From assembly GCA_018818125.1 (NCBI GenBank), contig JAHISQ010000001.1, positions 35,127 to 99,126 of the forward strand: a DNA stretch of 64,000 nt. Reading direction: 5' to 3'. Position 1 is the first letter of the stretch. Each line of letters opens with the position of its first letter. Below, piece by piece: positions 1 through 64,000 of this stretch. Made by a program: the position numbers and the translations under genes. Below the pieces are notes generated by a model, which made no database searches, was not told the DNA's origin, and saw only the letters and a program-made list of their open reading frames with translations. Source of the stretch: Candidatus Rifleibacteriota bacterium (GTDB lineage Bacteria; Muiribacteriota; Ozemobacteria; Ozemobacterales; Ozemobacteraceae).

Positions 1-205
1 ATAAGCTACATAAATGGGTTTGGTATAGCTTTGGTTGTCAAACATTACCTGCTGAATATCTCTTATACTGACTTAGAAAGAGTTCAGCCTCCAGATCGTC
101 GAATGACTGCAAAATGCGCTTCGGCATTTTTCCCTGAGAGTCGATACTAGAGATGCAGGAACTGGAATACCAGGTTTCTGTGAAACATTATGCGGGAAAA
201 TTACA
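1..205. other. leader region before the lptD-like gene, with a terminator-like hairpin
   Basis: I see no gene here. A hairpin with stem AAAATGC (111-117) and GCATTTT (124-130), loop GCTTCG, is followed by a short T run and looks like a rho-independent terminator for a gene lying left of the window on the + strand. The remaining bases up to the TTG start at 206 would hold the promoter of the next gene, but I could not pick a convincing -35/-10 pair. Confidence 0.45.
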
Positions 206-2251
206 TTGTGCCTTAGCAGCAGACAGATCAGCCGACTCCTGCTTTTTGTCCTGATGATTTCGCTATTTTATGGCGAAAGTTTTTTTGCTGCCGCTTTTGA
301 TGTGCCTTCGATTGATACCCAGAAGTTTCCGATCACTATACATGGTGACTATCTCGAATATCGCACCAAGGCTGAGCAGGTTGTAACCAAGGGTAATGCG
401 TTTATTTCGTATCAGGATATGAAGATAAGCGCCCAGAATATTCAGGCCAACACCAAATCTCAGGATATTTTTGCACAGGGAAATGTGGATTTCTGGAAAG
501 GTTACGACCAGACGAAGGGCGACCTGATGGTTTACAACATGCTTAAGGGTGAGGGTTGGATGCGCGATGCCGTGATTATAAAGAACCGCAACTATTTCAG
601 CGCGTCCGAAGTCTATGTCAGCCCGCTTCACAGCGTTGCCAAAGACGTCATGCAGACTACCTGTGACAATTTTGAGCACCCCCATTATCGCATTACTGCA
701 GATTTAATTGATAGTTATCCGGAAAAATCGATGACCATGGAAAACCTGCGTCTTAAGTGGAAAGGGAAAAGCCTTTATAGTCGCGGCCGAGATTACAGCA
801 AATATACGAAAAGCGAAAAGTTTTTTAACACCAAACAGGGCATGTCGCAGGTTGATGGTATCTACTTTAAGTTTTCGACTGACCTGGAAGTTACCAAAGC
901 TGTTACCGGGCGGTTTAGCGCGGATATCTACGAGCTCCGTGGTAGTGGTTACGGTTTTAATGGAACCTGGAGCGCTGGTGATAGCAGTAACGGCTCGATT
1001 TACATGTATCATCTCGACGAAAGCAAGCGCAATCACAAGAATACTCAGATCAATCTGACTCATAACCATCGGCTTTCAGGCGGTGAGACGGTTAATACCA
1101 GTGTCAATTATTCTGGTGACCAATATACAGGTCAGGCTGAGAACCAGGATTTAACAGTGCAGATGAGCTATCGACCGGTATTCAGTTTTATGAACGTTTC
1201 AGTTACCGGCAACAAGTTTTTTGATCTTGATGGCGATAAATACACACTTGACAGTGGCTACCAGGTTCTTAATCGTTTGCCTGAAGTTAACTTCAGCTTT
1301 CCGGCATACACGACACCTGTAGTGCCTTTAACCGTCAATTTTTCTGGCATGTATGGTGCTTATGAAGAAGGTAATCTCAGCGACAAAAAAAATACTGAGA
1401 AAAAGGATTTCCGTTTCAACTTCACTGTACCTACTGTTCAGGTGCACGATCGCTTTGATCTGACACCCTCATACAATTTTCAAAAGAACTTTTACACAGG
1501 TGGTGTCGAACGCGAAAATGGCTCAACCATGGTGCGTGCTAATCATCGTTTCTCAAAAGTGTCTAACATGGAGTTTAACTATAACGTTTCTACTTCGAAG
1601 GGTAAATCGCCATTTCAGTTTGACTCATTCACCAGCACTGATGTAATCTCGACTCGTCTGCGGTTTGCTGAGAATTCGTGGACCCTGAACCCGATAAATT
1701 TTAACTACAACCGTGTCAGAAGCCGACTTGAACAGGTCTACTGGGATTACTCGCGCCGTTCAGTCGCAGATGCCTATCGCACCTGGGAATTCTTTCTGCG
1801 ACGAGATTATGTGCCAGCTGATGTTTCGTTGTCAAAGATTGATTTGACGCGGCTTGTGCCTGGAAACTTCAACGCCAGATATCGCATGTCTTCAAATCTC
1901 TGGTCATTCGATACAAGTTTGACTTATCCGCACAAATACAAAAAGATCACCAACACTTCGTTTAATTACAGAGCTGTAATCAGGCCTCTATGGCAGATTA
2001 CGACATCAGGTAACTACAATCATCTGACCGAAAAATTCAGCCCGCTTACCATAGGGCTAGTTCGCGACCTGCACTGCTGGGAAGCTCGTGCCGAGTATAA
2101 TCACGAACGTCAGGAATTCTGGCTTGAGTTTTATCTGAAGGCCTACCCCGATGATACTGGTCGTTTCCGCTATGGTATGGAAGACAGCAAGCTCGAAGCT
2201 CGCCTTGCAGCCTATGATCAGATGACTCAACGCTACGAAAGCGGCTACTGA
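206..2251 (+). CDS. lptD: LptD/OstA-like outer-membrane LPS-assembly protein
   Basis: 681 aa, TTG start with GGGA about 9 nt upstream; the nearby ATG at 190 is in another frame and closes at once. A hydrophobic signal peptide (about residues 9-30) precedes an OstA/LptA-like beta-jellyroll segment (about 40-110, with repeats such as GDYLEYRTKAEQ and AQGNVDFW). A long beta-barrel-like C-terminal part rich in alternating aromatic residues follows. The cysteine signature TTCDNFEHPHY near residue 153 and the C-terminal LHCWEA cysteine near residue 624 correspond to the disulfide-forming cysteines of LptD. Known role of the family: inserting lipopolysaccharide into the outer leaflet of the outer membrane. 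It is shorter than proteobacterial LptD (about 780 aa), so the lipid handled may differ. It stands alone, 80 bp before rpiB. Confidence 0.8.
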   Translation: MCLSSRQISRLLLFVLMISLFYGESFFAAAFDVPSIDTQKFPITIHGDYLEYRTKAEQVVTKGNAFISYQDMKISAQNIQANTKSQDIFAQGNVDFWKGYDQTKGDLMVYNMLKGEGWMRDAVIIKNRNYFSASEVYVSPLHSVAKDVMQTTCDNFEHPHYRITADLIDSYPEKSMTMENLRLKWKGKSLYSRGRDYSKYTKSEKFFNTKQGMSQVDGIYFKFSTDLEVTKAVTGRFSADIYELRGSGYGFNGTWSAGDSSNGSIYMYHLDESKRNHKNTQINLTHNHRLSGGETVNTSVNYSGDQYTGQAENQDLTVQMSYRPVFSFMNVSVTGNKFFDLDGDKYTLDSGYQVLNRLPEVNFSFPAYTTPVVPLTVNFSGMYGAYEEGNLSDKKNTEKKDFRFNFTVPTVQVHDRFDLTPSYNFQKNFYTGGVERENGSTMVRANHRFSKVSNMEFNYNVSTSKGKSPFQFDSFTSTDVISTRLRFAENSWTLNPINFNYNRVRSRLEQVYWDYSRRSVADAYRTWEFFLRRDYVPADVSLSKIDLTRLVPGNFNARYRMSSNLWSFDTSLTYPHKYKKITNTSFNYRAVIRPLWQITTSGNYNHLTEKFSPLTIGLVRDLHCWEARAEYNHERQEFWLEFYLKAYPDDTGRFRYGMEDSKLEARLAAYDQMTQRYESGY

Positions 2252-2331
2252 CATTCTACGGTTGAAACTTCAGGTTTACCTGTGTATTATGATACATCCC
2301 GCTTGTCATAAGATACAGGAGACAATGTAGA

Positions 2332-2781
2332 ATGAAGATATATGCAGGGTGTGATCACGGCGGTCTTTTGTTGAAAAAGACGCTGATCAGAAGACTTGTC
2401 GAACTTGGGCATCAGGTCGAAGATCTTGGCACCAATTCAGAAAACTCTTGTGATTATTCCGATTTTGCACATGCGGTTGCCTTAAAAATATTGGCTGATC
2501 CAGGCGCAAAAGGTATTTTAACCTGTGGTTCCGGTATCGGAATTTCGATTGCCGCAAATCGCCACGCCGGAATACGTGCCGCTCTTTGTCATAATTCACT
2601 TGAGGCTACCCTGGCTCGACAACACAACGACGCAAATGTTCTGGTCATGGGCGGGCGTCTGGTTGGCGAAGCTATGGCAGTTGATATCCTCGAAAAATTC
2701 TTTTCGACCAGTTTTGATGGCGGCCGCCACCAGGCTCGTATCGAAAAGATAGAAATAAACCCCGAAAGGCAGGCAAACTGA
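2332..2781 (+). CDS. rpiB: ribose-5-phosphate isomerase B
   Basis: 149 aa, the normal size of RpiB/LacAB-family isomerases. Cytosolic enzyme interconverting ribose 5-phosphate and ribulose 5-phosphate in the pentose phosphate pathway. Visible hallmarks: the N-terminal GCDHGG loop (about residues 6-11), the catalytic cysteine and glycine-rich anion-binding loop in CGSGIGISIAANR (about 64-76), and ARQHNDANVLVMGGR further on. An RBS-like AGGAGA precedes the ATG. Its stop overlaps the start of upp by one base (TGATG at 2779), so the two are translationally coupled. The product chain (ribose 5-phosphate to PRPP to UMP) makes this pairing sensible. Confidence 0.95.
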   Translation: MKIYAGCDHGGLLLKKTLIRRLVELGHQVEDLGTNSENSCDYSDFAHAVALKILADPGAKGILTCGSGIGISIAANRHAGIRAALCHNSLEATLARQHNDANVLVMGGRLVGEAMAVDILEKFFSTSFDGGRHQARIEKIEINPERQAN

Positions 2782-3410
2782 TGGGAACCCTCACAGTTTT
2801 AGATCACCCACTAGTCAAACACAAAATTGCTCTGTTGCGCTCAAAACATACTGATGTGCAACTTTTCCGCCAGCTCATGCAGGAACTTTCGATGATGCTT
2901 GCCTACGAAGCAACCCGTAGCATTCCGGCCGAAAAAACAACTTGCGAAACCCCGTTGATGCAGGCAGAAGCATATATGATCTCTACCGAGAAACTTGCCA
3001 TCATACCAATTCTTCGGGCTGGCCTGGGTATGGTAGATGGTCTGCTTTCTTTTATGCCAATGGCAAAAGTTGGTCATATAGGGCTTTATCGAGATCACGA
3101 AAGCCTTATGCCAGTTCAATATTATTGCAAACTTCCCGAAAACATCTCTGATATGGAAGTTTTTATCGTTGATCCGATGCTGGCTACCGGTGGTTCAGTC
3201 GCTAAAGCGATAGATATCGTAAAAGAGAAGGGTGCAAAACACATTAGATTTTTGTGTGTTGTTTCCTGCCCTGAAGGCGTAGACTGCCTCCAGAAAGCGC
3301 ATCCTGACGTTGATATTTTCACTTGTGTACTTGACGAAAGGCTTAACGAGAAGGGTTATATTCTTCCGGGGCTTGGTGATGCTGGAGACAGGCTTTATGG
3401 AACCAAATAA
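2781..3410 (+). CDS. upp: uracil phosphoribosyltransferase
   Basis: 209 aa, full length. Salvage enzyme forming UMP from uracil and PRPP in the cytosol. The PRPP-binding loop is seen as [12 protein letters not shown] (about residues 127-138), with upstream [12 protein letters not shown] and the C-terminal [13 protein letters not shown] that binds uracil in this family. It starts on the stop of rpiB (one-base overlap), and its last 14 bases overlap the likely start of the downstream deaminase at 3397. A tight pyrimidine-salvage gene pair. Confidence 0.96.
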
Positions 3411-3888
3411 TATTGCAGCGCCAGATCACATTTCGCAACGTCCCGACTGGGATACCTATTTTCTGCGCATAGCTCAGCTGATAGCGCAGCGATCCACCTG
3501 TCTGCGTCGCCAGGTTGGCGCCGTGATAGTAAGAGAAAACCGACTTCTGGCAACAGGTTATAACGGCGCGCCAAACAATGTACCTCATTGTTTTCAGCTG
3601 CCAACCGGGTGTTTACGTGAATCGCAGAATATTCCTTCAGGTCAGAGACAAGAACTGTGCCGGGGTTTGCACGCTGAACAAAATGCTATATTGCAGGCTG
3701 CAGCTTTCGGTGTATCATTGAAGGGTGGCGATTGTTACTGCACCCACCAGCCCTGTGTAACCTGCGCCAAGATGCTTATTAACGCTGGAATCAAACGCGT
3801 GGTGTTTATGGGTGATTACCCCGACGAGCTTTCTGTCGAAATGCTCAAAGAAGGCAAGATTACGCTAGAAAGGTTAGATATAGGCTGA
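3397..3888 (+). CDS. dCMP (deoxycytidylate) deaminase
   Basis: 163 aa from the ATG at 3397, chosen because GGAGA lies 8 nt upstream. The longer open frame back to 3310 only overlaps upp and has no family similarity. Zinc-dependent cytidine/deoxycytidylate deaminase fold: HAEQNAI supplies the zinc histidine and catalytic glutamate, and CVTCAK supplies the two zinc cysteines. The N-terminal [19 protein letters not shown] and [10 protein letters not shown] are typical of dCMP deaminases (ComEB type), which turn dCMP into dUMP for thymidylate synthesis. It sits between upp and murA, four bases before the murA start, in one apparent operon. Confidence 0.93.
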
Positions 3889-3891
3889 TTC

Positions 3892-5169
3892 ATGGCAAAA
3901 ATCATCATCGAAGGCGGCAATAAGTTATCTGGCTCAATCAGTGTAAGCGGCGCTAAAAATGCGGCGCTACCGATTATGGCCGGGGTAATTTTAAGTAGTG
4001 AACCAGTTGAGCTTGCTAATGTTCCGGCGCTTAACGATGTAAACACCATGGATAAAGTGCTTCAGGCTCTAGGTGTTAAAGTCGAGAACGTTGGTAACAG
4101 TGTGTATCGATTTAATGCCTCAGGCCAGCTCGGTGACGAAGCACCTTATGAACTGGTTAAGAGTATGCGCGCCAGTTTTTTTGTAATGGGCCCTCTACTG
4201 GCACGCCTCAAGAAAGCAAGAATACCATTGCCGGGTGGGTGCGCAATTGGTGTGCGCCCGGTAAATATTCACCTCAAGGGATTCGAAGCTTTGGGTGCTA
4301 CCGTTTCTATCGAGGGAGGCTGCGCAGTTGCAGTTGCCGATAAATTGCGTGGCAACAAAATCGTGCTTGATTTTCCATCGGTTGGTGCCACTGAGAATCT
4401 TATGATGGCAGCAACTTTGGCTGAAGGCCGTACTCAGATCGAAAACTCCGCTCAGGAGCCAGAAATTATCGATCTCGCCAACTTTCTCAATACAATTGGT
4501 GCAAAAATAAACGGTGCCGGCAGTCAGACGATAACAATAGAAGGCGTTGATAAGCTCGGTGGCGGCCGTTACAGCGTTATGCCGGACCGTGTCGAAGCTG
4601 GTACTTTTGCCGTAATGGGTGCCATGAACAAAGGCAATGTCAGAGTCGAGAACTGCGACCCCTCCCATTTACACGCATTGATCAACAAACTGTGCGAAAT
4701 GGGTGTGGAAGTCAGTTATGACGAAAATTCGATCAGCGTACATGCCCCGTCGCGACTTAATGCTGTCGAAATCAAGACTTTGCCGTTTCCAGGGTTTGCT
4801 ACCGACCTGCAGGCCCAGCTGATGGCAGCAATGTGCATCGCCAACGGAACTTCTTCGATTACCGAAACTATTTTCGAAAATCGTTTCATGCACGTGTCAG
4901 AACTTGCTCGTATGGGTGCCAGCATAACTATTCATGATCGCACTGCTGTTATTCATGGAGTCGAAATGCTTAAAGGTGCCCCGGTTTCAGCCACTGACCT
5001 GCGCGCTGGTGCTGCCATGGTGCTGGCCGGTCTGGTAGCTGAAGGACGCACCGAAATCAGTCAGGTATTCCATATTGATCGGGGTTATGAGAATCTCGTA
5101 GGCCGTGTGCGCAATCTGGGTGCAAACATAGAAAGAGTCGACGAGCCCGATCCAGCGACCGAAGAATAA
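3892..5169 (+). CDS. murA: UDP-N-acetylglucosamine 1-carboxyvinyltransferase
   Basis: 425 aa, full length. First committed step of peptidoglycan synthesis: transfer of enolpyruvate from PEP to UDP-GlcNAc in the cytosol. Seen: SGAKNAALP near residue 20 (substrate-binding Lys-Asn), the loop LPGGCAIGVRPV with the catalytic cysteine that fosfomycin alkylates (about residues 113-124), GFATDLQAQ with the conserved Asp (about 301), and the C-terminal HIDRGYENL. The cysteine is retained, so natural fosfomycin resistance by Cys-to-Asp change is not indicated. Only three bases separate it from the deaminase gene. Confidence 0.97.
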   Translation: MAKIIIEGGNKLSGSISVSGAKNAALPIMAGVILSSEPVELANVPALNDVNTMDKVLQALGVKVENVGNSVYRFNASGQLGDEAPYELVKSMRASFFVMGPLLARLKKARIPLPGGCAIGVRPVNIHLKGFEALGATVSIEGGCAVAVADKLRGNKIVLDFPSVGATENLMMAATLAEGRTQIENSAQEPEIIDLANFLNTIGAKINGAGSQTITIEGVDKLGGGRYSVMPDRVEAGTFAVMGAMNKGNVRVENCDPSHLHALINKLCEMGVEVSYDENSISVHAPSRLNAVEIKTLPFPGFATDLQAQLMAAMCIANGTSSITETIFENRFMHVSELARMGASITIHDRTAVIHGVEMLKGAPVSATDLRAGAAMVLAGLVAEGRTEISQVFHIDRGYENLVGRVRNLGANIERVDEPDPATEE

Positions 5170-5185
5170 AACAGGAGAGATCAGT

Positions 5186-6907
5186 ATGCCGGGAGCCGAA
5201 AAAAACCGATTTAAGAATTTGATAGATGGTTTGAAAAGTGGCAATAGCGAAGAAAAGCTACTGTCAGTGTCTGCGCTAGGTATTCTGGGCATCAAACAGC
5301 ATGCGGATCATCTCAAAGATCTGTTGTCTTCACCTGATCAGGAGATTGTTGACCAGGTGGTCAAGGCGCTGGGCCGCATAGGCAATCCGACTTCGGTAAA
5401 GCATATTGTTGAGTTTATCGTCACCGACAACGGCAAACTCGCTGAAACGGCTTTTACGGCTCTTAAAAGTTTTGACTTTTTGCCGGCAATCGACGTGGTA
5501 ATCAAGGCATGCAGTAGTGATCAGCCGATAGTTATCCGCCGCCGCCTTCTCGAACTGCTGGCCAGCTATGATGATGTGCGGGTTGCTTCGTTAATGAATG
5601 AGATTCTCGGACAAACTCGTGACCCGGACCTGCTTACCGCCGCGGTTGGATATTTCGTGCGCCACCCCTCTGCCGAACGTCATACATCACTAAAAATGCT
5701 CTCTGGCAGCGACAACTGGTCAATATCGCTGATGGCCAATCTGGCTCTTTCACGTCTCAAAGACGAGGGGGCCAGCGCGCATGTCAGAAGACTGGTTAAA
5801 TCAGCCAACGCTGAAGTGCGCCAGATTATTGCCGAAGCGCTGGTCAGTCAGCCTCTTATCGAAGATCGCAATATATTTCAGGCACTTTTCGAAGACGCCC
5901 GGCCTCGCATAAGGGAAATCGCCGTCGAAGGCCTTGCGCTGTTCGGATCTGATGAGCGCATAAGCATTCTCAGACGCTGCTTGTCTTTAGAATCAGACCA
6001 TAAAATCAAGCTTCTGCTCCTCAAAAAAGCCGAAAAAGAAAAATCGACACTGCTCTACGAAGAGTTTTATAAACTGTTGCAGGTTTCTGATGACCAGATT
6101 CGCAATACCTCAATCAATGCTATTGCAGCTATGGGTGAAAGAATTGCCGATCGAATTATTATTGATTTTGATCGCATGCCTCTGGTTGTGCGCGAGCAGA
6201 TGATTCTGGTGCTTGGTCAGATTGGCGGCGACAAGGTTGTAAAAATATTTAGAGAATGTCTTACTGCTAAAGAGCGCTGGCTGCGCATAAATGCTGTTGA
6301 TGCATGTTCGCGTCTCGGCTCGGCCGAGCTTGATGGCGAGCTGATAAAAATTCTGCAAAACAGTGAAACCGATATATGGGTGCGAGCAACTGCAGTCTCG
6401 GCTCTTAGACGCTCCAAAAACAGTCAGGCCCTGGAAATTATCGCCACTCAGCTCAAACACGACGATGCCAGGGTTCGCGCCAACGCTGTCGAGGCTTTGA
6501 GCGAGCTGAAATGGCCAGATTTGCCCGTTGCCTGCAAAAAGCTGTTGCACGACCGTAACGACCGTGTGCGCGTCAATTCAGCAATTGCACTGTGGAAAAG
6601 CGGCAATCAGGAAGTCTTTGGCGAACTCGAAAAAATGGCGCGCGATCGCAGTCGTTGGGTTAGATCCTCAGCGGTATTTGCTCTCGGGCGCATTCACGAT
6701 CACCAGGTTACTCCGATTTTGCTCAAAATGCTGCATGACTCGGAAGACATCGTTTATCGCAATGCCATCGAGGCACTTGCTGAACAGGGTGATCTCAGAG
6801 CCATGCTGCCACTTCTTAAAGAAACTCGTTCCACCCGACTCTCAGCTGAATTTTATGAACGCAGTCTCCAACGCTTTACTGGAAACATTCACAGCGACCA
6901 GAAATAG
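5186..6907 (+). CDS. HEAT-repeat scaffold protein
   Basis: 573 aa with no signal peptide or membrane segment, so probably cytosolic. Almost the whole chain is built of about 30-residue helical repeats of HEAT/PBS-lyase type. Typical blocks are VVKALGRIGNPTSVKHI near residue 55, AVSALRRSKNSQALEII near 400, AVEALSELKWPDL near 435 and AVFALGRIHDHQVTPIL near 505. Such solenoids act as protein-binding platforms; no catalytic motif is visible and the partner is unknown. It follows murA by 16 bp with an AGGAGA ribosome site, so it likely belongs to the same transcript. Confidence 0.85.
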   Translation: MPGAEKNRFKNLIDGLKSGNSEEKLLSVSALGILGIKQHADHLKDLLSSPDQEIVDQVVKALGRIGNPTSVKHIVEFIVTDNGKLAETAFTALKSFDFLPAIDVVIKACSSDQPIVIRRRLLELLASYDDVRVASLMNEILGQTRDPDLLTAAVGYFVRHPSAERHTSLKMLSGSDNWSISLMANLALSRLKDEGASAHVRRLVKSANAEVRQIIAEALVSQPLIEDRNIFQALFEDARPRIREIAVEGLALFGSDERISILRRCLSLESDHKIKLLLLKKAEKEKSTLLYEEFYKLLQVSDDQIRNTSINAIAAMGERIADRIIIDFDRMPLVVREQMILVLGQIGGDKVVKIFRECLTAKERWLRINAVDACSRLGSAELDGELIKILQNSETDIWVRATAVSALRRSKNSQALEIIATQLKHDDARVRANAVEALSELKWPDLPVACKKLLHDRNDRVRVNSAIALWKSGNQEVFGELEKMARDRSRWVRSSAVFALGRIHDHQVTPILLKMLHDSEDIVYRNAIEALAEQGDLRAMLPLLKETRSTRLSAEFYERSLQRFTGNIHSDQK

Positions 6908-6950
6908 TTAATTTGAGACTGTCGGAATTATATAGACTTCAATAAAATTG

Positions 6951-6996
6951 CCTGTTTTACCGATATATAGACTACATATTAGATCGGTAAAACAGG
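6951..6996 (+). promoter_or_regulatory. long hairpin sequestering the xer ribosome-binding site
   Basis: CCTGTTTTACCGAT (6951-6964) is perfectly complementary to ATCGGTAAAACAGG (6983-6996): a 14-bp stem with an 18-nt loop. The AGGAG that serves the recombinase start at 7004 begins inside the stem (994-998). It may control translation of the recombinase or be a DNA-level binding site; there is no T run, so it is not a classical terminator. Confidence 0.6.
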
Positions 6997-7003
6997 AGCA
7001 AAC

Positions 7004-7897
7004 ATGTCGGCAGATCTGCTTGAGCAGTTTCTGAACTATCTTGCTATCGAAAAAGGTCTTAGACCGCGCTCTCTTGAAGCATACCAGCGCGATCTTCAGG
7101 ACTGGATCGACTTTGCCGAAGCGAGACAACGCGCGATCACCAGCACCTCGATCGACAGCACGCTGAGCCTTTTTTTCGTGCACATGCATGATCTTGGACT
7201 CTCACCACGTTCGATGGCGCGAAAATCCTCGGCTATCAAAGGCTTTTACCGCTTTTTGCTGCGTGAAAACATTATTGCTGCCGATCCTACCGCTTTCCTT
7301 GAACGCCCACGCATCGGTCGACCCCTGCCCAAGGTGTTGAGTTTGCAGGAAGTCGAAAAAATGTTGCAGCAGCCAGATGTTTCAACGCCTTATGGCCAGC
7401 GCGACCGCGCTATTCTCGAAATTTTATACGCTACCGGCATTCGCGAATCAGAGCTTATTGATCTTAAACTCGGCAATCTCAATGCTGCCGCCGAATTTCT
7501 GAACGTAATCGGCAAGGGTGGTCGCGAACGTATTGTGCCAATTGGTCAGTTCGCCATCGCCGCCGTCAACGAATATATAAACAAAGGTCGCAATCAGATG
7601 CTTAAAGACATCAGCGAGCGAACTCTGTTTCTTAACCCCTATGGCAAGGCGATATCACGCATGGGTCTCTGGAAAATCATCAGAAAATACGCTCTGATGG
7701 CCGGAATTAATCGCGACGTATCACCCCATGTATTCAGACATTCCTGCGCGACTCACATGCTTGAAGGTGGTGCTGGTATTGTCGCAGTTCAAGAAATGCT
7801 CGGTCACGTAGATGTCTCTACAACCCAGATATATACACATCTGACCGGCAAGGATCTTAAAAATATTCATCGAAAGGCACATCCGCGCGGCAAATGA
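7004..7897 (+). CDS. xerD: XerC/XerD-family tyrosine recombinase
   Basis: 297 aa, the standard XerC/D length. N-terminal SAM-like core-binding domain (about residues 1-90; EKGLRPRSLEAYQRDL, LSPRSMARKSSAIKGFYRFL), then the catalytic domain with the full set of residues: Arg in ATGIRESELIDL (about 149), Lys in GKGGRERIVP, HxxR in HVFRHSCATHML (about 245-256), His in LGHVDVSTTQ and the nucleophile Tyr in IYTHLT. Family role: resolving chromosome dimers at dif. Whether it is XerC or XerD cannot be told by eye. The ribosome site lies in a 14-bp hairpin, and the stop overlaps the next start (ATGA at 7894). Confidence 0.92.
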   Translation: MSADLLEQFLNYLAIEKGLRPRSLEAYQRDLQDWIDFAEARQRAITSTSIDSTLSLFFVHMHDLGLSPRSMARKSSAIKGFYRFLLRENIIAADPTAFLERPRIGRPLPKVLSLQEVEKMLQQPDVSTPYGQRDRAILEILYATGIRESELIDLKLGNLNAAAEFLNVIGKGGRERIVPIGQFAIAAVNEYINKGRNQMLKDISERTLFLNPYGKAISRMGLWKIIRKYALMAGINRDVSPHVFRHSCATHMLEGGAGIVAVQEMLGHVDVSTTQIYTHLTGKDLKNIHRKAHPRGK

Positions 7898-10800
7898 TTA
7901 AAAATGCAACTAACAGCAGGTACGGGCGCATTGTAACAATGCGCATTCTGCTGTTTGCCATGATATTTCAGCTGTTTGCGCCAATTCAGGTTGCTGCAGT
8001 AATCATCAGCCCTGACGACGTGGTTGTCGACAGTAAGAAAGTTTCTTCCTCTCATTCAGGTACTACTGCATCAGCTACTCTTCCGATCGATGCCAAAAAG
8101 ATTTCGGCTACCCATAAAAAGACGCTGAAATCAGCTAAAATTGGTCCTAATACTGTTGCCGTTGAAACAAAAGCAACAGCAAAAACCGCGCCGGTAACTT
8201 ACCAGATTGTTCTGCCGCAAAAGCTCGCAGTTTCGGCAGATACTGTGGCCGTTAGCGAAACTGCTCTCAGTGCAGATTCTGTTGCTGTCGGCGCCAAACC
8301 AGCCCTGGTTTCCCCTGATGACATAGCAGTTGAAGGCTCTGCTATGCCCACTCAGTTCTCTGAGCCACAGCGCATTAAGACGCCGCCCGCCCAGATCGTT
8401 CAGTATGCCCGCACTTTCTGGGATGAAGCCGATGAGCAGATTACCAAGCGCAATATTAATATTTCCGGTACCAAGACTTTTGAAATGAAGAGAGCTGATG
8501 TCTCTGGCGATATCGGTCATTTTTCGAGTCAAAACTACGACTCTATACCAGGCTTTAAGCTGGATCAGAGTTTGCATCTCGAAGTCAGCGGCAATATTAC
8601 CGAAACAGCGGAAGTTCACGCTGTTCTCGACGACAAAGACGACGAAGATCGCCGCTTTACCGTAAATATTGATGGGCCAGTCTGGAAATTTGTCATGGGT
8701 GACTTTCCGCTGGCGCTTGATGGCACCGAATTTGCGCTTTTCCGCAAGGAAGTGCGTGGAATCATGGCCCAAGGCGCTTTCCACGAACGTTTTCAATCAA
8801 CCTTTCTGTTTTCGCAGTCAAAGGGGCAGGCCCGCCGCGAGCAGTTCAGGGGTGCTGGTCAGCAGCAGGAATTCAGAATGGCGGCCAGCCCGATCGTACA
8901 GAATTCCGAAAAGGTTATGATTGATGGCGTAGTAATCAGCCGTGGTACTGACTACTTCATCGATTACGAAGATGGTGTTATCAAATTTCTTCCACACATG
9001 CTGCCGCTCGAAATGACGCGCTGGGTCGTAGTTGAATATGAGGTTTCTGACAAGGATCTGGCCTTCAGCCGCAATTTGTTTGGCACTCGCCAGGTTTATC
9101 AGCACAACGAAACCAGTCATCTCGGCCTTACCTGGCTGCAGGAAGTTGACAGTTCTACGCCCAAGTCTGGTGCTGATGCCTCTGGAACCGCCACACCCAT
9201 GCAGCATGATGTAATCTCGTTCGATACAAAATGGCAACTAACTCCGTCGGTGTCGATGAATGCCGAAACCGCAATGTCGCAACTTGACCCGAACCGTAAC
9301 TCAGAAGCCACTGCTCAGGATAAAGCGCTGACCGGTCACGCGACCAGATTTGGTGTGACCGGAAAAACCGCACGCAGCGAAGGTGATGTTACCTATCGTC
9401 GCATTGACAACAAATTCAAGGTGGTCGGTCGTGAAGGCGGTGTGCTGGAACTAGGTGAGCGCGGGCTGGTCAACGATATCATGAGCGGTCGTGCTCGCCT
9501 AAGTTATAAATTTACCGGGACTTTAACCGGATTTGCCGATGCCGAGAAGTCAGAAACCAATCTTGATAACGATTTGGCACTACAGGCTGTCGATTTTAAA
9601 GACTATAACACTGGTTTTGTCTGGTTACCAAAAGCCGAAAATCGCTTTGAAGTGCGCGCTGGCAGGCAACAAGACCAGGAAACTGGCCCGACTCGTAGTG
9701 CTGATATGGTCAGAGATACCTCCACTGCAGTCTGGGATCGCAAATTTGGCAAACTTATTACGCAAAGCAAGCTCAATAAAACCGGATATACAGATGCGCT
9801 CAATCTTGCTTCTGATTCAGAAGTAATCGAAATGGGCTTTACCATGGGTGCTAAGGCTGACGAAACTTTTGCCTGGAACACCGGGATTTCTCGAGTGACC
9901 GTAGATGATGGCCTGGTTGAAAACAATTTCCGTTCGGAAACCCGCAACTACAACCTTGATCTCAGCTACGAACCAAACCGGGAGCTCAGCGCTCGCGGCC
10001 TGTTTCAGTGGCGCAGCGAAGACGATTATCTTGCAAATTCGCGGGCCAATACTGAAATTGCAGACTCTCAGATCCGCTATGAGCCAAACCGCGACCTGCG
10101 AACACAGCTTAAGTATAAGATCGAAAATACTTCAAAAGTTCTCAGAGATCCGTCGCTTGACCCACAAAAATATATTCTCCCGCCCAGTTTGCCAAACTCC
10201 GAGCAGGATAAGCTCGATATCGTCGGGACGTTCGAAAACCCGGTGCAAAAGACAACTGCGAACTTTATCACTGATTACCGCATCAATCGCTATCTGCAAG
10301 CCTATTTTGACTGGCGCCGCCGCGATCTTCTCGATCAGGCAACTGATGTCAAGGTTTCGAGTAATGATCGGCGCACCTGGGAACTACGCTACACACCTTT
10401 CGAAAAAATGATGCTCACTACCGAGTATGAGGAAGGCTTCAATCGCAATCACGAGCCACAAACCGAACTGCGCGATAGTATCAAGTCGATTCAGCTGCGC
10501 CATGAGTTTTCTGAAGGCTACATTCTCGATGCCACCTACGAAGAAAAAGACGAAAACGATGTATATATAGACACCAACGACATCTTTACCAAGACTAAGA
10601 TACTTGGAGTGCAGCGCGTTTTCAGCCAGTCGGCTACGATGGAACTGGCTTTGCAGCAAAACAACATCAGTTCTTTTCAACCCTCTACCGAGTTCGAAAA
10701 GCGCCTTGCCGTCGTTCTTACGCCATTTTCACGCAATCAGCGCTACCGCTTTTTTGTCAACCACAAGGATATAAGTGCCAGTCAGAGCGGTACTAAATAC

Positions 10801-10944
10801 GAAGCCGGCCTGAACTTTTCGCAGTTTATCGGCACCGACACCATCATCGATGGCGAAGTTAAAAAGGTGAATTCCTCTAAAACCCTGGTTGGCAATGGCT
10901 ACGATGCCACCGTCTTCAACGCCAAAATGGTAGTAACCTTTTAG
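7894..10944 (+). CDS. large outer-membrane beta-barrel protein with repeated N-terminal motif
   Basis: 1016 aa. The ATG at 7894 overlaps the recombinase stop; a second start at 7939 (MRILLFAMIF) would give a cleaner signal peptide. After the signal peptide comes a low-complexity region (about residues 35-150) with five copies of a short S/G-P/A-D/N-x-V-x-V motif (SPDDVVV, GPNTVAV, SADTVAV, SADSVAV, SPDDIAV). The remainder alternates charged and aromatic residues in the way of an outer-membrane barrel (RYEPNRDLRTQLKYKIEN, TWELRYTPFEKMMLTTEYEE), and the protein ends in a hydrophobic VVTF strand ending on Phe, typical of barrel proteins recognised by BamA. No TonB box or plug is evident. Function unknown; a translocation channel or surface anchor is conceivable. 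Confidence 0.75.
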   Translation: MIKNATNSRYGRIVTMRILLFAMIFQLFAPIQVAAVIISPDDVVVDSKKVSSSHSGTTASATLPIDAKKISATHKKTLKSAKIGPNTVAVETKATAKTAPVTYQIVLPQKLAVSADTVAVSETALSADSVAVGAKPALVSPDDIAVEGSAMPTQFSEPQRIKTPPAQIVQYARTFWDEADEQITKRNINISGTKTFEMKRADVSGDIGHFSSQNYDSIPGFKLDQSLHLEVSGNITETAEVHAVLDDKDDEDRRFTVNIDGPVWKFVMGDFPLALDGTEFALFRKEVRGIMAQGAFHERFQSTFLFSQSKGQARREQFRGAGQQQEFRMAASPIVQNSEKVMIDGVVISRGTDYFIDYEDGVIKFLPHMLPLEMTRWVVVEYEVSDKDLAFSRNLFGTRQVYQHNETSHLGLTWLQEVDSSTPKSGADASGTATPMQHDVISFDTKWQLTPSVSMNAETAMSQLDPNRNSEATAQDKALTGHATRFGVTGKTARSEGDVTYRRIDNKFKVVGREGGVLELGERGLVNDIMSGRARLSYKFTGTLTGFADAEKSETNLDNDLALQAVDFKDYNTGFVWLPKAENRFEVRAGRQQDQETGPTRSADMVRDTSTAVWDRKFGKLITQSKLNKTGYTDALNLASDSEVIEMGFTMGAKADETFAWNTGISRVTVDDGLVENNFRSETRNYNLDLSYEPNRELSARGLFQWRSEDDYLANSRANTEIADSQIRYEPNRDLRTQLKYKIENTSKVLRDPSLDPQKYILPPSLPNSEQDKLDIVGTFENPVQKTTANFITDYRINRYLQAYFDWRRRDLLDQATDVKVSSNDRRTWELRYTPFEKMMLTTEYEEGFNRNHEPQTELRDSIKSIQLRHEFSEGYILDATYEEKDENDVYIDTNDIFTKTKILGVQRVFSQSATMELALQQNNISSFQPSTEFEKRLAVVLTPFSRNQRYRFFVNHKDISASQSGTKYEAGLNFSQFIGTDTIIDGEVKKVNSSKTLVGNGYDATVFNAKMVVTF

Positions 10945-11031
10945 CAGTTGTCCACGTATTACTCGACTAGTCCGCACTAAGCCGCAAAGCCACTAAGAAA
11001 TCAATATTAAAGCTGCATAACGCCATTATTA

Positions 11032-11073
11032 TACCCAACTAACAAAAAGTCCTGACTATTCGTTAGTTGGGTA
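11032..11073. repeat. 12-bp perfect inverted repeat
   Basis: TACCCAACTAAC (11032-11043) and GTTAGTTGGGTA (11062-11073) form a perfect 12-bp stem with an 18-nt loop, about 90 bp after the outer-membrane protein gene. It could act as a transcription terminator or be the relic of a small mobile element. Nothing else is visible between 10945 and 11175. Confidence 0.5.
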
Positions 11074-11175
11074 ATAAAAAGTCGCAAGGTGTTTTGTGGC
11101 TTTTTGCGATCTGCTGAAAGACATGACGCTTTGAGTTATGTTACAATGTTACAAATAAGACAAATGGAGATGTTT

Positions 11176-11418
11176 ATGGCAGCAGCAACCAAACGAGAGC
11201 GACTGACTATTGATCTGACACCGGAAGAGCATCGAAAAATCAAGTCTTATGCCGCATACCAGGGCAAGACGTTGAAAGAGTTTGTAATTGAAAGCATAAG
11301 AACAAAGATTGCCTTGGATTCAGAGCAGGAAGATTTGAAGATGCTGACCACCAAGCCGACTTCGGTTCTAATGGAACTGTGGGACAATGATAAAGACGCC
11401 GCCTATGACAAGCTTTAA
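11176..11418 (+). CDS. antitoxin of a MazEF/PemIK-like pair
   Basis: 80 aa from the ATG at 11176, which has GGAGA 5 nt upstream; earlier in-frame ATGs at 11146-11170 lack a better site. N-terminal RERLTIDLTPEEHRKIKSYA looks like a ribbon-helix-helix DNA-binding segment, followed by KTLKEFVIESIRTKI and an acidic tail that would block the toxin. The gene overlaps its toxin by 14 bp, the usual antitoxin-first order. Such antitoxins normally repress their own promoter. Confidence 0.75.
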   Translation: MAAATKRERLTIDLTPEEHRKIKSYAAYQGKTLKEFVIESIRTKIALDSEQEDLKMLTTKPTSVLMELWDNDKDAAYDKL

Positions 11419-11776
11419 AAAAGGCGAAATATATCTTTCGGAAATAGTCTTTACTGATGGAACCGCAACAAAAAAGCGGCCGATAGTAGTTGTCAGCGGC
11501 AAACACTTCAACGAAAAACGCGAAGAAGTTGTAGTTGCACCAATTACCAGTAATGTTATCCGTAAAATTTACGGTGATGTAACAATTAAACACTGGGAAG
11601 CAGCAGGATTACTGTTTCCGTCAGCGGTTACCGGCATCATTACCACGATAAAAAAGACAATGCTGGAAAAGAAAATTGGTCAGTTGGACAAAGAAGATCT
11701 GCTCAAAGTCGAAGAATGTTTGCGAAAGAACCTTGAGTTGCAGGATAACAGCGGAAAGAGCGCTGGAAAGGCATGA
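11405..11776 (+). CDS. PemK/MazF-family toxin (endoribonuclease)
   Basis: 123 aa from the ATG at 11405 (the frame is open to 11387). The N-terminal FKKGEIYLSEIVFTDGTATKKRPIVVVS matches the MazF/PemK strand pattern (GdIy-v-F---g---KRPvvVvs), and VVVAPITSN matches the conserved strand that carries core residues. MazF toxins cut mRNA in the cytosol. Partnered with the antitoxin just upstream (14-bp overlap). More divergent from the family centre than the MazF copies at 52.4 and 55.1 kb, so it is an independent acquisition rather than a paralog of that island. Confidence 0.78.
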   Translation: MTSFKKGEIYLSEIVFTDGTATKKRPIVVVSGKHFNEKREEVVVAPITSNVIRKIYGDVTIKHWEAAGLLFPSAVTGIITTIKKTMLEKKIGQLDKEDLLKVEECLRKNLELQDNSGKSAGKA

Positions 11777-11802
11777 TCTGCTGATCTTCGAACCGATCAT
11801 AA

Positions 11803-12693
11803 TTCAAAAATGATTTCGCGTTTCAGTGGATCTTTGGACGCAAGGGGAACGAAAAGCTCACTATCAGCCTGCTAAACGCAATTCTGCAACTTGACGATGA
11901 CAGACGCATCGACACGCTGGAACTTCTAAATCCGTTCAATTTGCGCCAGTTCAGGAACGATAGGCTGACCGTTGTTGATGTGAAGGCTCGAGATTTCAGG
12001 GGCCGGTGGTATAACATTGAAGCTCAGGTTTATGAGCACGAGGCCTATATTGCACGAACCGTTTTTTATGTGGCGAAACTGTATTCAGGCCAGGCACGGG
12101 CTGGCGACGATTATACCCAGTTGAGTTCGGCTACCGGTATCTCCATTCTTGGTTTCAACCTTTTCGAGGGTTCCACTCTGGTGCATGAGGTGTTTGAATT
12201 CCGAAACCGTGACGGTGGACTGATTCTCGAAGATACTATGGCTTTGCATTACATTGATCTGACCAAATTCGATCCTGAGAAGCCCAGGTCGATGCGGACT
12301 CCATTCGAAAAATGGCTGCATGTGCCGAAATTATCTCAGGTTTACGGTATAATAAATACTGTAGTGCCGGAAGATATTTCACAGGATGAGGTTATTTTAA
12401 TGGCCATAACCCAGCATCAACAACTTAATGCCAGCGAGAAAATGCGCCGCCGCATGGAAGAGCGCGAACTTGCCGCCGTTGATCTGGCAATAATCACGGG
12501 CGCCGTGCTGGAAAAAGGTATCACCATCGGCCACGCCAGGGGCAAAGCAGAGGGTAGAGCCGAAGGTAAGGCAGAGACAGTCGTGAGGCTTCAGTTACTC
12601 GGCGCCAGCAAAGAGATGATAATGCAGGCTACAGGTTTTTCCGAAGAAGAGCTGCAGGAAATCCTCGACAACCATCATCAGCACCGGTCATAA
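11803..12693 (+). pseudogene. Rpn/PD-(D/E)XK recombination-promoting nuclease, 5' end frameshifted
   Basis: The frame reads family-like sequence from 11812 onward (DFAFQWIFGRKGNEK, LLNAIL) into VVDVKARDFRGRWYNIEAQV, the catalytic D-ExQ segment of the PDDEXK_2/Rpn family. The C-terminal glycine/charged repeat (GHARGKAEGRAEGKAE) and a short helical tail are also typical. However, a TAA at 11800 stands directly before the conserved N-terminus, and no ATG, GTG or TTG start exists until TTG 11941. Adding one A to the A5 run at 11806-11810 would join LLIFEPIIIQK to NDFAFQWIFG in the expected way. So this is a one-base frameshift: a pseudogene or a sequencing error. The TTG-initiated 250-aa form would lack part of the nuclease core. 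Confidence 0.7.
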
Positions 12694-12843
12694 TATTTGC
12701 CTCATATAAACAGAAATTGATTAATCTTGGCGCAGAATGCCTTGCCTGGTTGTTCCCTTTTGATACCGATCAGGCAGATATAGTGAGACCAGCTCAAGTT
12801 AAATCTGGCAGACATATGCTGAAAAAAATGATCAGGTAGAGCA

Positions 12844-13109
12844 ATGAAAGATCTCTGCGGCGGTGCATGTCTGATGGCGAAACCGAGGAAGAAGCGCTGG
12901 AAAATGGACAGGATGCGTTTATTTCGTGGGTTTCAGCCAGAATAGATAAAGGAAAAAAGATTCCGGCGCCGACGACAAAACCAGTTGACTATGTTGCGGC
13001 AGATGTTTCCGGGCGCTTTTTGGCCAGACTTCCAAAGTATATTCATGCCAGACTGGTCAAGCGTGCGGAGCGGGAAAGTGTCAGCGTGAGTTGCAGAAGA
13101 GGAATGTGA
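12844..13109 (+). pseudogene. HicB-type antitoxin remnant with internal deletion
   Basis: From 12864 the frame reads CMSDGETEEEALENGQDAFISWVSARIDKGKKIPAP, then GRFLARLPKYIHARLVKRAERESVSV. This is the HicB pattern: partial RNase H-like domain, then an HTH/RHH tail. The usual 25 or so residues before GCMSDGET are gone: ATGAAAGATCTC at 12844 gives MKDL, a HicB-like start, but in another frame, and the reading jumps to the middle of the domain. The C-terminal helix is also lost after SVSV. Just upstream (about 12804-12838) the sequence reads SGRHMLKKMIR-stop, compatible with the tail of a HicA toxin, but that match is weak. I regard this as a dead hicAB locus. Confidence 0.65.
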
Positions 13110-13225
13110 ATCCGAATGACAACTGGACTAAAATCTACAAACATATTGTTTTATGCCGAGATTCGCAAGAAGCTTGCATCATTGGCAGGTTGGAAGTAGT
13201 TTCCTGGCAACAAGTGAGGGTTTAT

Positions 13226-13738
13226 ATGAGATTTGGCACCATAGCGGTTTTAATCAGTTTTCTTTTGTGCTTAACAAATCTTTCCGGGCAGGACATAATA
13301 ACAAAAACGCAGTTCTACGAGCTTGAAGCAGAGACAGAAAATTCAGTCATACAGAATATGCTTGCCAGTGTCTCTGCAAAGGTAGAGGGCAAAATACTTG
13401 GATTAACAGGCCCCGGCACCGTTGATGAAATAACGCAAAAGAATGCGCACCTTGTCCAGATAATCCTGCCAATTAAATTGATTAAATTGATAAAACTAAC
13501 AAGCAGTAAGGAATTGAGCCCAAAAGCCGCTGTTTTTAATATTAAAATAATCGGACCCGACAAGAGTGGCACTTATGCGGCGTTAATGCGATTTTATTAT
13601 TACGAGTATGAGAAAAAAAGGTATGCAACCAGATCAACTCATAAATTCACTGGTAAAAAAATTGAAAACCCAGTAGATCTGGAGGCAATTGAAAAATATA
13701 TCACCAATGCTGTTTACAGATATCCTTTCAAACATTAA
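13226..13738 (+). CDS. hypothetical secreted protein
   Basis: 170 aa starting at the ATG 13226, where a classical signal peptide begins (MRFGTIAVLISFLLCLTNLS); GTGAGG lies upstream. The open frame back to 13091 has no such quality. The mature part carries charged helical sequence and lysine-rich stretches (IKLIKLIKLTSSKE) and a tyrosine-rich strand (RFYYYEYEKKRYATR). I recognise no family. Likely periplasmic or surface exposed. Confidence 0.55.
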   Translation: MRFGTIAVLISFLLCLTNLSGQDIITKTQFYELEAETENSVIQNMLASVSAKVEGKILGLTGPGTVDEITQKNAHLVQIILPIKLIKLIKLTSSKELSPKAAVFNIKIIGPDKSGTYAALMRFYYYEYEKKRYATRSTHKFTGKKIENPVDLEAIEKYITNAVYRYPFKH

Positions 13739-14439
13739 AAATTTGCAGCAAAGGGAAGTTTTCTACAGCAATGGGACAAGAGGCGGATATCCCGGGGTTT
13801 TTTGGGATCTGGGGCGCGGGTTGGTTTTTTTGCCTGCCGGCTATTTCTTCAGGCTTTTGAGGTTGATCGCGCATCTGGTCGAATGGAACCAGGACAAACG
13901 AACTGCGAAGAAAAACCGGAAAGAAAAAATCAGCCAAAAAGCTCTGAGTGGGATCCGGTTCTTGCTAAAGTCGCATGTCACCTTCTATTTTGTAAACAAG
14001 AAGCCAGTCTGGTCTTATGTGCAGTTCCCGATAGCCGAATTATATTCGGCTATCAGTGGGTGGTCTAGATATTTTTCCGGAACAGGCTTTCCTTCAATCA
14101 GCATGGAAAGTATTGGTTCAAGGTAAGAAGAAGCTGCTTTAAAATTTTCGAGGAGCTGAGTTCGAATCAGAGAGTTCGCAGTCGTGGCGACCTGATTTTA
14201 AAAGCGAAAATCAATGAGAAAGGAGAAATTAAGAGCTTTGCTGTATCTGAAATCCAATTGAAGCTAGAGAAACAGGCAAATTTCAGACGCAATTTACTAA
14301 TTTTTCAAAATTTTCTTTCAACCTGGTTCATTAAAATCGAAATTTCAGATTTTTCGGAACGTTTAACAGGCCGAAAACTTCACAATCCCGTCCCCCAAAA
14401 ATAGCAACGCTATTTTTGGGTATTCTCTGCTTTATCCTT
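13739..14439. other. 700-bp region without a convincing gene
   Basis: An open frame (13689-14126) overlaps the preceding gene by 50 bp and has no recognisable features, so I do not call it. The region holds a perfect 11-bp hairpin, GATAGCCGAAT (14030-14040) with ATTCGGCTATC (14044-14054), loop TAT. Around 14160-14300 the sequence is AT-rich and lacks long frames. It may contain decayed genes. Confidence 0.4.
14394..14420. terminator. perfect 12-bp hairpin, probable terminator of the lipoprotein gene
   Basis: CCCAAAAATAGC (14394-14405), loop AAC, GCTATTTTTGGG (14409-14420). It lies 20 bp after the stop of the minus-strand lipoprotein gene (14440). There is no long T run on either side, so efficiency is uncertain. 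Confidence 0.55.
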
Positions 14440-15339
14440 TTACTGAGACTTTTCATTTATAATGTCTTGCATTTTTCTTTGAATATCGTCTTCGGTAACC
14501 TTATAGACAGGAAACTTCCTATTCTCGGGTTTGATATTGTTTTTTTCATAGAGTTCTTCTTGCTGCTTAACCAAGTTGGCATAAAACTCTTTTTGTCTTA
14601 TTATCGCTTCTTCTCTAAGCTTTGCTTTAGCATCTGGTGAAAGAGTTTTTATGTAATCACTTGCCGACATATTCTTTGCCCATTCTATCATGCTGGCTTT
14701 AATCGCACTATTTGCCTTGCCAGCCATGTCGTTCTCATTTGCGTTTGGCGAGCTATCCATAACATTAGTTAGAGTCTTTTTTACATCTTTATTCTCTGGC
14801 AACACTATTTTATTGCTGGACGGAGTAGACACCTCGGTTTTTGGATTTTGATCCACATTTTGTGGGTTAGCTTCTACGAACTCTTGTTTTGCTACAGCTG
14901 ATGGTGACGTATCAGAGTTCTCATTGTTAGAATTGCTGCTCTGAGCTGCTTCTTCTTCCTCTTTGGAGGTCGCTACTGATTGGGTATTCTGTGTGATTTC
15001 CGTTGCTGTGGTGGTTGTGCTGGTTATTTCTTCAGAGTTGGGGTTAACGACTACAACATTGGCCTCATTCGGTTGATTTGCTTCCACAGCGGCAGGAACT
15101 GTGGTGGCGGTGGCAATTGCAGCTGTTTCAGAGGCTACAACATTGTTGTCTGCAGTCTGTTTGTCGCCGCCAAAGATATTTTTAAAGCTATCCACAACAC
15201 CCTTTATTGCTGGCATCGCCTGTTGGATGCCCTGCGCAATATTATTGATTATTTGTGTGATCTGAGTCGCGTCGCACCCAGTCATAAAAATTGAGCTGGT
15301 CAGAAGCATTATAATTACTATTATCTTGAGTGCTTTCAT
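14440..15339 (-). CDS. lipoprotein with Thr/Ser/Asn-rich linker, unknown function
   Basis: 299 aa. N-terminal lipoprotein signal MKALKIIVIIMLLTSSIFMTGC with the lipobox Cys at residue 22. A short helical segment follows (ITQIINNIAQGIQQAMPAIKGVVDSFKNIF in two parts, residues 27-56), then a long disordered Thr/Asn/Ser/Glu-rich linker (about 60-195). The C-terminal region (about 200-299) is charged and helical (SPDAKAKLREEAIIRQKEF, QQEELYEKNNIKPENRKF) and ends in KMQDIINEKSQ, likely coiled coil. I recognise no family. Probably anchored to the inner leaflet of the outer membrane with the helical tail reaching into the periplasm. Confidence 0.6.
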   Translation of the reverse strand: MKALKIIVIIMLLTSSIFMTGCDATQITQIINNIAQGIQQAMPAIKGVVDSFKNIFGGDKQTADNNVVASETAAIATATTVPAAVEANQPNEANVVVVNPNSEEITSTTTTATEITQNTQSVATSKEEEEAAQSSNSNNENSDTSPSAVAKQEFVEANPQNVDQNPKTEVSTPSSNKIVLPENKDVKKTLTNVMDSSPNANENDMAGKANSAIKASMIEWAKNMSASDYIKTLSPDAKAKLREEAIIRQKEFYANLVKQQEELYEKNNIKPENRKFPVYKVTEDDIQRKMQDIINEKSQ

Positions 15340-15654
15340 AAATAAGTCCTTTCAATTGACAATCTATTTTTCCTCGTTGCTAGTTTAACGTTTAACTGGA
15401 AACTAAAGTAACTGAATAAATTTTAACTGTTCACGTGGTTCTGACGCAAGCTTGTTTAAAAACGTTTTCGGGAGTTGGGCAGGTGCGAGGCGGCGAAGCT
15501 GCCGGAGCGTTGACCGGGGCAACAGGACGTGGGTTACGGTTTGGCAGTGTTTTCCCGACTTGTTTTCTCAAAAAAGTTTTCCCCATTTCCCTTTTCAATT
15601 GATTAATTATACGAGAACTAGTTGAAGGTCATAAAAAATCTGGAGTGTTAAAAT
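15340..15654. other. intergenic region with base-paired segments
   Basis: Between divergent genes. It contains the hairpin GGCGGC-GAA-GCTGCC (15489-15503) inside a possible longer helix TCGGGA (15468-15473) with TCCCGA (15553-15558). The stretch 15460-15560 is more GC-rich than its surroundings. It could be an RNA leader of the gene at 15655 or a small RNA; I match it to no family. The promoters of both flanking genes must also lie here. Confidence 0.35.
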
Positions 15655-16521
15655 ATGCGTCTGGTAACCATTTGGGCAATGTTGTGTGTCTTTGTATTGT
15701 TGACAGCGTCAGAAGGAATATGCGCTGAGAGATTTCTTTACATAGTGTCCGGAAAATATCGTTTTGAAATTCATGCTTATGACGAGGCTGGTTTTGAACT
15801 ATACAATCCCAAGGGAAAGCTTACTTTATCAGATAATAAAGCTGTTATTGATATTAAAACCAAGGGTTATCGGCCAACCAGCCTGGAGTTCCCATTAAAT
15901 GAGAATGTTTATTGTTATTACGCCGAAATCGTTCTTCAAAACCCAGCAATTACTCTGGCCCTGGTAGATGAACAATTTAATCCCATCAAGGAATGCGTTT
16001 TCAATGAGGAACCTACAGAGCAATCAACTCTTGAAACCGAATTTGGGTTTACGGGCTATTTTCCGAGAGACGGGTTTAAGAAATTAACCGCACGCAACTT
16101 CCACCTTCATATTAACGGCAAGCATTTATATAATGAACCACCGCAAGTATACCTGTGTTTCTTTAAAGATCTCTGCTATTTTGAAGTGGTAGTCGATCGA
16201 ACCAGATTGGATACCTTAAACAACAATCACTTCGAATTGATCGTCAGGAAGAAACCAAAATCAACCAAGGTCTCAGCAGCATATCTATGTAATCTTGCTG
16301 CGGATTATAGCCGAAACTTTGAGTTAGCAACTGCTGCCAGGAGCAATAAAAGTATTTTACGCCTTCAGAGGCGACTTGAGTCCAATGCTAATCAGCTGAT
16401 TGAGTTTTTTGGCAGCATGGACGCTGGCGAACAAAGAGAAATACTAGGATATCTTTCTGTTGAAGGGGATCTCGCAAGATCGCTCAAAAGCATAATGGCA
16501 TTTGCAGAACTTCACCGCTAA
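15655..16521 (+). CDS. hypothetical secreted protein
   Basis: 288 aa, ATG preceded by GGAG at about 9 nt. Signal peptide (MRLVTIWAMLCVFVLLTASEGICA). The first 130 mature residues are beta-rich (YIVSGKYRFEIHAYDEAGFELYNP, LTLSDNKAVIDIKT), and the last 70 are helical with IEFFGSMDAGEQREILGYLS. No known domain recognised. Exported, probably periplasmic. Confidence 0.55.
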   Translation: MRLVTIWAMLCVFVLLTASEGICAERFLYIVSGKYRFEIHAYDEAGFELYNPKGKLTLSDNKAVIDIKTKGYRPTSLEFPLNENVYCYYAEIVLQNPAITLALVDEQFNPIKECVFNEEPTEQSTLETEFGFTGYFPRDGFKKLTARNFHLHINGKHLYNEPPQVYLCFFKDLCYFEVVVDRTRLDTLNNNHFELIVRKKPKSTKVSAAYLCNLAADYSRNFELATAARSNKSILRLQRRLESNANQLIEFFGSMDAGEQREILGYLSVEGDLARSLKSIMAFAELHR

Positions 16522-16734
16522 AATATCGCAATTAGAATTCCCCATTTTAGAATGATACTTATTTTCAATATCATATGGAAGAACCGAACCTCTGACTTTC
16601 AAGTTTGTTTAACAGAATCTCCTCTTTTGCATGAGCCGAACAGTTGAGTTCTCATCTGCTAACAAAGTTACAAGCTCGTGTGATTGATTAATTTGTTGTG
16701 GCACGCAGGCTGTTTGTAATACCATAGTCAACAG

Positions 16735-17343
16735 ATGACTCAAGCCAGCAGTAACTTACGACCACAAACTTTTCTGACCAGCGCTAATTATCGCGCTGAA
16801 GGGCAGATTTCGCCCCTTTTTGGCTATGCGGTTCTTACGTTATTGTGGGCGGGCAGCTTTGGCCTGATGAGTATCGATATGAAGTTGCCACCACTGCTTG
16901 ACCGGGTTCTTTTCGCCAGTCTGATCACATTTATGGCAGCCAGTGTCGGCTTTTTTCTTTTTCAAAGTTATGATCTTTCGATAACAACTCATTCAGTGAA
17001 GTGGGAAAGCCACATTATTCCGCGCCTTTGGATTGAGCGCTGGGAAGAACCGATTCAGAACTACAAAGGAATTTGCTTGCTGCAAACCACACCGGTGAGC
17101 GATTTCTGGCCCCCCAAATATGTTGCGGCCAGAGTGTTTTACCCAAAACGCATATCCAAAAAACACATGAGTGAGGGCGACCGCAGGTTTAATGCAAGAA
17201 AATTTATCATTGTCTACCTTAAACATTCATGTGATCGCAGCAAAGATGTGTGTCTGAAGAAATTCGATGCAGAAGCTGTCGACGAAGTAAAGAAATACTG
17301 CCTTTATGCCAGCGAAAAACTCAATCTTGTGATAGACAACTGA
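16735..17343 (+). CDS. membrane protein with two transmembrane segments, unknown
   Basis: 202 aa. Two hydrophobic segments (about residues 28-47, LFGYAVLTLLWAGSFGLMSI, and 55-75, VLFASLITFMAASVGFFLF) followed by a soluble domain with SVKWESHIIPRLWIERWEEPIQNYKG. That layout, a short membrane hairpin plus a small beta domain, resembles PH-like membrane proteins, but this is only a guess. No strong ribosome site before the ATG. Confidence 0.5.
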   Translation: MTQASSNLRPQTFLTSANYRAEGQISPLFGYAVLTLLWAGSFGLMSIDMKLPPLLDRVLFASLITFMAASVGFFLFQSYDLSITTHSVKWESHIIPRLWIERWEEPIQNYKGICLLQTTPVSDFWPPKYVAARVFYPKRISKKHMSEGDRRFNARKFIIVYLKHSCDRSKDVCLKKFDAEAVDEVKKYCLYASEKLNLVIDN

Positions 17344-17377
17344 TCGTCTTAGGCACCCCCTTTCAAGGAGACTCAAA

Positions 17378-18433
17378 ATGAAAAGAATCATAGCAATTCT
17401 ATTTGCCATTTTTCTCAGCGTTACCGCTTCTGCTGAATCAAAAAATCCTGGCAACCGCTACATGGAAGAATACAAAAAATATTTGACTGCCCAATGCCCA
17501 ATTGAAAGCGATAACATCAAGAATTTTGTCTACTTTGCCCGCGATAGAGAAGCAATTCAGGAACATCCTTTCTTAAAATACCCAAGATTCGAAGGTGCAC
17601 AAATAATGTATTCCTGGAAAGAATTGGAACCATCTGAAGGGCACTACGATTTTGCCATCATCAAGGATGACTATGATTACTTAAAATTGAAAGGTAAGAA
17701 GCTATTTATTCAGTTGCAGGACGCCACATTCAATCCAGATTACTATGGAGTTCCGGATTTCTTGAGAACAGCAAAATTTGATGATGGAGCTATTTATCAG
17801 CGTGATGACAATGGCAAACCCGAGGGCTGGACAGCCAAGCGCTGGAACAAAAATGTTCGAGAAAGTTTCGCAAAGCTGCTTAATGCTCTCGGCAAAGAAT
17901 TTGACGGGAAAATTGAGGGGATAAACTTACAGGAGTCTGCCATCGGAGTCACCAGCGAATACGATAAATCGTTTTCTCCATCTATTTATGTGGAATCCCT
18001 GAAAGAAAATATGCTGGCCTTAAAGACAGCTTTTCCCCATTCTATTACTATGCAATACGCCAATTTCATGCCCGGAGAATGGTTGCCATGGGAAGATAAA
18101 GGATATTTAAAGGCAATTTATGAATATGGGGAAAAAATTGGAGTTGGCTTAGGTGCGCCCGACTTGATGATACGCAAAAAAGGCCAGCTAAACCATGCTC
18201 TGGCAATGATGCATGAGCACAACTACAGTGTGCCACTGGGAATAGCGGTACAGGATGGCAATTATCTGGGGCTAACAGACTCCAATCTCATAAAAAAAGA
18301 TCGAGAAAACATAGTTCCGATGTTGCATGCCTTTGCCAAGGAATTTCTGAAAGTTCAATACATTTTCTGGGTAAACCAGGAGCCATACTTTGAAGAAGAT
18401 GTTTTACCCTGTTTTATCTCACACGATAAGTAG
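17378..18433 (+). CDS. secreted TIM-barrel glycoside-hydrolase-like protein
   Basis: 351 aa, AAGGAGA 7-8 nt before ATG 17378. Signal peptide (MKRIIAILFAIFLSVTASA). The mature chain reads like a (beta/alpha)8 glycosidase: MYSWKELEPSEGHYDF (about residues 70-85) is the strand-2/3 pattern of GH-A clan enzymes. LFIQLQDATFN, GINLQESAIG (a strand-4-like Glu at about residue 187) and IFWVNQEPYFEEDVLP near the C-terminus (a strand-7-like Glu) follow. Substrate unknown; the two glutamates are at plausible catalytic positions but this is inference. Follows the membrane protein by 35 bp. Confidence 0.6.
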   Translation: MKRIIAILFAIFLSVTASAESKNPGNRYMEEYKKYLTAQCPIESDNIKNFVYFARDREAIQEHPFLKYPRFEGAQIMYSWKELEPSEGHYDFAIIKDDYDYLKLKGKKLFIQLQDATFNPDYYGVPDFLRTAKFDDGAIYQRDDNGKPEGWTAKRWNKNVRESFAKLLNALGKEFDGKIEGINLQESAIGVTSEYDKSFSPSIYVESLKENMLALKTAFPHSITMQYANFMPGEWLPWEDKGYLKAIYEYGEKIGVGLGAPDLMIRKKGQLNHALAMMHEHNYSVPLGIAVQDGNYLGLTDSNLIKKDRENIVPMLHAFAKEFLKVQYIFWVNQEPYFEEDVLPCFISHDK

Positions 18434-18507
18434 CGAATTTTCTAAAATTGGTTTGTGTCGTCTGTGATACTATTTTGTAAATAGCATTTTGCCCTTGAGG
18501 AAACCTG

Positions 18508-19599
18508 ATGAATGTGGCTGACAATCCCGAGTTGTGTGGGCTGATTGCCGTTGTTTTTGTCGTAGTGTTTATCTGGGCAAACCGCTGCTCAAAATGCGGA
18601 AAGCTTTTCACTACAAAGATCAGAAGTCGCACCAAAACCTCAGAAGGATACAGTCATTCCTGGGAAGTTGATGATAAGACGCAGCGGGCAAAAAGTGTTC
18701 GCAGCTACCGCTACAACTATAACGAAACCTACGCTTGCAGCAAATGTGGCCATGAATACAGCACTTCGACGTCGAGTCCGCGGGATCTTTCCTGCGGTTA
18801 CTTTCTTTCCGAAGAATCTGGCAAGGCTAAGGCGAGGGGATGCTTTAACCCGCTGACCTGGTGGAGCTGGATTCCCGGTAAAAAGTTCTTGCTGACGCTG
18901 GTTTTCTTGTTTTTTGTCGGCCTGGTTGTTTTTGACTACGAGGTTTTATGGTATCCAACCCATCTAGAGACCTATCTGGACAACTATATTGAATATCTCG
19001 AAGATCCTTTTTCGCCCAGGGAAAACTGGCGGACCCAGCTTGAGGTTAAAGAAGGGCACTGGCAGACCCGCCGCTATATCCAGGAATATCAGGAAGTAGA
19101 GAGAGAAAACTGGGAAGAATACGTGCCAGAATCTGCAAAGATTATGGAAAAATCCACAAAAGACCGGCCAATGGAGGCGAATCCATACAGCATTAACAGT
19201 CTTGGCGGCCCAAAACCAGGCATCTGGGTTAAATATTTGACTGATCAATGGGTAACGATTGAGACTTTGACGGCCTCCGGTACTGGATTGCCGATTGTCT
19301 ACCCCGGAGAAATCGTTACTGCGCCCGGTGAAAGCCAATATGGCGCGCGCAAGTCTGATTATACTTCTGTAAGTTTTTCTCTAACTTTTAGAGAGACTTC
19401 AAATGGCAGTTTAATCTCAACCGACAGTGTCGGCTACATCAGCATTCGTGATCTTGATAATACTTACCCGCGCGAAATAAGCGAGAACATATACAAGTTT
19501 TTTATGCAGAATACCGGTCTGTTGAAAGCCAGAATTAAACAATATAGTTTCAATTCAACCCCCAAAGTATATATCTACGTCGAAGAACCACTTTACTGA
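18508..19599 (+). CDS. membrane-anchored zinc-ribbon protein
   Basis: 363 aa, GAGGAAA 6 nt before the ATG. An N-terminal transmembrane helix (about residues 9-24) runs into a pair of CxxC motifs (CSKCGKLF about 31-38 and CSKCGHEY about 80-87) forming a probable zinc ribbon. A second membrane segment follows (FLLTLVFLFFVGLVVFDYEVLW, about 130-150 in two parts), then a soluble C-terminal region with ENWRTQLEVKEGHWQTRRY and Tyr-rich strands. No family recognised. It is the last gene before the large structured RNA, which starts about 100 bp downstream; the AT-rich tract and promoter between them make the RNA an independent transcript. Confidence 0.55.
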   Translation: MNVADNPELCGLIAVVFVVVFIWANRCSKCGKLFTTKIRSRTKTSEGYSHSWEVDDKTQRAKSVRSYRYNYNETYACSKCGHEYSTSTSSPRDLSCGYFLSEESGKAKARGCFNPLTWWSWIPGKKFLLTLVFLFFVGLVVFDYEVLWYPTHLETYLDNYIEYLEDPFSPRENWRTQLEVKEGHWQTRRYIQEYQEVERENWEEYVPESAKIMEKSTKDRPMEANPYSINSLGGPKPGIWVKYLTDQWVTIETLTASGTGLPIVYPGEIVTAPGESQYGARKSDYTSVSFSLTFRETSNGSLISTDSVGYISIRDLDNTYPREISENIYKFFMQNTGLLKARIKQYSFNSTPKVYIYVEEPLY

Positions 19600-19636
19600 G
19601 TAGTTGTAATTCTTTGTTGATCGATGTTTGTCAGTG

Positions 19637-19690
19637 TAAAAAAAATATTTAAAAATAAATGTTGACATCAAATCCGTTTCGCGATAAACT
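19637..19690 (+). promoter_or_regulatory. strong rRNA-like promoter with UP-element-like AT tract
   Basis: TTGACA (19662-19667), a 17-bp spacer and TAAACT (19685-19690) make a near-consensus sigma-70 promoter. Directly upstream (about 19637-19660) is an uninterrupted run of A and T bases resembling an UP element. The predicted start, about 19697, falls at the first base of the outer helix of the large RNA. The set-up is like that of rRNA operons. Confidence 0.8.
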
Positions 19691-19696
19691 AGGAAA

Positions 19697-20797
19697 GTTG
19701 AACGAACAGATCTTTGAAAATTGAAAAATAGAATCGGTGGCCGCAAGGCTGATGCTTCTGAGCTCCGGCAGGTTTCAGGCAGTTATCTCAAGATGGGTGC
19801 TGATGTCTGGTGACAGGCAAAACAACCCTGAAGGGAACAAATAACCTCGGGTAACGTGAAACTTAAGAAGAAGTATGAGTTGGAAGGCAAAAATTCCATG
19901 GGGGGAGGACTCCGCATCGACGGAGAAACCAACTACAGCAGCAGAAAAACTCTAAGAGGGCCTCAAACCCTGTAAGAGGAAGGATTTATCCAGGGCTGTT
20001 GTAGCCAGATACCCCGAAGGACAAAAGGTCATGAGAGTTGTAATCGCGATGCCGGGGTGAAACTTGGCAGCGTAGGAGACGCTCTGAACCGGGAGTAAAG
20101 CTTCAAGGTTTGACTGAATCTCAAGATGGGAACCAGCTGCTTGCAGCAGGGGGCCAGTTAGAGCCAGGGTCGGGTAGAACGTAAGTTCAGCGGCCAGGTA
20201 GTGGGAACTGCCAGTGATTTCTGGAAGAAAACCATGTAGAGACAGTAACAGCGTAGGAGCATGATAGCTGGAAACAGTTATCGATCGGATCAGTGTAAGA
20301 CTCTGTAGATCAAGACCCTGCAAGTGCCAGTGGGGTGGAACAAACCCACAAGCTACCAAGGACGAAGTTCTGCTGAGAGGTTGAGAAAACCTGAGAGCGG
20401 AATGCGATAGGGCCGGAATCCTATCTGTCACGTCCTAGTTGTGAAGGCGCTAAGAGGGAAGAAACCTAGGAAGGCGTTGGCTTTATCCAGCCAATGAAGG
20501 TGTGTGTTGAACCTTGAAGTCGGCAGAAGCCCAGAAGAGGATAGAAAGACTCGGTTAACTCCAGTCCGGTGATTGTATCGACGGCCTCGAAGGCGATGAA
20601 CGTCTGAGGCTTGGCGTAACCAAATATGCGTCATAGTGCAATTGCGTTAAAACTCTAGAAGGTATGTAACGACATGAAGGGGTGATCAGAAGCGGTGACG
20701 CGACTGATTAATCACTCACTGACAGGTCTTCAAGAAGGAAAACCGATTCTAATTTGTTCGTTCAATAAAAAACCCCCGGTTAAACGGGGGTTTTTTC
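19697..20797 (+). ncRNA. large (about 1.1 kb) ornate structured noncoding RNA, family unassigned
   Basis: No sensible plus-strand reading frame exists here. The ends pair: TTGAACGAAC (19698-19707) with GTTCGTTCAA (20756-20765), and TAGAATCGGT (19729-19738) with ACCGATTCTA (20742-20751). Both are perfect 10-bp helices spanning about 1 kb. Between the two 5' strands is GATCTTTGAAAATTG, like the boxA leader of rRNA operons. Internal hairpins that I can pair by hand: GCC-GCAA-GGC (19740), CTCCG/CGGAG (19910-19925), GGCT/AGCC (19994-20006), ACCCCG/CGGGGT (20011/20053), AGCGT/ACGCT (20069-20083), GAAC-GTAA-GTTC (20177-20188), GATAGCTG-GAAA-CAGTTATC (20263-20282), GTGGG/CCCAC (20330-20349), AGGTT/AACCT (20378-20392), GATAGG/CCTATC (20406-20425), TTGGCT/AGCCAA (20477-20494). 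It ends in a perfect terminator. Size, end-pairing and GNRA loops recall OLE, GOLLD and ROOL RNAs; I see no feature that fixes it to one of them. Confidence 0.85.
20767..20797 (+). terminator. rho-independent terminator of the large RNA
   Basis: AAAAAACCCCCG (20767-20778), loop GTTAAA, CGGGGGTTTTTT (20785-20796): a perfect 12-bp stem followed by T-rich sequence. The A tract makes it potentially bidirectional, so it could also end the minus-strand gene at 20863. Confidence 0.93.
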
Positions 20798-20862
20798 TAT
20801 TTCCGCGTATTCGAAGTCAAAAGCAGTTTTGCTGTATTATTCGAGCCCAAGCACGGAAATCT

Positions 20863-21057
20863 TCAGTCCTCAAGGTCGACCGAAACGTAGTCACCCTCCT
20901 GGAGATCACGATTTTTGAATTTTTCGCATGGCACATATATTTCCATCATTGCTTCAGGATCTTCCGGGTGCCTGATCACGACAACGACGATGCCAGCAGT
21001 GATACGATCTACAACCCCTCTTACCCGCCTTTTCTTTTTTGTTTCGCGGCCTCTCAT
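20863..21057 (-). CDS. small DUF3006-like protein
   Basis: 64 aa, GGGAGG 7 nt before the ATG on the minus strand. A basic start (MRGRETKKKRRVRG) leads into GVVDRITAGIVVVVIRHPEDP and EGDYVSVDLED, the pattern of the small beta-barrel DUF3006 family (VVDR-- ... EGD-v-vdl). The function of that family is not known. It converges on the terminator of the large RNA, 65 bp away. A frameshifted relative lies at 34.9 kb, so it is part of a small paralogous family in this genome. The basic N-terminus could suit nucleic-acid binding, which is speculation. Confidence 0.7.
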   Translation of the reverse strand: MRGRETKKKRRVRGVVDRITAGIVVVVIRHPEDPEAMMEIYVPCEKFKNRDLQEGDYVSVDLED

Positions 21058-21227
21058 GGTGTTTCCTCCCTGTCTTCTCTATATTAATTCTAATGATTTT
21101 TGGTCAAGGTGTCGTTGAGCCTGAACGCTTAAAGCTGATTTGCAATACAAGCTTCTTTACCTTAGCTCCTCTATCTGGTATAGTGCCTCAGTACAACAAT
21201 GACAGCAGCCACAGGGGGAGGTTCCCG

Positions 21228-21512
21228 GTGAACAACAACAAGGAACAGGTCGTGATTACCGTACTCGGTGCCAACAATCCCGGTATTCTTGCCGGTATTA
21301 CCCGCACCATTGCCGATTCAAACGTTAATGTAGAAGATGTCAGCCAGAAGATCATGCAGGATCTGTTTGCTCTGATGATGATGACAGACTTTTCTTCAGC
21401 TAACTGTAGCTTTGAGGAATTTCAAAATCGCATGCAGGCGATGGCCGATCAGCTACGCGTCAAAGTTTTTATACAACATGAAGATGTATTCAGGTATCAG
21501 CATCGACTTTGA
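21228..21512 (+). CDS. ACT-domain protein (UPF0237 family)
   Basis: 94 aa from GTG 21228, chosen for the strong AGGGGGAGG ribosome site 7 nt upstream; the frame is open back to 21039 but without family similarity. The whole protein is one ACT domain: VVITVLGANNPGILAGITRTIADSNVNVEDVSQKI. UPF0237 proteins are small cytosolic regulators, likely binding an amino acid or similar ligand. In many bacteria the gene is directly followed by a UPF0210 gene, as it is here (55 bp), which supports both calls. Confidence 0.92.
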   Translation: MNNNKEQVVITVLGANNPGILAGITRTIADSNVNVEDVSQKIMQDLFALMMMTDFSSANCSFEEFQNRMQAMADQLRVKVFIQHEDVFRYQHRL

Positions 21513-21567
21513 TGCTTGATGGCCGCCGCCCATGCTGGCGCGCGGATTGAACCGATGGAGGCAATAA

Positions 21568-22929
21568 ATGCTTTTTTCGCTCGAAGAAGTCATCGAAACC
21601 ATCAGCGCCGTAGGTGTCGAAACCTTTGATGTCCGCACGATTTCGTGTGGTATTAACATCCTGAGCTGTGCTGATTCAGACGTTCATAAATGTGCCGAAA
21701 AAGTTTACGAAAAGGTGGTTAGAGTCGCTCGCGATCTAGTGCCGACTGCTCGCACCCTTGAAAAGAAATTCGGTATTCCTATTGTTAACAAGCGTATCTC
21801 GGTAACGCCAGTTTCTCTGCTTGCAAATGCTTTTACCGAACCAACTGCGGTGCCTATTGCCGCAGCAATGGATAAAGCCGCCAAAGAACTAGGTGTCGAC
21901 TATATCGCTGGATTTGGTGCGCTTGTGCAGAAAGGCTTTACGCGCGGCGACCAGATTCTGATTAATTCAATCCCTGATGCTCTTTGTACTACTGATCGAG
22001 TCTGCTCAAGCGTCAATATTGGCAGTTCCCAGGCTGGTATCAACATGGATGGCGTTTATCGCATGGCAGAAATCGTAAAGGAAGCTGCTGAGCGTTCACG
22101 CGACACAAACGGTCTGGCCTGCGCCAAGCTGGTAGTTTTTTGCAACGCCGTCGAAGATAATCCCTTTATCGCGGGTTCATTTCTTGGCGTCGGTGAAGCT
22201 GAAGCCATTCTTAACGTCGGCCTTTCGGGCCCTGGCGTGGTAAGAGCTGCGCTCGAACGTGCCGGTAACCTGTCTTTTGGTGAGCTTTCCGAGCTTATCA
22301 AAAAAGTCAGCTTTAAAATTACCCGCACCGGCGAATTGATCGGACGTGAAGCTTCCCGTATTATGGGTATTCCGTTTGGCATTATCGACCTGTCTCTCGC
22401 ACCAACCCCGGCTAAAGGCGATTCAATTTCTGATATTCTTGAACTCATGGGCCTCGAACGTACTGGCTGCCACGGCACTACCGCTGCGCTCGCCATGCTC
22501 AATGATGCCGTTAAAAAAGGCGGCATGATGGCGGCAACCTATGCTGGCGGCCTGAGTGGCGCTTTTATTCCGGTTACCGAAGACGATGGCATGTGTCGAG
22601 CTATTGTCGATGGCGCCTTGAATATTCAAAAACTCGAAGCCATGACCTGCGTATGCTCAGTTGGGCTCGATATGGTCGCAATTCCCGGCGATACTTCGAT
22701 CGATGTTATCGCCGGCATTATCGCCGATGAGGCCGCAATCGGCATGATCAACCACAAGACCACCGCCTGTCGCCTGATTCCGGTACCTGGCATGAAAGCC
22801 GGTGATATCGTAGATTTTGGCGGTTTGCTCGGCAAAGGTCCGGTAATGGAAGTCGGCCGCTTCTCACCTTCGGTGTTTGTGCGCCGTGGCGGCCGTATAC
22901 CGGCTCCGGTTCACAGCATGAAAAATTGA
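21568..22929 (+). CDS. UPF0210/DUF711-family protein
   Basis: 453 aa, the family length; the GATGGAGG-type ribosome site is about 9 nt before ATG 21568. Typical stretches: FDVRTISCGINILSCAD at residues 18-35, VDYIAGFGALVQKGFT, SINIGSSQAGINMDGV-like SVNIGSSQAGINMDGV, and MGIPFGIIDLSLAPTPAKGDSI. DUF711 proteins have a fold related to anaerobic ribonucleotide reductase/pyruvate formate-lyase barrels, but their reaction is unknown. It is paired with the ACT-domain gene upstream, presumably its regulatory subunit, and the transcript ends at the hairpin at 22985. Confidence 0.93.
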   Translation: MLFSLEEVIETISAVGVETFDVRTISCGINILSCADSDVHKCAEKVYEKVVRVARDLVPTARTLEKKFGIPIVNKRISVTPVSLLANAFTEPTAVPIAAAMDKAAKELGVDYIAGFGALVQKGFTRGDQILINSIPDALCTTDRVCSSVNIGSSQAGINMDGVYRMAEIVKEAAERSRDTNGLACAKLVVFCNAVEDNPFIAGSFLGVGEAEAILNVGLSGPGVVRAALERAGNLSFGELSELIKKVSFKITRTGELIGREASRIMGIPFGIIDLSLAPTPAKGDSISDILELMGLERTGCHGTTAALAMLNDAVKKGGMMAATYAGGLSGAFIPVTEDDGMCRAIVDGALNIQKLEAMTCVCSVGLDMVAIPGDTSIDVIAGIIADEAAIGMINHKTTACRLIPVPGMKAGDIVDFGGLLGKGPVMEVGRFSPSVFVRRGGRIPAPVHSMKN

Positions 22930-22984
22930 GTCAAATGTCATTGCTCGGAATGACGCGGCAATCTCGATGACTGTGTGATACCCG

Positions 22985-23017
22985 GCCCTGAAAGCTTAAC
23001 ACGCTTTCAGGGCTTTT
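22985..23017 (+). terminator. rho-independent terminator after the UPF0210 gene
   Basis: GCCCTGAAAGC (22985-22995), loop TTAACAC, GCTTTCAGGGC (23003-23013), then TTTT. Perfect 11-bp stem. Confidence 0.9.
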
Positions 23018-23057
23018 CAATAGAGGCCAGATACCCGATTGGTTTTAATAATATAAA

Positions 23058-25991
23058 ATGCAGACTGACAAGGAAAAGGCACTAAGACTGGCAATCTCTG
23101 CTGTTTTTGCTATTCTGATATTTCTGCCGCTTGTGTTTGTCTGTTCAGATCTTGCCAGGCTCGCTACGCTCAAATACGAGCATCAGCTCACGACCCTCGA
23201 ACAACAGCTCAAAGTCGAACTTGGCTCATTCAGAGAAAACCTGATTCCAAGGTTTTACCTTGAAAATCTCATCAAAGCCAGCGAAACCCATATTGGTCTG
23301 ACTGCCGAGACGCACCAGCGTCCTGTTTTTGCGCGTGGCGTCGATCCGCAACTGATAACTGCAAATACCATCAGCCAGCTTCGCCAGTTTTATAAGGATA
23401 AAGCAGGGATTGAGCCCTTAATGGTATTGGCTTTTGGTGTTGACTACGAAAAAATCTGGTCGTGGTTCCGCGACGACTTCCCTAACCTGGTCAGTGATGA
23501 GAAGAGCAGAATTGAGATTCTACTGGCCTGTTTTGCATCTAATTTTCAAGCGTTTACACCGGTAATTGCAGGGAACTCTTTTGATGTCCGCCTCAAAGAA
23601 CTGATTAGTGACGATGGTAGGGAGCTACAACGGTTTTATCGAGATATTTTTTATGATTATTTCTCTGACATGACCTATGTACCACTACATCAAGGTTCTG
23701 CATATGATATGGCCATTAAAAGATACAACAGTCGCTTGCTTTTTGCTTACAACCGCGTGATTAAAGACGGTAATATGGTTTTTGGCGGCTATTTCGTGGT
23801 TTTCACCAGCAATCAGCTCAAAATTGCCAACCTTCTCGCTGCTGCCCGTGTTCCTCTGAACCAGACTTTTGTGCGCAGTTATCCGGCACAGACTGAGGGT
23901 GCAATAAACCAGATTCAGGTCGTCGATGACTACATGTTTTTGAGTTCACTGATTCCGACTGAGCTGGCTGGCTATAACACATTGGCACCAGTTCCGCAGA
24001 AACTGCCGCGCTATATGGCTGTTTCAGCGCCTATTCATGATTTAAAGGGAAACTACCGGCGAACTCTGTGCCTGCTCGCATCTGTCGTGCGCCTTGTCGT
24101 TCTGGCGATTTTAGCCATGTCGGTGTATTTCGTTCTTTTCGGGTTTCCACCAGTTTTCAGACTACGCGCGCGCATGCTGGCAGCCATGGCGATTGTCCTG
24201 TTGCTTCCCTATGTGATTCTTGGCTATTTTTGTCTCACCATTCTCGATAATATTCAGGGGCTTTCTGAGCACGAACTTCGCGTTGAAGCGAACGGTCTGA
24301 TGTACAGATTACAGAGCTATTATACTGACCAGAAATTGCAGATTATGCTGCAATTGCTTAAAGCCAAAGCTCGGCTGATCAAGTCCGTAGATGATGATCC
24401 AGACAGTATCATGCGGCTGCCATCGCATGATATTCTGCCGCCAGCCAGCCTTATTGATCTGAATTTCTTTCGCGATGATGGTATCACAAGAGGGATTCAC
24501 AACAGGCATAGAGAATCAACCGATTCTTCAAGTGTTTATAGTTATATGTCAGTAAAATATCTCGATAATCTGGGCGTTCTGGACAAACAGCGTTCGAAAG
24601 TAAGAAGCCTGCTCGAACAATCCATGTTTGCCGACGGTATGATGGAATCCATTCGTCAGAACTATGCCGAACATTACTCTCTGGTTAACGAAGCCTTTGA
24701 AACCAAAGACCTGGCAAAAATGGACGATTTTTCGCGCATGTTCTATTACCTGATCCCGACTGTAAAAAGGCCCGGAAACCCGGTTCGTGTTCTGGTAATG
24801 AGTAATGTCAATGATTCCGACTACATACTTATCAAACCTTATGAATTTTTGCCAGGAATGTTCTCACAAACCACAACGCTGGGTCAGCATGAATTTGCCA
24901 TGGGGCAGCGCCGTATTGATGATATGATTTTGCGCTGGTGGCCGATTTCTATCAGCCTTGACTCCAGGATTAAAAGGCTTCTGCTGATTGCTGCCGGCAA
25001 TCGCGAGAACGGTTTTCAGTCAGAGCAGAAAAATCAAATATCCACTTACCAGCAATATCGTTTTAACAAAAACGAACCGATTGTGTTTGCCGGAATTTCA
25101 ACGGCTTCACCAGATCAGCTGCTGAAATTTTTTGTGCAGGGTTTTCCATTTTTGCTGTTGGTTATAGCTCTGATTAGCCTGTTTTTGTCTGGTGACATAC
25201 TTGCCGCACTCTTTATTGCTCCTGTTAGAGGCTTTCATAAGGCTACCCGGCAGATAGGTGCCGGTAACTACCAGCTGGCGGTAAACATCGAAAAAACCGA
25301 CGAGTTCTCCCTGCTTGCCGACTCTTTTAACCGCATGGCACTTGGTCTGGCGCAGCGCGAAAAGATGCGGCGTTTTGTTTCTGAGAATCTATATGAACAG
25401 CTGGGCAGTCAGATAACCGATACCGCTCCCCGTGTGTCACAGGTTACCCTGCTGGCCAGTGATATTCGCAGCTTTACCACGCTTAGCGAAAAATATGAAC
25501 CGCAGCAGATTGTCAGTCTGCTCAACGACTATTTTACCGAAATGGAAACTGCGATAACCTCCTGCGGTGGCTTTATTGAGCGCCTGGTTGGTGATGCGGT
25601 GGTGGCGGTTTTTTATCAGGAAGCAACTAACAGCAGTGAACAGCGTGCGGCGCAGGCGGCGCTGCGCATGCGCGCGCGCCTTGTCCGCCTCAACCAGGAG
25701 CGTGCCGAATCCGGTTTGTTTACAATTGAAAATGGCATAGGTATAGCCACTGGTCAGGCGTTCTCAGGTATGGCCGGCGAAGAATCCGGTCGCCGCGTGT
25801 TTTCGGTTATTGGCGAAGTAGCCAGGCTTGCCGAGAAGCTCGAAGCCGCCAGCAGGTTTGTGAACTCGCGGATCCTGCTCTGTCCGCAGTCAGCAGCGGC
25901 TCTGGATAAGAATTTCAAAGTAATCACTGCCAGCGAAAAATGTGACTTTGTCGCGCTAGAACTGGTTTCTTGCGAGGTCGATCATGTCTGA
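23058..25991 (+). CDS. membrane sensor with HAMP and class III cyclase domain (metal-binding half)
   Basis: 977 aa. TM1 at about residues 12-32, a large extracytoplasmic region, two central TM segments (about 345-395), a second extracytoplasmic region, a TM at about 695-720, a HAMP domain (about 720-770) and a C-terminal class III nucleotidyl cyclase domain (about 790-960). Both metal-binding aspartates are present (LLASDIRSF and RLVGDAVVAVF). The transition-state Asn-Arg pair is not: where the family has GDTVNLAARLE, this protein has GEVARLAEKLE. The adenine-site Lys is Arg. It should therefore be inactive as a homodimer. The next gene overlaps by 8 bp and has the missing residues. Expected product cAMP; no Shine-Dalgarno site is visible before the ATG. 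Confidence 0.85.
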   Translation: MQTDKEKALRLAISAVFAILIFLPLVFVCSDLARLATLKYEHQLTTLEQQLKVELGSFRENLIPRFYLENLIKASETHIGLTAETHQRPVFARGVDPQLITANTISQLRQFYKDKAGIEPLMVLAFGVDYEKIWSWFRDDFPNLVSDEKSRIEILLACFASNFQAFTPVIAGNSFDVRLKELISDDGRELQRFYRDIFYDYFSDMTYVPLHQGSAYDMAIKRYNSRLLFAYNRVIKDGNMVFGGYFVVFTSNQLKIANLLAAARVPLNQTFVRSYPAQTEGAINQIQVVDDYMFLSSLIPTELAGYNTLAPVPQKLPRYMAVSAPIHDLKGNYRRTLCLLASVVRLVVLAILAMSVYFVLFGFPPVFRLRARMLAAMAIVLLLPYVILGYFCLTILDNIQGLSEHELRVEANGLMYRLQSYYTDQKLQIMLQLLKAKARLIKSVDDDPDSIMRLPSHDILPPASLIDLNFFRDDGITRGIHNRHRESTDSSSVYSYMSVKYLDNLGVLDKQRSKVRSLLEQSMFADGMMESIRQNYAEHYSLVNEAFETKDLAKMDDFSRMFYYLIPTVKRPGNPVRVLVMSNVNDSDYILIKPYEFLPGMFSQTTTLGQHEFAMGQRRIDDMILRWWPISISLDSRIKRLLLIAAGNRENGFQSEQKNQISTYQQYRFNKNEPIVFAGISTASPDQLLKFFVQGFPFLLLVIALISLFLSGDILAALFIAPVRGFHKATRQIGAGNYQLAVNIEKTDEFSLLADSFNRMALGLAQREKMRRFVSENLYEQLGSQITDTAPRVSQVTLLASDIRSFTTLSEKYEPQQIVSLLNDYFTEMETAITSCGGFIERLVGDAVVAVFYQEATNSSEQRAAQAALRMRARLVRLNQERAESGLFTIENGIGIATGQAFSGMAGEESGRRVFSVIGEVARLAEKLEAASRFVNSRILLCPQSAAALDKNFKVITASEKCDFVALELVSCEVDHV

Positions 25992-28887
25992 GCAGAATAT
26001 TGTAATCAGACGTCGGGTCAGTGCAGTCACTCTGCTGGCAACCTGGGTCATGGTTTTCATTCTTCCCGCTTTCCTTGTCTATCTGAGTTTAGATTATCTG
26101 TTCAATCTGACTCTGATTGCAGGAAAACGCGCGGCTACCGCCAGCATGACTAACGAAATGGACAGTTTCCGGCGCGATCTTGAAATGACCAGCTTTCTGC
26201 AGCGCCAGCTCGAAAATTACTTTGCCGGCCTGACAATGGTGCCTGACTGGCAAAATCCGGGGGATGCCATGAACAGGCTGACTTCAGCGACTGGTTTGCA
26301 TCCAGTCGGTCTGATCACCCATTCTGCTGATACTCTTGAGATTGACTATCACATGGAAGGCGTTCTGGCATCTGAGGTCAAAACCCTTTCGCGCAATTTG
26401 ATGCGGCGCTATCTGGTTACGCTCAATCAACAGCACACCCACCATTTTCACAGCTCACAGGCCGAGGCTTCAACCCAGGCATTGTTTCGCTTCGTTGATC
26501 CGACCAGAGCCAAAAAAGATGCCGATCTGTTTTTTCGTCGAATTTTCGGGCTGATCAGCGAAGTGCCGATTCTGCCACTGCGTGTCACCAAATCAATTTC
26601 TTCACGTCTCGGCGGTGCAGTATATTTTTATTATCACCCATTTATCAGCGTAAAAGCTGGTGAAAGACTGATAACAGGTGGACAGCTCCTTATTTTGCGT
26701 GGTTCCGACATTCCGTGGGAAAAGGCGGCGCGCTCAGCTACCTGCAATGCTTCGACTGGCATGCAGCGAAGTTTTGCAGCTTTCGAACATTCAATGTGGG
26801 AAAGCGGGCAAAGTCTGCAGGAAATAGCCACCAGGTTTTACGAAGACAAAACTGGTTACCATTTTGTTTCTACTCTGTCGCAGTGTAGTCTCGTCGATCT
26901 GATTCAGGGCGGTTCGCTGATTCCATACCGGCTACAGCAGGTTGTCACAAAAATGCCACTGCTTAAGGTTTCGATGCCCTGGTCAGAGCTGCAGCACCCG
27001 TTGCTGCCATGGTTGAAACACATAATTTTTGCGCTCAGACTATATATGTTGTTTGGCGCTTTGCTGGTGCTGCGTTTTTTCTTTTTCGGCATTGAGTTTC
27101 GAGCTGGTATTGGTGCCAAGGTAGTAATCGGAACTGTCTTTATTCTGCTGCTGCCAATTACTCTTCTGGTTGTCGGGTTTGTTACCTGGCAGCAGTTTCA
27201 CCAGGTTTATGACTGGTATGAAGCCGAAACCAGACATCAACAGGTTTTTGCTGATTTCAGTAACAGATTTAATGCTTATCTGGCAACTTTGCAGCAACAG
27301 ACATTTGATCTTTCCGTTGCCACAAAAAAGCTTTGTTTGCGCAACGACAAAAATGATTTCGGCGATCTTTTTGCCAACTGGCTAAAAACCTCGATTGCTG
27401 TTGATATTTCCTTAGATAGACCGTTAAAAGAGTCTATAAAAGTAAAATCAACAACTCAGCATAGCCCTGAACTGCCGGAAGAGGAATCAACCAGAAGACT
27501 TTCTGCCTCCTTGATTATTAACGCTTTTGATGCTGCCGACAACTTTAATAAAGTGTTTAACGATAGTGATAAGAGGAGCATAAATTCAGTTGAACCCAGT
27601 TTTATCAACGAAATGATTGCACGCTGGGGAAAGCTTTATATGTTCTCCAGCTTTAATATTGGCAGTCGTTTTTCGTCAGTTTATATCCACAAGCCCGGCA
27701 AAAACAGCCCAATGGCTATTCTAACTCTCAAATTCAACAACGAGACCATTCTGCGCGATTTTGTCACTCGCAGTTTCAAGTTGTTCAACAACTTTGCCGA
27801 TATCGACTGTCAGTATTTTTTGATTCGAAAAGATTCAGGGGCATTGCGTTTTTACAATCTGTCTGATGAAAGTGAAATAGTCGATCCCAGACAGATTGCA
27901 CGCTTAAATCTGGCAGTTACTTCCGGGCAATGCACGCATCGCCTTAATAATCGGGATCTTGTGCATTATTTTGCGATGAGTGAGTATCCTCTGGTTCTTT
28001 TTGCTCGCAGCAATAATGTTGCCGGCCGGCACGCTAACCCATGGTTTATCTCTCTGTTGATGCTTTATGCTCTGCTGCTGCTGCTGTTTATTTTTCTAGT
28101 GTTCATGCTGATTTATCTGCGACCGATCCGTGAGTTTATCAGGGTAACCGAAGCGGTGGCGGCCGGAGACTATCAACAGAAGGTTGCATTGACGCAGACT
28201 GACGAATTCGGCGATCTAAAAACCACCTTTGACGAAATGATTCAAGGCCTTGAACAGCGGCGCCGCCTTTCACATTTCGTTTCGAGCGAAGTAATAAAGG
28301 CCGTCGAGTCTGATTCAGAAGAGAGCATGGCAGTTGGCGGCGAGCGTATCGAAGCCACTGTTACCTTTGTGCAGCTCGAAAAACTGCAGCATTTTGCTTC
28401 TGATGCAACGGCCGAAGAGATTTTTGCGATTCTCGACGAATTTATCGCCGTTGCAGATAACTGCGCCAGTCTGCACGGTGGTGTTGTCGATAAACTCATC
28501 GAAGACACCCTGATGCTGGTATTCAGAGCCAGTCCTGAACGCCAGGACCATGCAGTTGCAGCCAGCACTGCCGTGCTTTCACTTGCTGAAATTATGCGGT
28601 CTCGTGGTCTGCGCATCTGCGCCGGCATTGCCAGCGGTATTGTTGTCTCAGGCCGTATTGGCTCACGTCTCGGCAAACTGGATTTTACCGTTATCGGCGA
28701 CACGGTTAACCTTGCTGCTCGTCTCAAAGCTGAAGCCAAAAAGGCTGTTAACACCGGCATCATCATCTCGCCCGGCGCTATCCGCATTTTAAAAGGTCGC
28801 GCCCGCGTAACCTTTATCGAACGCACCGAGATTAAGGGAAAGAGCCGCGAATACCCGCTCTACGAACTCACCGCCTTGCGTCAGTAA
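25984..28887 (+). CDS. membrane sensor with HAMP and class III cyclase domain (substrate/transition-state half)
   Basis: 967 aa, the same architecture as its upstream neighbour (TM1 about 15-37, central TM pair about 345-400, TM about 685-710, HAMP about 710-760, cyclase about 785-955). The first metal Asp is lost (TFVQLEKLQHF in place of FADIxGF). The second Asp (KLIEDTLMLVF), the adenine-site Lys, and the Asp-Thr and Asn-Arg of VIGDTVNLAARLK are all kept. Its start lies inside the end of the preceding gene (ATGTCTGA, 8-bp overlap), so the two are translationally coupled. The pair repeats the division of labour of the C1 and C2 halves of mammalian adenylyl cyclase. Confidence 0.85.
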   Translation: MSEQNIVIRRRVSAVTLLATWVMVFILPAFLVYLSLDYLFNLTLIAGKRAATASMTNEMDSFRRDLEMTSFLQRQLENYFAGLTMVPDWQNPGDAMNRLTSATGLHPVGLITHSADTLEIDYHMEGVLASEVKTLSRNLMRRYLVTLNQQHTHHFHSSQAEASTQALFRFVDPTRAKKDADLFFRRIFGLISEVPILPLRVTKSISSRLGGAVYFYYHPFISVKAGERLITGGQLLILRGSDIPWEKAARSATCNASTGMQRSFAAFEHSMWESGQSLQEIATRFYEDKTGYHFVSTLSQCSLVDLIQGGSLIPYRLQQVVTKMPLLKVSMPWSELQHPLLPWLKHIIFALRLYMLFGALLVLRFFFFGIEFRAGIGAKVVIGTVFILLLPITLLVVGFVTWQQFHQVYDWYEAETRHQQVFADFSNRFNAYLATLQQQTFDLSVATKKLCLRNDKNDFGDLFANWLKTSIAVDISLDRPLKESIKVKSTTQHSPELPEEESTRRLSASLIINAFDAADNFNKVFNDSDKRSINSVEPSFINEMIARWGKLYMFSSFNIGSRFSSVYIHKPGKNSPMAILTLKFNNETILRDFVTRSFKLFNNFADIDCQYFLIRKDSGALRFYNLSDESEIVDPRQIARLNLAVTSGQCTHRLNNRDLVHYFAMSEYPLVLFARSNNVAGRHANPWFISLLMLYALLLLLFIFLVFMLIYLRPIREFIRVTEAVAAGDYQQKVALTQTDEFGDLKTTFDEMIQGLEQRRRLSHFVSSEVIKAVESDSEESMAVGGERIEATVTFVQLEKLQHFASDATAEEIFAILDEFIAVADNCASLHGGVVDKLIEDTLMLVFRASPERQDHAVAASTAVLSLAEIMRSRGLRICAGIASGIVVSGRIGSRLGKLDFTVIGDTVNLAARLKAEAKKAVNTGIIISPGAIRILKGRARVTFIERTEIKGKSREYPLYELTALRQ

Positions 28888-29240
28888 ACAGCGATTGTAA
28901 CTAATCATCTGCAGGTGAAATCGTATATACAAGGGCGCAGGCAGGTTTCTCATGAGCGCAAACTTCGAGCCAGGCAGCTTTGACGCAATCACGACTGCTT
29001 CAACCTCAAAACTCCTTCTGGTGAGAGTTGTAGCGAATGAGATTCTGCCGAGAGCCCGGCATAAGCAGTGTCCAAACTAATTAGCCGTAATCCAACCTCT
29101 GGAGACTAAAATCAATTCAAAACTGGGTTTTTGTCTGAGCTGATCAATTTTGATTGCAGCGTGGTTCAGGAGTGCATACAATTAAACCGCAGACTAACGA
29201 TCCGTGGAAGGTTGTTGCATTAGCTCAGGAGGCATTCATA
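28888..29240. other. leader of the beta-glucosidase gene, holding a structured RNA element
   Basis: A gene-free stretch of 353 bp. Positions 28933-29057 hold the conserved structured element described separately. The remaining 180 bp to the ATG are unremarkable apart from the AGGAGG ribosome site at 29227. Confidence 0.6.
28933..29057 (+). ncRNA. structured RNA element, copy A
   Basis: About 125 nt closely similar in sequence to copy B (36705-36828). Closing helices: GGGC (28933-36) with GCCC (29054-57) and GGCAG (28940-44) with CTGCC (29045-49), separated on the 3' side by GAGA. Inside: a GCAA-containing loop at about 28956, a TTG-ACG-CAA hairpin (28980-88) and a hairpin closed by CAAC (29001-04) and GTTG (29027-30) with the shared loop TCAAAACT. 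Relative to copy B the second closing helix has compensatory changes, which supports an RNA structure on this strand. It lies 184 bp before the GH1 start and could be its leader, but copy B has no gene downstream in the same direction, so a free-standing small RNA or mobile repeat is as likely. Confidence 0.6.
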
Positions 29241-30629
29241 ATGAAATTTCCAGAGGGATTTATCTGGGGGGCGGCGACCGCAAGCTGTCAGATTGAAGGA
29301 GCAGCGCAGGCCGATGGCAAAGGGCCTTCGATCTGGGATTCGTTCTGTAAAAAGCCAGGAGTGATAGCTGACGCGTCAACACCAGAACACGCTGGCGATC
29401 ACTACAATTTGTTTCGTGATGATGTCGCTTTGATGAAACAAATCGGAATTCAGGCTTACCGGTTCTCGATTTCATGGCCGCGCGTCCTGCCAGATGGCAC
29501 TGGTCGCGTGAATGAAGCCGGTATCAGCTTTTATGAAAACCTTGTCGACAGTCTTCTCTGTCACAACATTCAGCCCTGGGTGACACTTTTCCACTGGGAT
29601 TATCCCCAGGCTTTGTATGATCGGGGCGGCTGGCTCAATGAGCAAAGCTCCGACTGGTTCGAGAGTTACGTGCGTCTGATCGTTGATCGTTTGTCAGACC
29701 GGGTTACCCACTGGATAACTCTCAACGAACCCCAGGTTTACATTGAATACGGCCATAAAACCGGTATTCACGCGCCTGGTCTGAATCTTGCCTTTACCGA
29801 CATTCTTAAAATCTGCCACAATAGCCTGCTGGCGCACGGAAAAGCAGTAAAGACAATTCGCGAGCACGCAAAAAAAACTCCCATAATCGGAGTTGCACCA
29901 GTCGGAATCATCGGCGTTCCGCTCCAGGAAAACCCTGAGAATATTGATGCCGCGCGCAGCACAACTTTTGGCATAAAACCAGATTCATGCTGGAACAATA
30001 TCTGGTTCGGCGATCCCATGGTTCTCGGCCATTACCCGGAAGACGGTCTGCGGCTTTATGGCGATCTGATGCCGGACTTTCCAGCCTCCGATCTCGAACT
30101 GATCAAACAACCCCTCGATTTTTACGGCACCAACATTTACACAGCTGATCTGATAAAAGCGGAAAAACACGATTCATGGGCTTTGCCAAATCCACCGCAA
30201 GTCGTTAATCCTCCCGCCGGAATGCCTCGCTCTGCCATGGATTGGCCAGTGGTGCCGGAATCGCTATACTGGGGCACACGTTTTTTGTATGAACGCTATA
30301 AACTGCCGGTTGTCATCACCGAAAATGGTATGGCAAGCCATGACTGGCCCTGTCTTGACGGTCAGGTACATGATTCTTATCGCATTGATTACACGACACG
30401 TTATCTTAACCAGATACGTCGGGCCTGCCGCGAAGGAATTGCCTGCCCGGGCTACTTTCACTGGTCTCTGCTCGATAATTTTGAGTGGGCGTTTGGCTAT
30501 AGCCGACGTTTTGGTCTGATCTACATCGATTACCAGACGCAAAAGCGCATATTAAAAGACAGCGCCCTCTGGTATGCCGATGTAATAAAGTCTAACGGTG
30601 CTGGACTGGGTCTACGGGAAAAAGCTTGA
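29241..30629 (+). CDS. GH1 beta-glucosidase
   Basis: 462 aa from ATG 29241, which has AGGAGG 8 nt upstream and begins with the family N-terminus KFPEGFIWGAATASCQIEGA; the frame is open to 29154 without support. No signal peptide, so cytosolic. Glycoside hydrolase family 1: acid/base Glu in ITLNEPQVY (about residue 165), nucleophile Glu in VVITENGMAS (about 360), and SLLDNFEWAFGY sugar-binding segment near the C-terminus. Hydrolyses beta-linked disaccharides or aryl glucosides; exact sugar unknown. It could act on products of the carbohydrate operon at 37-44 kb. It is convergent with the next gene, overlapping it by 18 bp at the 3' ends. Confidence 0.93.
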   Translation: MKFPEGFIWGAATASCQIEGAAQADGKGPSIWDSFCKKPGVIADASTPEHAGDHYNLFRDDVALMKQIGIQAYRFSISWPRVLPDGTGRVNEAGISFYENLVDSLLCHNIQPWVTLFHWDYPQALYDRGGWLNEQSSDWFESYVRLIVDRLSDRVTHWITLNEPQVYIEYGHKTGIHAPGLNLAFTDILKICHNSLLAHGKAVKTIREHAKKTPIIGVAPVGIIGVPLQENPENIDAARSTTFGIKPDSCWNNIWFGDPMVLGHYPEDGLRLYGDLMPDFPASDLELIKQPLDFYGTNIYTADLIKAEKHDSWALPNPPQVVNPPAGMPRSAMDWPVVPESLYWGTRFLYERYKLPVVITENGMASHDWPCLDGQVHDSYRIDYTTRYLNQIRRACREGIACPGYFHWSLLDNFEWAFGYSRRFGLIYIDYQTQKRILKDSALWYADVIKSNGAGLGLREKA

Positions 30630-33161
30630 AACCAGTTTTTCGCTGGAGGCGTTATAAACGGTATTCACGACATTGTTGGTTGTCTCGCTGACTGCTGTTC
30701 TACCGAATTTATTCACGTAATTCAGCATGTCATTCGATGTGTCCTGCGGCAGAACGTTGCTGATGATGGCCTGGTTAACCTGACTGGTGTATTCGCCGAG
30801 GAGATTTCTTTTAATCATATCCGGGATATTGGTAACCAGCTTTTTCATTTCAGCAGAAAACGCAACCTTGCCTTCGGGGTCATATTTATAGCGGGCCAGA
30901 CCGTTGGCATAAGCCTCTGCGGTTAAAACGCTGGCCCAGTTATTGCCGTATTCGGTCAGCATTTGTTTTTCAGCAGTAGCAATAATTGACGGCATCTGTC
31001 GTTCAACTTCGCTCCATCTGACATTCTGCGACTTGAGGTCATAAACTCTTTTTTCAACCAGTGCGGCCTTGTATTGGGAAGGACTTATTGCTGCAGTCCT
31101 GTCGTTAAGAAGTCTGGCTTCCTCTGGCGAAAGTTCAAGTTTGCCGCTTTTATACTGACGGCGAGTTTCCAGCAGTTTTTCATAGCTTTCAGTTCTCTTG
31201 CTGCTGTTCTCATACTTATCAAGATAAGTTTTTTGTATTGCCAGGCCGGCCAGCTGACTCAGCTTTTCATCAGAGGCATTGGCCAGCTCAGGATTTGTGG
31301 CCTGCAGCACTTTTTTCATTGCGTTAAGATGAGCCTCACCTCCACGCAGTCTGCCAAGTTCAAGCATCTGATTGAGCTTCGCATCACGCTCATAAGTTGC
31401 ATTGACTTCACTTTTAGTAGCAATATTTTTCGGCAGCGCATCAGATTGTTGAGCAGTCAAAGATTGCTGCAGCCATTCGCTTCTTGCCTGGTTGACCAGC
31501 TTATTGTGGCTGGCCACAGCGCGGGCAAAGGTGGCCGGAGTTTTGTATTTAAGAGGGTTAGGAACATTCCCCTTTAATTCTTCGTATTTTTGCTGCAGCT
31601 TATTGGCTTTCTGCCATTCAGGGTTCTTTTCACGATAAAGGTTTTCAACTGCGGCTTTTTTGGCTCTGGGCCCGTCATAGACGTTGTATTTTATCGCATC
31701 AACTGTCAGTCGGGCTGATTGAACTGCAAAATTGTTCATCATTGTATCGAAACCAGCTTTGGTTGCATCGATCGTATCTCTTTTTTCGGCTTTTTCGGCA
31801 ATCATCTTTTCGTAATAATCGTGTATGGGCGAGCCTTTATTGTAGCGACTCTGTTCTTTGCGCAACTTGTCGATATCACTGCTGATAAAGGATTTTTCCA
31901 GTGCGGCACCGGCCATACCGCTGCCGAAATTGACGGGCAGGGTTGAAAACAGACTGGAAAGGCTTTTTCCCCTGACCACAGAGCCAAACAGCTTAACCGA
32001 GGCCTGATCTGACCAACGCCCGAAAGTACTGTTATAAGCCCGGTCAGAAATTACTGATCCGGCAAAACCTGAGATGGCAGCTGCAATTCCAGCTCGCTTC
32101 AAATCTTTAACGGCATCTTCCTTGCTGTACATTTCGCCCTTCATCATCTCAACCTCTGATTTGAGGCGGTCAAGTTCTTCAACTTCGGCTTCGGTAAAGG
32201 GCGTTTCGCTGCTGAAGCGTGACTGCAGAATTTCATCGATTCTTGCTTCGTTGGCTTCGATTTTTTCCGGGTATTTAAAATAATATTTTGCCCAGACATT
32301 TTTGACCGCGCCGCCAACCTGGCTTGAAACTGCGCGTCCGGCAAAGGTAATTACCGCCTGCGACAGTGCCACCTTGGCGATAGCGTTTCCAATCGTTGGA
32401 CCGACCATACCAAAAAGTCCGCCGGTGGCAAGATTAAATGGTGCCATAACGGCCTCTACAGCAGCCTGAACCGTAACATCGCGCCAGATTTTGGCTTCTT
32501 CCTTTTTTACCGTGCGATATTTTGCGTTCATACGCTTTTCGTAAGCATAAGTCATAGTGCCGGCAAGAGCAGCACCAGTGACAATTCCGCCAATAATCAT
32601 GGCTAACGGAGAAAGTGGGGCAAGTATGGCGGTGGCGATAACCACGCCCATGGTCGGTAACAATGATTTGCCGATGGTCCAGGCGATTCTTTCCCATAAC
32701 GGCATCTCGCCTGGAAGGCTGTTTCCGCCAAGCAGGCGCAGACCATTCTGGATGATTTTCGCATTGAACAGCTTGAAGCTTTGCCAGAAATTTTTTGAAT
32801 GCTCTGCTTCTGAAGCAGCTTCAGCAATCTGGGTTGAGGCTGTTTCAACTGCCGGTGTGGCGGCCACCTGCCCTGTTTCACCGGCAATTACAGCAGTAGA
32901 GGGCTGAATATTTTGAGCCGGGCTGGTATTGAAACCTGCGCTTTTCTGATATGCCTCTTTGGCTGCCAGATAAGCATCAAGTTTATGGTTAATCTCATCT
33001 AGTGGAGCCTGAGATTGAACTGCAGCAACATATTCGCTGTAGGCGTTCTGGTAACCGGCAGAACTTAAGGAAACACCGTCCTGGCCAGCAAAGACCGGCA
33101 CAACACATTGTGCCAGCATTGAGAAAACCAAAGCCCATGTTAGTAATAATCTACGATTCAT
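30612..33161 (-). CDS. large secreted helical protein, unknown function
   Basis: 849 aa. Signal peptide MNRRLLLTWALVFSMLAQCVVPVFA. Then a Gln/Ala-rich helix, two glycine-rich hydrophobic segments (about 170-210, LLPTMGVVIATAILAPLSPLA and similar) that could enter a membrane, and a long charged helical part (EANEARIDEILQSRFSSETPF, LYREKNPEWQKANKLQQKYEELKG) up to the C-terminus. The glycine/alanine-rich segments resemble membrane-inserting stretches seen in some exported toxins and phage-tail or pore proteins, but I match no family. 3' end overlaps the GH1 gene by 18 bp, tail to tail. Confidence 0.6.
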   Translation of the reverse strand: MNRRLLLTWALVFSMLAQCVVPVFAGQDGVSLSSAGYQNAYSEYVAAVQSQAPLDEINHKLDAYLAAKEAYQKSAGFNTSPAQNIQPSTAVIAGETGQVAATPAVETASTQIAEAASEAEHSKNFWQSFKLFNAKIIQNGLRLLGGNSLPGEMPLWERIAWTIGKSLLPTMGVVIATAILAPLSPLAMIIGGIVTGAALAGTMTYAYEKRMNAKYRTVKKEEAKIWRDVTVQAAVEAVMAPFNLATGGLFGMVGPTIGNAIAKVALSQAVITFAGRAVSSQVGGAVKNVWAKYYFKYPEKIEANEARIDEILQSRFSSETPFTEAEVEELDRLKSEVEMMKGEMYSKEDAVKDLKRAGIAAAISGFAGSVISDRAYNSTFGRWSDQASVKLFGSVVRGKSLSSLFSTLPVNFGSGMAGAALEKSFISSDIDKLRKEQSRYNKGSPIHDYYEKMIAEKAEKRDTIDATKAGFDTMMNNFAVQSARLTVDAIKYNVYDGPRAKKAAVENLYREKNPEWQKANKLQQKYEELKGNVPNPLKYKTPATFARAVASHNKLVNQARSEWLQQSLTAQQSDALPKNIATKSEVNATYERDAKLNQMLELGRLRGGEAHLNAMKKVLQATNPELANASDEKLSQLAGLAIQKTYLDKYENSSKRTESYEKLLETRRQYKSGKLELSPEEARLLNDRTAAISPSQYKAALVEKRVYDLKSQNVRWSEVERQMPSIIATAEKQMLTEYGNNWASVLTAEAYANGLARYKYDPEGKVAFSAEMKKLVTNIPDMIKRNLLGEYTSQVNQAIISNVLPQDTSNDMLNYVNKFGRTAVSETTNNVVNTVYNASSEKLVSSFFP

Positions 33162-33665
33162 TTGTTTAGTATAATGATTGGTACAAATCTGTCAATCAAC
33201 AGTCATGCGGACAGCAGCCTTTCATGAAGACAGATTGGCCGGCTAAATCAAATCTAACAATTCTTAACGGTGCGTATGAGGAGTACATATTGAAAATTGG
33301 ATGGCATGAAAATGCTATACAAATCAAACAGCTTATTGAAGCTTCGACTTACAGCTTTGTTGCCAAGACTCCTGGCATCCCCAGTTGCGCCTCCCGCGAT
33401 CTCGGAACCGAGGTCGGCGGTCGTCGCGTTTGAAGGCATTTTAGATCCCCCTCCCGCCCAGGGCTACGCCAAATTTTAAACAAAGTCCGGGCGGTTGGCC
33501 AGTCGGCTCTGCCGTCTGACCACGGTGATTCATAAACACGAGCAAGTGTCGGGAATGCCATGGGTGGCAAATTCCCGAACGCGCCCCCAGGTGGATCCAA
33601 TACATTATAAGAGTGGCTTTAAGATTTTGTTTGCGCTATTCGCGAATAGCGAATATAATATTATT
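33162..33665. other. 500-bp intergenic region with a long hairpin
   Basis: I call no gene here; the short frames have no support. There is a composite hairpin TCGGGAAT-GCCA (33549-33560), loop TGGG, TGGC-AA-ATTCCCGA (33565-33578). The GC-rich part 33370-33540 differs in composition from the flanking AT-rich DNA and may be a decayed insertion. Confidence 0.4.
33631..33659 (+). promoter_or_regulatory. promoter with 18-bp palindromic operator
   Basis: TTGCGC (33631-36), 17-bp spacer, TATAAT (33654-59). The perfect palindrome CGCTATTCGCGAATAGCG (33634-33651) fills the spacer between the boxes, just before the HTH gene. This is the classical layout for repression by the first gene product. Confidence 0.75.
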
Positions 33666-34184
33666 ATGCTGAAACCACAAGATATTGTAATCGTTCTGAA
33701 ACTGGTCGCAAAAAACGCGGCTGCTTTGCCTTGGAACTTTGCGTCACTTGCCAAAGAGCTTTTTATGAGTTCTTCTGAAGTTCATGCCGGCTTTAAAAGA
33801 GCCGTAAAAGCGCAGCTAATCCACCCGCAAACTCGCGAGCCCAACATTAATGCATTGTCAGAGTTCATTGTACATGGCTTGCGTTACGTCTACCCTGCCG
33901 AGCGCGGCGAAATGACACGAGGCCTCCCGACTGCGCATTCATTTGGTCCGCTAAAAGAGCTTCTGGTTGATAATCAGGATATTCCGCCTGTCTGGCCTTA
34001 TGCAAAGGGAAATACATGGGGGCAATCGTTTTTGCCGCTGTATAAATCCGTTCCCAGGGCTGCAGAATCAGATCCATGTCTTTATGAATTATTGGCATTG
34101 GTCGATGCTGTCAGAGGTGGCCGGGCCAGAGAAAGAAATCTGGCTGTTAAGGCATTGCAACAAAGATTGGGCGTTAACCAATGA
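33666..34184 (+). CDS. winged-helix-like regulator/antitoxin candidate paired with a nucleotidyltransferase
   Basis: 172 aa from ATG 33666; the frame extends upstream to 33495 but the promoter with TATAAT at 33654 rules that out, and the message is nearly leaderless. The N-terminal half (about residues 18-55, LPWNFASLAKELFMSSSEVHAGFKRAV) reads like a winged helix-turn-helix. The rest is not recognisable. It overlaps the following nucleotidyltransferase by four bases (ATGA at 34181). An HTH protein plus nucleotidyltransferase in this order recalls type IV toxin-antitoxin systems of the AbiE kind, but the sequence is not a clear AbiEi. Confidence 0.6.
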   Translation: MLKPQDIVIVLKLVAKNAAALPWNFASLAKELFMSSSEVHAGFKRAVKAQLIHPQTREPNINALSEFIVHGLRYVYPAERGEMTRGLPTAHSFGPLKELLVDNQDIPPVWPYAKGNTWGQSFLPLYKSVPRAAESDPCLYELLALVDAVRGGRARERNLAVKALQQRLGVNQ

Positions 34185-34879
34185 CATTATCTGTAAATGA
34201 ACAAATGCTGCTTAAAGTGGCCGAAGGTCTCCCGCCGGAATTGAGAAATCAGGTCGTATTTATTGGCGGTTCTGTGGTTTCTCTTTTGATCACCGAAACC
34301 GCATTCGGCGGCATCAGACCGACAAAAGATGTGGATTTAATCATTGAAACATCGAACCGAAGTGGTTTTCACCGCTTTGAAGAGTCTTTAAGAAAGGCTG
34401 GCTTTCATCAGATCCTCGATGACGACCCGCCAATCATCTGCCGCTGGCGGATTAATTCAGTTGTTGTCGATGTTATGCCTTGTGATGCGGCTATTTTGGG
34501 CTTTTCAAACAAATGGTATAAAGCATCCGTTAAAAATTACAATATTATTAACCTGGAAGGCACTGAAATCAAAGTTGTTAACGCCCCATATTTTTTGGCC
34601 ACCAAGGTCGAGGCCTTTCTCGGACGAGGTAATAATGACTTTATGGGCAGTCATGATCTGGAAGATATCATTACGATTCTGGATGGCCGTTCAGAAATTG
34701 TTGCAGAGATCAAAGCAGCAGAAACAAAACTTCAGGCCTATCTGGGAAAAATCTTTCAGATTTGGCTGCAAAACAGAGATTTCAGAAATGCTTTGCCGGG
34801 CATGTTAGCTCCAGATTCCGCCAGTCAGGCCAGACTCCAGATTGTTATATCCAGACTAACAGAAGTTTCGCAAATGTAA
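34181..34879 (+). CDS. nucleotidyltransferase-fold protein (AbiEii-like/DUF6036-like)
   Basis: 232 aa. The minimal nucleotidyltransferase pattern is visible: FIGGSVVSLLI (GG-S motif, about residues 27-37), TKDVDLIIE (first carboxylate pair, about 48-56) and VVVDVMPCD (third carboxylate, about 92-100). VVNAPYFLATKVEAFLGRG and SHDLEDIITILDGR are the C-terminal segment common to AbiEii/DUF6036-type proteins. Such proteins transfer nucleotides to RNA or protein targets and serve as toxins in AbiE-type systems. Translation is coupled to the upstream HTH gene. Confidence 0.75.
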   Translation: MTLSVNEQMLLKVAEGLPPELRNQVVFIGGSVVSLLITETAFGGIRPTKDVDLIIETSNRSGFHRFEESLRKAGFHQILDDDPPIICRWRINSVVVDVMPCDAAILGFSNKWYKASVKNYNIINLEGTEIKVVNAPYFLATKVEAFLGRGNNDFMGSHDLEDIITILDGRSEIVAEIKAAETKLQAYLGKIFQIWLQNRDFRNALPGMLAPDSASQARLQIVISRLTEVSQM

Positions 34880-34912
34880 GAATACACACAGACAATAGCA
34901 CCAGGAGGTCTT

Positions 34913-35377
34913 ATGAGCGACACTAAAAAATCAAAAACCGGTTCAAGCAGTTGTAGACCGCGTAGTCAGCAAAGTCGTTGTTGCCTTTATTCGGCACCCA
35001 GACGCCGCCGAAGATGAACCGGATGTTTTCAAAGAGATTTACATTCCGGGTGAGCGCCCCAAGAAGGCGACATCATACCGATAGACCTGGAAAAATCAGA
35101 CGTAATCACAGGCAACATCGGCTATACAATCTACTGCCAGGTTCTGTTTATGATTTCTTTTGCCAATGCTGTAGACGAGGCAACATTCAAATATCAGGAA
35201 AAGCACACCATGTCAGGCCTGTATAACGATCCGGCTGACATCGAGGCAATCCTCAAAGCCCGCCGGAAATTCTGGGAAGAGTGCAACAAAGACAAAGCCC
35301 GGCTCGAAAAGAAGAACCCGGAAAAGATCGTTTACTTCTCGAAGTCATCCTACTTATTTTTGCATGCTGATGTTTAA
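34913..35377 (+). pseudogene. frameshifted DUF3006-like gene
   Basis: A good AGGAGG site precedes ATG 34913, which opens MSDTKKSKTGS. The next frame continues QAVVDRVVSKVVVAFIRHPD and EIYIPGERPK, and a third frame continues GDIIPIDLEKSD. Put together this is the same domain as the 64-aa protein at 20863 (VVDR, IRHP, EIY-P, EGD). At least two one-base shifts break it (about 34945 and about 35070). Beyond, an open stretch (35150-35377, RRKFWEECNKDKARLEKK) runs to the start of the SpoIIE gene and may be the extended C-terminus of the same protein or another relic. Confidence 0.65.
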
Positions 35378-36623
35378 AAGTTATATTCTGCAGCATGATT
35401 TTCTTAATCAGCAGATCAACAGCCTTGAAAGAAATCCGCTGGGCCTTAAATTCATTTATTCAAATGATTTTGCTTTTTACAGGGATAATCTTAGTATCTC
35501 AGACAGTCCGTGGTTCAGTGAGATCTTCAGAAAAACGCGCGAACATCCGGCAGTAGAACCTCTGTTCACCAGTATAGACGGAAAGGACTACGTTTATGCC
35601 GGAATGCACTCACAGAACCTTGAATATCTCTACTTTTATGCGTTTTATCCGCTGGAAAAAATTGACGCCCAGATTGCCGAAGAACAGAGGTTCATGCTCA
35701 GCGCCGGTATCGTTACCATTATTCTGCTGATAGGGCTGGCACTGGTGTTTTCGGCCAGTTTTGTATCACCTTTGCTGGCGCTGCAGGCTGGAGCAATCGC
35801 AATCAGAAAGCGGGACTTTTCCTACAGGCTTTCGGAAGTGGCTGATGACGAATTTGGCGAGATGGCGCGGGTCTTTAACAACAGCATGGCCGATTTTGAA
35901 GAGCTCTCACTGGCCGGCATAGTTCAGGCCAGACTTCTGCCGCAACAGGGGATTTCTGACGCCAGGTTTGATCTGTTTGGCAAAAGCATTCCGATGACCG
36001 AGCTTGGCGGTGACTATTTTGATTACTTCCAGACTGACAGCAGCAACTATGCAATAATGGCCGGCGATGTGGCCGGGCATGGGGTTGGCGCTTCTCTGAT
36101 CATGGCGATGGCCAAGGCCGGGGTTATGAGGTGTCACGATTGTTTGCACGACCCGGCCGCAGTCCTGGCAAGACTGCACCAGATAATTCACGAAACGCGC
36201 ACCAAGGTTCAGAGAAAGATAATGACTTTCCAGTATCTCTATTACAACGCCGACTCCGGGGCAGGCGTTTACGCTAATGCCGGAGCCTGTTCGCCAATTC
36301 TGGTAGATAGAGAAAATTCCGAGACTCAGGAGTTAAACTTGTCGGGGCCAGTTCTCGGCGGTTTTAAAAAATCCAGATTCTCAAATCTTGATCTAAACAT
36401 GGCATCAGGGCAGGCCCTGGTGTTTTACACCGATGGTATTATTGAGACAATGAATACTGATGGCAGGGAAATCGGCTATGAAGGCTTTAAACAGATGCTG
36501 CTTGACTGCTATGATGCTGATGCCAGTCGCTACTATGACAATGTTTACAGCAGCTACATCAAATGGCTTGGCACAAACGAACCCCAGGATGACCTGACCC
36601 TGATCATACTTATCAGAAAGTAA
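35364..36623 (+). CDS. SpoIIE-family (PP2C) serine phosphatase with HAMP domain, N-terminally truncated
   Basis: 419 aa. Begins within the end of an extracytoplasmic sensor domain (PWFSEIFRKTREHPAVEP, DGKDYVYAGM), then one TM helix (about residues 112-132), HAMP (about 133-185), a short linker and a full PP2C/SpoIIE domain with all metal ligands: GGDYFDYF, GDVAGHGVGASL, FYTDGIIE and DDLTLIIL. Proteins of this kind normally start with a TM helix and 200-300 more sensor residues. Here those are missing and the gene starts inside a decayed gene, so the membrane topology is in doubt (the TM would now act as an internal signal anchor). Expected target: an anti-anti-sigma-type phosphoprotein. Confidence 0.8.
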   Translation: MLMFKSYILQHDFLNQQINSLERNPLGLKFIYSNDFAFYRDNLSISDSPWFSEIFRKTREHPAVEPLFTSIDGKDYVYAGMHSQNLEYLYFYAFYPLEKIDAQIAEEQRFMLSAGIVTIILLIGLALVFSASFVSPLLALQAGAIAIRKRDFSYRLSEVADDEFGEMARVFNNSMADFEELSLAGIVQARLLPQQGISDARFDLFGKSIPMTELGGDYFDYFQTDSSNYAIMAGDVAGHGVGASLIMAMAKAGVMRCHDCLHDPAAVLARLHQIIHETRTKVQRKIMTFQYLYYNADSGAGVYANAGACSPILVDRENSETQELNLSGPVLGGFKKSRFSNLDLNMASGQALVFYTDGIIETMNTDGREIGYEGFKQMLLDCYDADASRYYDNVYSSYIKWLGTNEPQDDLTLIILIRK

Positions 36624-36918
36624 TCTTCGAATAATCGAGTCCACTGTCACAATTGAACGAATAATGAGTCGTCAAGACTTAATGTAGTGATAATAAAAGA
36701 GTAAGGGCGTAGGCGGGTTTCCCATAAGCGTAAGCTTTGAGGCAGGCGCGATTGACGCAATCCCGATAACTCCTATCTCAAAACTGCATCTGCCGATAGC
36801 TGGAGCGTTGGGATTCCGCCGAGAGCCCGAAGATAGCAGTGCAAGAGCAATCTATATGCTCAACTGTGATGAAGGAGTAGTCACCCTTGGTGGTTTGTTA
36901 TCTGGACTCCTGCTTATG
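36624..36918. other. intergenic region between convergent genes, holding structured RNA copy B
   Basis: No gene. It contains the structured element at 36705-36828 and a hairpin GAGCA/TGCTC at about 36849-36865. Confidence 0.55.
36705..36828 (+). ncRNA. structured RNA element, copy B
   Basis: Same element as at 28933. GGGC (36705-08) pairs with GCCC (36825-28); GGCGG (36712-16) pairs with CCGCC (36816-20), where copy A has GGCAG/CTGCC; the identical GAGA separates the two 3' strands. Further hairpins: AAGC-GTAA-GCTT (about 36726-36737), GATTG-ACG-CAATC (36750-62), and CTCC-TATC (36770-77) with GATA (36795-98) and GGAG (36802-05) around the shared TCAAAACT loop. It follows the phosphatase gene on the same strand and no gene starts after it in this direction, which argues against a cis-acting riboswitch at this locus. 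Confidence 0.6.
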
Positions 36919-39231
36919 TCACAACGGTGAGATTTTGATATCGAGCTCGCTGGAGCCGGATTTAACTCGCTTTACCACTATACGATAAGTCTTGCCGCGA
37001 AACTGCCGCTCGGCTGTGAAGCCGTTCCAGTCAGCCGGCATGTTCGGCTTGCACGTCAGCTTATCGCCGTCAGGTTTAATACCGAGCAGATTGTCGATCG
37101 TTGATTTATACAGCCAGCCTGACGAACCGCTATACCATGTCCAGGCCCCGCGGCCTTCGTTCAGAGACTCTGGCCCTTCGATGTTTCCCGGAGTTACATA
37201 GGGCTCACCCATGTATTTATCAGGCCGCGCATTCGAAAGTAGCGGCGGGCAAAGCCTCTTAAAGGTGTCGTAGACCTTTTCGCCGCGACCGGCTTTGTCC
37301 TGGGCCCACATTGCCCAGATTGCGGCATGTGTGTATACTCCGCCGTTTTCGCGAACCCCCGGTGAATAGCGGGTCAGGTAGCCGATATTTTTATCGACAA
37401 CTGTGTATGCCGGTGTAAACAGCAGAACTCCATAATCTTTATAGAGATGTTTTTCGACATGATCGAGCAGGCTCTGCGCCTGTGAACCATCGACTACACC
37501 GTTGATTATTGCCCAGGTTTGAGCATTCAAAAAGATTTTTCCTTCTTTGCAGCGCTTTGAGCCAAGCACGTCGCCATTATCGGTAGTTGCACGAATGAAC
37601 CAGTCACCTTCGAAGGCATGTTCTAAAACAGCTTTCTGCAGATCTTTGGCCGCGTTGCGATAAAAGGCTTCTTCTTCGCTCTTTCCGGCTGATTCGCGGC
37701 AGAGCTGAGAAAAATCATTTAATATTCCGATCAGAAAGTGCGAAAGCCAGATTGATTCGCCCTTCCAGTCTTTGCCAACGCCGTTCATGCCATCGTTCCA
37801 GTCACCTTCGCCCATAAGGCTCAGGCCGCGCGGACTCAGGCGATCAAGAGCTTTTTTAATCGCGCGTTCGCAATGATCAAAAATGCTGCCAGCGCCTTTG
37901 TCGAGGTAGACAACAGATTCGTCTAATATGCTTTTATCACCGGTTTCCTTGAGGTAGTTGAAAACTACAAATGGCAGCCAGAGCAGATCGTCGGTAATAT
38001 CGGTCAGACGCCCTTCTTCAGAGATCGGGTGCCACCAGTGCTGAACCGTTCCATCTGATTGCTGATGCGAGGCGTGCGTAAGGATCTGCTGCCGGGTTTT
38101 TGCCGGGTCGAGGGTCAACCATATCTGGCTGTCCTGAAGCTGATCGCGAAAGCCGAAAGCGCCACCACATTGATAATAAGCGGTTCGGCCAAGTAACCGG
38201 CACGATATCGTCTGATACTTGAGCCAGTAGTTAACCATGATATTCAGCGCCTGATCAGGCGTGTCAACTGTGAGTCGTGAGCAAAGCTCCAGCCAGTGAG
38301 CCTTTACTTCTTCAAGAGCCGTATCTGGAGCTGTCAGCAGATCGATGTAAGCGGGAATCTCGGCTTCAAAACGTTCGCGCGCAAGAACGCCAAGAACAAA
38401 AGTCAGATCCCGGGTTTCACCGGGCTTAAGGCTCAGGCTGTGGCGTTGACTGACAATCTGCTCAAAGCCGGTGCCCGTTCTGTTAGAGAACTTGCTGCCG
38501 GCAAAAACGGCAGTGGCATCGCGCCAGTCACCGTTGCGTCCGAAGAATTCTTCCTTGTCGCAGGTATACGACTCGGGTTTGTTGCTCGAAAGAAAGAAGA
38601 AGCGGAAGGGCCAGTCCTTGTTCCAGCCGTGTTCGCCGGGCAGTGGTGCGCTCCAGAGCGTGTTTTCGGCAATAAGTGCGTTGCGTGATTCATCGAAACT
38701 GGTGCGCAAAAAGAGATTGTGAAACTCATGATGCCAATCAGGGAAAACGCCAAGCAGCAGCTCAAAATAGGGCATCAGCGTGATTTGCCGGGGTCGCTCC
38801 GAGTGATTTATCAGACGAACCTTCCAGGTCTCACAGGCCTTGTTCTGCGGAACGAACAGGGTCCATTCTGCCGTGATGTCTTCACAGCGGGTATAAAAAG
38901 TTGTGTAGCCAAGCCCATGCTTGCACTGGTAACTCTGATAATCGGGTTTAAGGGGCTGTGGCGCAATCGACCAGCTCTTGCCAGTCTCTTCGTCGCGAAG
39001 TATCAGAAACTTGCCGTCCTGGTCCTTTAAAATGTCCTGGTTCCAACGTGTTACGCGATTCAACATTGAATGATTCAGCCACGAATAGCCACCGCCGGCC
39101 TGAGAAACTGTCAGCCCCCATTGCCCGTTCGCGATAACGTTGATCCATGGCCGCGGAGTTTTCCAGTCCTCAATGCAGTATGCTGCGCCTTCATCGGTAA
39201 AATGACCGTATTTGCCTTTAAGAAGTTCCAT
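36919..39231 (-). CDS. GH94 phosphorylase (cellobiose/chitobiose phosphorylase-like)
   Basis: 770 aa, near the length of cellobiose phosphorylases. Begins KYGHFTDEGAAYCI and TPRPWINVIANGQWGLTVSQAGGGYSW, the family N-terminal beta-sandwich; the alpha/alpha-barrel carries GEGDWNDGMN with the catalytic Asp (about residue 483), and VYTHAAIWAMWAQ and the phosphate-site YVTPGNIEGPES follow. No signal peptide: cytosolic. Family reaction: reversible phosphorolysis of a beta-linked glucose disaccharide or oligosaccharide to alpha-glucose 1-phosphate. The bond (1,4, 1,3 or 1,2) cannot be read from the sequence. Last gene of the operon, 3 bp after the MalG-type permease. Confidence 0.9.
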   Translation of the reverse strand: MELLKGKYGHFTDEGAAYCIEDWKTPRPWINVIANGQWGLTVSQAGGGYSWLNHSMLNRVTRWNQDILKDQDGKFLILRDEETGKSWSIAPQPLKPDYQSYQCKHGLGYTTFYTRCEDITAEWTLFVPQNKACETWKVRLINHSERPRQITLMPYFELLLGVFPDWHHEFHNLFLRTSFDESRNALIAENTLWSAPLPGEHGWNKDWPFRFFFLSSNKPESYTCDKEEFFGRNGDWRDATAVFAGSKFSNRTGTGFEQIVSQRHSLSLKPGETRDLTFVLGVLARERFEAEIPAYIDLLTAPDTALEEVKAHWLELCSRLTVDTPDQALNIMVNYWLKYQTISCRLLGRTAYYQCGGAFGFRDQLQDSQIWLTLDPAKTRQQILTHASHQQSDGTVQHWWHPISEEGRLTDITDDLLWLPFVVFNYLKETGDKSILDESVVYLDKGAGSIFDHCERAIKKALDRLSPRGLSLMGEGDWNDGMNGVGKDWKGESIWLSHFLIGILNDFSQLCRESAGKSEEEAFYRNAAKDLQKAVLEHAFEGDWFIRATTDNGDVLGSKRCKEGKIFLNAQTWAIINGVVDGSQAQSLLDHVEKHLYKDYGVLLFTPAYTVVDKNIGYLTRYSPGVRENGGVYTHAAIWAMWAQDKAGRGEKVYDTFKRLCPPLLSNARPDKYMGEPYVTPGNIEGPESLNEGRGAWTWYSGSSGWLYKSTIDNLLGIKPDGDKLTCKPNMPADWNGFTAERQFRGKTYRIVVKRVKSGSSELDIKISPL

Positions 39232-39234
39232 TCT

Positions 39235-40071
39235 CTACTCCTTGACGCCGCCAGCGGCGATACCCTTGATATAGTGTTTCTGTGCCAACAGAAAAACCAG
39301 AATAACCGGAACCACGACCAATACAGAGCCTGCCATCAATAATCCCCAGTCAGTGTTGAACTGGCCGTTGAGATTGGCCAGAGCTACCGGCAGCGTCTGC
39401 ATATCTTCACGCAACATTATGATCAGCGGCCAGAAGAACTCGTTCCAGGCGCCGATGAAGCTGAAAATAGCCAGAGTCGCCAGAATCGGCCGACAAAGCG
39501 GGAACATTATCGAAAAGAAGATGCGAAATTCGCTGCAACCATCGATTCGTGCGGCTTCCAGAATTTCTTCTGGTATATCGCGCATGAACTGCCGCAGCAT
39601 GAAAATGCCAAAGACGCTGGCAACACCCGGAACAATCAGTCCGGTAAAGGTGTTGAGCAGCCCCAGGGTTTTGAGAATCAAAAAAACCGGCATCATGGTG
39701 ACTTGTCCGGGCACCATCATGGTTAACAGTAGTAGCGCAAAAAGCTTTTCGCGACCGGGAAAGCTGAGCTTGGCGAAGCCATATGCCGCCATGGCATTGC
39801 ACATCAGCGATAGAACTGTCATGCCGCATGCAAAAACAAGACTGTTAAGGAAACTGCGCCCGAGATTGGCTGCCTTGAGCAGATTTCTGAAGTTATCGAG
39901 GGTCGGCTGGGCCGGAATAAACGTGGGTGTCTGCGTGAAGATTTCCGCCGGGCTTTTGAAGGAGGTCGATACCATCCATACAAACGGAAAAAGCGTGCAA
40001 CAAACCGAGACACACAGAAATACAAGAAAACCGGTTTTTTGCCATTTCGAAGCGGTTGATACCATGCTCAT
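39235..40071 (-). CDS. carbohydrate ABC transporter permease, MalG type
   Basis: 278 aa with six predicted TM helices (first at about 13-33). The EAA loop that docks to the ATPase is intact: EILEAARIDGCSEFRIFFSIMFPLCRP (about residues 185-211; key E-A-A---G). C-terminal KHYIKGIAAGGVKE is the standard ending of MalG-family permeases. It forms the channel with the permease half of the upstream fusion protein, overlapping that gene by 4 bp. No ATP-binding subunit gene lies in the window, so an ATPase shared with other sugar transporters (MsmX/UgpC style) must be used. Confidence 0.93.
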   Translation of the reverse strand: MSMVSTASKWQKTGFLVFLCVSVCCTLFPFVWMVSTSFKSPAEIFTQTPTFIPAQPTLDNFRNLLKAANLGRSFLNSLVFACGMTVLSLMCNAMAAYGFAKLSFPGREKLFALLLLTMMVPGQVTMMPVFLILKTLGLLNTFTGLIVPGVASVFGIFMLRQFMRDIPEEILEAARIDGCSEFRIFFSIMFPLCRPILATLAIFSFIGAWNEFFWPLIIMLREDMQTLPVALANLNGQFNTDWGLLMAGSVLVVVPVILVFLLAQKHYIKGIAAGGVKE

Positions 40072-42317
40072 TTTTTAGCTCCTTCGAGGCGCTTTTTGAT
40101 GATGCTCTGAATCAGGGTAAAGCACAGGATCAGCGCGAACAATACGTAGGCGATGCTCGATGCATAGCCTAGATTATAGAATTTAAAACCGTGGTTATAC
40201 ATGTAGAGAACCACCGACATTGTCTGATTGAGCGGGCCGCCTCCAGTCATGATGTAGGGTTCTGCGAAAAACTGCAAAAAACCTATGCTGGTCATGATTA
40301 CCACAAAAAATGTTGTCTGGCGCAGCATCGGCAACGTAATATGCCAGAACTGCTGGCGGTCATTGGCACCGTCGATTTCTGCCGACTCGTAGAGCACGTC
40401 GGGGACCGACTGCAAGGCCGCGATAAAGATGATCATGTTGTAGCCGAAGCCTTTCCAGACCGCCATTATGATCAGTGACGGCAGGGCCAGCCATTGATTC
40501 GAGAGCCAGTTCTGTCCGGAAATCCCAACCCAGCCGAGCGCCATATTCAAAAGGCCGAACTCGGGGTTGTAGAGCCAGCGCCAGATGACCGCTACGGCGA
40601 CCATCGTTGTTATGCAGGGAATGAAAAAGCCGATACGGAAAAGCGCTTTAAAGCGTATGAATTCACGGTTAAGAACCAGTGCCATAAGCAATGAGCAGAT
40701 AAGATTCAATGGCACGCCAATAAAGGTAAACAGCAGACTGTTGCGCAGTGAAATCCAGAAAACCGGGTCGCTAAACAACTGCCGGTAATTGTCAAAACCA
40801 ACCCAGACCACGCTTGACGGGTTGCTGATTCCGTACATGTCCCAGTTGGTGAAGCTCGCGAACCACGAGGCAACGATCGGAATAAACAAAAATGTTGCGA
40901 GCAGAAAGACCGCTGGAAGCACGAATATAACGGCGACTGGCTGAAATCTGCGATTACTTATGTTGTCCAGTTCCTTTGGACCCCAGCGGAAAAATGCCAG
41001 AAGCAGCATGATAACACCGGCCGCCAGGCCCAGTGCCAGTGTCCAGAGGCTTGTCGCACCCTCGGATTTTACCGCCCTGTGTAGAACGATCCCGGCTTTT
41101 GTCGATATGTCAGACAAAGCTTCTTCAGCAGTGCGTTTGCCGTGCATTACCGGCTCAACTACGTCGGAGATTGCATTGGCAATCTGCTCCCATTCCGGAA
41201 TTGTCGGCGGTGCAACCGCATTTTCAAGTTGTCGGCGAAAGGCTTTGAGATGCGGGTTCTCGGCCAGCGCTGGTGCATTCCAGGCTTCGCGAACCGCTGG
41301 TAGATTCTTTGAAACCTCATACCAGGCGGTCTGATTTTCTGCGGTCATCATAAATTCGATGAATTTCCAGGCCAATTCTTTGTTTTTACTGCTTTTGAAC
41401 ATGACCAGATTGCTGCCGCCAATAAAAGAAGCGCCGCTCTGATTTGCCGGCATCGGTGCAGTTGTCCAGCTGCCAGCCAGCTGTGGTTTGCTCATATCAA
41501 GGCTCGAAACCATCCAGGGCCCGGCGACAAAAAGAGGGAAAAAGCCGGTTTCGAAGGCGGTAAGAAGATCCATGTCGCGGCCAGAAGTCAACGAGGCCAG
41601 ATTTTCGTTGAAGAAGCTTCGCATAAACTCGAAGGCTTCAATTGCCGGCTTTGCGGTCAAAAGCGGGCTGAGGCCGCCCTCAGGGAATATTTGCCCGCCG
41701 GCCTGCCAGAAGAACATCAAAAAAATCTGCCAGTCGTTGGTTGGCAATGAAATCGCGAATCCTGGGCTGTTATCGCGCGCCTTGTTCTTCATAATTGCTG
41801 TTGCCAAGGCTTTCAGCTCGTTCCAGGTTTTGGGAAATTCACTGAATCCTGCGGCGGAAGCTATGTCTGTTCGATAAAAGAAGACGCGAGTATCGACATA
41901 CCAGGGGAGTCCGAAGCGTTTTTCGTCAAGAAATGTCGATGATAAGGCTGACTCAAAGAAATCCTCGATTTTGACGAAAGATGACTTTTGCAGGTGCGAA
42001 TCCAGCGGTTCCAGGGCGTCCATTGACTTGAACTCCGCCATCCAGGTGGTGCCGAGTTGGCAGATATCGGGAGCCATCCCGCCGATAACACCGGTAACCA
42101 GCTTTTCGTGCGCCGCCGCCCAGGGGATTGACTGGGTAATAATGCGAACATTCGGGTTGAGCGCTTCAAATCGATCCGCCATGTTCCTGATCAGAATTCC
42201 TTCGTTGCCCATTGCCCAGACGTTCAGTCGGACCTCTGGCTCAGAAGAAAAGGCGGGTTGCGCGGCAATCAACAGGCACAACAGTGTTAAAACCAGAATC
42301 AGGGCATTTTTTTTCAT
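40068..42317 (-). CDS. fused sugar-binding protein and MalF-type ABC permease
   Basis: 749 aa from ATG 42317 (a TTG at 42335 is possible). Signal segment KKNALILVLTLLCLLIAAQPA, then a complete family-1 solute-binding protein (about residues 25-410: LNVWAMGNEGILIRNMADRF, TWNELKALATAIM, GPWMVSSLDMS, AWKFIEFMMT, NAISDVVEPVMHGKRTAEEAL). A TM helix follows (about 430-448, LWTLALGLAAGVIMLLLAFF), and then a complete six-helix MalF-type permease (about 460-749) with the EAA loop YESAEIDGANDRQQFWHITLP. The binding protein is thus tethered to its own channel. These two modules are separate genes in most systems. Coupled by overlap to the MalG gene; an ATPase is not encoded here. Confidence 0.9.
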   Translation of the reverse strand: MKKNALILVLTLLCLLIAAQPAFSSEPEVRLNVWAMGNEGILIRNMADRFEALNPNVRIITQSIPWAAAHEKLVTGVIGGMAPDICQLGTTWMAEFKSMDALEPLDSHLQKSSFVKIEDFFESALSSTFLDEKRFGLPWYVDTRVFFYRTDIASAAGFSEFPKTWNELKALATAIMKNKARDNSPGFAISLPTNDWQIFLMFFWQAGGQIFPEGGLSPLLTAKPAIEAFEFMRSFFNENLASLTSGRDMDLLTAFETGFFPLFVAGPWMVSSLDMSKPQLAGSWTTAPMPANQSGASFIGGSNLVMFKSSKNKELAWKFIEFMMTAENQTAWYEVSKNLPAVREAWNAPALAENPHLKAFRRQLENAVAPPTIPEWEQIANAISDVVEPVMHGKRTAEEALSDISTKAGIVLHRAVKSEGATSLWTLALGLAAGVIMLLLAFFRWGPKELDNISNRRFQPVAVIFVLPAVFLLATFLFIPIVASWFASFTNWDMYGISNPSSVVWVGFDNYRQLFSDPVFWISLRNSLLFTFIGVPLNLICSLLMALVLNREFIRFKALFRIGFFIPCITTMVAVAVIWRWLYNPEFGLLNMALGWVGISGQNWLSNQWLALPSLIIMAVWKGFGYNMIIFIAALQSVPDVLYESAEIDGANDRQQFWHITLPMLRQTTFFVVIMTSIGFLQFFAEPYIMTGGGPLNQTMSVVLYMYNHGFKFYNLGYASSIAYVLFALILCFTLIQSIIKKRLEGAKK

Positions 42318-42331
42318 ATTCAGCCACACTC

Positions 42332-44401
42332 TCAAAATAATTCCGACAATCTGATTTCAGCCATCATCATTGAAGGTAGGGGAAAAAACCAGTTGAATTT
42401 TACATCAACAGTTGCGTTGGCGTTTACATCGTGCGCGGCAATTGAAGCGGCAAAATGATCGACATCAACAAGTTCGAACTCTTTGCGCGGAATTTCCATA
42501 ATCACGCGATATCCTGTTTTGACGCGCTCGTATTTCCACTGCAGGCTCTTTGTCAAAAGTTCGCCCTTCATGAATTCTTTCACGCGCAGTTCGTTTCCGC
42601 TCGCATCAGGCGAGAGAATGATCTGAAAATTGTGATCAGTGCTCCAGCTGAACGGCAGATTGCGTGAGTTTATATAAATCTCAAGGCTGTCGTCGAGATA
42701 CATCTTTTCATCAGGACTGTTGGCGCGCAACTCCTGGTCGTGAACGTCAAATCTGAAGAAAAGGCTTTTGCTGTTGTAAAACATTCTCCAGAGAATCCAG
42801 AAATCCATGCGTAACGGCGGTTTTACAATCGTCTGACTAAGTTTTTCATCGATTACCATCGGGAAAGCAGTATTCCAGGCCGGGTCAGCAAAGTCGGTTG
42901 CGGCGAGCGTGAAGTTTTCCGAGATTTTACGACTTTCGTAAACCGGCCGACGATGCGGCACATAAGCTGCTGTTTCGAAAACAACAGCGTTGGCTGGCGG
43001 GTTGCCTTCGCCGCCGTCTTTTTTAAAGCCGGCTTTTTGCATGCCTTCCGTAATATACGGAATCTTCATGAAATTTTTCCAGACAAAGCCGCTGCGGGCA
43101 TTCTCGATCATCAGCAGCATCGGGCCCTGGTTAATCGCGAACGCTTCCGAGGCTACAAAATTGCAATCCAGATTAAAGGAGTCGCTGAGGCCAAAACGGC
43201 CGATCAGCCGCCCGCCAAAGTTTTCGGCCAGCAACTTGCTTTCGTAATACTCGCGCAGAGCGGCCAGCGACAGGTCCGGCGTAAAGACTATCGAACAGGC
43301 AGCGGCAGCGGGCGCCACCGTTCCATCAACAATTGCCGGATTTGGCGGTGCACCATAGGCTTGATACTCATTCGGGCCAATACAGGCGGTCAAGCCCCAG
43401 CGGTTTTCTGCAAAAGTCTTGAAACTTGGCTGATTATCAAGGCAGAAGGCATGGTTAGCCAGCGTTGCCTGCCGCGAATTCTCAAAATAATTGGCGTAGC
43501 GATCGCGCTTGCCGCGAAAATCGAGCCAGACTTGGGGAAACTGGTGGGTAAAAAGTGGCGGATTGATCAGGTAGGTGTGCCCTTTATAGCGCCCCCAGAC
43601 GCGCTGGAAATCCCATGAATCTGGTGATACCTGGTGTTTCGGCGCTCCAAGCGCCAGAATGTAGAGCAGCAGTCCTTCTGAATAATGATCCCAGGCTGCT
43701 GTAATGAAGCCGTTTTCGGGGGTCCAGCCCATCGAAACATATTTGTTGCCGTTGCTCATCCAGATCCAGTTGACCCGCGAATATAGCTGCAAAGCCAGCT
43801 CGTGGATTTCGCGGTCATTAAAATACTGTGCCGAAAAAAGGGCACCGGCCAGAAAAATGGCGGTGTCTATTGATGAAATTTCGCAATTCATCGCTCTTTT
43901 ACCGGTTTTCATGTCGACAAAGTGGTAGAAAAAACCGTGCTTGTGCTCCATCTTTTCTTTGAAAAACTTCAGGGTTGTGCGCGTCAGAGCCAGGGCTGTT
44001 TCTCTCGACATCCAGCCGCGTTCAACCCCGACCGGATAAACTGTAAGGGCAAAGCCAACGCCGGCGATAGTCGCGGCCGAGTGCGCAAAATCAACACCAG
44101 GTTTGTCGGCTGGCAGATTCAGAGCTTTGTCCATAACCAGGCCGTTGGCTGGGTTTGTGCAGTCGATAAAATACCTGAAGGTCTGCTTTTGCACTCTGTC
44201 GAGAAAAGCGTCGTCTTCCGCCGAAAAAACTATTTGTGTGGCCTCTGACGTGCTCTTTGCCGCTAGAGCCTGTGAGCTGTTAAATGCCGGGGCAAAGATT
44301 GCGCAAAGTGCCAGCAACAGGCAAAACCACTGTCGGCGGCAGCATTTATGAGTTCTGAAAAAAAATCCGATCTCTTGAATCGCTGTTCTCATCTTTTTCA
44401 C
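42332..44401 (-). CDS. secreted glycoamylase-type (PF10091-like) glucanase with CBM9-like domain
   Basis: 689 aa from GTG 44401, chosen because AGAGAGG lies 8 nt upstream; ATG 44392 or 44419 are alternatives. An N-terminal hydrophobic signal (WFCLLLALCAIFAPAF) precedes a glycoamylase/GH144-like alpha-barrel (FLDRVQKQTFRYFIDCTNP, EISSIDTAIFLAGAL, GWTPENGFITAAWDHYSEGLLLYILALG, GLTACIGPNEYQAYGAPP, INQGPMLLMIENARSG). The C-terminal 200 residues (FADPAWNTAFPMVIDEK, MYLDDSLEIYINSRN, YRVIMEIPRKEF) look like a CBM9-type sugar-binding sandwich. Known members cut beta-1,2-glucan; substrate here is inferred. First gene of the operon, exporting the enzyme that would feed the transporter. Confidence 0.8.
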   Translation of the reverse strand: MKKMRTAIQEIGFFFRTHKCCRRQWFCLLLALCAIFAPAFNSSQALAAKSTSEATQIVFSAEDDAFLDRVQKQTFRYFIDCTNPANGLVMDKALNLPADKPGVDFAHSAATIAGVGFALTVYPVGVERGWMSRETALALTRTTLKFFKEKMEHKHGFFYHFVDMKTGKRAMNCEISSIDTAIFLAGALFSAQYFNDREIHELALQLYSRVNWIWMSNGNKYVSMGWTPENGFITAAWDHYSEGLLLYILALGAPKHQVSPDSWDFQRVWGRYKGHTYLINPPLFTHQFPQVWLDFRGKRDRYANYFENSRQATLANHAFCLDNQPSFKTFAENRWGLTACIGPNEYQAYGAPPNPAIVDGTVAPAAAACSIVFTPDLSLAALREYYESKLLAENFGGRLIGRFGLSDSFNLDCNFVASEAFAINQGPMLLMIENARSGFVWKNFMKIPYITEGMQKAGFKKDGGEGNPPANAVVFETAAYVPHRRPVYESRKISENFTLAATDFADPAWNTAFPMVIDEKLSQTIVKPPLRMDFWILWRMFYNSKSLFFRFDVHDQELRANSPDEKMYLDDSLEIYINSRNLPFSWSTDHNFQIILSPDASGNELRVKEFMKGELLTKSLQWKYERVKTGYRVIMEIPRKEFELVDVDHFAASIAAHDVNANATVDVKFNWFFPLPSMMMAEIRLSELF

Positions 44402-44853
44402 AGTCAGCACCTCTCTCATCTGCTCTGAGAATATCCAATCATAAGCGAAACCACGCTGATGTGCCAGATATAATACCAATTCACAGAAATTTAGCAGTAA
44501 CTAAAATGACTCTCTTTTTGCAACGTCTCAATAACCTTGGGTAATCTTTGTACTCGTAATCGGTATTGGAGCACGAGTACGATTAAGATAAAACAAGAAC
44601 ACTGGTAAGCCTCGGGCTATTGAGAAGATGTCTTTTTTCGCGATAAGCATGTTTTTTTTGTTTCAGTACACGTCAATTTCCGGCAGCTTTGCGATGGTTA
44701 TTCAGCATTTATCTGGTCTCTTTTTCTATTATCCTGATCAAATCTATGGTCTTGCCACTTAATTGTTATGGCATGGAATATGCTCTCTTCAGCGCATCTG
44801 AACTTAAAAAAAAATACACCTGTATTGATGAAGCTAACCTCGGGAGGTTCGAT
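44402..44853. other. 450-bp intergenic region with nested inverted repeats
   Basis: The divergent promoters of the carbohydrate operon and the flavodoxin-type gene must lie here. It holds a nested inverted repeat: CTCAATA (44527-33) with TATTGAG (44618-24), enclosing GTACTCGT (44550-57) with ACGAGTAC (44573-80). A frame open from 44689 into the next gene has no support as coding sequence. Confidence 0.45.
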
Positions 44854-45426
44854 ATGAAAGTCATGGCAGTTTTGGGAAGCCCCATAAAAGATGGCAACAG
44901 TGGTATTCTCGCACAAAAATTTCTTGATAAAGCTGTGGCAGCAGGTGCTGCGACTAGTTCTTTTTTTCTTGAAGGCATGAACTACAAGGGCTGCAAGGCC
45001 TGTGGCGGCTGTAAATCCGGCAGCGATAAATGCGTGATTAAAGACGATCTGGCAGAAGTGCTCGATGAAATGCACAAATCAGACATAATTGTTTATGCCA
45101 CGCCAAACTATTTTGGTGATGTTTCGGGCCAGTTTAAGCTGTTTCTTGATCGAACTTTTTCACTGCTCACACCCTCATTCATGTCTGGCCCCAAAAAATC
45201 GCGCCTGGCGATGGGTAAAAAACTTGTTTTCATTCTGTCTCAGGGTGCTCCTGAGCAGGCATTCACCGATATTCTCACCAGATATGCTCATTTGCGCGAT
45301 TACTTTGAATTCGCAGAATTTCACCCCATTCATGCCGGCAATCTTATGGAGAACGGTGCGGTAAAAAACCGTCCCGAACTGCTGGCGAAGGTTGAAAAAC
45401 TGGCCGAGCAGCTGACGAAAAGCTAA
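44854..45426 (+). CDS. flavodoxin-family NAD(P)H-dependent FMN reductase / iron-sulfur flavoprotein-like
   Basis: 190 aa from ATG 44854 with GGGAGG 7 nt upstream; the frame is open from 44689 but the upstream part is not family-like. N-terminal MKVMAVLGSPIKDGNSG is the FMN phosphate-binding loop; CKACGGCKSGSDKCVIKDD (about 47-65) is the cysteine cluster seen in iron-sulfur flavoproteins of the NADPH-dependent FMN reductase superfamily; VYATPNYFGDVSGQFKLFLDR is the second flavin-binding strand. Probable cytosolic redox enzyme; electron partner unknown. Terminated by the hairpin at 45477. Confidence 0.88.
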   Translation: MKVMAVLGSPIKDGNSGILAQKFLDKAVAAGAATSSFFLEGMNYKGCKACGGCKSGSDKCVIKDDLAEVLDEMHKSDIIVYATPNYFGDVSGQFKLFLDRTFSLLTPSFMSGPKKSRLAMGKKLVFILSQGAPEQAFTDILTRYAHLRDYFEFAEFHPIHAGNLMENGAVKNRPELLAKVEKLAEQLTKS

Positions 45427-45430
45427 TACT

Positions 45431-45503
45431 TACTCATACTTCTTAGCGCGTGGTGCCTTAACCTTGCGGATCTTGGGCAGGGGTTGAAATACCCCTGCTT
45501 TTT
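45431..45503 (+). terminator. terminator built from an orphan Uma2 3' tail
   Basis: GCAGGGGT (45477-84), loop TGAAAT, ACCCCTGC (45491-98) then TTTTT: a perfect terminator for the reductase gene. On the minus strand the stretch 45431-45480 codes for the last residues of Uma2-family proteins (PKIRKVKAP, ending KYE-stop) as in the four genes at 51-56 kb, but nothing of the rest of a Uma2 gene is left. Confidence 0.75.
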
Positions 45504-45634
45504 CTATTTTACCGTATCTGCCATCGCCCGCATAATTTTCTGGCCCCGAATTCTGAATAAGTTTGAGCGTAAAGCAGGCTTTTTTTTAAAATAATTGCAC
45601 ACTTGTTTTTCTCAAACGTTTAATCTATGAAGCC

Positions 45635-46195
45635 ATGAAAAAACAATTCCAGGATTTAACCGAAGACGAACTGATGCAGCTGTTGGCTGCCAGTGATATT
45701 TCCGCCCTGGAAGCTCTTTATCAGCTTCACGCGGTGAACGTCTACCGATATGCGGTGAGAATGCTGGGAAATCCTACAGAAGCTGATGATATTGTTCAGG
45801 ATGTCTTTCTTAAAATCTGGAATTACCGGGAAAAATATGTTCCCGCCAGCCATTTTCGCGCCTGGGCTCTGCGCATCTGCGCCAACCTGTGCATTGATCG
45901 CCAGCGCCGAGCAGATAACCGGAATCTTGAATTGAGCAGCGCCGATGCAGTTCAGGCTAATGAAGAGCATTCACCGGAAGATGTGGCGCTCTACCACGAG
46001 TTGCTGGCAAAAGCCTGTCAGGCATTTCAGACCCTTTCCTATGATGATCAGCAAATTCTGGCTATGCGTTTTGACGGTGATCTTTCAGTGCCTGAAACAG
46101 CAGAAGCCATGGGATGTTCCATTCGAACAGTTTATTACCGTACAGCCCAGGCGATAGGACGTCTGCAGGTGGCCTCAGGAGGTTGTGATGAATAA
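45635..46195 (+). CDS. ECF-type RNA polymerase sigma factor
   Basis: 186 aa. Region 2: LYQLHAVNVYRYAVRMLGNPTEADDIVQDVFLKIW in parts (about residues 28-62; the DDIVQDVFLKIW core-binding helix). Region 4: YDDQQILAMRFDGDLSVPETAEAMGCSIRTVYYRTAQAIGRL in parts (about 133-178), a clear helix-turn-helix for the -35 element. No regulatory extension. The 3' end overlaps the next gene by 8 bp; that gene has a single membrane helix and Cys pairs, as expected of its anti-sigma factor. The signal and the controlled genes are unknown. Confidence 0.9.
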   Translation: MKKQFQDLTEDELMQLLAASDISALEALYQLHAVNVYRYAVRMLGNPTEADDIVQDVFLKIWNYREKYVPASHFRAWALRICANLCIDRQRRADNRNLELSSADAVQANEEHSPEDVALYHELLAKACQAFQTLSYDDQQILAMRFDGDLSVPETAEAMGCSIRTVYYRTAQAIGRLQVASGGCDE

Positions 46196-46634
46196 GAATA
46201 TAAGCATTTCCTGTCTAAGTTGCAGAAATGAGCTTTTCCTCAATAAATGCAGTTTGCGCACGGTCAGTCATCTTGATACCTGCTCAGATTGCCTTGCATA
46301 TAAGAATTCCATGGCAAAAAAGGCTTCAATTGCTGCTGACCTCATGCCTGAAAATCGCGCATTCAGGCCCAACTGGGAAAAATTGCGCACAGAGATAGCG
46401 TTTGCAGAAAGTCGCCAGGCCTCTATTGTCAGCGCTGACAAGAAGAAGTCTGTCTGGCTTCAGTTCGTGGGAAATCTGGCTCTTAACTTTGTAGTTTTCT
46501 TTTTCATTGTCATCGGTCTATGGTTTTCTCCTCCGGGCGAGGACGCTCTTATCACGCAACAGAAGAGCATCGTTAAGACCACAGTCAGCAAATTTGTCAG
46601 ATTTGCGAAGATTGTTCAAGAAAATTCCAGGTAA
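46188..46634 (+). CDS. probable membrane anti-sigma factor
   Basis: 148 aa from ATG 46188 (AGGAGG 5 nt upstream), overlapping the sigma gene. The N-terminal part has cysteines spaced like a zinc anti-sigma domain (CLSCRNEL, NKCS, HLDTCSDCLAYK; HxxxCxxC at about residues 28-35). One TM helix at about 99-117 (LALNFVVFFFIVIGLWF). This is the organisation of ZAS-type anti-sigma factors that hold an ECF sigma at the membrane. Confidence 0.72.
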   Translation: MNKNISISCLSCRNELFLNKCSLRTVSHLDTCSDCLAYKNSMAKKASIAADLMPENRAFRPNWEKLRTEIAFAESRQASIVSADKKKSVWLQFVGNLALNFVVFFFIVIGLWFSPPGEDALITQQKSIVKTTVSKFVRFAKIVQENSR

Positions 46635-46664
46635 GTATTTACTTCTATTTATGGAGGATTTCAG

Positions 46665-47207
46665 ATGAAAAGCAGGAACCTGTATTACCTCTCAGGTGCA
46701 GCGGCAATTGCATTGATGCTTTATTTCGCCGGCTTAACGCCGGTCAGGCTTATTGATCTGAGGAGTTTCGGAATGTTGTTGTTCTCAATAATCATTTCTC
46801 AAGCGTGGCAACCGGCAGGCAAACTGTTCACAGCTGTCAAGTCGGCGATTACCGGGGCAATTCCAGAAAATGAATCGTCAGCAGAACTGATTTCATGTGT
46901 TCATCAGCTTGAAAACTGCACTTTAATTTCCAGCTTTGCCCTGTTGTTTTACGGAGTGGTTAGCTTGATGGCTAAATTATCAGAGCCTTCTACCATTGGG
47001 CCAAATTGTTTTCTGGCTTTAACCTGTTCCATTTATGCCATTGCATTTTCCAAGCTTGTTTTAATGCCGCTAAGATTAAGGCTGGTAAGCTATTCACAAG
47101 CCTGGACAGAAAAATTGAGCGAGGAATTGCTCTCAAGCATTGCTCTGTTGGGTTTTCCCATCGCCAATTACGCGGTCATAATCATGGCTTTGTTTTCACT
47201 CAAATAA
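46665..47207 (+). CDS. small membrane protein, MotA/ExbB-like
   Basis: 180 aa, GGAGG about 9 nt before the ATG. Four hydrophobic stretches (about 8-25, 30-48, 85-107, 118-140 and a last one at 155-175). The order of the N-terminal helix pair (DLRSFGMLLFSIIIS) and the later SFALLFYGVVSLMAKLSEPSTIG segment resembles MotA/TolQ/ExbB proton-channel proteins, in degenerate form. It follows the sigma/anti-sigma pair in the same direction and is followed by a relative (47219), so the two may form a hetero-oligomer. Function is inference. Confidence 0.5.
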   Translation: MKSRNLYYLSGAAAIALMLYFAGLTPVRLIDLRSFGMLLFSIIISQAWQPAGKLFTAVKSAITGAIPENESSAELISCVHQLENCTLISSFALLFYGVVSLMAKLSEPSTIGPNCFLALTCSIYAIAFSKLVLMPLRLRLVSYSQAWTEKLSEELLSSIALLGFPIANYAVIIMALFSLK

Positions 47208-47218
47208 GGAGATCAAAA

Positions 47219-47683
47219 ATGTTTAGAAAGCTCCCATGGCTATTTTCAATAGTTTCATTCGCCCTGATCCTCATCGTTTCAAGCCCGATAAAATATGTGC
47301 TCAATGTACCTTCGGCTATTGTGGCCGTTGTTTTGCCCATATTCATACTGCTTGCCGTTTTTTCAGCTGCCGATATCCGCCAGGCATTCAAGGACCTGTT
47401 TTCACCAGCTGATGCCGGCCAGTCAGCCTTTCAACTTAGAAAATCCTCTCAGGTATTTGTAACCTACGGAATCTTGAGTCTGGCCCTTGGCATCATTGCT
47501 TCAATGTTCTCGGTGGTTGCGATCCTGGGTAATCTCAGCACGCCTGAAGACTTGCCGGTCAACTTTTCAGTTTCAATGATCACTATTTTCTACGCTCTTC
47601 TGGTGATCGTTTTTCTGGCCTATCCGGCCAGCAATGCCCTTTCTTCAGCGGCCCGCCGTGCCACACTCATCGACGAGTCCTGA
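47219..47683 (+). CDS. small membrane protein, MotA/ExbB-like
   Basis: 154 aa from ATG 47219 (AAGGAGA 7 nt upstream). Four hydrophobic segments: about 7-23, 29-47, 76-101 and 118-140. VPSAIVAVVLPIFILLAVFS, then a helix-rich cytosolic piece, then LGIIASMFSVVAILGNLS and TIFYALLVIVFLAYPASNAL, match the order of MotA (IP-s--vv-GG..., G-lGTviG-i--l.nl, l--ALltT-YG---A---fiPla). Likely partner of the protein encoded 11 bp upstream. The periplasmic MotB/ExbD-type stator partner is not in the window. Confidence 0.5.
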   Translation: MFRKLPWLFSIVSFALILIVSSPIKYVLNVPSAIVAVVLPIFILLAVFSAADIRQAFKDLFSPADAGQSAFQLRKSSQVFVTYGILSLALGIIASMFSVVAILGNLSTPEDLPVNFSVSMITIFYALLVIVFLAYPASNALSSAARRATLIDES

Positions 47684-47700
47684 TTTTTATTGCGAAAAGT

Positions 47701-47784
47701 CTTACTCATACTTCTTAGCTGGCGGTGCCTTTACTTTGCGGATTTTGGGCAGGGGGGCGGCTCATTTATGGGTCGCCCCCTTTT
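47701..47784 (+). terminator. terminator on an orphan Uma2 3' tail
   Basis: GGGGGCG (47753-59) pairs with CGCCCCC (47774-80), followed by TTTT. The bases 47701-47752 are again the minus-strand coding end of a Uma2 gene (KIRKVKAPPAKKYE-stop) without its body. The stop codon of the convergent WG-repeat gene lies in the hairpin loop. Confidence 0.7.
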
Positions 47785-49711
47785 CGGTCTGCTGAAGGTG
47801 CTCAGCGGGCAGCGTTTCTGCTTCGACGGGTATAAAACTGCCATCAGCCTTTACAAAGCCAGTGTGGCTGCCTTCGTAAACAACGTAGTTCCCATGGGGC
47901 TCCATTCTTAAATCCGTGAAGGTATGCGGCAGCAACAATTTTCCTTGTGCGTCGATAAAGCCCCATAGCCCGTCTTTTTTTACTGGAGCCATATTGTTCC
48001 ACATATCACCGGCTTTTTCAAATTGCGCTGGAATAACCATGTGCCCAGTTTCATCAATATAACCGCACTTACCGTTTACTCTGACCCAGCAGAGGTTTTC
48101 AGAAACATTGCCTGCGTTTTCGAAGGTCTGATTCTCGACGAGAGTGCCTTCAGCAGAGCGCAAAATCCAGTGTTTTCCGCTTTTTAAGAGCATGGCGCCG
48201 GTCGGGAACACGCTTATGTTTTCGTATGCCGGCCGCAGGAGCCATACGCCCTGTGAATCCTGCACGCCGTAACGCTCGTTGAAGCAAACCATTTGCCAGT
48301 CCGGGCGCTGGTAAAATGGGGTTTTGCTTACTCTTGGCTCTGCCGCAGGCTGGCCGTGTTTATTGATTATTGACACACCGGTTTCGTCTTCTACAGCAGC
48401 CTTGTACAATGAAAAATCGGTGACCCAGCAGTATCTGGCCGGAATCGCCTCTGTAAGCTCGGGGTCAAGAAAGCCCCACTTCCCGTCGCTGGTCTGAAAC
48501 GCTGCCAATTCGTTATGAAAACTGTTGATGCTCTTATAACTGGTTGGAATAAACTCTTCCTCTCTCAAGTCATAAAGAGTCAGCGAATCTTCGCCGGCAA
48601 TCAGCAGGTAGTCCTCGCCGATTGCCGATATCGCTGCACTGGCTATCGGCAGCAGAACCTTGCCGTTCGCGTCGAACATCCCCTGCATGCTGTCTTTCCA
48701 GGCGACGATGATGCCGTCTGCCGGAAACGTAAAGTTGAAGAATTCTATCGGAAGAATCATGCCCTGCGTGGTGCTGAAAATGCCGAATGACCAGTCCTTG
48801 CAAACCTTGAAGAGACACGGATCGGGTAAACGTGTGATCGAATCATATTCTGGTTTGAGCAGGTATTTACCGGTAGTGTCAATAATTCCCGTCTTTTCAT
48901 TCTTTGTCACAATCGCTTTGCCAGAAGCGAATTGTTCGGCCAGATCGAACTGCTTTCGAATGACATCGTTGCCTGATCTATTGATATATCCCCATAGATT
49001 GTTCTGGCAGACCGCCGCCAGATCTTCACTGAAACTATCAGCCGAGTAATAGCGCATAGGAATGACCAGTTTGCCGTTACGGTCGATAAAACCCCAGTGG
49101 CCATCTGCAAAAACAGCTGCGCGCTCACAAGACATCGGCAACATGTTTTCATAGCCTTTTTTGCCGATCTGCCTGGCGTTGTCGTCGATCAGATACCAGC
49201 GATTATTCTTTTTTAACGCAAAAACGCCGGGGTTGAAACCGTTGGTCCAGTCATCAAGCGGATCAGCCTCGTAAAGATCGTCAGGATCTATACCATCTCC
49301 ATAAAACCGCATGGTGATGCCGTAAACTCCCTCGCCAGTCTTTGGCGGCGACCAGACACGGTCAAAAGCCGGTTTAACGACATACTCGGCCTCGGTGTTG
49401 ATGATTCCCCATTTTCCATCTTCTTTTACCGGAGCGTAGCCGTGCATGAAGCGGCATACCTTCTCAAACAGCGGATCAATCTCATATTCGCCAGAAGGCT
49501 TAAAGTATCCCCAGGCACCGGAGGCTGTGCCAAGATCAAAACCGAACCTGTAGCCGACCTGAACGGGCTTAAACTCCCAGTTGTCTATACCCTCAAACTT
49601 GAAATACGCGCGCCTGTCAGCAAACGTGATATGTGTCTGCTGACCAAAACCAGAACCTGCTGCTGTCAGCAGAAACACCGTTATAAAAACGCCAGGCAGT
49701 ATTTTATTCAT
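47762..49711 (-). CDS. secreted WG-repeat (KWG) protein
   Basis: 649 aa, with signal peptide (MNKILPGVFITVFLLTAAGSGFG). The chain is a row of about 10 repeats of some 40-50 residues of the WG type: DGKWGIINTEAEYVVKPAFDRV, DGHWGFIDRNGKLVIPMRY, NLWGYINRSGNDVIRKQFD, DGKWGFLDPELTEAIPARY, NGKCGYIDETGHMVIPAQF, DGLWGFIDAQGKLLLPHTF (each split in the protein). WG repeats form extracellular beta-rich scaffolds; binding partner unknown. Sits alone, convergent with the sigma-factor operon, whose terminator overlaps its last codons. Confidence 0.88.
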   Translation of the reverse strand: MNKILPGVFITVFLLTAAGSGFGQQTHITFADRRAYFKFEGIDNWEFKPVQVGYRFGFDLGTASGAWGYFKPSGEYEIDPLFEKVCRFMHGYAPVKEDGKWGIINTEAEYVVKPAFDRVWSPPKTGEGVYGITMRFYGDGIDPDDLYEADPLDDWTNGFNPGVFALKKNNRWYLIDDNARQIGKKGYENMLPMSCERAAVFADGHWGFIDRNGKLVIPMRYYSADSFSEDLAAVCQNNLWGYINRSGNDVIRKQFDLAEQFASGKAIVTKNEKTGIIDTTGKYLLKPEYDSITRLPDPCLFKVCKDWSFGIFSTTQGMILPIEFFNFTFPADGIIVAWKDSMQGMFDANGKVLLPIASAAISAIGEDYLLIAGEDSLTLYDLREEEFIPTSYKSINSFHNELAAFQTSDGKWGFLDPELTEAIPARYCWVTDFSLYKAAVEDETGVSIINKHGQPAAEPRVSKTPFYQRPDWQMVCFNERYGVQDSQGVWLLRPAYENISVFPTGAMLLKSGKHWILRSAEGTLVENQTFENAGNVSENLCWVRVNGKCGYIDETGHMVIPAQFEKAGDMWNNMAPVKKDGLWGFIDAQGKLLLPHTFTDLRMEPHGNYVVYEGSHTGFVKADGSFIPVEAETLPAEHLQQTEKGATHK

Positions 49712-49918
49712 GAGAAGCCCGTCTTGTGAGTGTTGATGATGCGAATTTTATCATGATTTAGAAACATTCAGCCAAAACAAAAAAACGGCTGGCGCGTTCT
49801 TCGATTTTTTCTTCCTTTCTTCTCCCTTGCTTTCTTACTTGATTACTTGCTTTCTTACTCATTTGCAATATTAGCAGGTCTGGTAGAATGGATTTTTAGA
49901 TTGTATCCGGAGACAATG

Positions 49919-50153
49919 ATGCCAATAATCTTCGAGAAGGATGGTTACTAAGTTCTTCTTTTACAGCAATGAGCATAACCCTGTCCATGTACATGTCAGA
50001 CATGGAAGCGGTGAGGCAGTTTTGGAAGTAGAAACCAGGGTGGAGCTTCGAGAATCACAAAACATGAAAATGCTTGAATTGCGAAAAGCCCTTAAGCTTG
50101 TTATAGATCATCGCGAGCTAATTTTGGAGAAATGGCATGAGTATCTTGGCTAG
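49919..50153 (+). pseudogene. DUF4160-family gene with a one-base frameshift near its start
   Basis: ATG 49919 opens MPIIFEKDGY and then stops at TAA; a one-base shift continues KFFFYSNEHNPVHVHVRHGSGEAVLEVE, which is the DUF4160 pattern (MPxISxFYG ... YSNDHNPPHFHV). A separate ATG at 49941 gives a 70-aa protein lacking only the first strand (MVTKFFFYSN), which might still fold. DUF4160 genes are usually followed by a DUF2442 gene, as here with a 17-bp overlap; the pair behaves like a toxin-antitoxin module. The extra T at about 49948 should be checked against reads. Confidence 0.65.
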
Positions 50154-50337
50154 TTCAGTCAAAGCATGTTTTACAGACGGTTTTATCATCATTCAGATGG
50201 ATGGCGGTATAGAAATTAAGTTCCCCGTTAGTCAGAACAAGCGTTTAGCAGCTGGAACTGAAAACCAGTTGAATCACATTGAGATTACTCCTTATGGTCT
50301 GCACTGGCCTGAACTTGACGAAGATCTTTCCTTTTAA
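50137..50337 (+). CDS. DUF2442-family protein
   Basis: 66 aa. Reads VKACFTDGFIIIQMDGGIEIKFPVS and ITPYGLHWPELDEDLSF; the last segment (GLHWPELDEDLS) is the signature of the DUF2442 family. Partner of the DUF4160 gene whose end it overlaps. Such pairs are common in genomic islands and are suspected toxin-antitoxin systems; which member is toxic is not established. Confidence 0.85.
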   Translation: MSILASSVKACFTDGFIIIQMDGGIEIKFPVSQNKRLAAGTENQLNHIEITPYGLHWPELDEDLSF

Positions 50338-50423
50338 GGTCTGGCTGAGGGAGATTTCGGACAACACGCCGGAACTCCAAACAATCGCTGCGACAAAAAA
50401 GTTTCTTCCCGAAGATGACTGAA

Positions 50424-50503
50424 CTCACTCATACTTCTTAGCAGACGGTGCCTTTACTTTGCGGATTTTGGGCAGGGGTGGAAAAACCCTGCGGCAGTCT
50501 CAG
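50424..50503 (-). pseudogene. orphan Uma2 3' tail
   Basis: On the minus strand this codes for RRVFPPLPKIRKVKAPSAKKYE-like residues (in parts CRRVF, LPKIRKVKAP, KKYE) followed by a stop, matching the ends of the Uma2 genes at 51.4, 52.7, 54.2 and 55.5 kb. The rest of the gene is gone. It lies about 85 bp after the DUF2442 gene, convergent to it, as do all other Uma2 tails in this window. Confidence 0.75.
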
Positions 50504-50554
50504 CGATGATTAGAAATGTATAGTTTTGCAAGTCCCCAGGCAAGTCTATTGCGC

Positions 50555-50583
50555 TTGCAATGTATAACGTTATTCGTTATAAT
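50555..50583 (+). promoter_or_regulatory. higBA promoter with inverted-repeat operator
   Basis: TTGCAA (50555-60), 17-bp spacer, TATAAT (50578-83). The inverted repeat TATAACG (50563-69)-TTATT-CGTTATA (50575-81) covers the spacer and part of the -10 box: a likely site for autorepression by HigA. Confidence 0.75.
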
Positions 50584-50618
50584 TAGATTGACAAAAGCAT
50601 TTTGCGCTGGAAAATATA

Positions 50619-50912
50619 ATGATTATATCCTTTCTCAACCAGGGTACAGAAAATATTTATGACCGAAAAGACAGTAAGGCCGCGCGCCAGATCTGCCCAC
50701 AACAAATCTGGCGCATTGCGCAAAGGAAGCTTGATCAGCTAAATGCAGTGATTGAGCTCGAGTCTTTAAGAATCCCTCCCGGTAACTTTCTGGAAACACT
50801 TAGAGGTAGCCGGAAGGGGCAACACAGTATCAGAATAAACGATCAATATCGCATCTGTTTTGTCTGGGCAGGCGAAGGTGCTGCTAATGTGGAAATAACA
50901 GATTATCACTGA
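50619..50912 (+). CDS. higB: HigB-type toxin (RelE superfamily)
   Basis: 97 aa. C-terminal LRGSRKGQHSIRINDQYRICFVW and VEITDYH are the RelE/HigB core (R-g-y-iRin--yRi-f-w ... v-i-dYH). N-terminal half is helical (ARQICPQQIWRIAQRKLDQL). HigB toxins cut mRNA on the ribosome. Toxin-first order with the antitoxin 19 bp downstream is the mark of higBA. Confidence 0.93.
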   Translation: MIISFLNQGTENIYDRKDSKAARQICPQQIWRIAQRKLDQLNAVIELESLRIPPGNFLETLRGSRKGQHSIRINDQYRICFVWAGEGAANVEITDYH

Positions 50913-50931
50913 AGAAAGGAAGTAAGAGACA

Positions 50932-51249
50932 ATGATACGTATTCCAAAAAATGGGGCCCCAACTCATCCTGGTGAAATGTTGCTTGAAGAATTTCTTAGA
51001 CCTCTCAACATGACTCAGAGTGAACTGGCAAACAGACTTGGGGTTTCATATCCTCGAATCAATGAATTAATTCACGGGAAGCGGGGTCTTACTCCAGATA
51101 CGGCACTTCGACTCGAAAGGCTTCTCGGTATGGAAGCTCAGTTCTGGCTTAATCTCCAGCTGGTTTGGGATCTTTATCACGCATCACATTCGCAGGCAGC
51201 CAAGGAGATAGAAAAGATAACCCGATTGCCAGCATTGGCACACACATGA
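50932..51249 (+). CDS. higA: HigA-type antitoxin, XRE family
   Basis: 105 aa. N-terminal PKNGAPTHPGEMLLEEFLRPL is the classic HigA opening; then the helix-turn-helix MTQSELANRLGVSYPRINELIHGKRGLTPDTALRLERLL in parts (about 30-68) and EAQFWLNLQLVWDLY. Neutralises HigB and represses the operon through the inverted repeat at 50563. AGGAAG ribosome site before the ATG. Confidence 0.94.
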   Translation: MIRIPKNGAPTHPGEMLLEEFLRPLNMTQSELANRLGVSYPRINELIHGKRGLTPDTALRLERLLGMEAQFWLNLQLVWDLYHASHSQAAKEIEKITRLPALAHT

Positions 51250-51311
51250 AATGTCTGCCAGATTTTGCACAACAAAATCCAGGGCAGAGGCTTTACGCCA
51301 TGACCCGGCAG

Positions 51312-51327
51312 TTAAGTAAGGTGTCCC
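51312..51327 (+). repeat. half of the REP-like palindrome
   Basis: TTAAGTAAGGTGTCCC is identical to one arm of the perfect palindrome at 63955-63999. It lies 6 bp before the MazF remnant starting at 51334, i.e. at a rearrangement junction. Confidence 0.6.
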
Positions 51328-51333
51328 GAATTC

Positions 51334-51411
51334 AACATGCCTGGCCGAATTTCGGCTGATGATCTTACTAAAATCGATAAGGCGATCAAAAACCAGCTGG
51401 CGTTGAGCTAA
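51334..51411 (+). pseudogene. MazF 3' remnant
   Basis: 25 codons reading [20 protein letters not shown] and QLALS-stop, nearly the same as the ends of the MazF genes at 52.4 and 55.1 kb ([10 protein letters not shown]..., AIKIQLALS). It is followed 3 bp later by a convergent Uma2 gene, exactly as in the two complete modules. So a third copy of the MazEF-Uma2 junction is present, with the rest of the toxin deleted. Confidence 0.85.
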
Positions 51412-51414
51412 AAC

Positions 51415-52041
51415 TCACTCATACTTCTTAGCAGGTGGAGCCTTTACTTTGCGGATTTTAGGCAGGGGTGGAAAAACCCTGCGGCAGTCGATGCTCAAAC
51501 CGGCAAACTGCGCAATCTCGATCTGCGCCGTATCGTCATAAATTTCTTCGCCGGCATACCTGCCGTTTTTGCCGAGTTTGTTTACTCTCACCAGGCGCTC
51601 ACTCGGGCTCACCAGCCAGAATTCTTTTACGCCGGCTTCTTCGTAGAGTGCGCGTTTTCTGATGTTGTCTTTGGATGCGGTCGATGGCGAAACAATCTCG
51701 ATCACCAGGTCAGGTGCTCCGACAATGCCACGTTCTTCGATTTTCTTCGGATCGCAAACCACCATTATATCTGGCTGCACAACGGTGTAAATCTCGTTGT
51801 CATTTTTTGCACCTTTGAGTAAAATAACATCAAAAGGCGCGATAATCGCTTTACAGGGTTTGTCTTCAAAAAAATCGGCAAACTGCCTGAAAAGTTCACC
51901 GGCAATACTCTGGTGTGTAAAACTCGGCGAAGTCATATCAAACACTTCACCATCGATTATCTCGTAACGCTTATCGTCGTCCCAGCTCAGATAATCAGCG
52001 TAAGAATAACCCTGCTTCTTCTTTTTAACCGCTCCCGCCAT
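51415..52041 (-). CDS. Uma2-family (DUF820) putative endonuclease, copy 1
   Basis: 208 aa from ATG 52041 (GGAGG 5 nt upstream); the open frame up to 52092 is unsupported. Basic start (MAGAVKKKK), then YSYADYLSWDDDKRYEIIDGE. The PD-(D/E)XK core is VVQPDIMVVCDP, GAPDLVIEIVSPSTASKDN, RKRALYEEAGVKEFWLV: Asp, Glu-x-Val/Ile and Lys in the order D-E-K. The family is very common in some phyla in many copies; biological role is unknown. Its N-terminal half is closest to copy 4 and its C-terminal half to copy 2. Divergent from the mazE gene 113 bp away. Confidence 0.88.
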   Translation of the reverse strand: MAGAVKKKKQGYSYADYLSWDDDKRYEIIDGEVFDMTSPSFTHQSIAGELFRQFADFFEDKPCKAIIAPFDVILLKGAKNDNEIYTVVQPDIMVVCDPKKIEERGIVGAPDLVIEIVSPSTASKDNIRKRALYEEAGVKEFWLVSPSERLVRVNKLGKNGRYAGEEIYDDTAQIEIAQFAGLSIDCRRVFPPLPKIRKVKAPPAKKYE

Positions 52042-52104
52042 CGCACCCTCCAAAACTTCCACAAAAATTTTCCACTTGATAAATTCTATCATGAATGAAT
52101 GATT

Positions 52105-52142
52105 TGACCAGGCAGAAAATTGTAAGTATAATATACGTATAA
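52105..52142 (+). promoter_or_regulatory. mazEF promoter, module 1
   Basis: TTGACC (52105-10), 17-bp spacer, TATAAT (52128-33), overlapped by the palindrome TATACGTATA (52133-42), a likely autorepressor site. The same arrangement recurs in module 2 at 54856. Confidence 0.75.
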
Positions 52143-52154
52143 AATGGAGGCGTG

Positions 52155-52385
52155 ATGCACAAAAAACTTACCATTACTCTGGATGAACAGTTATATGACG
52201 GCTTGCACCGGGTGATCGGCCGTGGCAAAATCAGCCAGTTTATCGAAGACCTTCTCCGCCCCCATATTCTCAGCACTGAGCTTGACGCAGAATACAAAAA
52301 AATGGCAAAGAATGCCGCTAGAGAGCGCGAAGCCGAAGAATGGTGTGAGGGTGTGCTCGGAGGCGACAGAAATGAACCGTGGTGA
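52155..52385 (+). CDS. mazE: MazE-like antitoxin, module 1
   Basis: 76 aa from ATG 52155, GGAGG 5 nt upstream. [37 protein letters not shown] in parts (residues 2-38) is a ribbon-helix-helix domain, followed by an acidic/basic tail [12 protein letters not shown] that would wrap the toxin. Overlaps mazF by 14 bp. Nearly identical to the module 2 copy (few substitutions). Confidence 0.85.
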   Translation: MHKKLTITLDEQLYDGLHRVIGRGKISQFIEDLLRPHILSTELDAEYKKMAKNAAREREAEEWCEGVLGGDRNEPW

Positions 52386-52695
52386 AGTCTGGTGGGTCGA
52401 TTTTTCGCCGGCAACTGGCGGAGAAGTAAAGAAAACCCGGCCGGCTGCAATAGTAAGCAACGACTCTTCGAATCGATTTCTCAATCGCGTTCAGATAATC
52501 CCGCTTACAACGAGTATAGAACGGTTATATCCCAGTGAAGCCTATGTGTTTCTGGAAGGCCGTCAGATAAAGGTTATGGCCGATCAGATAACCACGGTCA
52601 GCAAGAATCGCCTTTCGAACATGCTTGGCCGAATTTCAGTTGATGATCTTGCTAAAATCGATAAAGCGATCAAAATCCAGCTGGCGTTGAGCTAA
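52372..52695 (+). CDS. mazF: MazF endoribonuclease toxin, module 1
   Basis: 107 aa. [31 protein letters not shown] is the standard MazF N-terminus with the catalytic Arg in [25 protein letters not shown] holds the conserved Thr; then [20 protein letters not shown] in two parts. mRNA interferase. Intact and almost identical to the copy at 55.1 kb. Its stop is 3 bp from the end of the convergent Uma2 copy 2. Confidence 0.95.
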   Translation: MNRGEVWWVDFSPATGGEVKKTRPAAIVSNDSSNRFLNRVQIIPLTTSIERLYPSEAYVFLEGRQIKVMADQITTVSKNRLSNMLGRISVDDLAKIDKAIKIQLALS

Positions 52696-52698
52696 GAC

Positions 52699-53325
52699 TC
52701 ACTCATATCTCGTAGCAGGCGGAGCCTTAACTTTGCGGATTTTGGGCATGGCTGGAAAAACCCTGCGGCAGTCGATGCTCAAACCGGCAAACTGCGCGAT
52801 CTCGATCTGTGCTGTGTCGTCATAAATTTCTTCACGCTCGAAGCGGCCATCTTTACCGAGTTTGTTCACTCTGATCAGGCGTTCGATCGGGCTTATCAGC
52901 CAGAATTCTTTTACTCCAGCCTGCTCGTAAATTCGGCGCTTGATGATATTGTCTTTCGACGAAGTAGACGGCGAGATAATCTCGACCACCAGCTCGGGCG
53001 CGCCTACTATGCCGCGCTCCTCGAGTTTCTTTGGATCGCAGACAACCATAACGTCTGGCTGCACAACGGTAAACACTTCCTCGGATCTGCTGGTATTTTT
53101 TGCCAGCAGCACGTCGAGAGGTGCTACAAAGACCTTACATGGTTTGTTATCAAAAAAAATAACTAACTGCTTGAATAGCTCAGACAATATGCTCTGATGA
53201 AGCAAACTCGGCGAAGTCATATCAAATACTTCACCATCGATTATCTCACAGCGCTTATCGTCATCCCAGCTCAGATAATCGGCATAAGAATAGCGCTGCT
53301 TCTTCTTTATAACCGATCCAGCCAT
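52699..53325 (-). CDS. Uma2-family putative endonuclease, copy 2
   Basis: 208 aa from ATG 53325 (GGAGGGTGCG site). Same layout as copy 1: SYADYLSWDDDKRCEIIDGE, VVQPDVMVVCDP, GAPELVVEIISPSTSSKDN, IKRRIYEQAGVKEFWLI. Here the second motif reads PEL where the others have PDL, a conservative change at a metal-ligand position that may weaken activity. N-terminal half resembles copy 3; C-terminal half (RLIRVNKLGKDGR) resembles copy 1. Confidence 0.87.
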   Translation of the reverse strand: MAGSVIKKKQRYSYADYLSWDDDKRCEIIDGEVFDMTSPSLLHQSILSELFKQLVIFFDNKPCKVFVAPLDVLLAKNTSRSEEVFTVVQPDVMVVCDPKKLEERGIVGAPELVVEIISPSTSSKDNIIKRRIYEQAGVKEFWLISPIERLIRVNKLGKDGRFEREEIYDDTAQIEIAQFAGLSIDCRRVFPAMPKIRKVKAPPATRYE

Positions 53326-53606
53326 CGCACCCTCCGTCTGGTCATTTACGATATTATACACCATATGTCCTGAGTGCCACTAAGTTAACGAGAGGTCATA
53401 GATTTATAACCTTTATTCGTGCTCAGCTTCTTCCCTTTAACCGCTCCCGCCATAGCTATCCCCCGTCATGTCATTTTCGACATTATACACCATTATCCCT
53501 GTGCTTTTGGCAAAAGAGTTTGCTCTGCGTTTGCGCAGAGATCGCAGCAATAATGTTGTTTACCTGTATAGCTTCTGATAAAATACAAGAAGGGCAGGTG
53601 TGGTTC
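53326..53606. other. junction region with a Uma2 5' remnant
   Basis: Minus-strand bases about 53420-53453 read MAGAVKGKKLST, the start of another Uma2 gene, cut off after a dozen codons. The sequence upstream of it (TTTTCGACATTATACACCAT) repeats the promoter region of copy 2 (TTTACGATATTATACACCAT at about 53344). A short duplication therefore took place here; no other gene is seen. Confidence 0.6.
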
Positions 53607-53850
53607 ATGCCAGTAATATCAAGGTTCTATGGTATTGTCATCAAGATGTATTTTCAGCAGAGCGAGCACAATCCGCCGCACATACATGCTGTCTACGGGT
53701 GCAATTAACATTCAAACCCGGGAAATGCTTGAAGGAGATCTCCCGGCGAAGGCTCTGAGCCTGGTTCAGGAGTGGACCGAACTTCATCAGGCTGAATTGC
53801 TTGAAATCTGGAATACCCAGAAATTTCATCAGATTTCCCCGCTCGAATAA
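53607..53850 (+). pseudogene. DUF4160-family pseudogene
   Basis: From ATG 53607: MPVISRFYGIVIKMYFQQSE and HNPPHIHAVYG, the DUF4160 opening, then a premature stop at 53706. Another frame continues AINIQTREMLEGDLPAKALSL and VQEWTELHQAELLEIWNTQK, the rest of the family. A small deletion at about 53698 (the usual YGEYxAxI has lost several bases) broke the gene. The N- and C-parts are otherwise well preserved, so the loss is recent. Confidence 0.85.
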
Positions 53851-53869
53851 ATTTTAAAGGTGCAAATCC

Positions 53870-54132
53870 GTGTTTAGCAGAGTAAAGAAGTTAAGCCTTT
53901 ACCTGATCTCGTGCTGTTGGTGACTTTTGTGAATGGAGTGAGCAAGAGATACGATGTCAATGCGCTATTAAAAAAGTTTGAACCTTTCAGGATTTTTACT
54001 ACCACTCCAGCCTTGTTTAATCTCGTAAACGTTGACCAGGGCGGGTATGGCATCGCCTGGAACGATGAACTGGATATCTCCTGCAATGAACTCTGGAACA
54101 ACGGTGTTTCAGATCAGCAGAAAGCGGCCTGA
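53870..54132 (+). pseudogene. DUF2442-family gene with N-terminal frameshift
   Basis: From 53881 one frame reads SKEVKPLPDLVLLVTFVNGV, GGYGIAWNDELDISCNELWNNG, the DUF2442 family. The expected start (MFxRVKKV...) is visible from GTG 53870 in another frame (VFSRVKK), and an in-frame TAG at 53875 blocks the coding frame. One base is missing near 53889. A GTG at 53911 could still give a 73-aa protein lacking the first strand. Partner of the broken DUF4160 gene upstream, so this whole module is probably dead. Confidence 0.75.
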
Positions 54133-54159
54133 AACAAAAATAGAGACAGCGTGCCAGCT

Positions 54160-54786
54160 TCACTCATACTTCAGCGGTGGTGGCGATTTTACCCGGCGGA
54201 TTTTGGGCAGGGGCGGAAAAACCCTGCGACAGTCGACGCTCAAGCCGGCAAACTGCGCAATCTCGATCTGTGCGCTGTCATCATAGAGCTCTTCACGCCC
54301 GAACAGCCCGTCTTTGCCAAGCGTATAGACTCTGATCAGCCGATCAGTCGGATGCACCAGCCAGAACTCTTTTACTCCAGCCTGCTCGTAGATCCGGCGC
54401 TTGATTATATTATCTTTCGACGAGGTCGACGGCGAGATGATCTCGACCACCAGATCCGGTGCGCCGATGATACCGCGTTCTTCAATCTTTTTCTGATCAC
54501 ATACGACCATGACATCCGGCTGCACCACCGTAAATATATCATCGTCTTTCTTTGCGTTCTTCGCCAGAAGAACATCGAGAGGTGCTACAAATACTTTGCA
54601 TGGCTTATCATCAAAAAAATTTGCCATTTGTCTGAACAATTCGCCACATACGCTCTGATGGACAACACTCGGCGAAGTCATATCAAACACTTCACCATCG
54701 ATTATCTCGTAACGCTTATCGTCGTCCCAGCTCAGATAATCAGCGTAAGAATAACCCCGCTTCTTCTTTTTAACCGCACCCGCCAT
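54160..54786 (-). CDS. Uma2-family putative endonuclease, copy 3
   Basis: 208 aa from ATG 54786. Catalytic set VVQPDVMVVCDQ, GAPDLVVEIISPSTSSKDN, IKRRIYEQAGVKEFWLV intact. The N-terminal half matches copy 2 (KVFVAPLDVLLAKN) and the C-terminal half matches copy 4 (HPTDRLIRVYTLGKDGLFGRE). The tail differs from the other copies (KIRRVKSPPPLKYE). Divergent from the second mazEF module and convergent with the broken DUF2442 gene. Confidence 0.87.
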   Translation of the reverse strand: MAGAVKKKKRGYSYADYLSWDDDKRYEIIDGEVFDMTSPSVVHQSVCGELFRQMANFFDDKPCKVFVAPLDVLLAKNAKKDDDIFTVVQPDVMVVCDQKKIEERGIIGAPDLVVEIISPSTSSKDNIIKRRIYEQAGVKEFWLVHPTDRLIRVYTLGKDGLFGREELYDDSAQIEIAQFAGLSVDCRRVFPPLPKIRRVKSPPPLKYE

Positions 54787-54855
54787 CGCATCCTCCAAAA
54801 CTTCCAGTAAAATTTCCACTTATCAATTCAATCAATTCTATCATGAATGAATGAT

Positions 54856-54893
54856 TTGACCAGGCAGAACATTATAAGTATTATATACGTATA
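54856..54893 (+). promoter_or_regulatory. mazEF promoter, module 2
   Basis: TTGACC (54856-61), 17-bp spacer, TATTAT (54879-84), then the palindrome TATACGTATA (54884-93). Same design as at 52105, but the -10 box has one change (TATAAT to TATTAT). Confidence 0.72.
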
Positions 54894-54906
54894 AAGTGGA
54901 GGCGCG

Positions 54907-55137
54907 ATGCACAAAAAACTTACCATTACTCTGGATGAACAATTATATGACGGCTTGCACCGGGTGATCGGCCGGGGCAAAATCAGCCAGTTTATCGAAG
55001 ACCTTCTCCGCCCGCATATTCTCAACACTGAGCTTGACGCAGAATACAAAAATATGGCAAAGAATGCTGCTAGAGAGCGCGAAGCCGAAGAATGGTGCGA
55101 GGGAACGCTCGGAGGCGACAGAAATGAATCGTGGTGA
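54907..55137 (+). CDS. mazE: MazE-like antitoxin, module 2
   Basis: 76 aa, a near-copy of the 52155 protein (differences such as [12 protein letters not shown] against [12 protein letters not shown], and [11 protein letters not shown] at the end). Ribbon-helix-helix N-terminus plus charged tail. Overlaps its toxin by 14 bp. Confidence 0.85.
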
Positions 55138-55447
55138 AGTCTGGTGGGTTGATTTTTCGCCGGCAACTGGCGGCGAAGTAAAGAAAACCCGGCCAGCTGC
55201 AATCGTAAGCAACGATTCTTCGAATCGATTTCTCAATCGTGTTCAGGTAATTCCGCTTACCACGAGTATAGAACGGTTATATCCCAGTGAAGCCTATGTG
55301 TTCCTGGAAGGCCGTCAAATAAAGGCTATGGCCGATCAGATAACCACGGTCAGCAAGAATCGCCTTTCAAACATGCTTGGCCGAATTTCGGCTGATGATC
55401 TTACTAAAATCGATAGGGCGATCAAAATCCAGCTGGCGTTGAGCTAG
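55124..55447 (+). CDS. mazF: MazF endoribonuclease toxin, module 2
   Basis: 107 aa, differing from the 52372 copy at only a handful of positions (for example VQVIPL for VQIIPL, IKAMAD for [16 protein letters not shown] for SVDDLAKIDK). All catalytic segments intact. Because both toxin and antitoxin are so alike, cross-neutralisation between the two modules is likely. Its stop is 4 bp from the convergent Uma2 copy 4. Confidence 0.95.
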
Positions 55448-55451
55448 CGGC

Positions 55452-56078
55452 TCACTCATACTTCTTAGCGGGCGGTGCCTTAACTTTGCGGATTTTGGGC
55501 AGGGGTGGAAAAACCCTGCGGCAGTCGACGCTCAAACCGGCAAACTGCGCAATCTCGATCTGTGCGCTGTCGTCATAAAGATCTTCACGCCCGAACAGCC
55601 CGTCTTTGCCAAGCGTATAGACTCTGATCAGGCGATCGGTCGGGTGCACCAGCCAGAACTCTTTTACGCCGGCTTCTTCGTAGAGAGCGCGTTTTCTGAT
55701 GTTGTCCTGAGATGCGGTCGATGGCGAAACGATCTCAATCACCAGGTCAGGAGCGCCTATAACGCCGCGCTCTTCAATTTTTTTCGGATCGCAGACTACC
55801 ATGATATCAGGCTGCACCACCGTAAATATCTGGTCGTCATTCTTTACGTTCTTCGCCAGAATCACATCGAAAGGCGCACATATTACCTCGCAAGGTTTGC
55901 CGTCAAAAAAGATCGCCAGTTGTGTGGCCAGTTCGAGGCTGATTTTCTGATGAGTAAAACCAGGTGAATTCATATCAAACACTTCACCATCAATTATCTC
56001 GTAACGCTTATCGTCGTCCCAGCTCAGATAATCGGCGTAAGAATAGCGCTGCTTCTTCTTTTTAATCGCTCCCGCCAT
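55452..56078 (-). CDS. Uma2-family putative endonuclease, copy 4
   Basis: 208 aa, start MAGAIKKKK with GGAGG on the minus strand. Catalytic set VVQPDIMVVCDP, GAPDLVIEIVSPSTASQDN, RKRALYEEAGVKEFWLV. N-terminal half like copy 1, C-terminal half like copy 3. Last gene of the island; upstream (56079-56332) I see no gene, only a 7-bp inverted repeat GTTGCGC/GCGCAAC at about 56156-56181. Confidence 0.88.
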   Translation of the reverse strand: MAGAIKKKKQRYSYADYLSWDDDKRYEIIDGEVFDMNSPGFTHQKISLELATQLAIFFDGKPCEVICAPFDVILAKNVKNDDQIFTVVQPDIMVVCDPKKIEERGVIGAPDLVIEIVSPSTASQDNIRKRALYEEAGVKEFWLVHPTDRLIRVYTLGKDGLFGREDLYDDSAQIEIAQFAGLSVDCRRVFPPLPKIRKVKAPPAKKYE

Positions 56079-56332
56079 AACATACCTCCGCCCCGCGTTT
56101 TATGTATTACACAATACCTCGCACAGAGACATTTGGCCATGGATGGCCTTATGCAGTTGCGCCACAGGAGAGAAGCGCAACTGCCAAAGCCGCACAGCCG
56201 CAAAGAAGTGTAAGCACTCAAACAACTGCATTCTCTAATCAAGTCTGTAATGTGCAATTCTTCTGGCAACATTTTCAACAGGAGAATCATGATCATAAAC
56301 GACCAGGGCAATTAAAGAAAGCCGTGCGTTAC

Positions 56333-56971
56333 TCAATGCCTTGTGAAGCCAGGATCATCTTCGGGAGCAATTTGTTTTGCATCTTCTATTCTTCTTTGCT
56401 CTAACTGTTTTTGTTCGATATCATATTCAAGTTTCTCTTCTTCTGTCATGTTTGACTGATTCGGTGCCTGCTGAGCCTCAGTTGCCTGCGATTGGGATGT
56501 TTCCTGCTGAATGGGTGTGGAGACTGTGGCTGAAGTGCCAATCTTGATCAGCGGCTGATCGCGCACTGATTTTTCCCATTTTTTCAGAATGAAAGAATCA
56601 TTTGCCTGCTCAAAATGTGATTTCAAACTTTGTTTCAACTCTTCTGGTACTTCTTTTGCATCAATAATACTGTAAAAATTCTGTATGGCCACAGGACTGC
56701 CATTTTTACGCAAAGTTTGCATTTCGTTGAAAAAAGCTTCTTTTTCATTTAAAGCACCAAGTACTTTTATGTGCTCGCGTTGAAAATCAAAATTATCCGG
56801 TTCAGAAGCAAGAAGGATATCGAGTGTTTTGCGAGCTTGAACGTAATCCCCTGATGTAAACCGAGCGTTATACTGATTAATAAGCTCTGTTCTGTTTTGT
56901 GCCATTATTGCTAAACAGTTTACGCTTGTGAAAAAAAGTAAGATGATCGCAACAGTGAAACGGGTCTGCAT
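56333..56971 (-). CDS. secreted protein with TPR-like helices, unknown
   Basis: 212 aa. Signal peptide (MQTRFTVAIILLFFTSVNCLA), then helical repeats of TPR type (INQYNARFTSGDYVQARKTL, DILLASEPDNFDFQREHIKVL; about residues 30-75), then a Gln/Ser/Thr-rich linker (about 145-175) and a charged C-terminal helix (TEEEKLEYDIEQKQLEQRRI). It follows the pilin-like cluster on the same strand with a 60-bp gap, so it may be an accessory factor of that machinery. No precise family. Confidence 0.55.
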   Translation of the reverse strand: MQTRFTVAIILLFFTSVNCLAIMAQNRTELINQYNARFTSGDYVQARKTLDILLASEPDNFDFQREHIKVLGALNEKEAFFNEMQTLRKNGSPVAIQNFYSIIDAKEVPEELKQSLKSHFEQANDSFILKKWEKSVRDQPLIKIGTSATVSTPIQQETSQSQATEAQQAPNQSNMTEEEKLEYDIEQKQLEQRRIEDAKQIAPEDDPGFTRH

Positions 56972-57030
56972 TTGTTCTACTTAATAGCCTCCTGTAAAAA
57001 ACTCCGTTTTTTATTTAACAATTCGATATT

Positions 57031-60000
57031 TCATGGCTTGTAACGGCGAATTCTTCTTATTCCACTGCCTGAATCGTTAACTCCAGAAGCCCCATCAATC
57101 AGATAAATATATGGCCCACATGGCACCGCGCTCATCATGAGGGTGTGAGTATCATCTATACCTGTAGAATCTTTCACGTTGGAAATTTGTCTGAACATGC
57201 CGGTATCCGGATTATACGCTATCGCCGTAGGCGGATTAAGACGAGCTCCGCTGCGACTTCCGCCAAAAATGAAAATTTCATCACCCCAGGAGCAGGCTGC
57301 CGGTTGGCCTTTTTCTGTAAGCCCGGTGTCCTCAGAATCTAAAGTAGCATCCCATAAGTTGGTATCAAAATTGAACCTGTCTATACTGGCATCCAGCGCT
57401 CCTCCATCGCTGGTGCCACCTCCTATACGGTACAGATACCACTTTTTATCTTTTCGACTGAAGTGAGTGACAAAACAATGATCTCGAACTGCGGTGGGAA
57501 GAGGAGGCATTGCAAGCGTTTCGCCGTATTTAGCAGGAGTCGTCGTATCCATGCGGGCATCAGGGTAATAAGTATAAACAATGCTTGTTGTCCCACCACT
57601 GTTGTTCCCGCCGCCAAAAACGAGCCCGTATGGTGTAAGACAGCCGGCAAGCACGTCTGCCGAGTAGTCTACATTGGAGTTATCTTGAATATTTCTCATA
57701 ACCATTCCTGCCGTGTTATGGGTATACCAGGTATTATCACTGATTTTGTAGGCCTGCACATAGGGTACAAGCCCGGCCGTAGGAGATGTTCTAAGGCCCT
57801 GAACGCTGAAAACCACGTCGTTGTAAGCTAAAACAGATGAATGCCTGCCTTCTTCAGGTAGATTGGACAACGCTAAATCATACGTGCTGTCAATCGGATT
57901 AAACAGATCAAGTTTCGTTTGAGCGGCACCCTGGCGTCCGTCAGATCCACCCACAATATAAATTCCTCCCTTTGCCAAAACCGCTGTTTGGATTCCGCAG
58001 CGATTGCTGGCACGGGTTGTGTCATCAAAGGTCGAATAACTGTTCGGGGCGCTGGAAAAGCTGTTGAAGTGGCGCACGGCGAGAGAGACTGGTGCTGCCG
58101 GGAGAACTATGTCAGTAGGTGTTAGCACTGAAAGATCAGGGGTAACGTATGGAATAGCGTAAGCTATGTCAAACAGGTAGGCTTTGTTTGGAGTGCCGGA
58201 TGTGAGAATCAATCTTCGTCCGTCTGGTGAAACTGCTATTTGCCAGCTTGTGGCATCTGTCAGAGATTTTGTTTTCCAGTTGGCTTCGCCAAAAAGGCCT
58301 AGCCCGTACAATGTGTCAACTCCAACTGTGTTGTTGATTATGAAAAGAACTGGGCGCGAGGTGTCGCGATTAAAGCACATGGTAAACCAGTCTGGATCAC
58401 CACTGTCTGCATTTTCGTGCGGTAGAGTAATATCATCTGCAGCGGTGGAGGGATCACCAAACCATGTCGTTGTCATCGCAAATTCTATCTCTTTGAGCAG
58501 CTGCGGACGAAAGCGTAAAGCACGCATCTGCGCTGTTGGAACAGTGTTCCAGGTGCCGCCACCCCCCGAAAATGTTATGGGCGTGCCATTGGTATGGGAT
58601 GGTGTACTGGTTAAAGAAGTTGTGCTATAGGCAAAGGCAGTATTTTCCCCTGCGTCATTGTTAGAATAATAATCACCCTGAAAATGAGAGGCCTTTGCGG
58701 TGGTGCTGATGTTGAATCCCCATGTTTCGTCACTGTCGCCATCTGACCACAAAGTTCCTGTGTTGTATGTGGCCGGACTACGATAAGTCCCATCAAAATA
58801 AAATTGGGATCCATCTTGGCCACAGAGTCCTAGTGCAGAGAAAGTCGGGTGATACCAGGTTCCAAAAAAACGGCTGGTTCGTGATGAGGTATAAAGGTCG
58901 GATCCGGAGTTGTAAAAGTTATACGGGTATGCCGGGTTGAGAGGTGAATTCGTATTAAATTTGGTTAATGATGTTTTCAAATTTAGTATTGAATCTACAG
59001 GCAGGGCTGCAAAAGATCCGGTAGGTGAACTATACCGGTTCAGAATCAGGCCTTCCTGCATTGGAAAACGCTGATTGTTGAGATCGTAGAGACGAATCAT
59101 CTGGTGACCGTTGCCTGCTGTGCTGGTCCAATCATACAGGGCAAGCGTCGTGTCGTCAGGAGAAAGCGCCATTTTGTATGGGGCTCCTTCCGGGAAACCG
59201 TCCAACTTTCCGCGCCAGACATACATGATTCTGTGTTTGATCGTACCTTCGCTGCCTCCCAGGCCACCATGAGCACTTTTTTCGATCCAGATCAGAGCCG
59301 ATTCGTTGGGGCTGGAAGTAGTATCCTGAAAAAGAACATAGGCACCATCCCTGCGGTGCATTGGTATTATTTCTTTGACTACGAAGGTTGATGGGAGCGC
59401 ATAACCACATTCTACCGTCGTTACAAGATCACCAAGATCGTCAGCCTTATAGACAAGAACCCCGTTAACAGCCGAGGTACTCTCTCCGCTCGCACTTGTC
59501 GCTCCATCGCTTTTTACACCGACAATCAGGGATCTATCCAGCGTGTAGGCGGCATTAACCGCCTTGCAGCCTCCAGGAATTGTCAGCGCCATTGCAGTGG
59601 CCAGACCGTCAGCGTGATCGATCTTATGCGGCTGGACAATATTGTCAAGGCAAACTACTCCAACGTCAGCTCCGGCTGTTGTGGCAAAACTCAATGGTGC
59701 CGTTGCGAGAGTGATCTTTTTAGAATCGTCCAGTCGGCCACCACCACCGTAAAGGTCTATAACCTGGATGGACTTGTCGGCACATGCCACCCACGCGTAG
59801 GCCGGAATGCGACAATTAACATCGCTGGGAATGTCTGTCAGATCCAGGACTGGCATAGAGTCAGCGCTATTATAGTTGCCTGCTGCACCGGCGGCTACTT
59901 CAGCCCATTTTGGGAAATAGATTTTAGAGGTGATTCCTTTTAGAATTCCTTCTTTGCCCCATGGACTGTGCCGCGCAAGCGTCAGCAGGTCGGCAGAATT

Positions 60001-61392
60001 TGTCTTTGCACTGCGATTCCATGAACCCGGGTTGTCTGAGAACGTTGTGGTGTCCAGAGGGAGGCGGAAAAATCCGCAGTGTTCCTGGTTGCCACTTGTA
60101 GCCTGTGGCAGCATCAGCCATATATTATCTGGAGAAACGATCGGTGCGTTGTGTCTGTGGTCGTGATTGGCGGCATAGGTGGCACCAGAGAGAGTGCCAT
60201 AGTTGGAGTCTGTTGGCGCCCACTTGTTGAATCTGCCCAGAAAAAATCCGCAGTACATCTCGAAAAGTTCGTGTCCACCCCAGCTAGAGGTCAGAGACCG
60301 CTGATGTGACTTTTTACCATGTGTATATATGGGTTGTGAAAAAGTTTCTTCCTGAAAACTATAAGTATTGAAAGCCTTGAAATGGTTGCTGTCACCAGAA
60401 TTCATGTAGCCTACATACAGATTCTGGTCGTCGCACAGCTCAAGGAAGCCGATCGGTTGATTTTCGCCAATAAACGGGGCTGCTGCAACCCACTTGGCGA
60501 CCCCAGGTAGTGATGCCGGAACATTATATGCATGGATCTTGCCGGTTCTGTCGGTGAAGAAAAGGTATTTTCCGTCTGATCGGAATACTATGCCGCGGTC
60601 GAGTCTTGTGCCGGTTTCGCCGGGATCACCAGTGTTCTCAACCGCAGTATTGGCGCATATGGTTCCTATTGCATCGATTATGCACCATACATTGCCTCTG
60701 GTTAAACTGTTGGCGCGTATGTCCATCAGGAAAATCTGTGTAGTGCTTTTTATGGCAAGCCATTCGCCGCCGGGATGAACTGCCAGGTGCAACGGAACAT
60801 AGCTTGTAATAGCCGCGAGAGTGCTGATGCCAGTTAACTGGGTTATGTCGGCAAGAAGTGCTGGTGCCGCATAATTATCAACCAGAACATGGTTTTTGGG
60901 GGAGATCACCTTGATAGTTTTAGTGCCGGGACAGGCTGCGTAAATCATGTCGCCTGGGGTTTTGGGCTTCGATAGCATGGTGTAAAGGCAAACTGGCTCA
61001 ACATCGGGTTCAGTTTCCTGCAATCTTACCACGATTGAAACTTCTCTAAAGTTTGGCTCCTGCGGTCCATCCAGGCCTGAGGCAGATCCATCATATTCTA
61101 TAAGATTCACGGGAGTGTTTACTTCAATTGAGATAATAAAATTGTATTCAGGAAATGCGGCATTGGGATAGGGTACGGTTATGGCTTCATCAATAGGAGT
61201 GGTGCCCACATATGAGCAGAGATCAATTATTTCATTCAATTTTGACTCTGCGACGTTTTGCATTGCTGAACGAAGCCTGACGGCGTTCGCTCTGGATACC
61301 CCATGGTTAAGAGTTCCCAGGATGGGAACCATGCACGACCCGGCGATGATAACCATTATCAGTGCTTCAACCAGCGTTATACCTTTTCGCAT
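57031..61392 (-). CDS. giant prepilin-like protein with propeller and Kelch repeats
   Basis: 1453 aa. The first 30 residues are a class III/type IV prepilin signal: MRKG followed by ITLVEALIMVIIAGSC, i.e. Gly at -1 and Glu at +5, for cleavage by prepilin peptidase. After the pilin helix (to about residue 55, SKLNEIIDLCSYVG) come some 1000 residues of beta-propeller-like sequence with repeated blocks such as GEWLAIKSTTQIFLMDIRAN, DGKYLFFTDRTGKIHAYNV and DDTTLALYDW. The last 300 residues hold Kelch repeats (GGIYIVGGSDGRQGAAQTKL, LYRIGGGTSDGGALD, EIFIFGGSRSGARL). The layout suggests a minor pilin at the tip of a pilus or secretion pseudopilus carrying a very large display or adhesion domain. Coupled with three other pilin-like genes upstream. 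Confidence 0.8.
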   Translation of the reverse strand: MRKGITLVEALIMVIIAGSCMVPILGTLNHGVSRANAVRLRSAMQNVAESKLNEIIDLCSYVGTTPIDEAITVPYPNAAFPEYNFIISIEVNTPVNLIEYDGSASGLDGPQEPNFREVSIVVRLQETEPDVEPVCLYTMLSKPKTPGDMIYAACPGTKTIKVISPKNHVLVDNYAAPALLADITQLTGISTLAAITSYVPLHLAVHPGGEWLAIKSTTQIFLMDIRANSLTRGNVWCIIDAIGTICANTAVENTGDPGETGTRLDRGIVFRSDGKYLFFTDRTGKIHAYNVPASLPGVAKWVAAAPFIGENQPIGFLELCDDQNLYVGYMNSGDSNHFKAFNTYSFQEETFSQPIYTHGKKSHQRSLTSSWGGHELFEMYCGFFLGRFNKWAPTDSNYGTLSGATYAANHDHRHNAPIVSPDNIWLMLPQATSGNQEHCGFFRLPLDTTTFSDNPGSWNRSAKTNSADLLTLARHSPWGKEGILKGITSKIYFPKWAEVAAGAAGNYNSADSMPVLDLTDIPSDVNCRIPAYAWVACADKSIQVIDLYGGGGRLDDSKKITLATAPLSFATTAGADVGVVCLDNIVQPHKIDHADGLATAMALTIPGGCKAVNAAYTLDRSLIVGVKSDGATSASGESTSAVNGVLVYKADDLGDLVTTVECGYALPSTFVVKEIIPMHRRDGAYVLFQDTTSSPNESALIWIEKSAHGGLGGSEGTIKHRIMYVWRGKLDGFPEGAPYKMALSPDDTTLALYDWTSTAGNGHQMIRLYDLNNQRFPMQEGLILNRYSSPTGSFAALPVDSILNLKTSLTKFNTNSPLNPAYPYNFYNSGSDLYTSSRTSRFFGTWYHPTFSALGLCGQDGSQFYFDGTYRSPATYNTGTLWSDGDSDETWGFNISTTAKASHFQGDYYSNNDAGENTAFAYSTTSLTSTPSHTNGTPITFSGGGGTWNTVPTAQMRALRFRPQLLKEIEFAMTTTWFGDPSTAADDITLPHENADSGDPDWFTMCFNRDTSRPVLFIINNTVGVDTLYGLGLFGEANWKTKSLTDATSWQIAVSPDGRRLILTSGTPNKAYLFDIAYAIPYVTPDLSVLTPTDIVLPAAPVSLAVRHFNSFSSAPNSYSTFDDTTRASNRCGIQTAVLAKGGIYIVGGSDGRQGAAQTKLDLFNPIDSTYDLALSNLPEEGRHSSVLAYNDVVFSVQGLRTSPTAGLVPYVQAYKISDNTWYTHNTAGMVMRNIQDNSNVDYSADVLAGCLTPYGLVFGGGNNSGGTTSIVYTYYPDARMDTTTPAKYGETLAMPPLPTAVRDHCFVTHFSRKDKKWYLYRIGGGTSDGGALDASIDRFNFDTNLWDATLDSEDTGLTEKGQPAACSWGDEIFIFGGSRSGARLNPPTAIAYNPDTGMFRQISNVKDSTGIDDTHTLMMSAVPCGPYIYLIDGASGVNDSGSGIRRIRRYKP

Positions 61393-61410
61393 GTCGGCAA
61401 CTCCTGAAAA

Positions 61411-62178
61411 TTAATAAAACTCATCCTGCCAATCCCAGAAATCGTTGATTGACAAGCCTCCTGTTACTGAACCGGTGGGTTGAACTGCCATATTTCCCCA
61501 TTTTTTTAATGTTACCGTCTTTGTCGTGTTGTCTATCTCTAAAAGTGCCCAGACCTGCGAACGATAAACGTTTGCTGAATCGACAAAGCTCCCCTGTGAT
61601 TTCACCCAATAATCTACAGCTGGGGTCACACCAGGATAAGTGCAAAGCGTAAATCGACAGTTAGTCGGATCAGCATTGGTATCTACTGTGTTTGCAAAGA
61701 TGTGATCGCTGGCAAATGTTTCTTTGCCCTTTACATTGGGGGTATACCCCGAATAACTCACATCGACATTACTGCCAGCAATCTTTTTGTAATGATGCGC
61801 AGTAGTACAGTTGGCGTCAAAGGTGAAATAAAGGCGCGAGGCTGTTGTCCATGTGGGATCCGCGTTGGCCCGCAGACGACTGATGACAAAATGGATGCCG
61901 GCAATTGCCGCATAGTTTGCTTGCTTGTAGTTGCTTCTTGCCTTTTCACCAAGAGATTCGGTTTGAATCATGAGAGTGTTGCTGGTACTGACGGTCATGA
62001 GAATTCCCAGGACCAATACTACAACTATAATACCGACGAATCCGGATTTACCAGAAACTGTCATTGCGGCTGCGCGGCGGAGCCGAAGCAGGAAGCAATC
62101 TTGACTTTGTGAGATTGCTTCGTCGACTGACGTCTCCTCGCAATGACACTTTGATTTAGTGCTGTTTGGTAGTAGCAT
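61411..62178 (-). CDS. PilX/GspK-like minor pilin-associated protein
   Basis: 255 aa from ATG 62178. The stretch GKSGFVGIIVVVLVLGILMTVS (about residues 42-63) is a prepilin-type N-terminus without the usual Glu at +5, followed by TESLGEKARSNYKQANYAAIAGIHFVISRLRA, typical of PilX/GspK-like proteins. The first 38 residues (CHCEETSVDEAISQSQDC, LLRLRRAAAMT) come from a dispersed DNA repeat at about 62060-62155 and are not expected in a pilin. An internal ATG at 62064 (MTVSGKSGFVG) gives the normal start. The prepilin leader would be too long if the first ATG were used. Confidence 0.7.
   Translation of the reverse strand: MLLPNSTKSKCHCEETSVDEAISQSQDCFLLRLRRAAAMTVSGKSGFVGIIVVVLVLGILMTVSTSNTLMIQTESLGEKARSNYKQANYAAIAGIHFVISRLRANADPTWTTASRLYFTFDANCTTAHHYKKIAGSNVDVSYSGYTPNVKGKETFASDHIFANTVDTNADPTNCRFTLCTYPGVTPAVDYWVKSQGSFVDSANVYRSQVWALLEIDNTTKTVTLKKWGNMAVQPTGSVTGGLSINDFWDWQDEFY
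62060..62155. repeat. short dispersed repeat with inverted ends at the 5' end of a pilin gene
   Basis: The sequence starts and ends with complementary blocks: GTCATTGCGGCTGCGC at 62061 and TCGCAATGACA at about 62140, with AGCAATCT (62094) and AGATTGCT (62112) facing inward. This is the layout of the widespread CATTGCGAGGAG-type intergenic repeats. Here it overlaps the start of a coding region. Confidence 0.6.
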
Positions 62179-62199
62179 TCCCTCGCTGCTCCTTTAAAA

Positions 62200-62796
62200 C
62201 TATGGCCCCGGGTTGGGAACGAGAACCGAACGAAAATATTCATTTTCAGTTTCGAATTCATCATCCAACCGTCTTGATTTTAAAACTACTCTTACATCAA
62301 CCCGATTTGCCGATACTCTCGTGATCTCCAGGGTGTCTACATGGCGCCCCAGGTCATAGTTGTGTCTGGACCTGGCAAGTTGTTTTGCAACATTTGCAGG
62401 ATCATTTGCGACAGTCCAGAGAGTGTCTAAGGTTCCTTCGTTGTATTTTGAATATACACGCCTTTCGGTTGGATGCTTTTCGATTCTAAAGCTGCATGAC
62501 GCGGTGGAGTTTGCACGATTATAGTCGAAAACAGTTCTCTTATAAATAATAGTGCTTGTGGCTGGCGCTCCAACATTAGGAGAAATAATTGCACTGGCAA
62601 AGCTCATTTCACGGTCAAAAGTGTCGAGCAGCATTTGCCCTTCACTTGCCAAAGTGGTGGCGAAATGGGTTCTTTGCCAAACCTCCGAGGCATAGGCAAC
62701 AAAACCAAGGATTGACATCATCATCATAGCAATTACTATAGACGAGACAAGTACTTCGACAAGCGTGAACCCTGATCTAGTAATCTTCATACGCAC
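62200..62796 (-). CDS. prepilin-type protein (PilW/GspJ-like minor pilin)
   Basis: 198 aa. MRMKITRSG followed by FTLVEVLVSSIVIAMMMMSI: a canonical prepilin site with Gly -1, Phe +1 and Glu +5. The C-terminal part (ASAIISPNVGAPATSTIIYKR, VDTLEITRVSANRVDVRVV) is the small beta-sheet domain of minor pilins of the PilW/GspJ kind. Its start overlaps the end of the upstream GspH-like gene by 20 bp. Confidence 0.88.
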   Translation of the reverse strand: MRMKITRSGFTLVEVLVSSIVIAMMMMSILGFVAYASEVWQRTHFATTLASEGQMLLDTFDREMSFASAIISPNVGAPATSTIIYKRTVFDYNRANSTASCSFRIEKHPTERRVYSKYNEGTLDTLWTVANDPANVAKQLARSRHNYDLGRHVDTLEITRVSANRVDVRVVLKSRRLDDEFETENEYFRSVLVPNPGP

Positions 62797-63394
62797 TGCT
62801 TTCGATTGCCCCGGATGGAGTTATATCTACCTCTATCCCTGAGTCTGTTCCGGCGGCATCATACAAAAATTTTACTTTAAGGGTTCCAAATATGCTTGCT
62901 GAGCTATTTGGAGCAGAAACCAGGAGGCCGTCCGGCCGAAAAAAGACAGGTGGCGGAACTGCCGGAGAAAACACTAACCTGATTCCGCCAGAATCAATCT
63001 CACGAGATGGGCCATCTATGATCGAACGCCAATATGTTGGTTCTTCACTATAATCATTCGTTTCTGAGGGGCTCATGGCGAAATCAGGATCGCCAGAAAT
63101 TGTCTCGCCGAAACCATCTGTCAATTCCTGGACTACCCAGATAGAATAGTCAGCAGGGTTGAATACGATTCGAACATAGGTTTGATTTTCCAGCGACCAG
63201 GCTCTGGCAAAGCGCACATCTGAGGTCAAGGTCGAGGCGTGGCTGGTAGCTGCTTCGGCGGTGTAAAAGCCGTCAACTGCGGGCAGGGCAATTGATGAAA
63301 ACACTGCGACAATAGATATCGCTACAAGTATTTCCATTAAAGAATATGCTGCTGTCGATCTTTGCCGGCGCGGAAATTGAGTTTTCATATGCAT
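62777..63394 (-). CDS. GspH/FimT-like minor pilin
   Basis: 205 aa. MHMKTQFPRRQRSTAA then YSLMEILVAISIVAVFSSIALP: the prepilin helix with Glu at +5; the residue before the cleavage site appears to be Ala rather than Gly (A|YSLME), which is tolerated by some peptidases. The rest, TLTSDVRFARAWSLENQTYVRIVF, is the GspH/FimT pattern. First gene of the minor-pilin cluster; the pilus ATPase, platform and secretin genes are not in the window. Confidence 0.85.
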   Translation of the reverse strand: MHMKTQFPRRQRSTAAYSLMEILVAISIVAVFSSIALPAVDGFYTAEAATSHASTLTSDVRFARAWSLENQTYVRIVFNPADYSIWVVQELTDGFGETISGDPDFAMSPSETNDYSEEPTYWRSIIDGPSREIDSGGIRLVFSPAVPPPVFFRPDGLLVSAPNSSASIFGTLKVKFLYDAAGTDSGIEVDITPSGAIESSAYEDY

Positions 63395-63904
63395 TATATT
63401 ACTCTGAATCTACAGGGCTTTGTCTCGGAAGAGATGTTAGTCGTTAGCTGCAAACAGTGGGTACCTTCAGGCTCGCTTTCAGCGAGGCCATGATCACATT
63501 CTAAGTCAATGATTAAAATTTTTAACATCTTTCAGCTACCCTCACGCTAACTAAATTATAGCATAAGATCGCAACTCATCAATGCCTGTGTGCTCAAAAA
63601 TACTGGCAGTCAGCTCTTTATCCAGCCGCGCGTGCGATCCAGCGCGCGTGTTCGCGGTAAACAACTACATATAGAAGCAAGGAACATACCACAATCATCA
63701 GTGGTTGCCGATGATCATTTGCTCTGAGAGATTGTTACAGCCTCTATTTATATTCTACACTAAAAACATGACCAGCAAAACTTTTTTACAGTATGTAAAA
63801 AAGTTTCCCTGTGGCACTTTTCGGTGTACTGTCGCGCAAACGTGGCCATAAATGGTGGATTGGCTTATGGTAGCCATCAGGCAGACGAAAAAGAATGGTT
63901 GGAC
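63395..63904. other. intergenic region upstream of the pilin cluster
   Basis: No gene visible. Two hairpins: CTCGCT-TTC-AGCGAG (63472-86) and AAACTTTTTTAC (63778-89) with GTAAAAAAGTTT (63795-806), the latter a perfect 12-bp stem that could end a transcript. The promoter of the minor-pilin operon should lie at 63400-63560. Confidence 0.45.
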
Positions 63905-63907
63905 AGG

Positions 63908-63959
63908 TTCGGGGGGTTCGGGGGGTTCGGGGGGTTCGGGGGGGTTCGGGGTTCGGGGG
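63908..63959 (+). repeat. G-rich short tandem repeat
   Basis: About five units of GGGGGGTTC, with slight changes in G-run length, form an uninterrupted tract. Runs of five to seven guanines could form G-quadruplex structures. Unit length is 8-10 bp and varies, as in slippage-prone repeats. Confidence 0.75.
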
Positions 63960-63999
63960 ACACCTTACTTAATTCTTCGAATTAAGTAAGGTGTCCCCC
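63955..63999. repeat. perfect 21-bp REP-like palindrome
   Basis: GGGGGACACCTTACTTAATTC (63955-75), loop TTC, then the exact reverse complement (63979-99). Palindromes of this kind (ACACCTTACTT) are typical of REP-type elements mobilised by REP-associated tyrosine transposases (Y1, IS200-like); the transposase itself would lie outside the window. One arm is also present at 51312. Confidence 0.8.
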
Positions 64000-64000
64000 C

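Follow-up and report, generated by a model that had tools for sequence, protein, structure and literature searches.

A 64,000-nucleotide stretch of DNA from a Candidatus Rifleibacteriota bacterium, hereafter the window, carries on its plus strand a predicted large noncoding RNA whose class is new, although the loose descriptive group of 'large ornate RNA' was already known. We consider it probable that this is a stand-alone gene, that its transcription is rRNA-like, and that its product is likely the structural core of an RNA or RNA-protein particle. The predicted RNA, which is supported by homologs and covariation, occupies positions 19697..20766 (about 1,070 nt). Both of its ends are predicted; the 5′ end was set a few nucleotides past the −10 box and the 3′ end ahead of the terminator stem. 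This length is about 70% of that of 16S rRNA, and we know of few bacterial noncoding RNAs besides rRNA that come near one kilobase.

Gene limits and distribution

The host genome bin comprises 196 contigs and 6.06 Mb and is 94.6% complete. The RNA gene is flanked by the gene of a 363-aa protein with no Pfam family (18508-19599) and by a 64-aa minus-strand ORF (20863-21057), and the roughly 1.26 kb between them is without an open frame of stable length in the homologs. A first-pass annotation of this DNA had described 19697..20797 as free of plus-strand coding, and indeed no plus-strand ORF of at least 60 aa lies wholly within that interval; one plus-strand ORF (20695-21087) runs into the 3′ end of the RNA. 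On the minus strand, ORFs of 159 and 68 aa fall within the RNA region, and a third, of 63 aa, overlaps its 5′ end. When frame lengths alone are compared, the longest stop-to-stop frames vary widely among the homologs, from 47 to 198 codons in sense and from 109 to 316 codons in antisense. Downstream of the RNA, at 21228-22929 of the window, stand genes for an ACT-domain protein and then a DUF711 protein, an arrangement kept in several genomes of the same genus.

A BLAST search of 95 genomes gave matches to the RNA in 23, every one among the 24 genomes of family f1 (the host genome included), and in none of the other 71. Matches were nearly full length in the closest relatives and shorter further out, and in the 24th f1 genome, G022, contig edges carry fragments of both RNA ends. 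For covariance models (R1 to R3) we used a branched domain at 20322..20452, which is mostly missing in G014. Model R1 has 132 positions and was built from 23 sequences, leaving out L050 (most of the domain missing) and L052 (cut by a contig end). Across 39 Riflebacteria genomes it matched 25, namely 22 of 24 in f1 and all three in family f5, with none of 12 genomes in six other families; the two f1 genomes that it missed are G014, where the domain is missing, and G022. There was one match in 23 of the 25 genomes, two in G009 and three in G021, and a run over 381 genomes under stricter filters gave the same 25 and nothing else. The copy in G014 (L050, G014:C69:241-1202) keeps the rest of the RNA, with the domain of 20322-20452 reduced to 34 nt. 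The two copies in G009 (L038 and L040, on contigs C7 and C8) are diverged paralogs within one genome, one of which shares its neighbourhood with the copy in G016.

Model R2, in which f5 sequences were included, returned the same 25 genomes in the Riflebacteria phylum plus a weak second match in G007 (E 0.8). Over 380 genomes it added a single one, G216, from another phylum, with an E value of 2.7e-4 for one genome, so that about 0.1 such matches are expected by chance over the set. The G216 locus is a 1,066-nt stretch whose fold is closed by about 23 pairs, 11 of which form an exact inverted repeat; its fold energy lies 10.6 sd below that of 20 mononucleotide shuffles, and it shares a 44-nt match of 80% identity with the window RNA. 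Two minus-strand ORFs, of 106 and 62 aa, overlap the stretch. Model R3, with G216 included, was run on five genomes of that phylum and matched two, adding G381 with two diverged copies (E 1.8e-4 and 2.7e-4). These copies, L186 and L187, measure 1,093 and 1,101 nt between end arms chosen by eye; the arms are of 9 and 12 bp with one G-U each, and a T-run follows directly. Free folding closes L187 by the arms chosen by eye and gives L186 other outermost pairs.

RNA lengths are thus 962-1238 nt in f1, 1115-1121 nt in f5, and 1066 and 1093-1101 nt in the second phylum. In each f5 RNA a long helix, of 15 bp when L169 is folded, joins start and end, and the genes have both a terminator and a promoter with TTGACA. 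Used as a BLAST query at E ≤ 0.01, an f5 RNA matched 10 of the 39 genomes: the three of f5, and seven in which 30-48 nt matched; in G016 and G023 these stretches fall inside the known RNA. At three further short matches (L175, L177 and L178) no RNA was seen by eye, and a Pseudonocardiales candidate from a scan with a degenerate hairpin motif (L070) bore no further resemblance by eye and is taken as a chance match. An open-access literature search over titles and the starts of abstracts found no paper on this RNA.

Conserved structure and recurring loops

RNAalifold was given 24 f1 sequences (L052 was dropped) with a mean pairwise identity of 62% and a minimum of 47%, and the resulting consensus has 278 pairs at −469.6 kcal/mol. 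Under our own tree-based null with 400 simulations, 80 of the 278 pairs covary at p ≤ 0.01 and 120 at p ≤ 0.05. When partners were slid by 2, 3 or 5 columns (100 simulations each), 0-2 pairs reached p ≤ 0.01 and 1-6 reached p ≤ 0.05. Covariation across homologs, which the first-pass annotation had named as a test of a structured RNA, therefore exceeds the controls (80 of 278 pairs against 0-2 when slid). Refolding six simulated and three column-shuffled alignments gave energies of −105 to −249 and 0-5 covarying pairs, and the real structure had 60 of 278 covarying pairs in that run. An all-against-all G-test over the 24 sequences returned just one pair at E ≤ 0.05; consequently, the case for covariation depends on testing a structure that itself came from the alignment used to test it. 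Among the unpaired columns, scanning for additional helices or pseudoknots gave no excess over simulated data.

In the domain used for the covariance models, standard pairs make up 95.9-96.5% of the cells, and in 23-27 of 33 pairs both partners vary; none of 500 shuffles reaches the real values, and slid versions pair at 35-45%. The five rows from f5 and the second phylum were aligned with the help of the structure (the f5 rows are in R2 and R3, G216 is in R3, and the two G381 rows are in no model), and in them 27-32 of 30-33 pairs are standard, with 8-16 changed on both sides relative to the window. When the f1 structure is placed on f5 by plain alignment, 63% of pairs are standard, versus 30-45% when slid. 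Because base pairs are kept through paired mutations in two phyla, we predict that the sequence encodes a large folded RNA with a conserved structure whose pairing is maintained in both.

The consensus has 19 hairpin loops, in keeping with the initial description of a highly structured RNA with many internal hairpins. That description also held that several carry GNRA loops, and three hairpins do keep GNRA in 19-23 of 24 sequences: those at 19809..19814 (loop 19810-19813; 23 of 24), 20270..20275 (loop 20271-20274; 19 of 24) and 20694..20699 (loop 20695-20698; 22 of 24), all on the plus strand. In addition, 81 of the 121 nearly invariant unpaired positions are A. These two properties, and the presence of the RNA in two phyla, are what a new large ribozyme might look like, with A-rich joints and GNRA contacts forming a catalytic core that acts on another RNA. 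However, no substrate, split host gene or self-cleavage site is visible, and L050 lacks most of the domain at 20322-20452, which the other phylum retains, yet has the remainder of the RNA; so this domain, if no other, is not an indispensable core. We regard a ribozyme as unlikely.

The consensus also holds nine 3×3 internal loops, and the pattern ANG/GNA is found in 149 of 213 loop cells. The best conserved, on the plus strand at 20515..20677 (strands 20516-20518 and 20674-20676), fits in all 24 sequences. For the remaining plus-strand loops, denoted by their 5′ closing base, the pattern is found in 23 of 23 sequences at 20030, 22 of 24 at 19953, 20 of 24 at 20104, 18 of 24 at 20122, 17 of 24 at 19897, 11 of 23 at 20319, 8 of 23 at 20374 and 6 of 24 at 20532; that is, six loops fit in at least 17 sequences and three in under half. 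Minimum free energy folds of five homologs from outside f1 have ANG/GNA in 12 of 34 3×3 loops, and the controls have it in none of 36 loops in 30 shuffled-sequence folds and not in the one loop of a 16S fold. No named motif known to us has precisely this pattern; a related one is UAA/GAN.

Promoter, end helices and a boxA-like element

Directly 5′ of the −35 box lies an A+T-rich stretch (19638..19660, plus strand) that resembles an UP element; an f5 homolog has a very similar stretch, AAATATTTTAAAATAAATGTTGACAT, ahead of its TTGACA. The promoter is of sigma-70 type (TTGACA-17-TAAACT, 19662..19690, plus strand) and matches 10 of 12 consensus bases. Taken alone this match is weak, since the region holds three promoter-like sites where 1.6 are expected. 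Among the homologs, 22 of 24 have TTGACA or TTGACT and a second hexamer that ends 6-9 nt 5′ of the RNA start. A boxA-like element, GATCTTTGAAAA, follows at 19709..19720 (plus strand), and all 24 homologs have it within two mismatches, with its start 9-25 nt from the 5′ end of the RNA. The window contains a single exact copy, and with at most one mismatch there are five matches against 2.3 expected. Because the statistics of promoter and boxA are weak taken alone, it is their conservation that carries the argument. Signals of strong expression had been proposed for this gene at the outset, and they are present in the form of this promoter and the conserved boxA-like element. Together with the several gene copies in one genus, they would be compatible with the initial suggestion that this RNA may rank among the most abundant of the cell.

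The ends of the RNA were said to be joined by two perfect 10-bp helices, and both are indeed perfect. The outer one pairs the leader arm at 19698..19707 (TTGAACGAAC) with the trailer arm at 20756..20765 (GTTCGTTCAA), and the inner one pairs 19729..19738 (TAGAATCGGT) with 20742..20751 (ACCGATTCTA), all on the plus strand; four of the ten inner pairs covary at p ≤ 0.01. Read by hand, the inner end helix shows exact inverted repeats of at least 9 bp in 19 of the 25 sequences, the outer one in 10 of 25, and the letters of the helices differ between genera (for example, AGCGAACTGGT; GTGTTGAGTGG). The outer helix stands outside the 278-pair consensus because the ends align poorly. An intrinsic terminator on the plus strand at 20767..20796 follows, with a 12-bp stem (AAAAAACCCCCG/CGGGGGTTTTTT) and a T-run. 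A consensus scanner did not list 20767-20796, so this terminator was read from the sequence; like the end helices and the promoter, it lies where the first-pass annotation had placed it. Three f5 RNAs end in similar terminators. The promoter thus comes first, followed by the outer helix, the boxA-like element, the inner helix and the terminator.

The 16S leader of a relative, G002, contains a boxA-like GATATTTGAGAA with one mismatch; the 16S leader of G021 contains GTTATTTGAGAA, a weaker candidate with two mismatches that was found by eye and is unlisted by the pattern search. Three full 16S loci were inspected, and a leader was found in two and none in the third. The f5 RNAs have a weaker boxA in which TTTGACAA is kept, and a boxA pattern search of the G216 and G381 RNAs gave no match. 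A search for 16S (RF00177) found it in 4 of 24 family genomes and found none in the window's own genome, a search that was positive in just 9 of 14 control genomes; a missing 16S is a usual gap in metagenome bins.

For pre-16S rRNA, PMC10250234 describes boxA as both required for and enough to form the antitermination complex, and calls the leader-trailer helix essential. The present gene likewise has a boxA-like element in its leader, and its leader and trailer can pair around the mature RNA; because its sequence layout matches those descriptions, we read the gene as likely an rRNA-type transcription unit. It differs from pre-16S rRNA in lacking an Rfam rRNA match, in having its own intrinsic terminator, and in that the boxA-like element sits between the outer and inner end helices. 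One study argues that Nus factors at rRNA serve mainly for something other than antitermination (PMC4807359), and for that reason boxA may serve either antitermination or folding here. boxA is also described for a natural CRISPR array, where GTTCTTTAAAA is carried on a long untranslated transcript (PMC7862264). The element of homolog L050, GTTCTTTAACAA, is close to that of the array; unlike boxA-led arrays, the present gene specifies a single folded RNA and not repeats and spacers.

Neighbourhoods, known classes and a possible particle

Neighbour genes are conserved within a genus, and the flanks in f5 differ again; no neighbour gene is common to all 25 loci, with the window represented by its stretch 12001-29000, and none stands out as encoding a protein partner. 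A long protein gene of cluster c0, outer-membrane-like by eye, lies upstream in eight loci, in one of which (L036) another gene stands between it and the RNA. In four loci (L034, L043, L045 and L047) the c0 gene is preceded by a gene for what we take to be a XerC/XerD-like recombinase. Neither gene is present in window stretch 12001-29000, which argues against a constant partner; this neighbourhood, seen in several genera, is perhaps the ancestral location of the RNA.

A different arrangement is seen in the rumen genus g11 (G018, G021, G022 and G023). In G018 and G021 the 3′ end of the RNA, with the terminator, recurs downstream of genes, at loci L048, L102, L103, L108, L109, L110 and L111. 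The recurring piece comprises at least the last 46 nt of the RNA and the terminator, and the genes that such 3′ ends adjoin encode RelB and PIN, ParE, a type II restriction pair, patatin and two uncharacterised proteins. Read by hand, 20 g11 3′ ends divide into eight that follow an RNA body, nine that follow other sequence and three at a contig edge. In L110 a 238-aa gene lies between RNA body and 3′ end, and in L102 the same gene lies between two 3′ ends, at a contig edge. L109 runs from a 3′ end at a contig edge through RelB, PIN and patatin to another 3′ end. In L108, a ParE toxin gene precedes a first 3′ end, which is separated from the next by genes for a methyltransferase and a restriction enzyme of type II. 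Cassette genes recur across different genomes. The arrangement looks as if genes had been inserted at the 3′ end of a structural-RNA gene, or as if it were an integron-like array.

This recurrence of 3′ end and terminator near cassette genes shared between genomes raises the idea of a mobile or gene-capture system, in which cassettes insert at the 3′ end of the RNA gene and the RNA helps or rides along. Several results argue against it. A search with 120 nt detected no 3′-end repeat next to the RNA, either in the window or at the other 20 non-g11 loci, apart from one 16-nt match in L039, and is of low sensitivity because it also missed a degenerate second copy in L048. None of eight scanned cassette-region proteins is a recombinase, the phage and plasmid collections contain no match to the RNA, and one exact pattern had zero matches in viral contigs. 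Moreover, where DNA inserts at tRNA and tmRNA genes, the RNA itself plays no part. We consider this explanation of the RNA quite improbable.

The Rfam collection includes models for OLE (RF01071), GOLLD and ROOL. At curated cut-offs no Rfam family matched anywhere in the window, and at E ≤ 10 the region 19500-20900 gave 26 matches, all to short models, nearly all around the terminator, and none to OLE, GOLLD or ROOL. The first-pass annotation had left the family unassigned and suggested either a diverged or enlarged member of these three classes or a new class; the search bears out the unassigned status and favours the second alternative, the first having found no match. Four further origins, namely a cis-acting leader, the remnant of a group II intron, a piece of rRNA and a protein gene in decay, are suggested by nothing more than the intergenic position of the RNA. 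Such origins are scarcely credible given that the gene has its own promoter and terminator, that the genes downstream vary between genera, that there is no Rfam intron or rRNA match and no open frame of stable length, and that the structure covaries. A group II intron was rejected on the lack of an Rfam match and of a reverse transcriptase among six Pfam-scanned window neighbours, and identity with ribosomal RNA on the lack of any match to an rRNA model in Rfam.

GOLLD is found in phages or beside tRNAs; in the present case the window lacks tRNA genes, the phage collection gave no hit, and the one exact pattern had no match in viral contigs. What GOLLD, ROOL and OLE share with the present RNA is a general character: they are large, ornate and noncoding, with elaborate covarying structure and poorly understood function, as PMC12286853 portrays them. 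On that likeness the RNA could be a much diverged or enlarged relative of one of them. We regard this as very unlikely, given the lack of a curated Rfam match in the window and of all three among the 26 weak matches, the missing tRNA and phage links, and the negative loop test described below. The RNA also differs from them in other ways: of about 1.07 kb, it is found in Riflebacteria and one small other phylum, and it has an rRNA-like boxA and leader-trailer helix and repeated ANG/GNA loops. OLE is described as about 600 nt long and as occurring in Gram-positive extremophiles or anaerobes (PMC9723947, PMC12054373), in contrast to a predicted 1,070 nt or so in a Riflebacteria host. Covarying palindromic kissing loops are reported for OLE and GOLLD (PMC12286853); in the 19 hairpin loops of the present consensus we found no varying palindromes, in a test that covers symmetric hairpin contacts. 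The raiA motif, or ModT RNA, is also a structured RNA conserved over many species (PMC11706538) and is reported to be monomeric (PMC12286853); unlike it, the present RNA has no Rfam family at cut-off. The known large classes have been described as unusual objects, RNA nanocages in the case of ROOL and GOLLD and a membrane RNP with Oap proteins in that of OLE.

Our preferred reading, an rRNA-like transcribed gene for the core of a particle, suggests the following mechanism. RNA polymerase would start near 19697, and the boxA-like element would recruit Nus factors, by which the long untranslated transcript may be kept going; the Rho step of this proposal would weaken if, as PMC4807359 argues, antitermination is not the main role of these factors at rRNA. 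Leader and trailer would then pair around the finished RNA, and a nuclease that cuts double strands would likely trim them. The body would fold into a compact object by way of its GNRA loops, its A-rich joints and the recurring 3×3 loops; at these 3×3 loops, multiple copies of a single protein, or else further parts of the RNA, may dock. More speculatively, and with more doubt than belief, we envisage a ribosome-style particle outside translation: the rRNA pathway, with its strong promoter, boxA and leader-trailer closure, would have been borrowed, up to nine loop modules would each dock the same protein or a sister RNA and so build a large repetitive complex, and the multicopy genes of the rumen genus would be docking points for defence and toxin-antitoxin cassettes.

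The RNA is found in nearly all examined genomes of the family, extends to a second phylum and has expression signals of the rRNA type. Its repeated ANG/GNA loop leads to a testable idea, that one RNA binds many copies of one partner, and its boxA and leader-trailer layout makes it possible to ask whether rRNA biogenesis factors serve other large RNAs.
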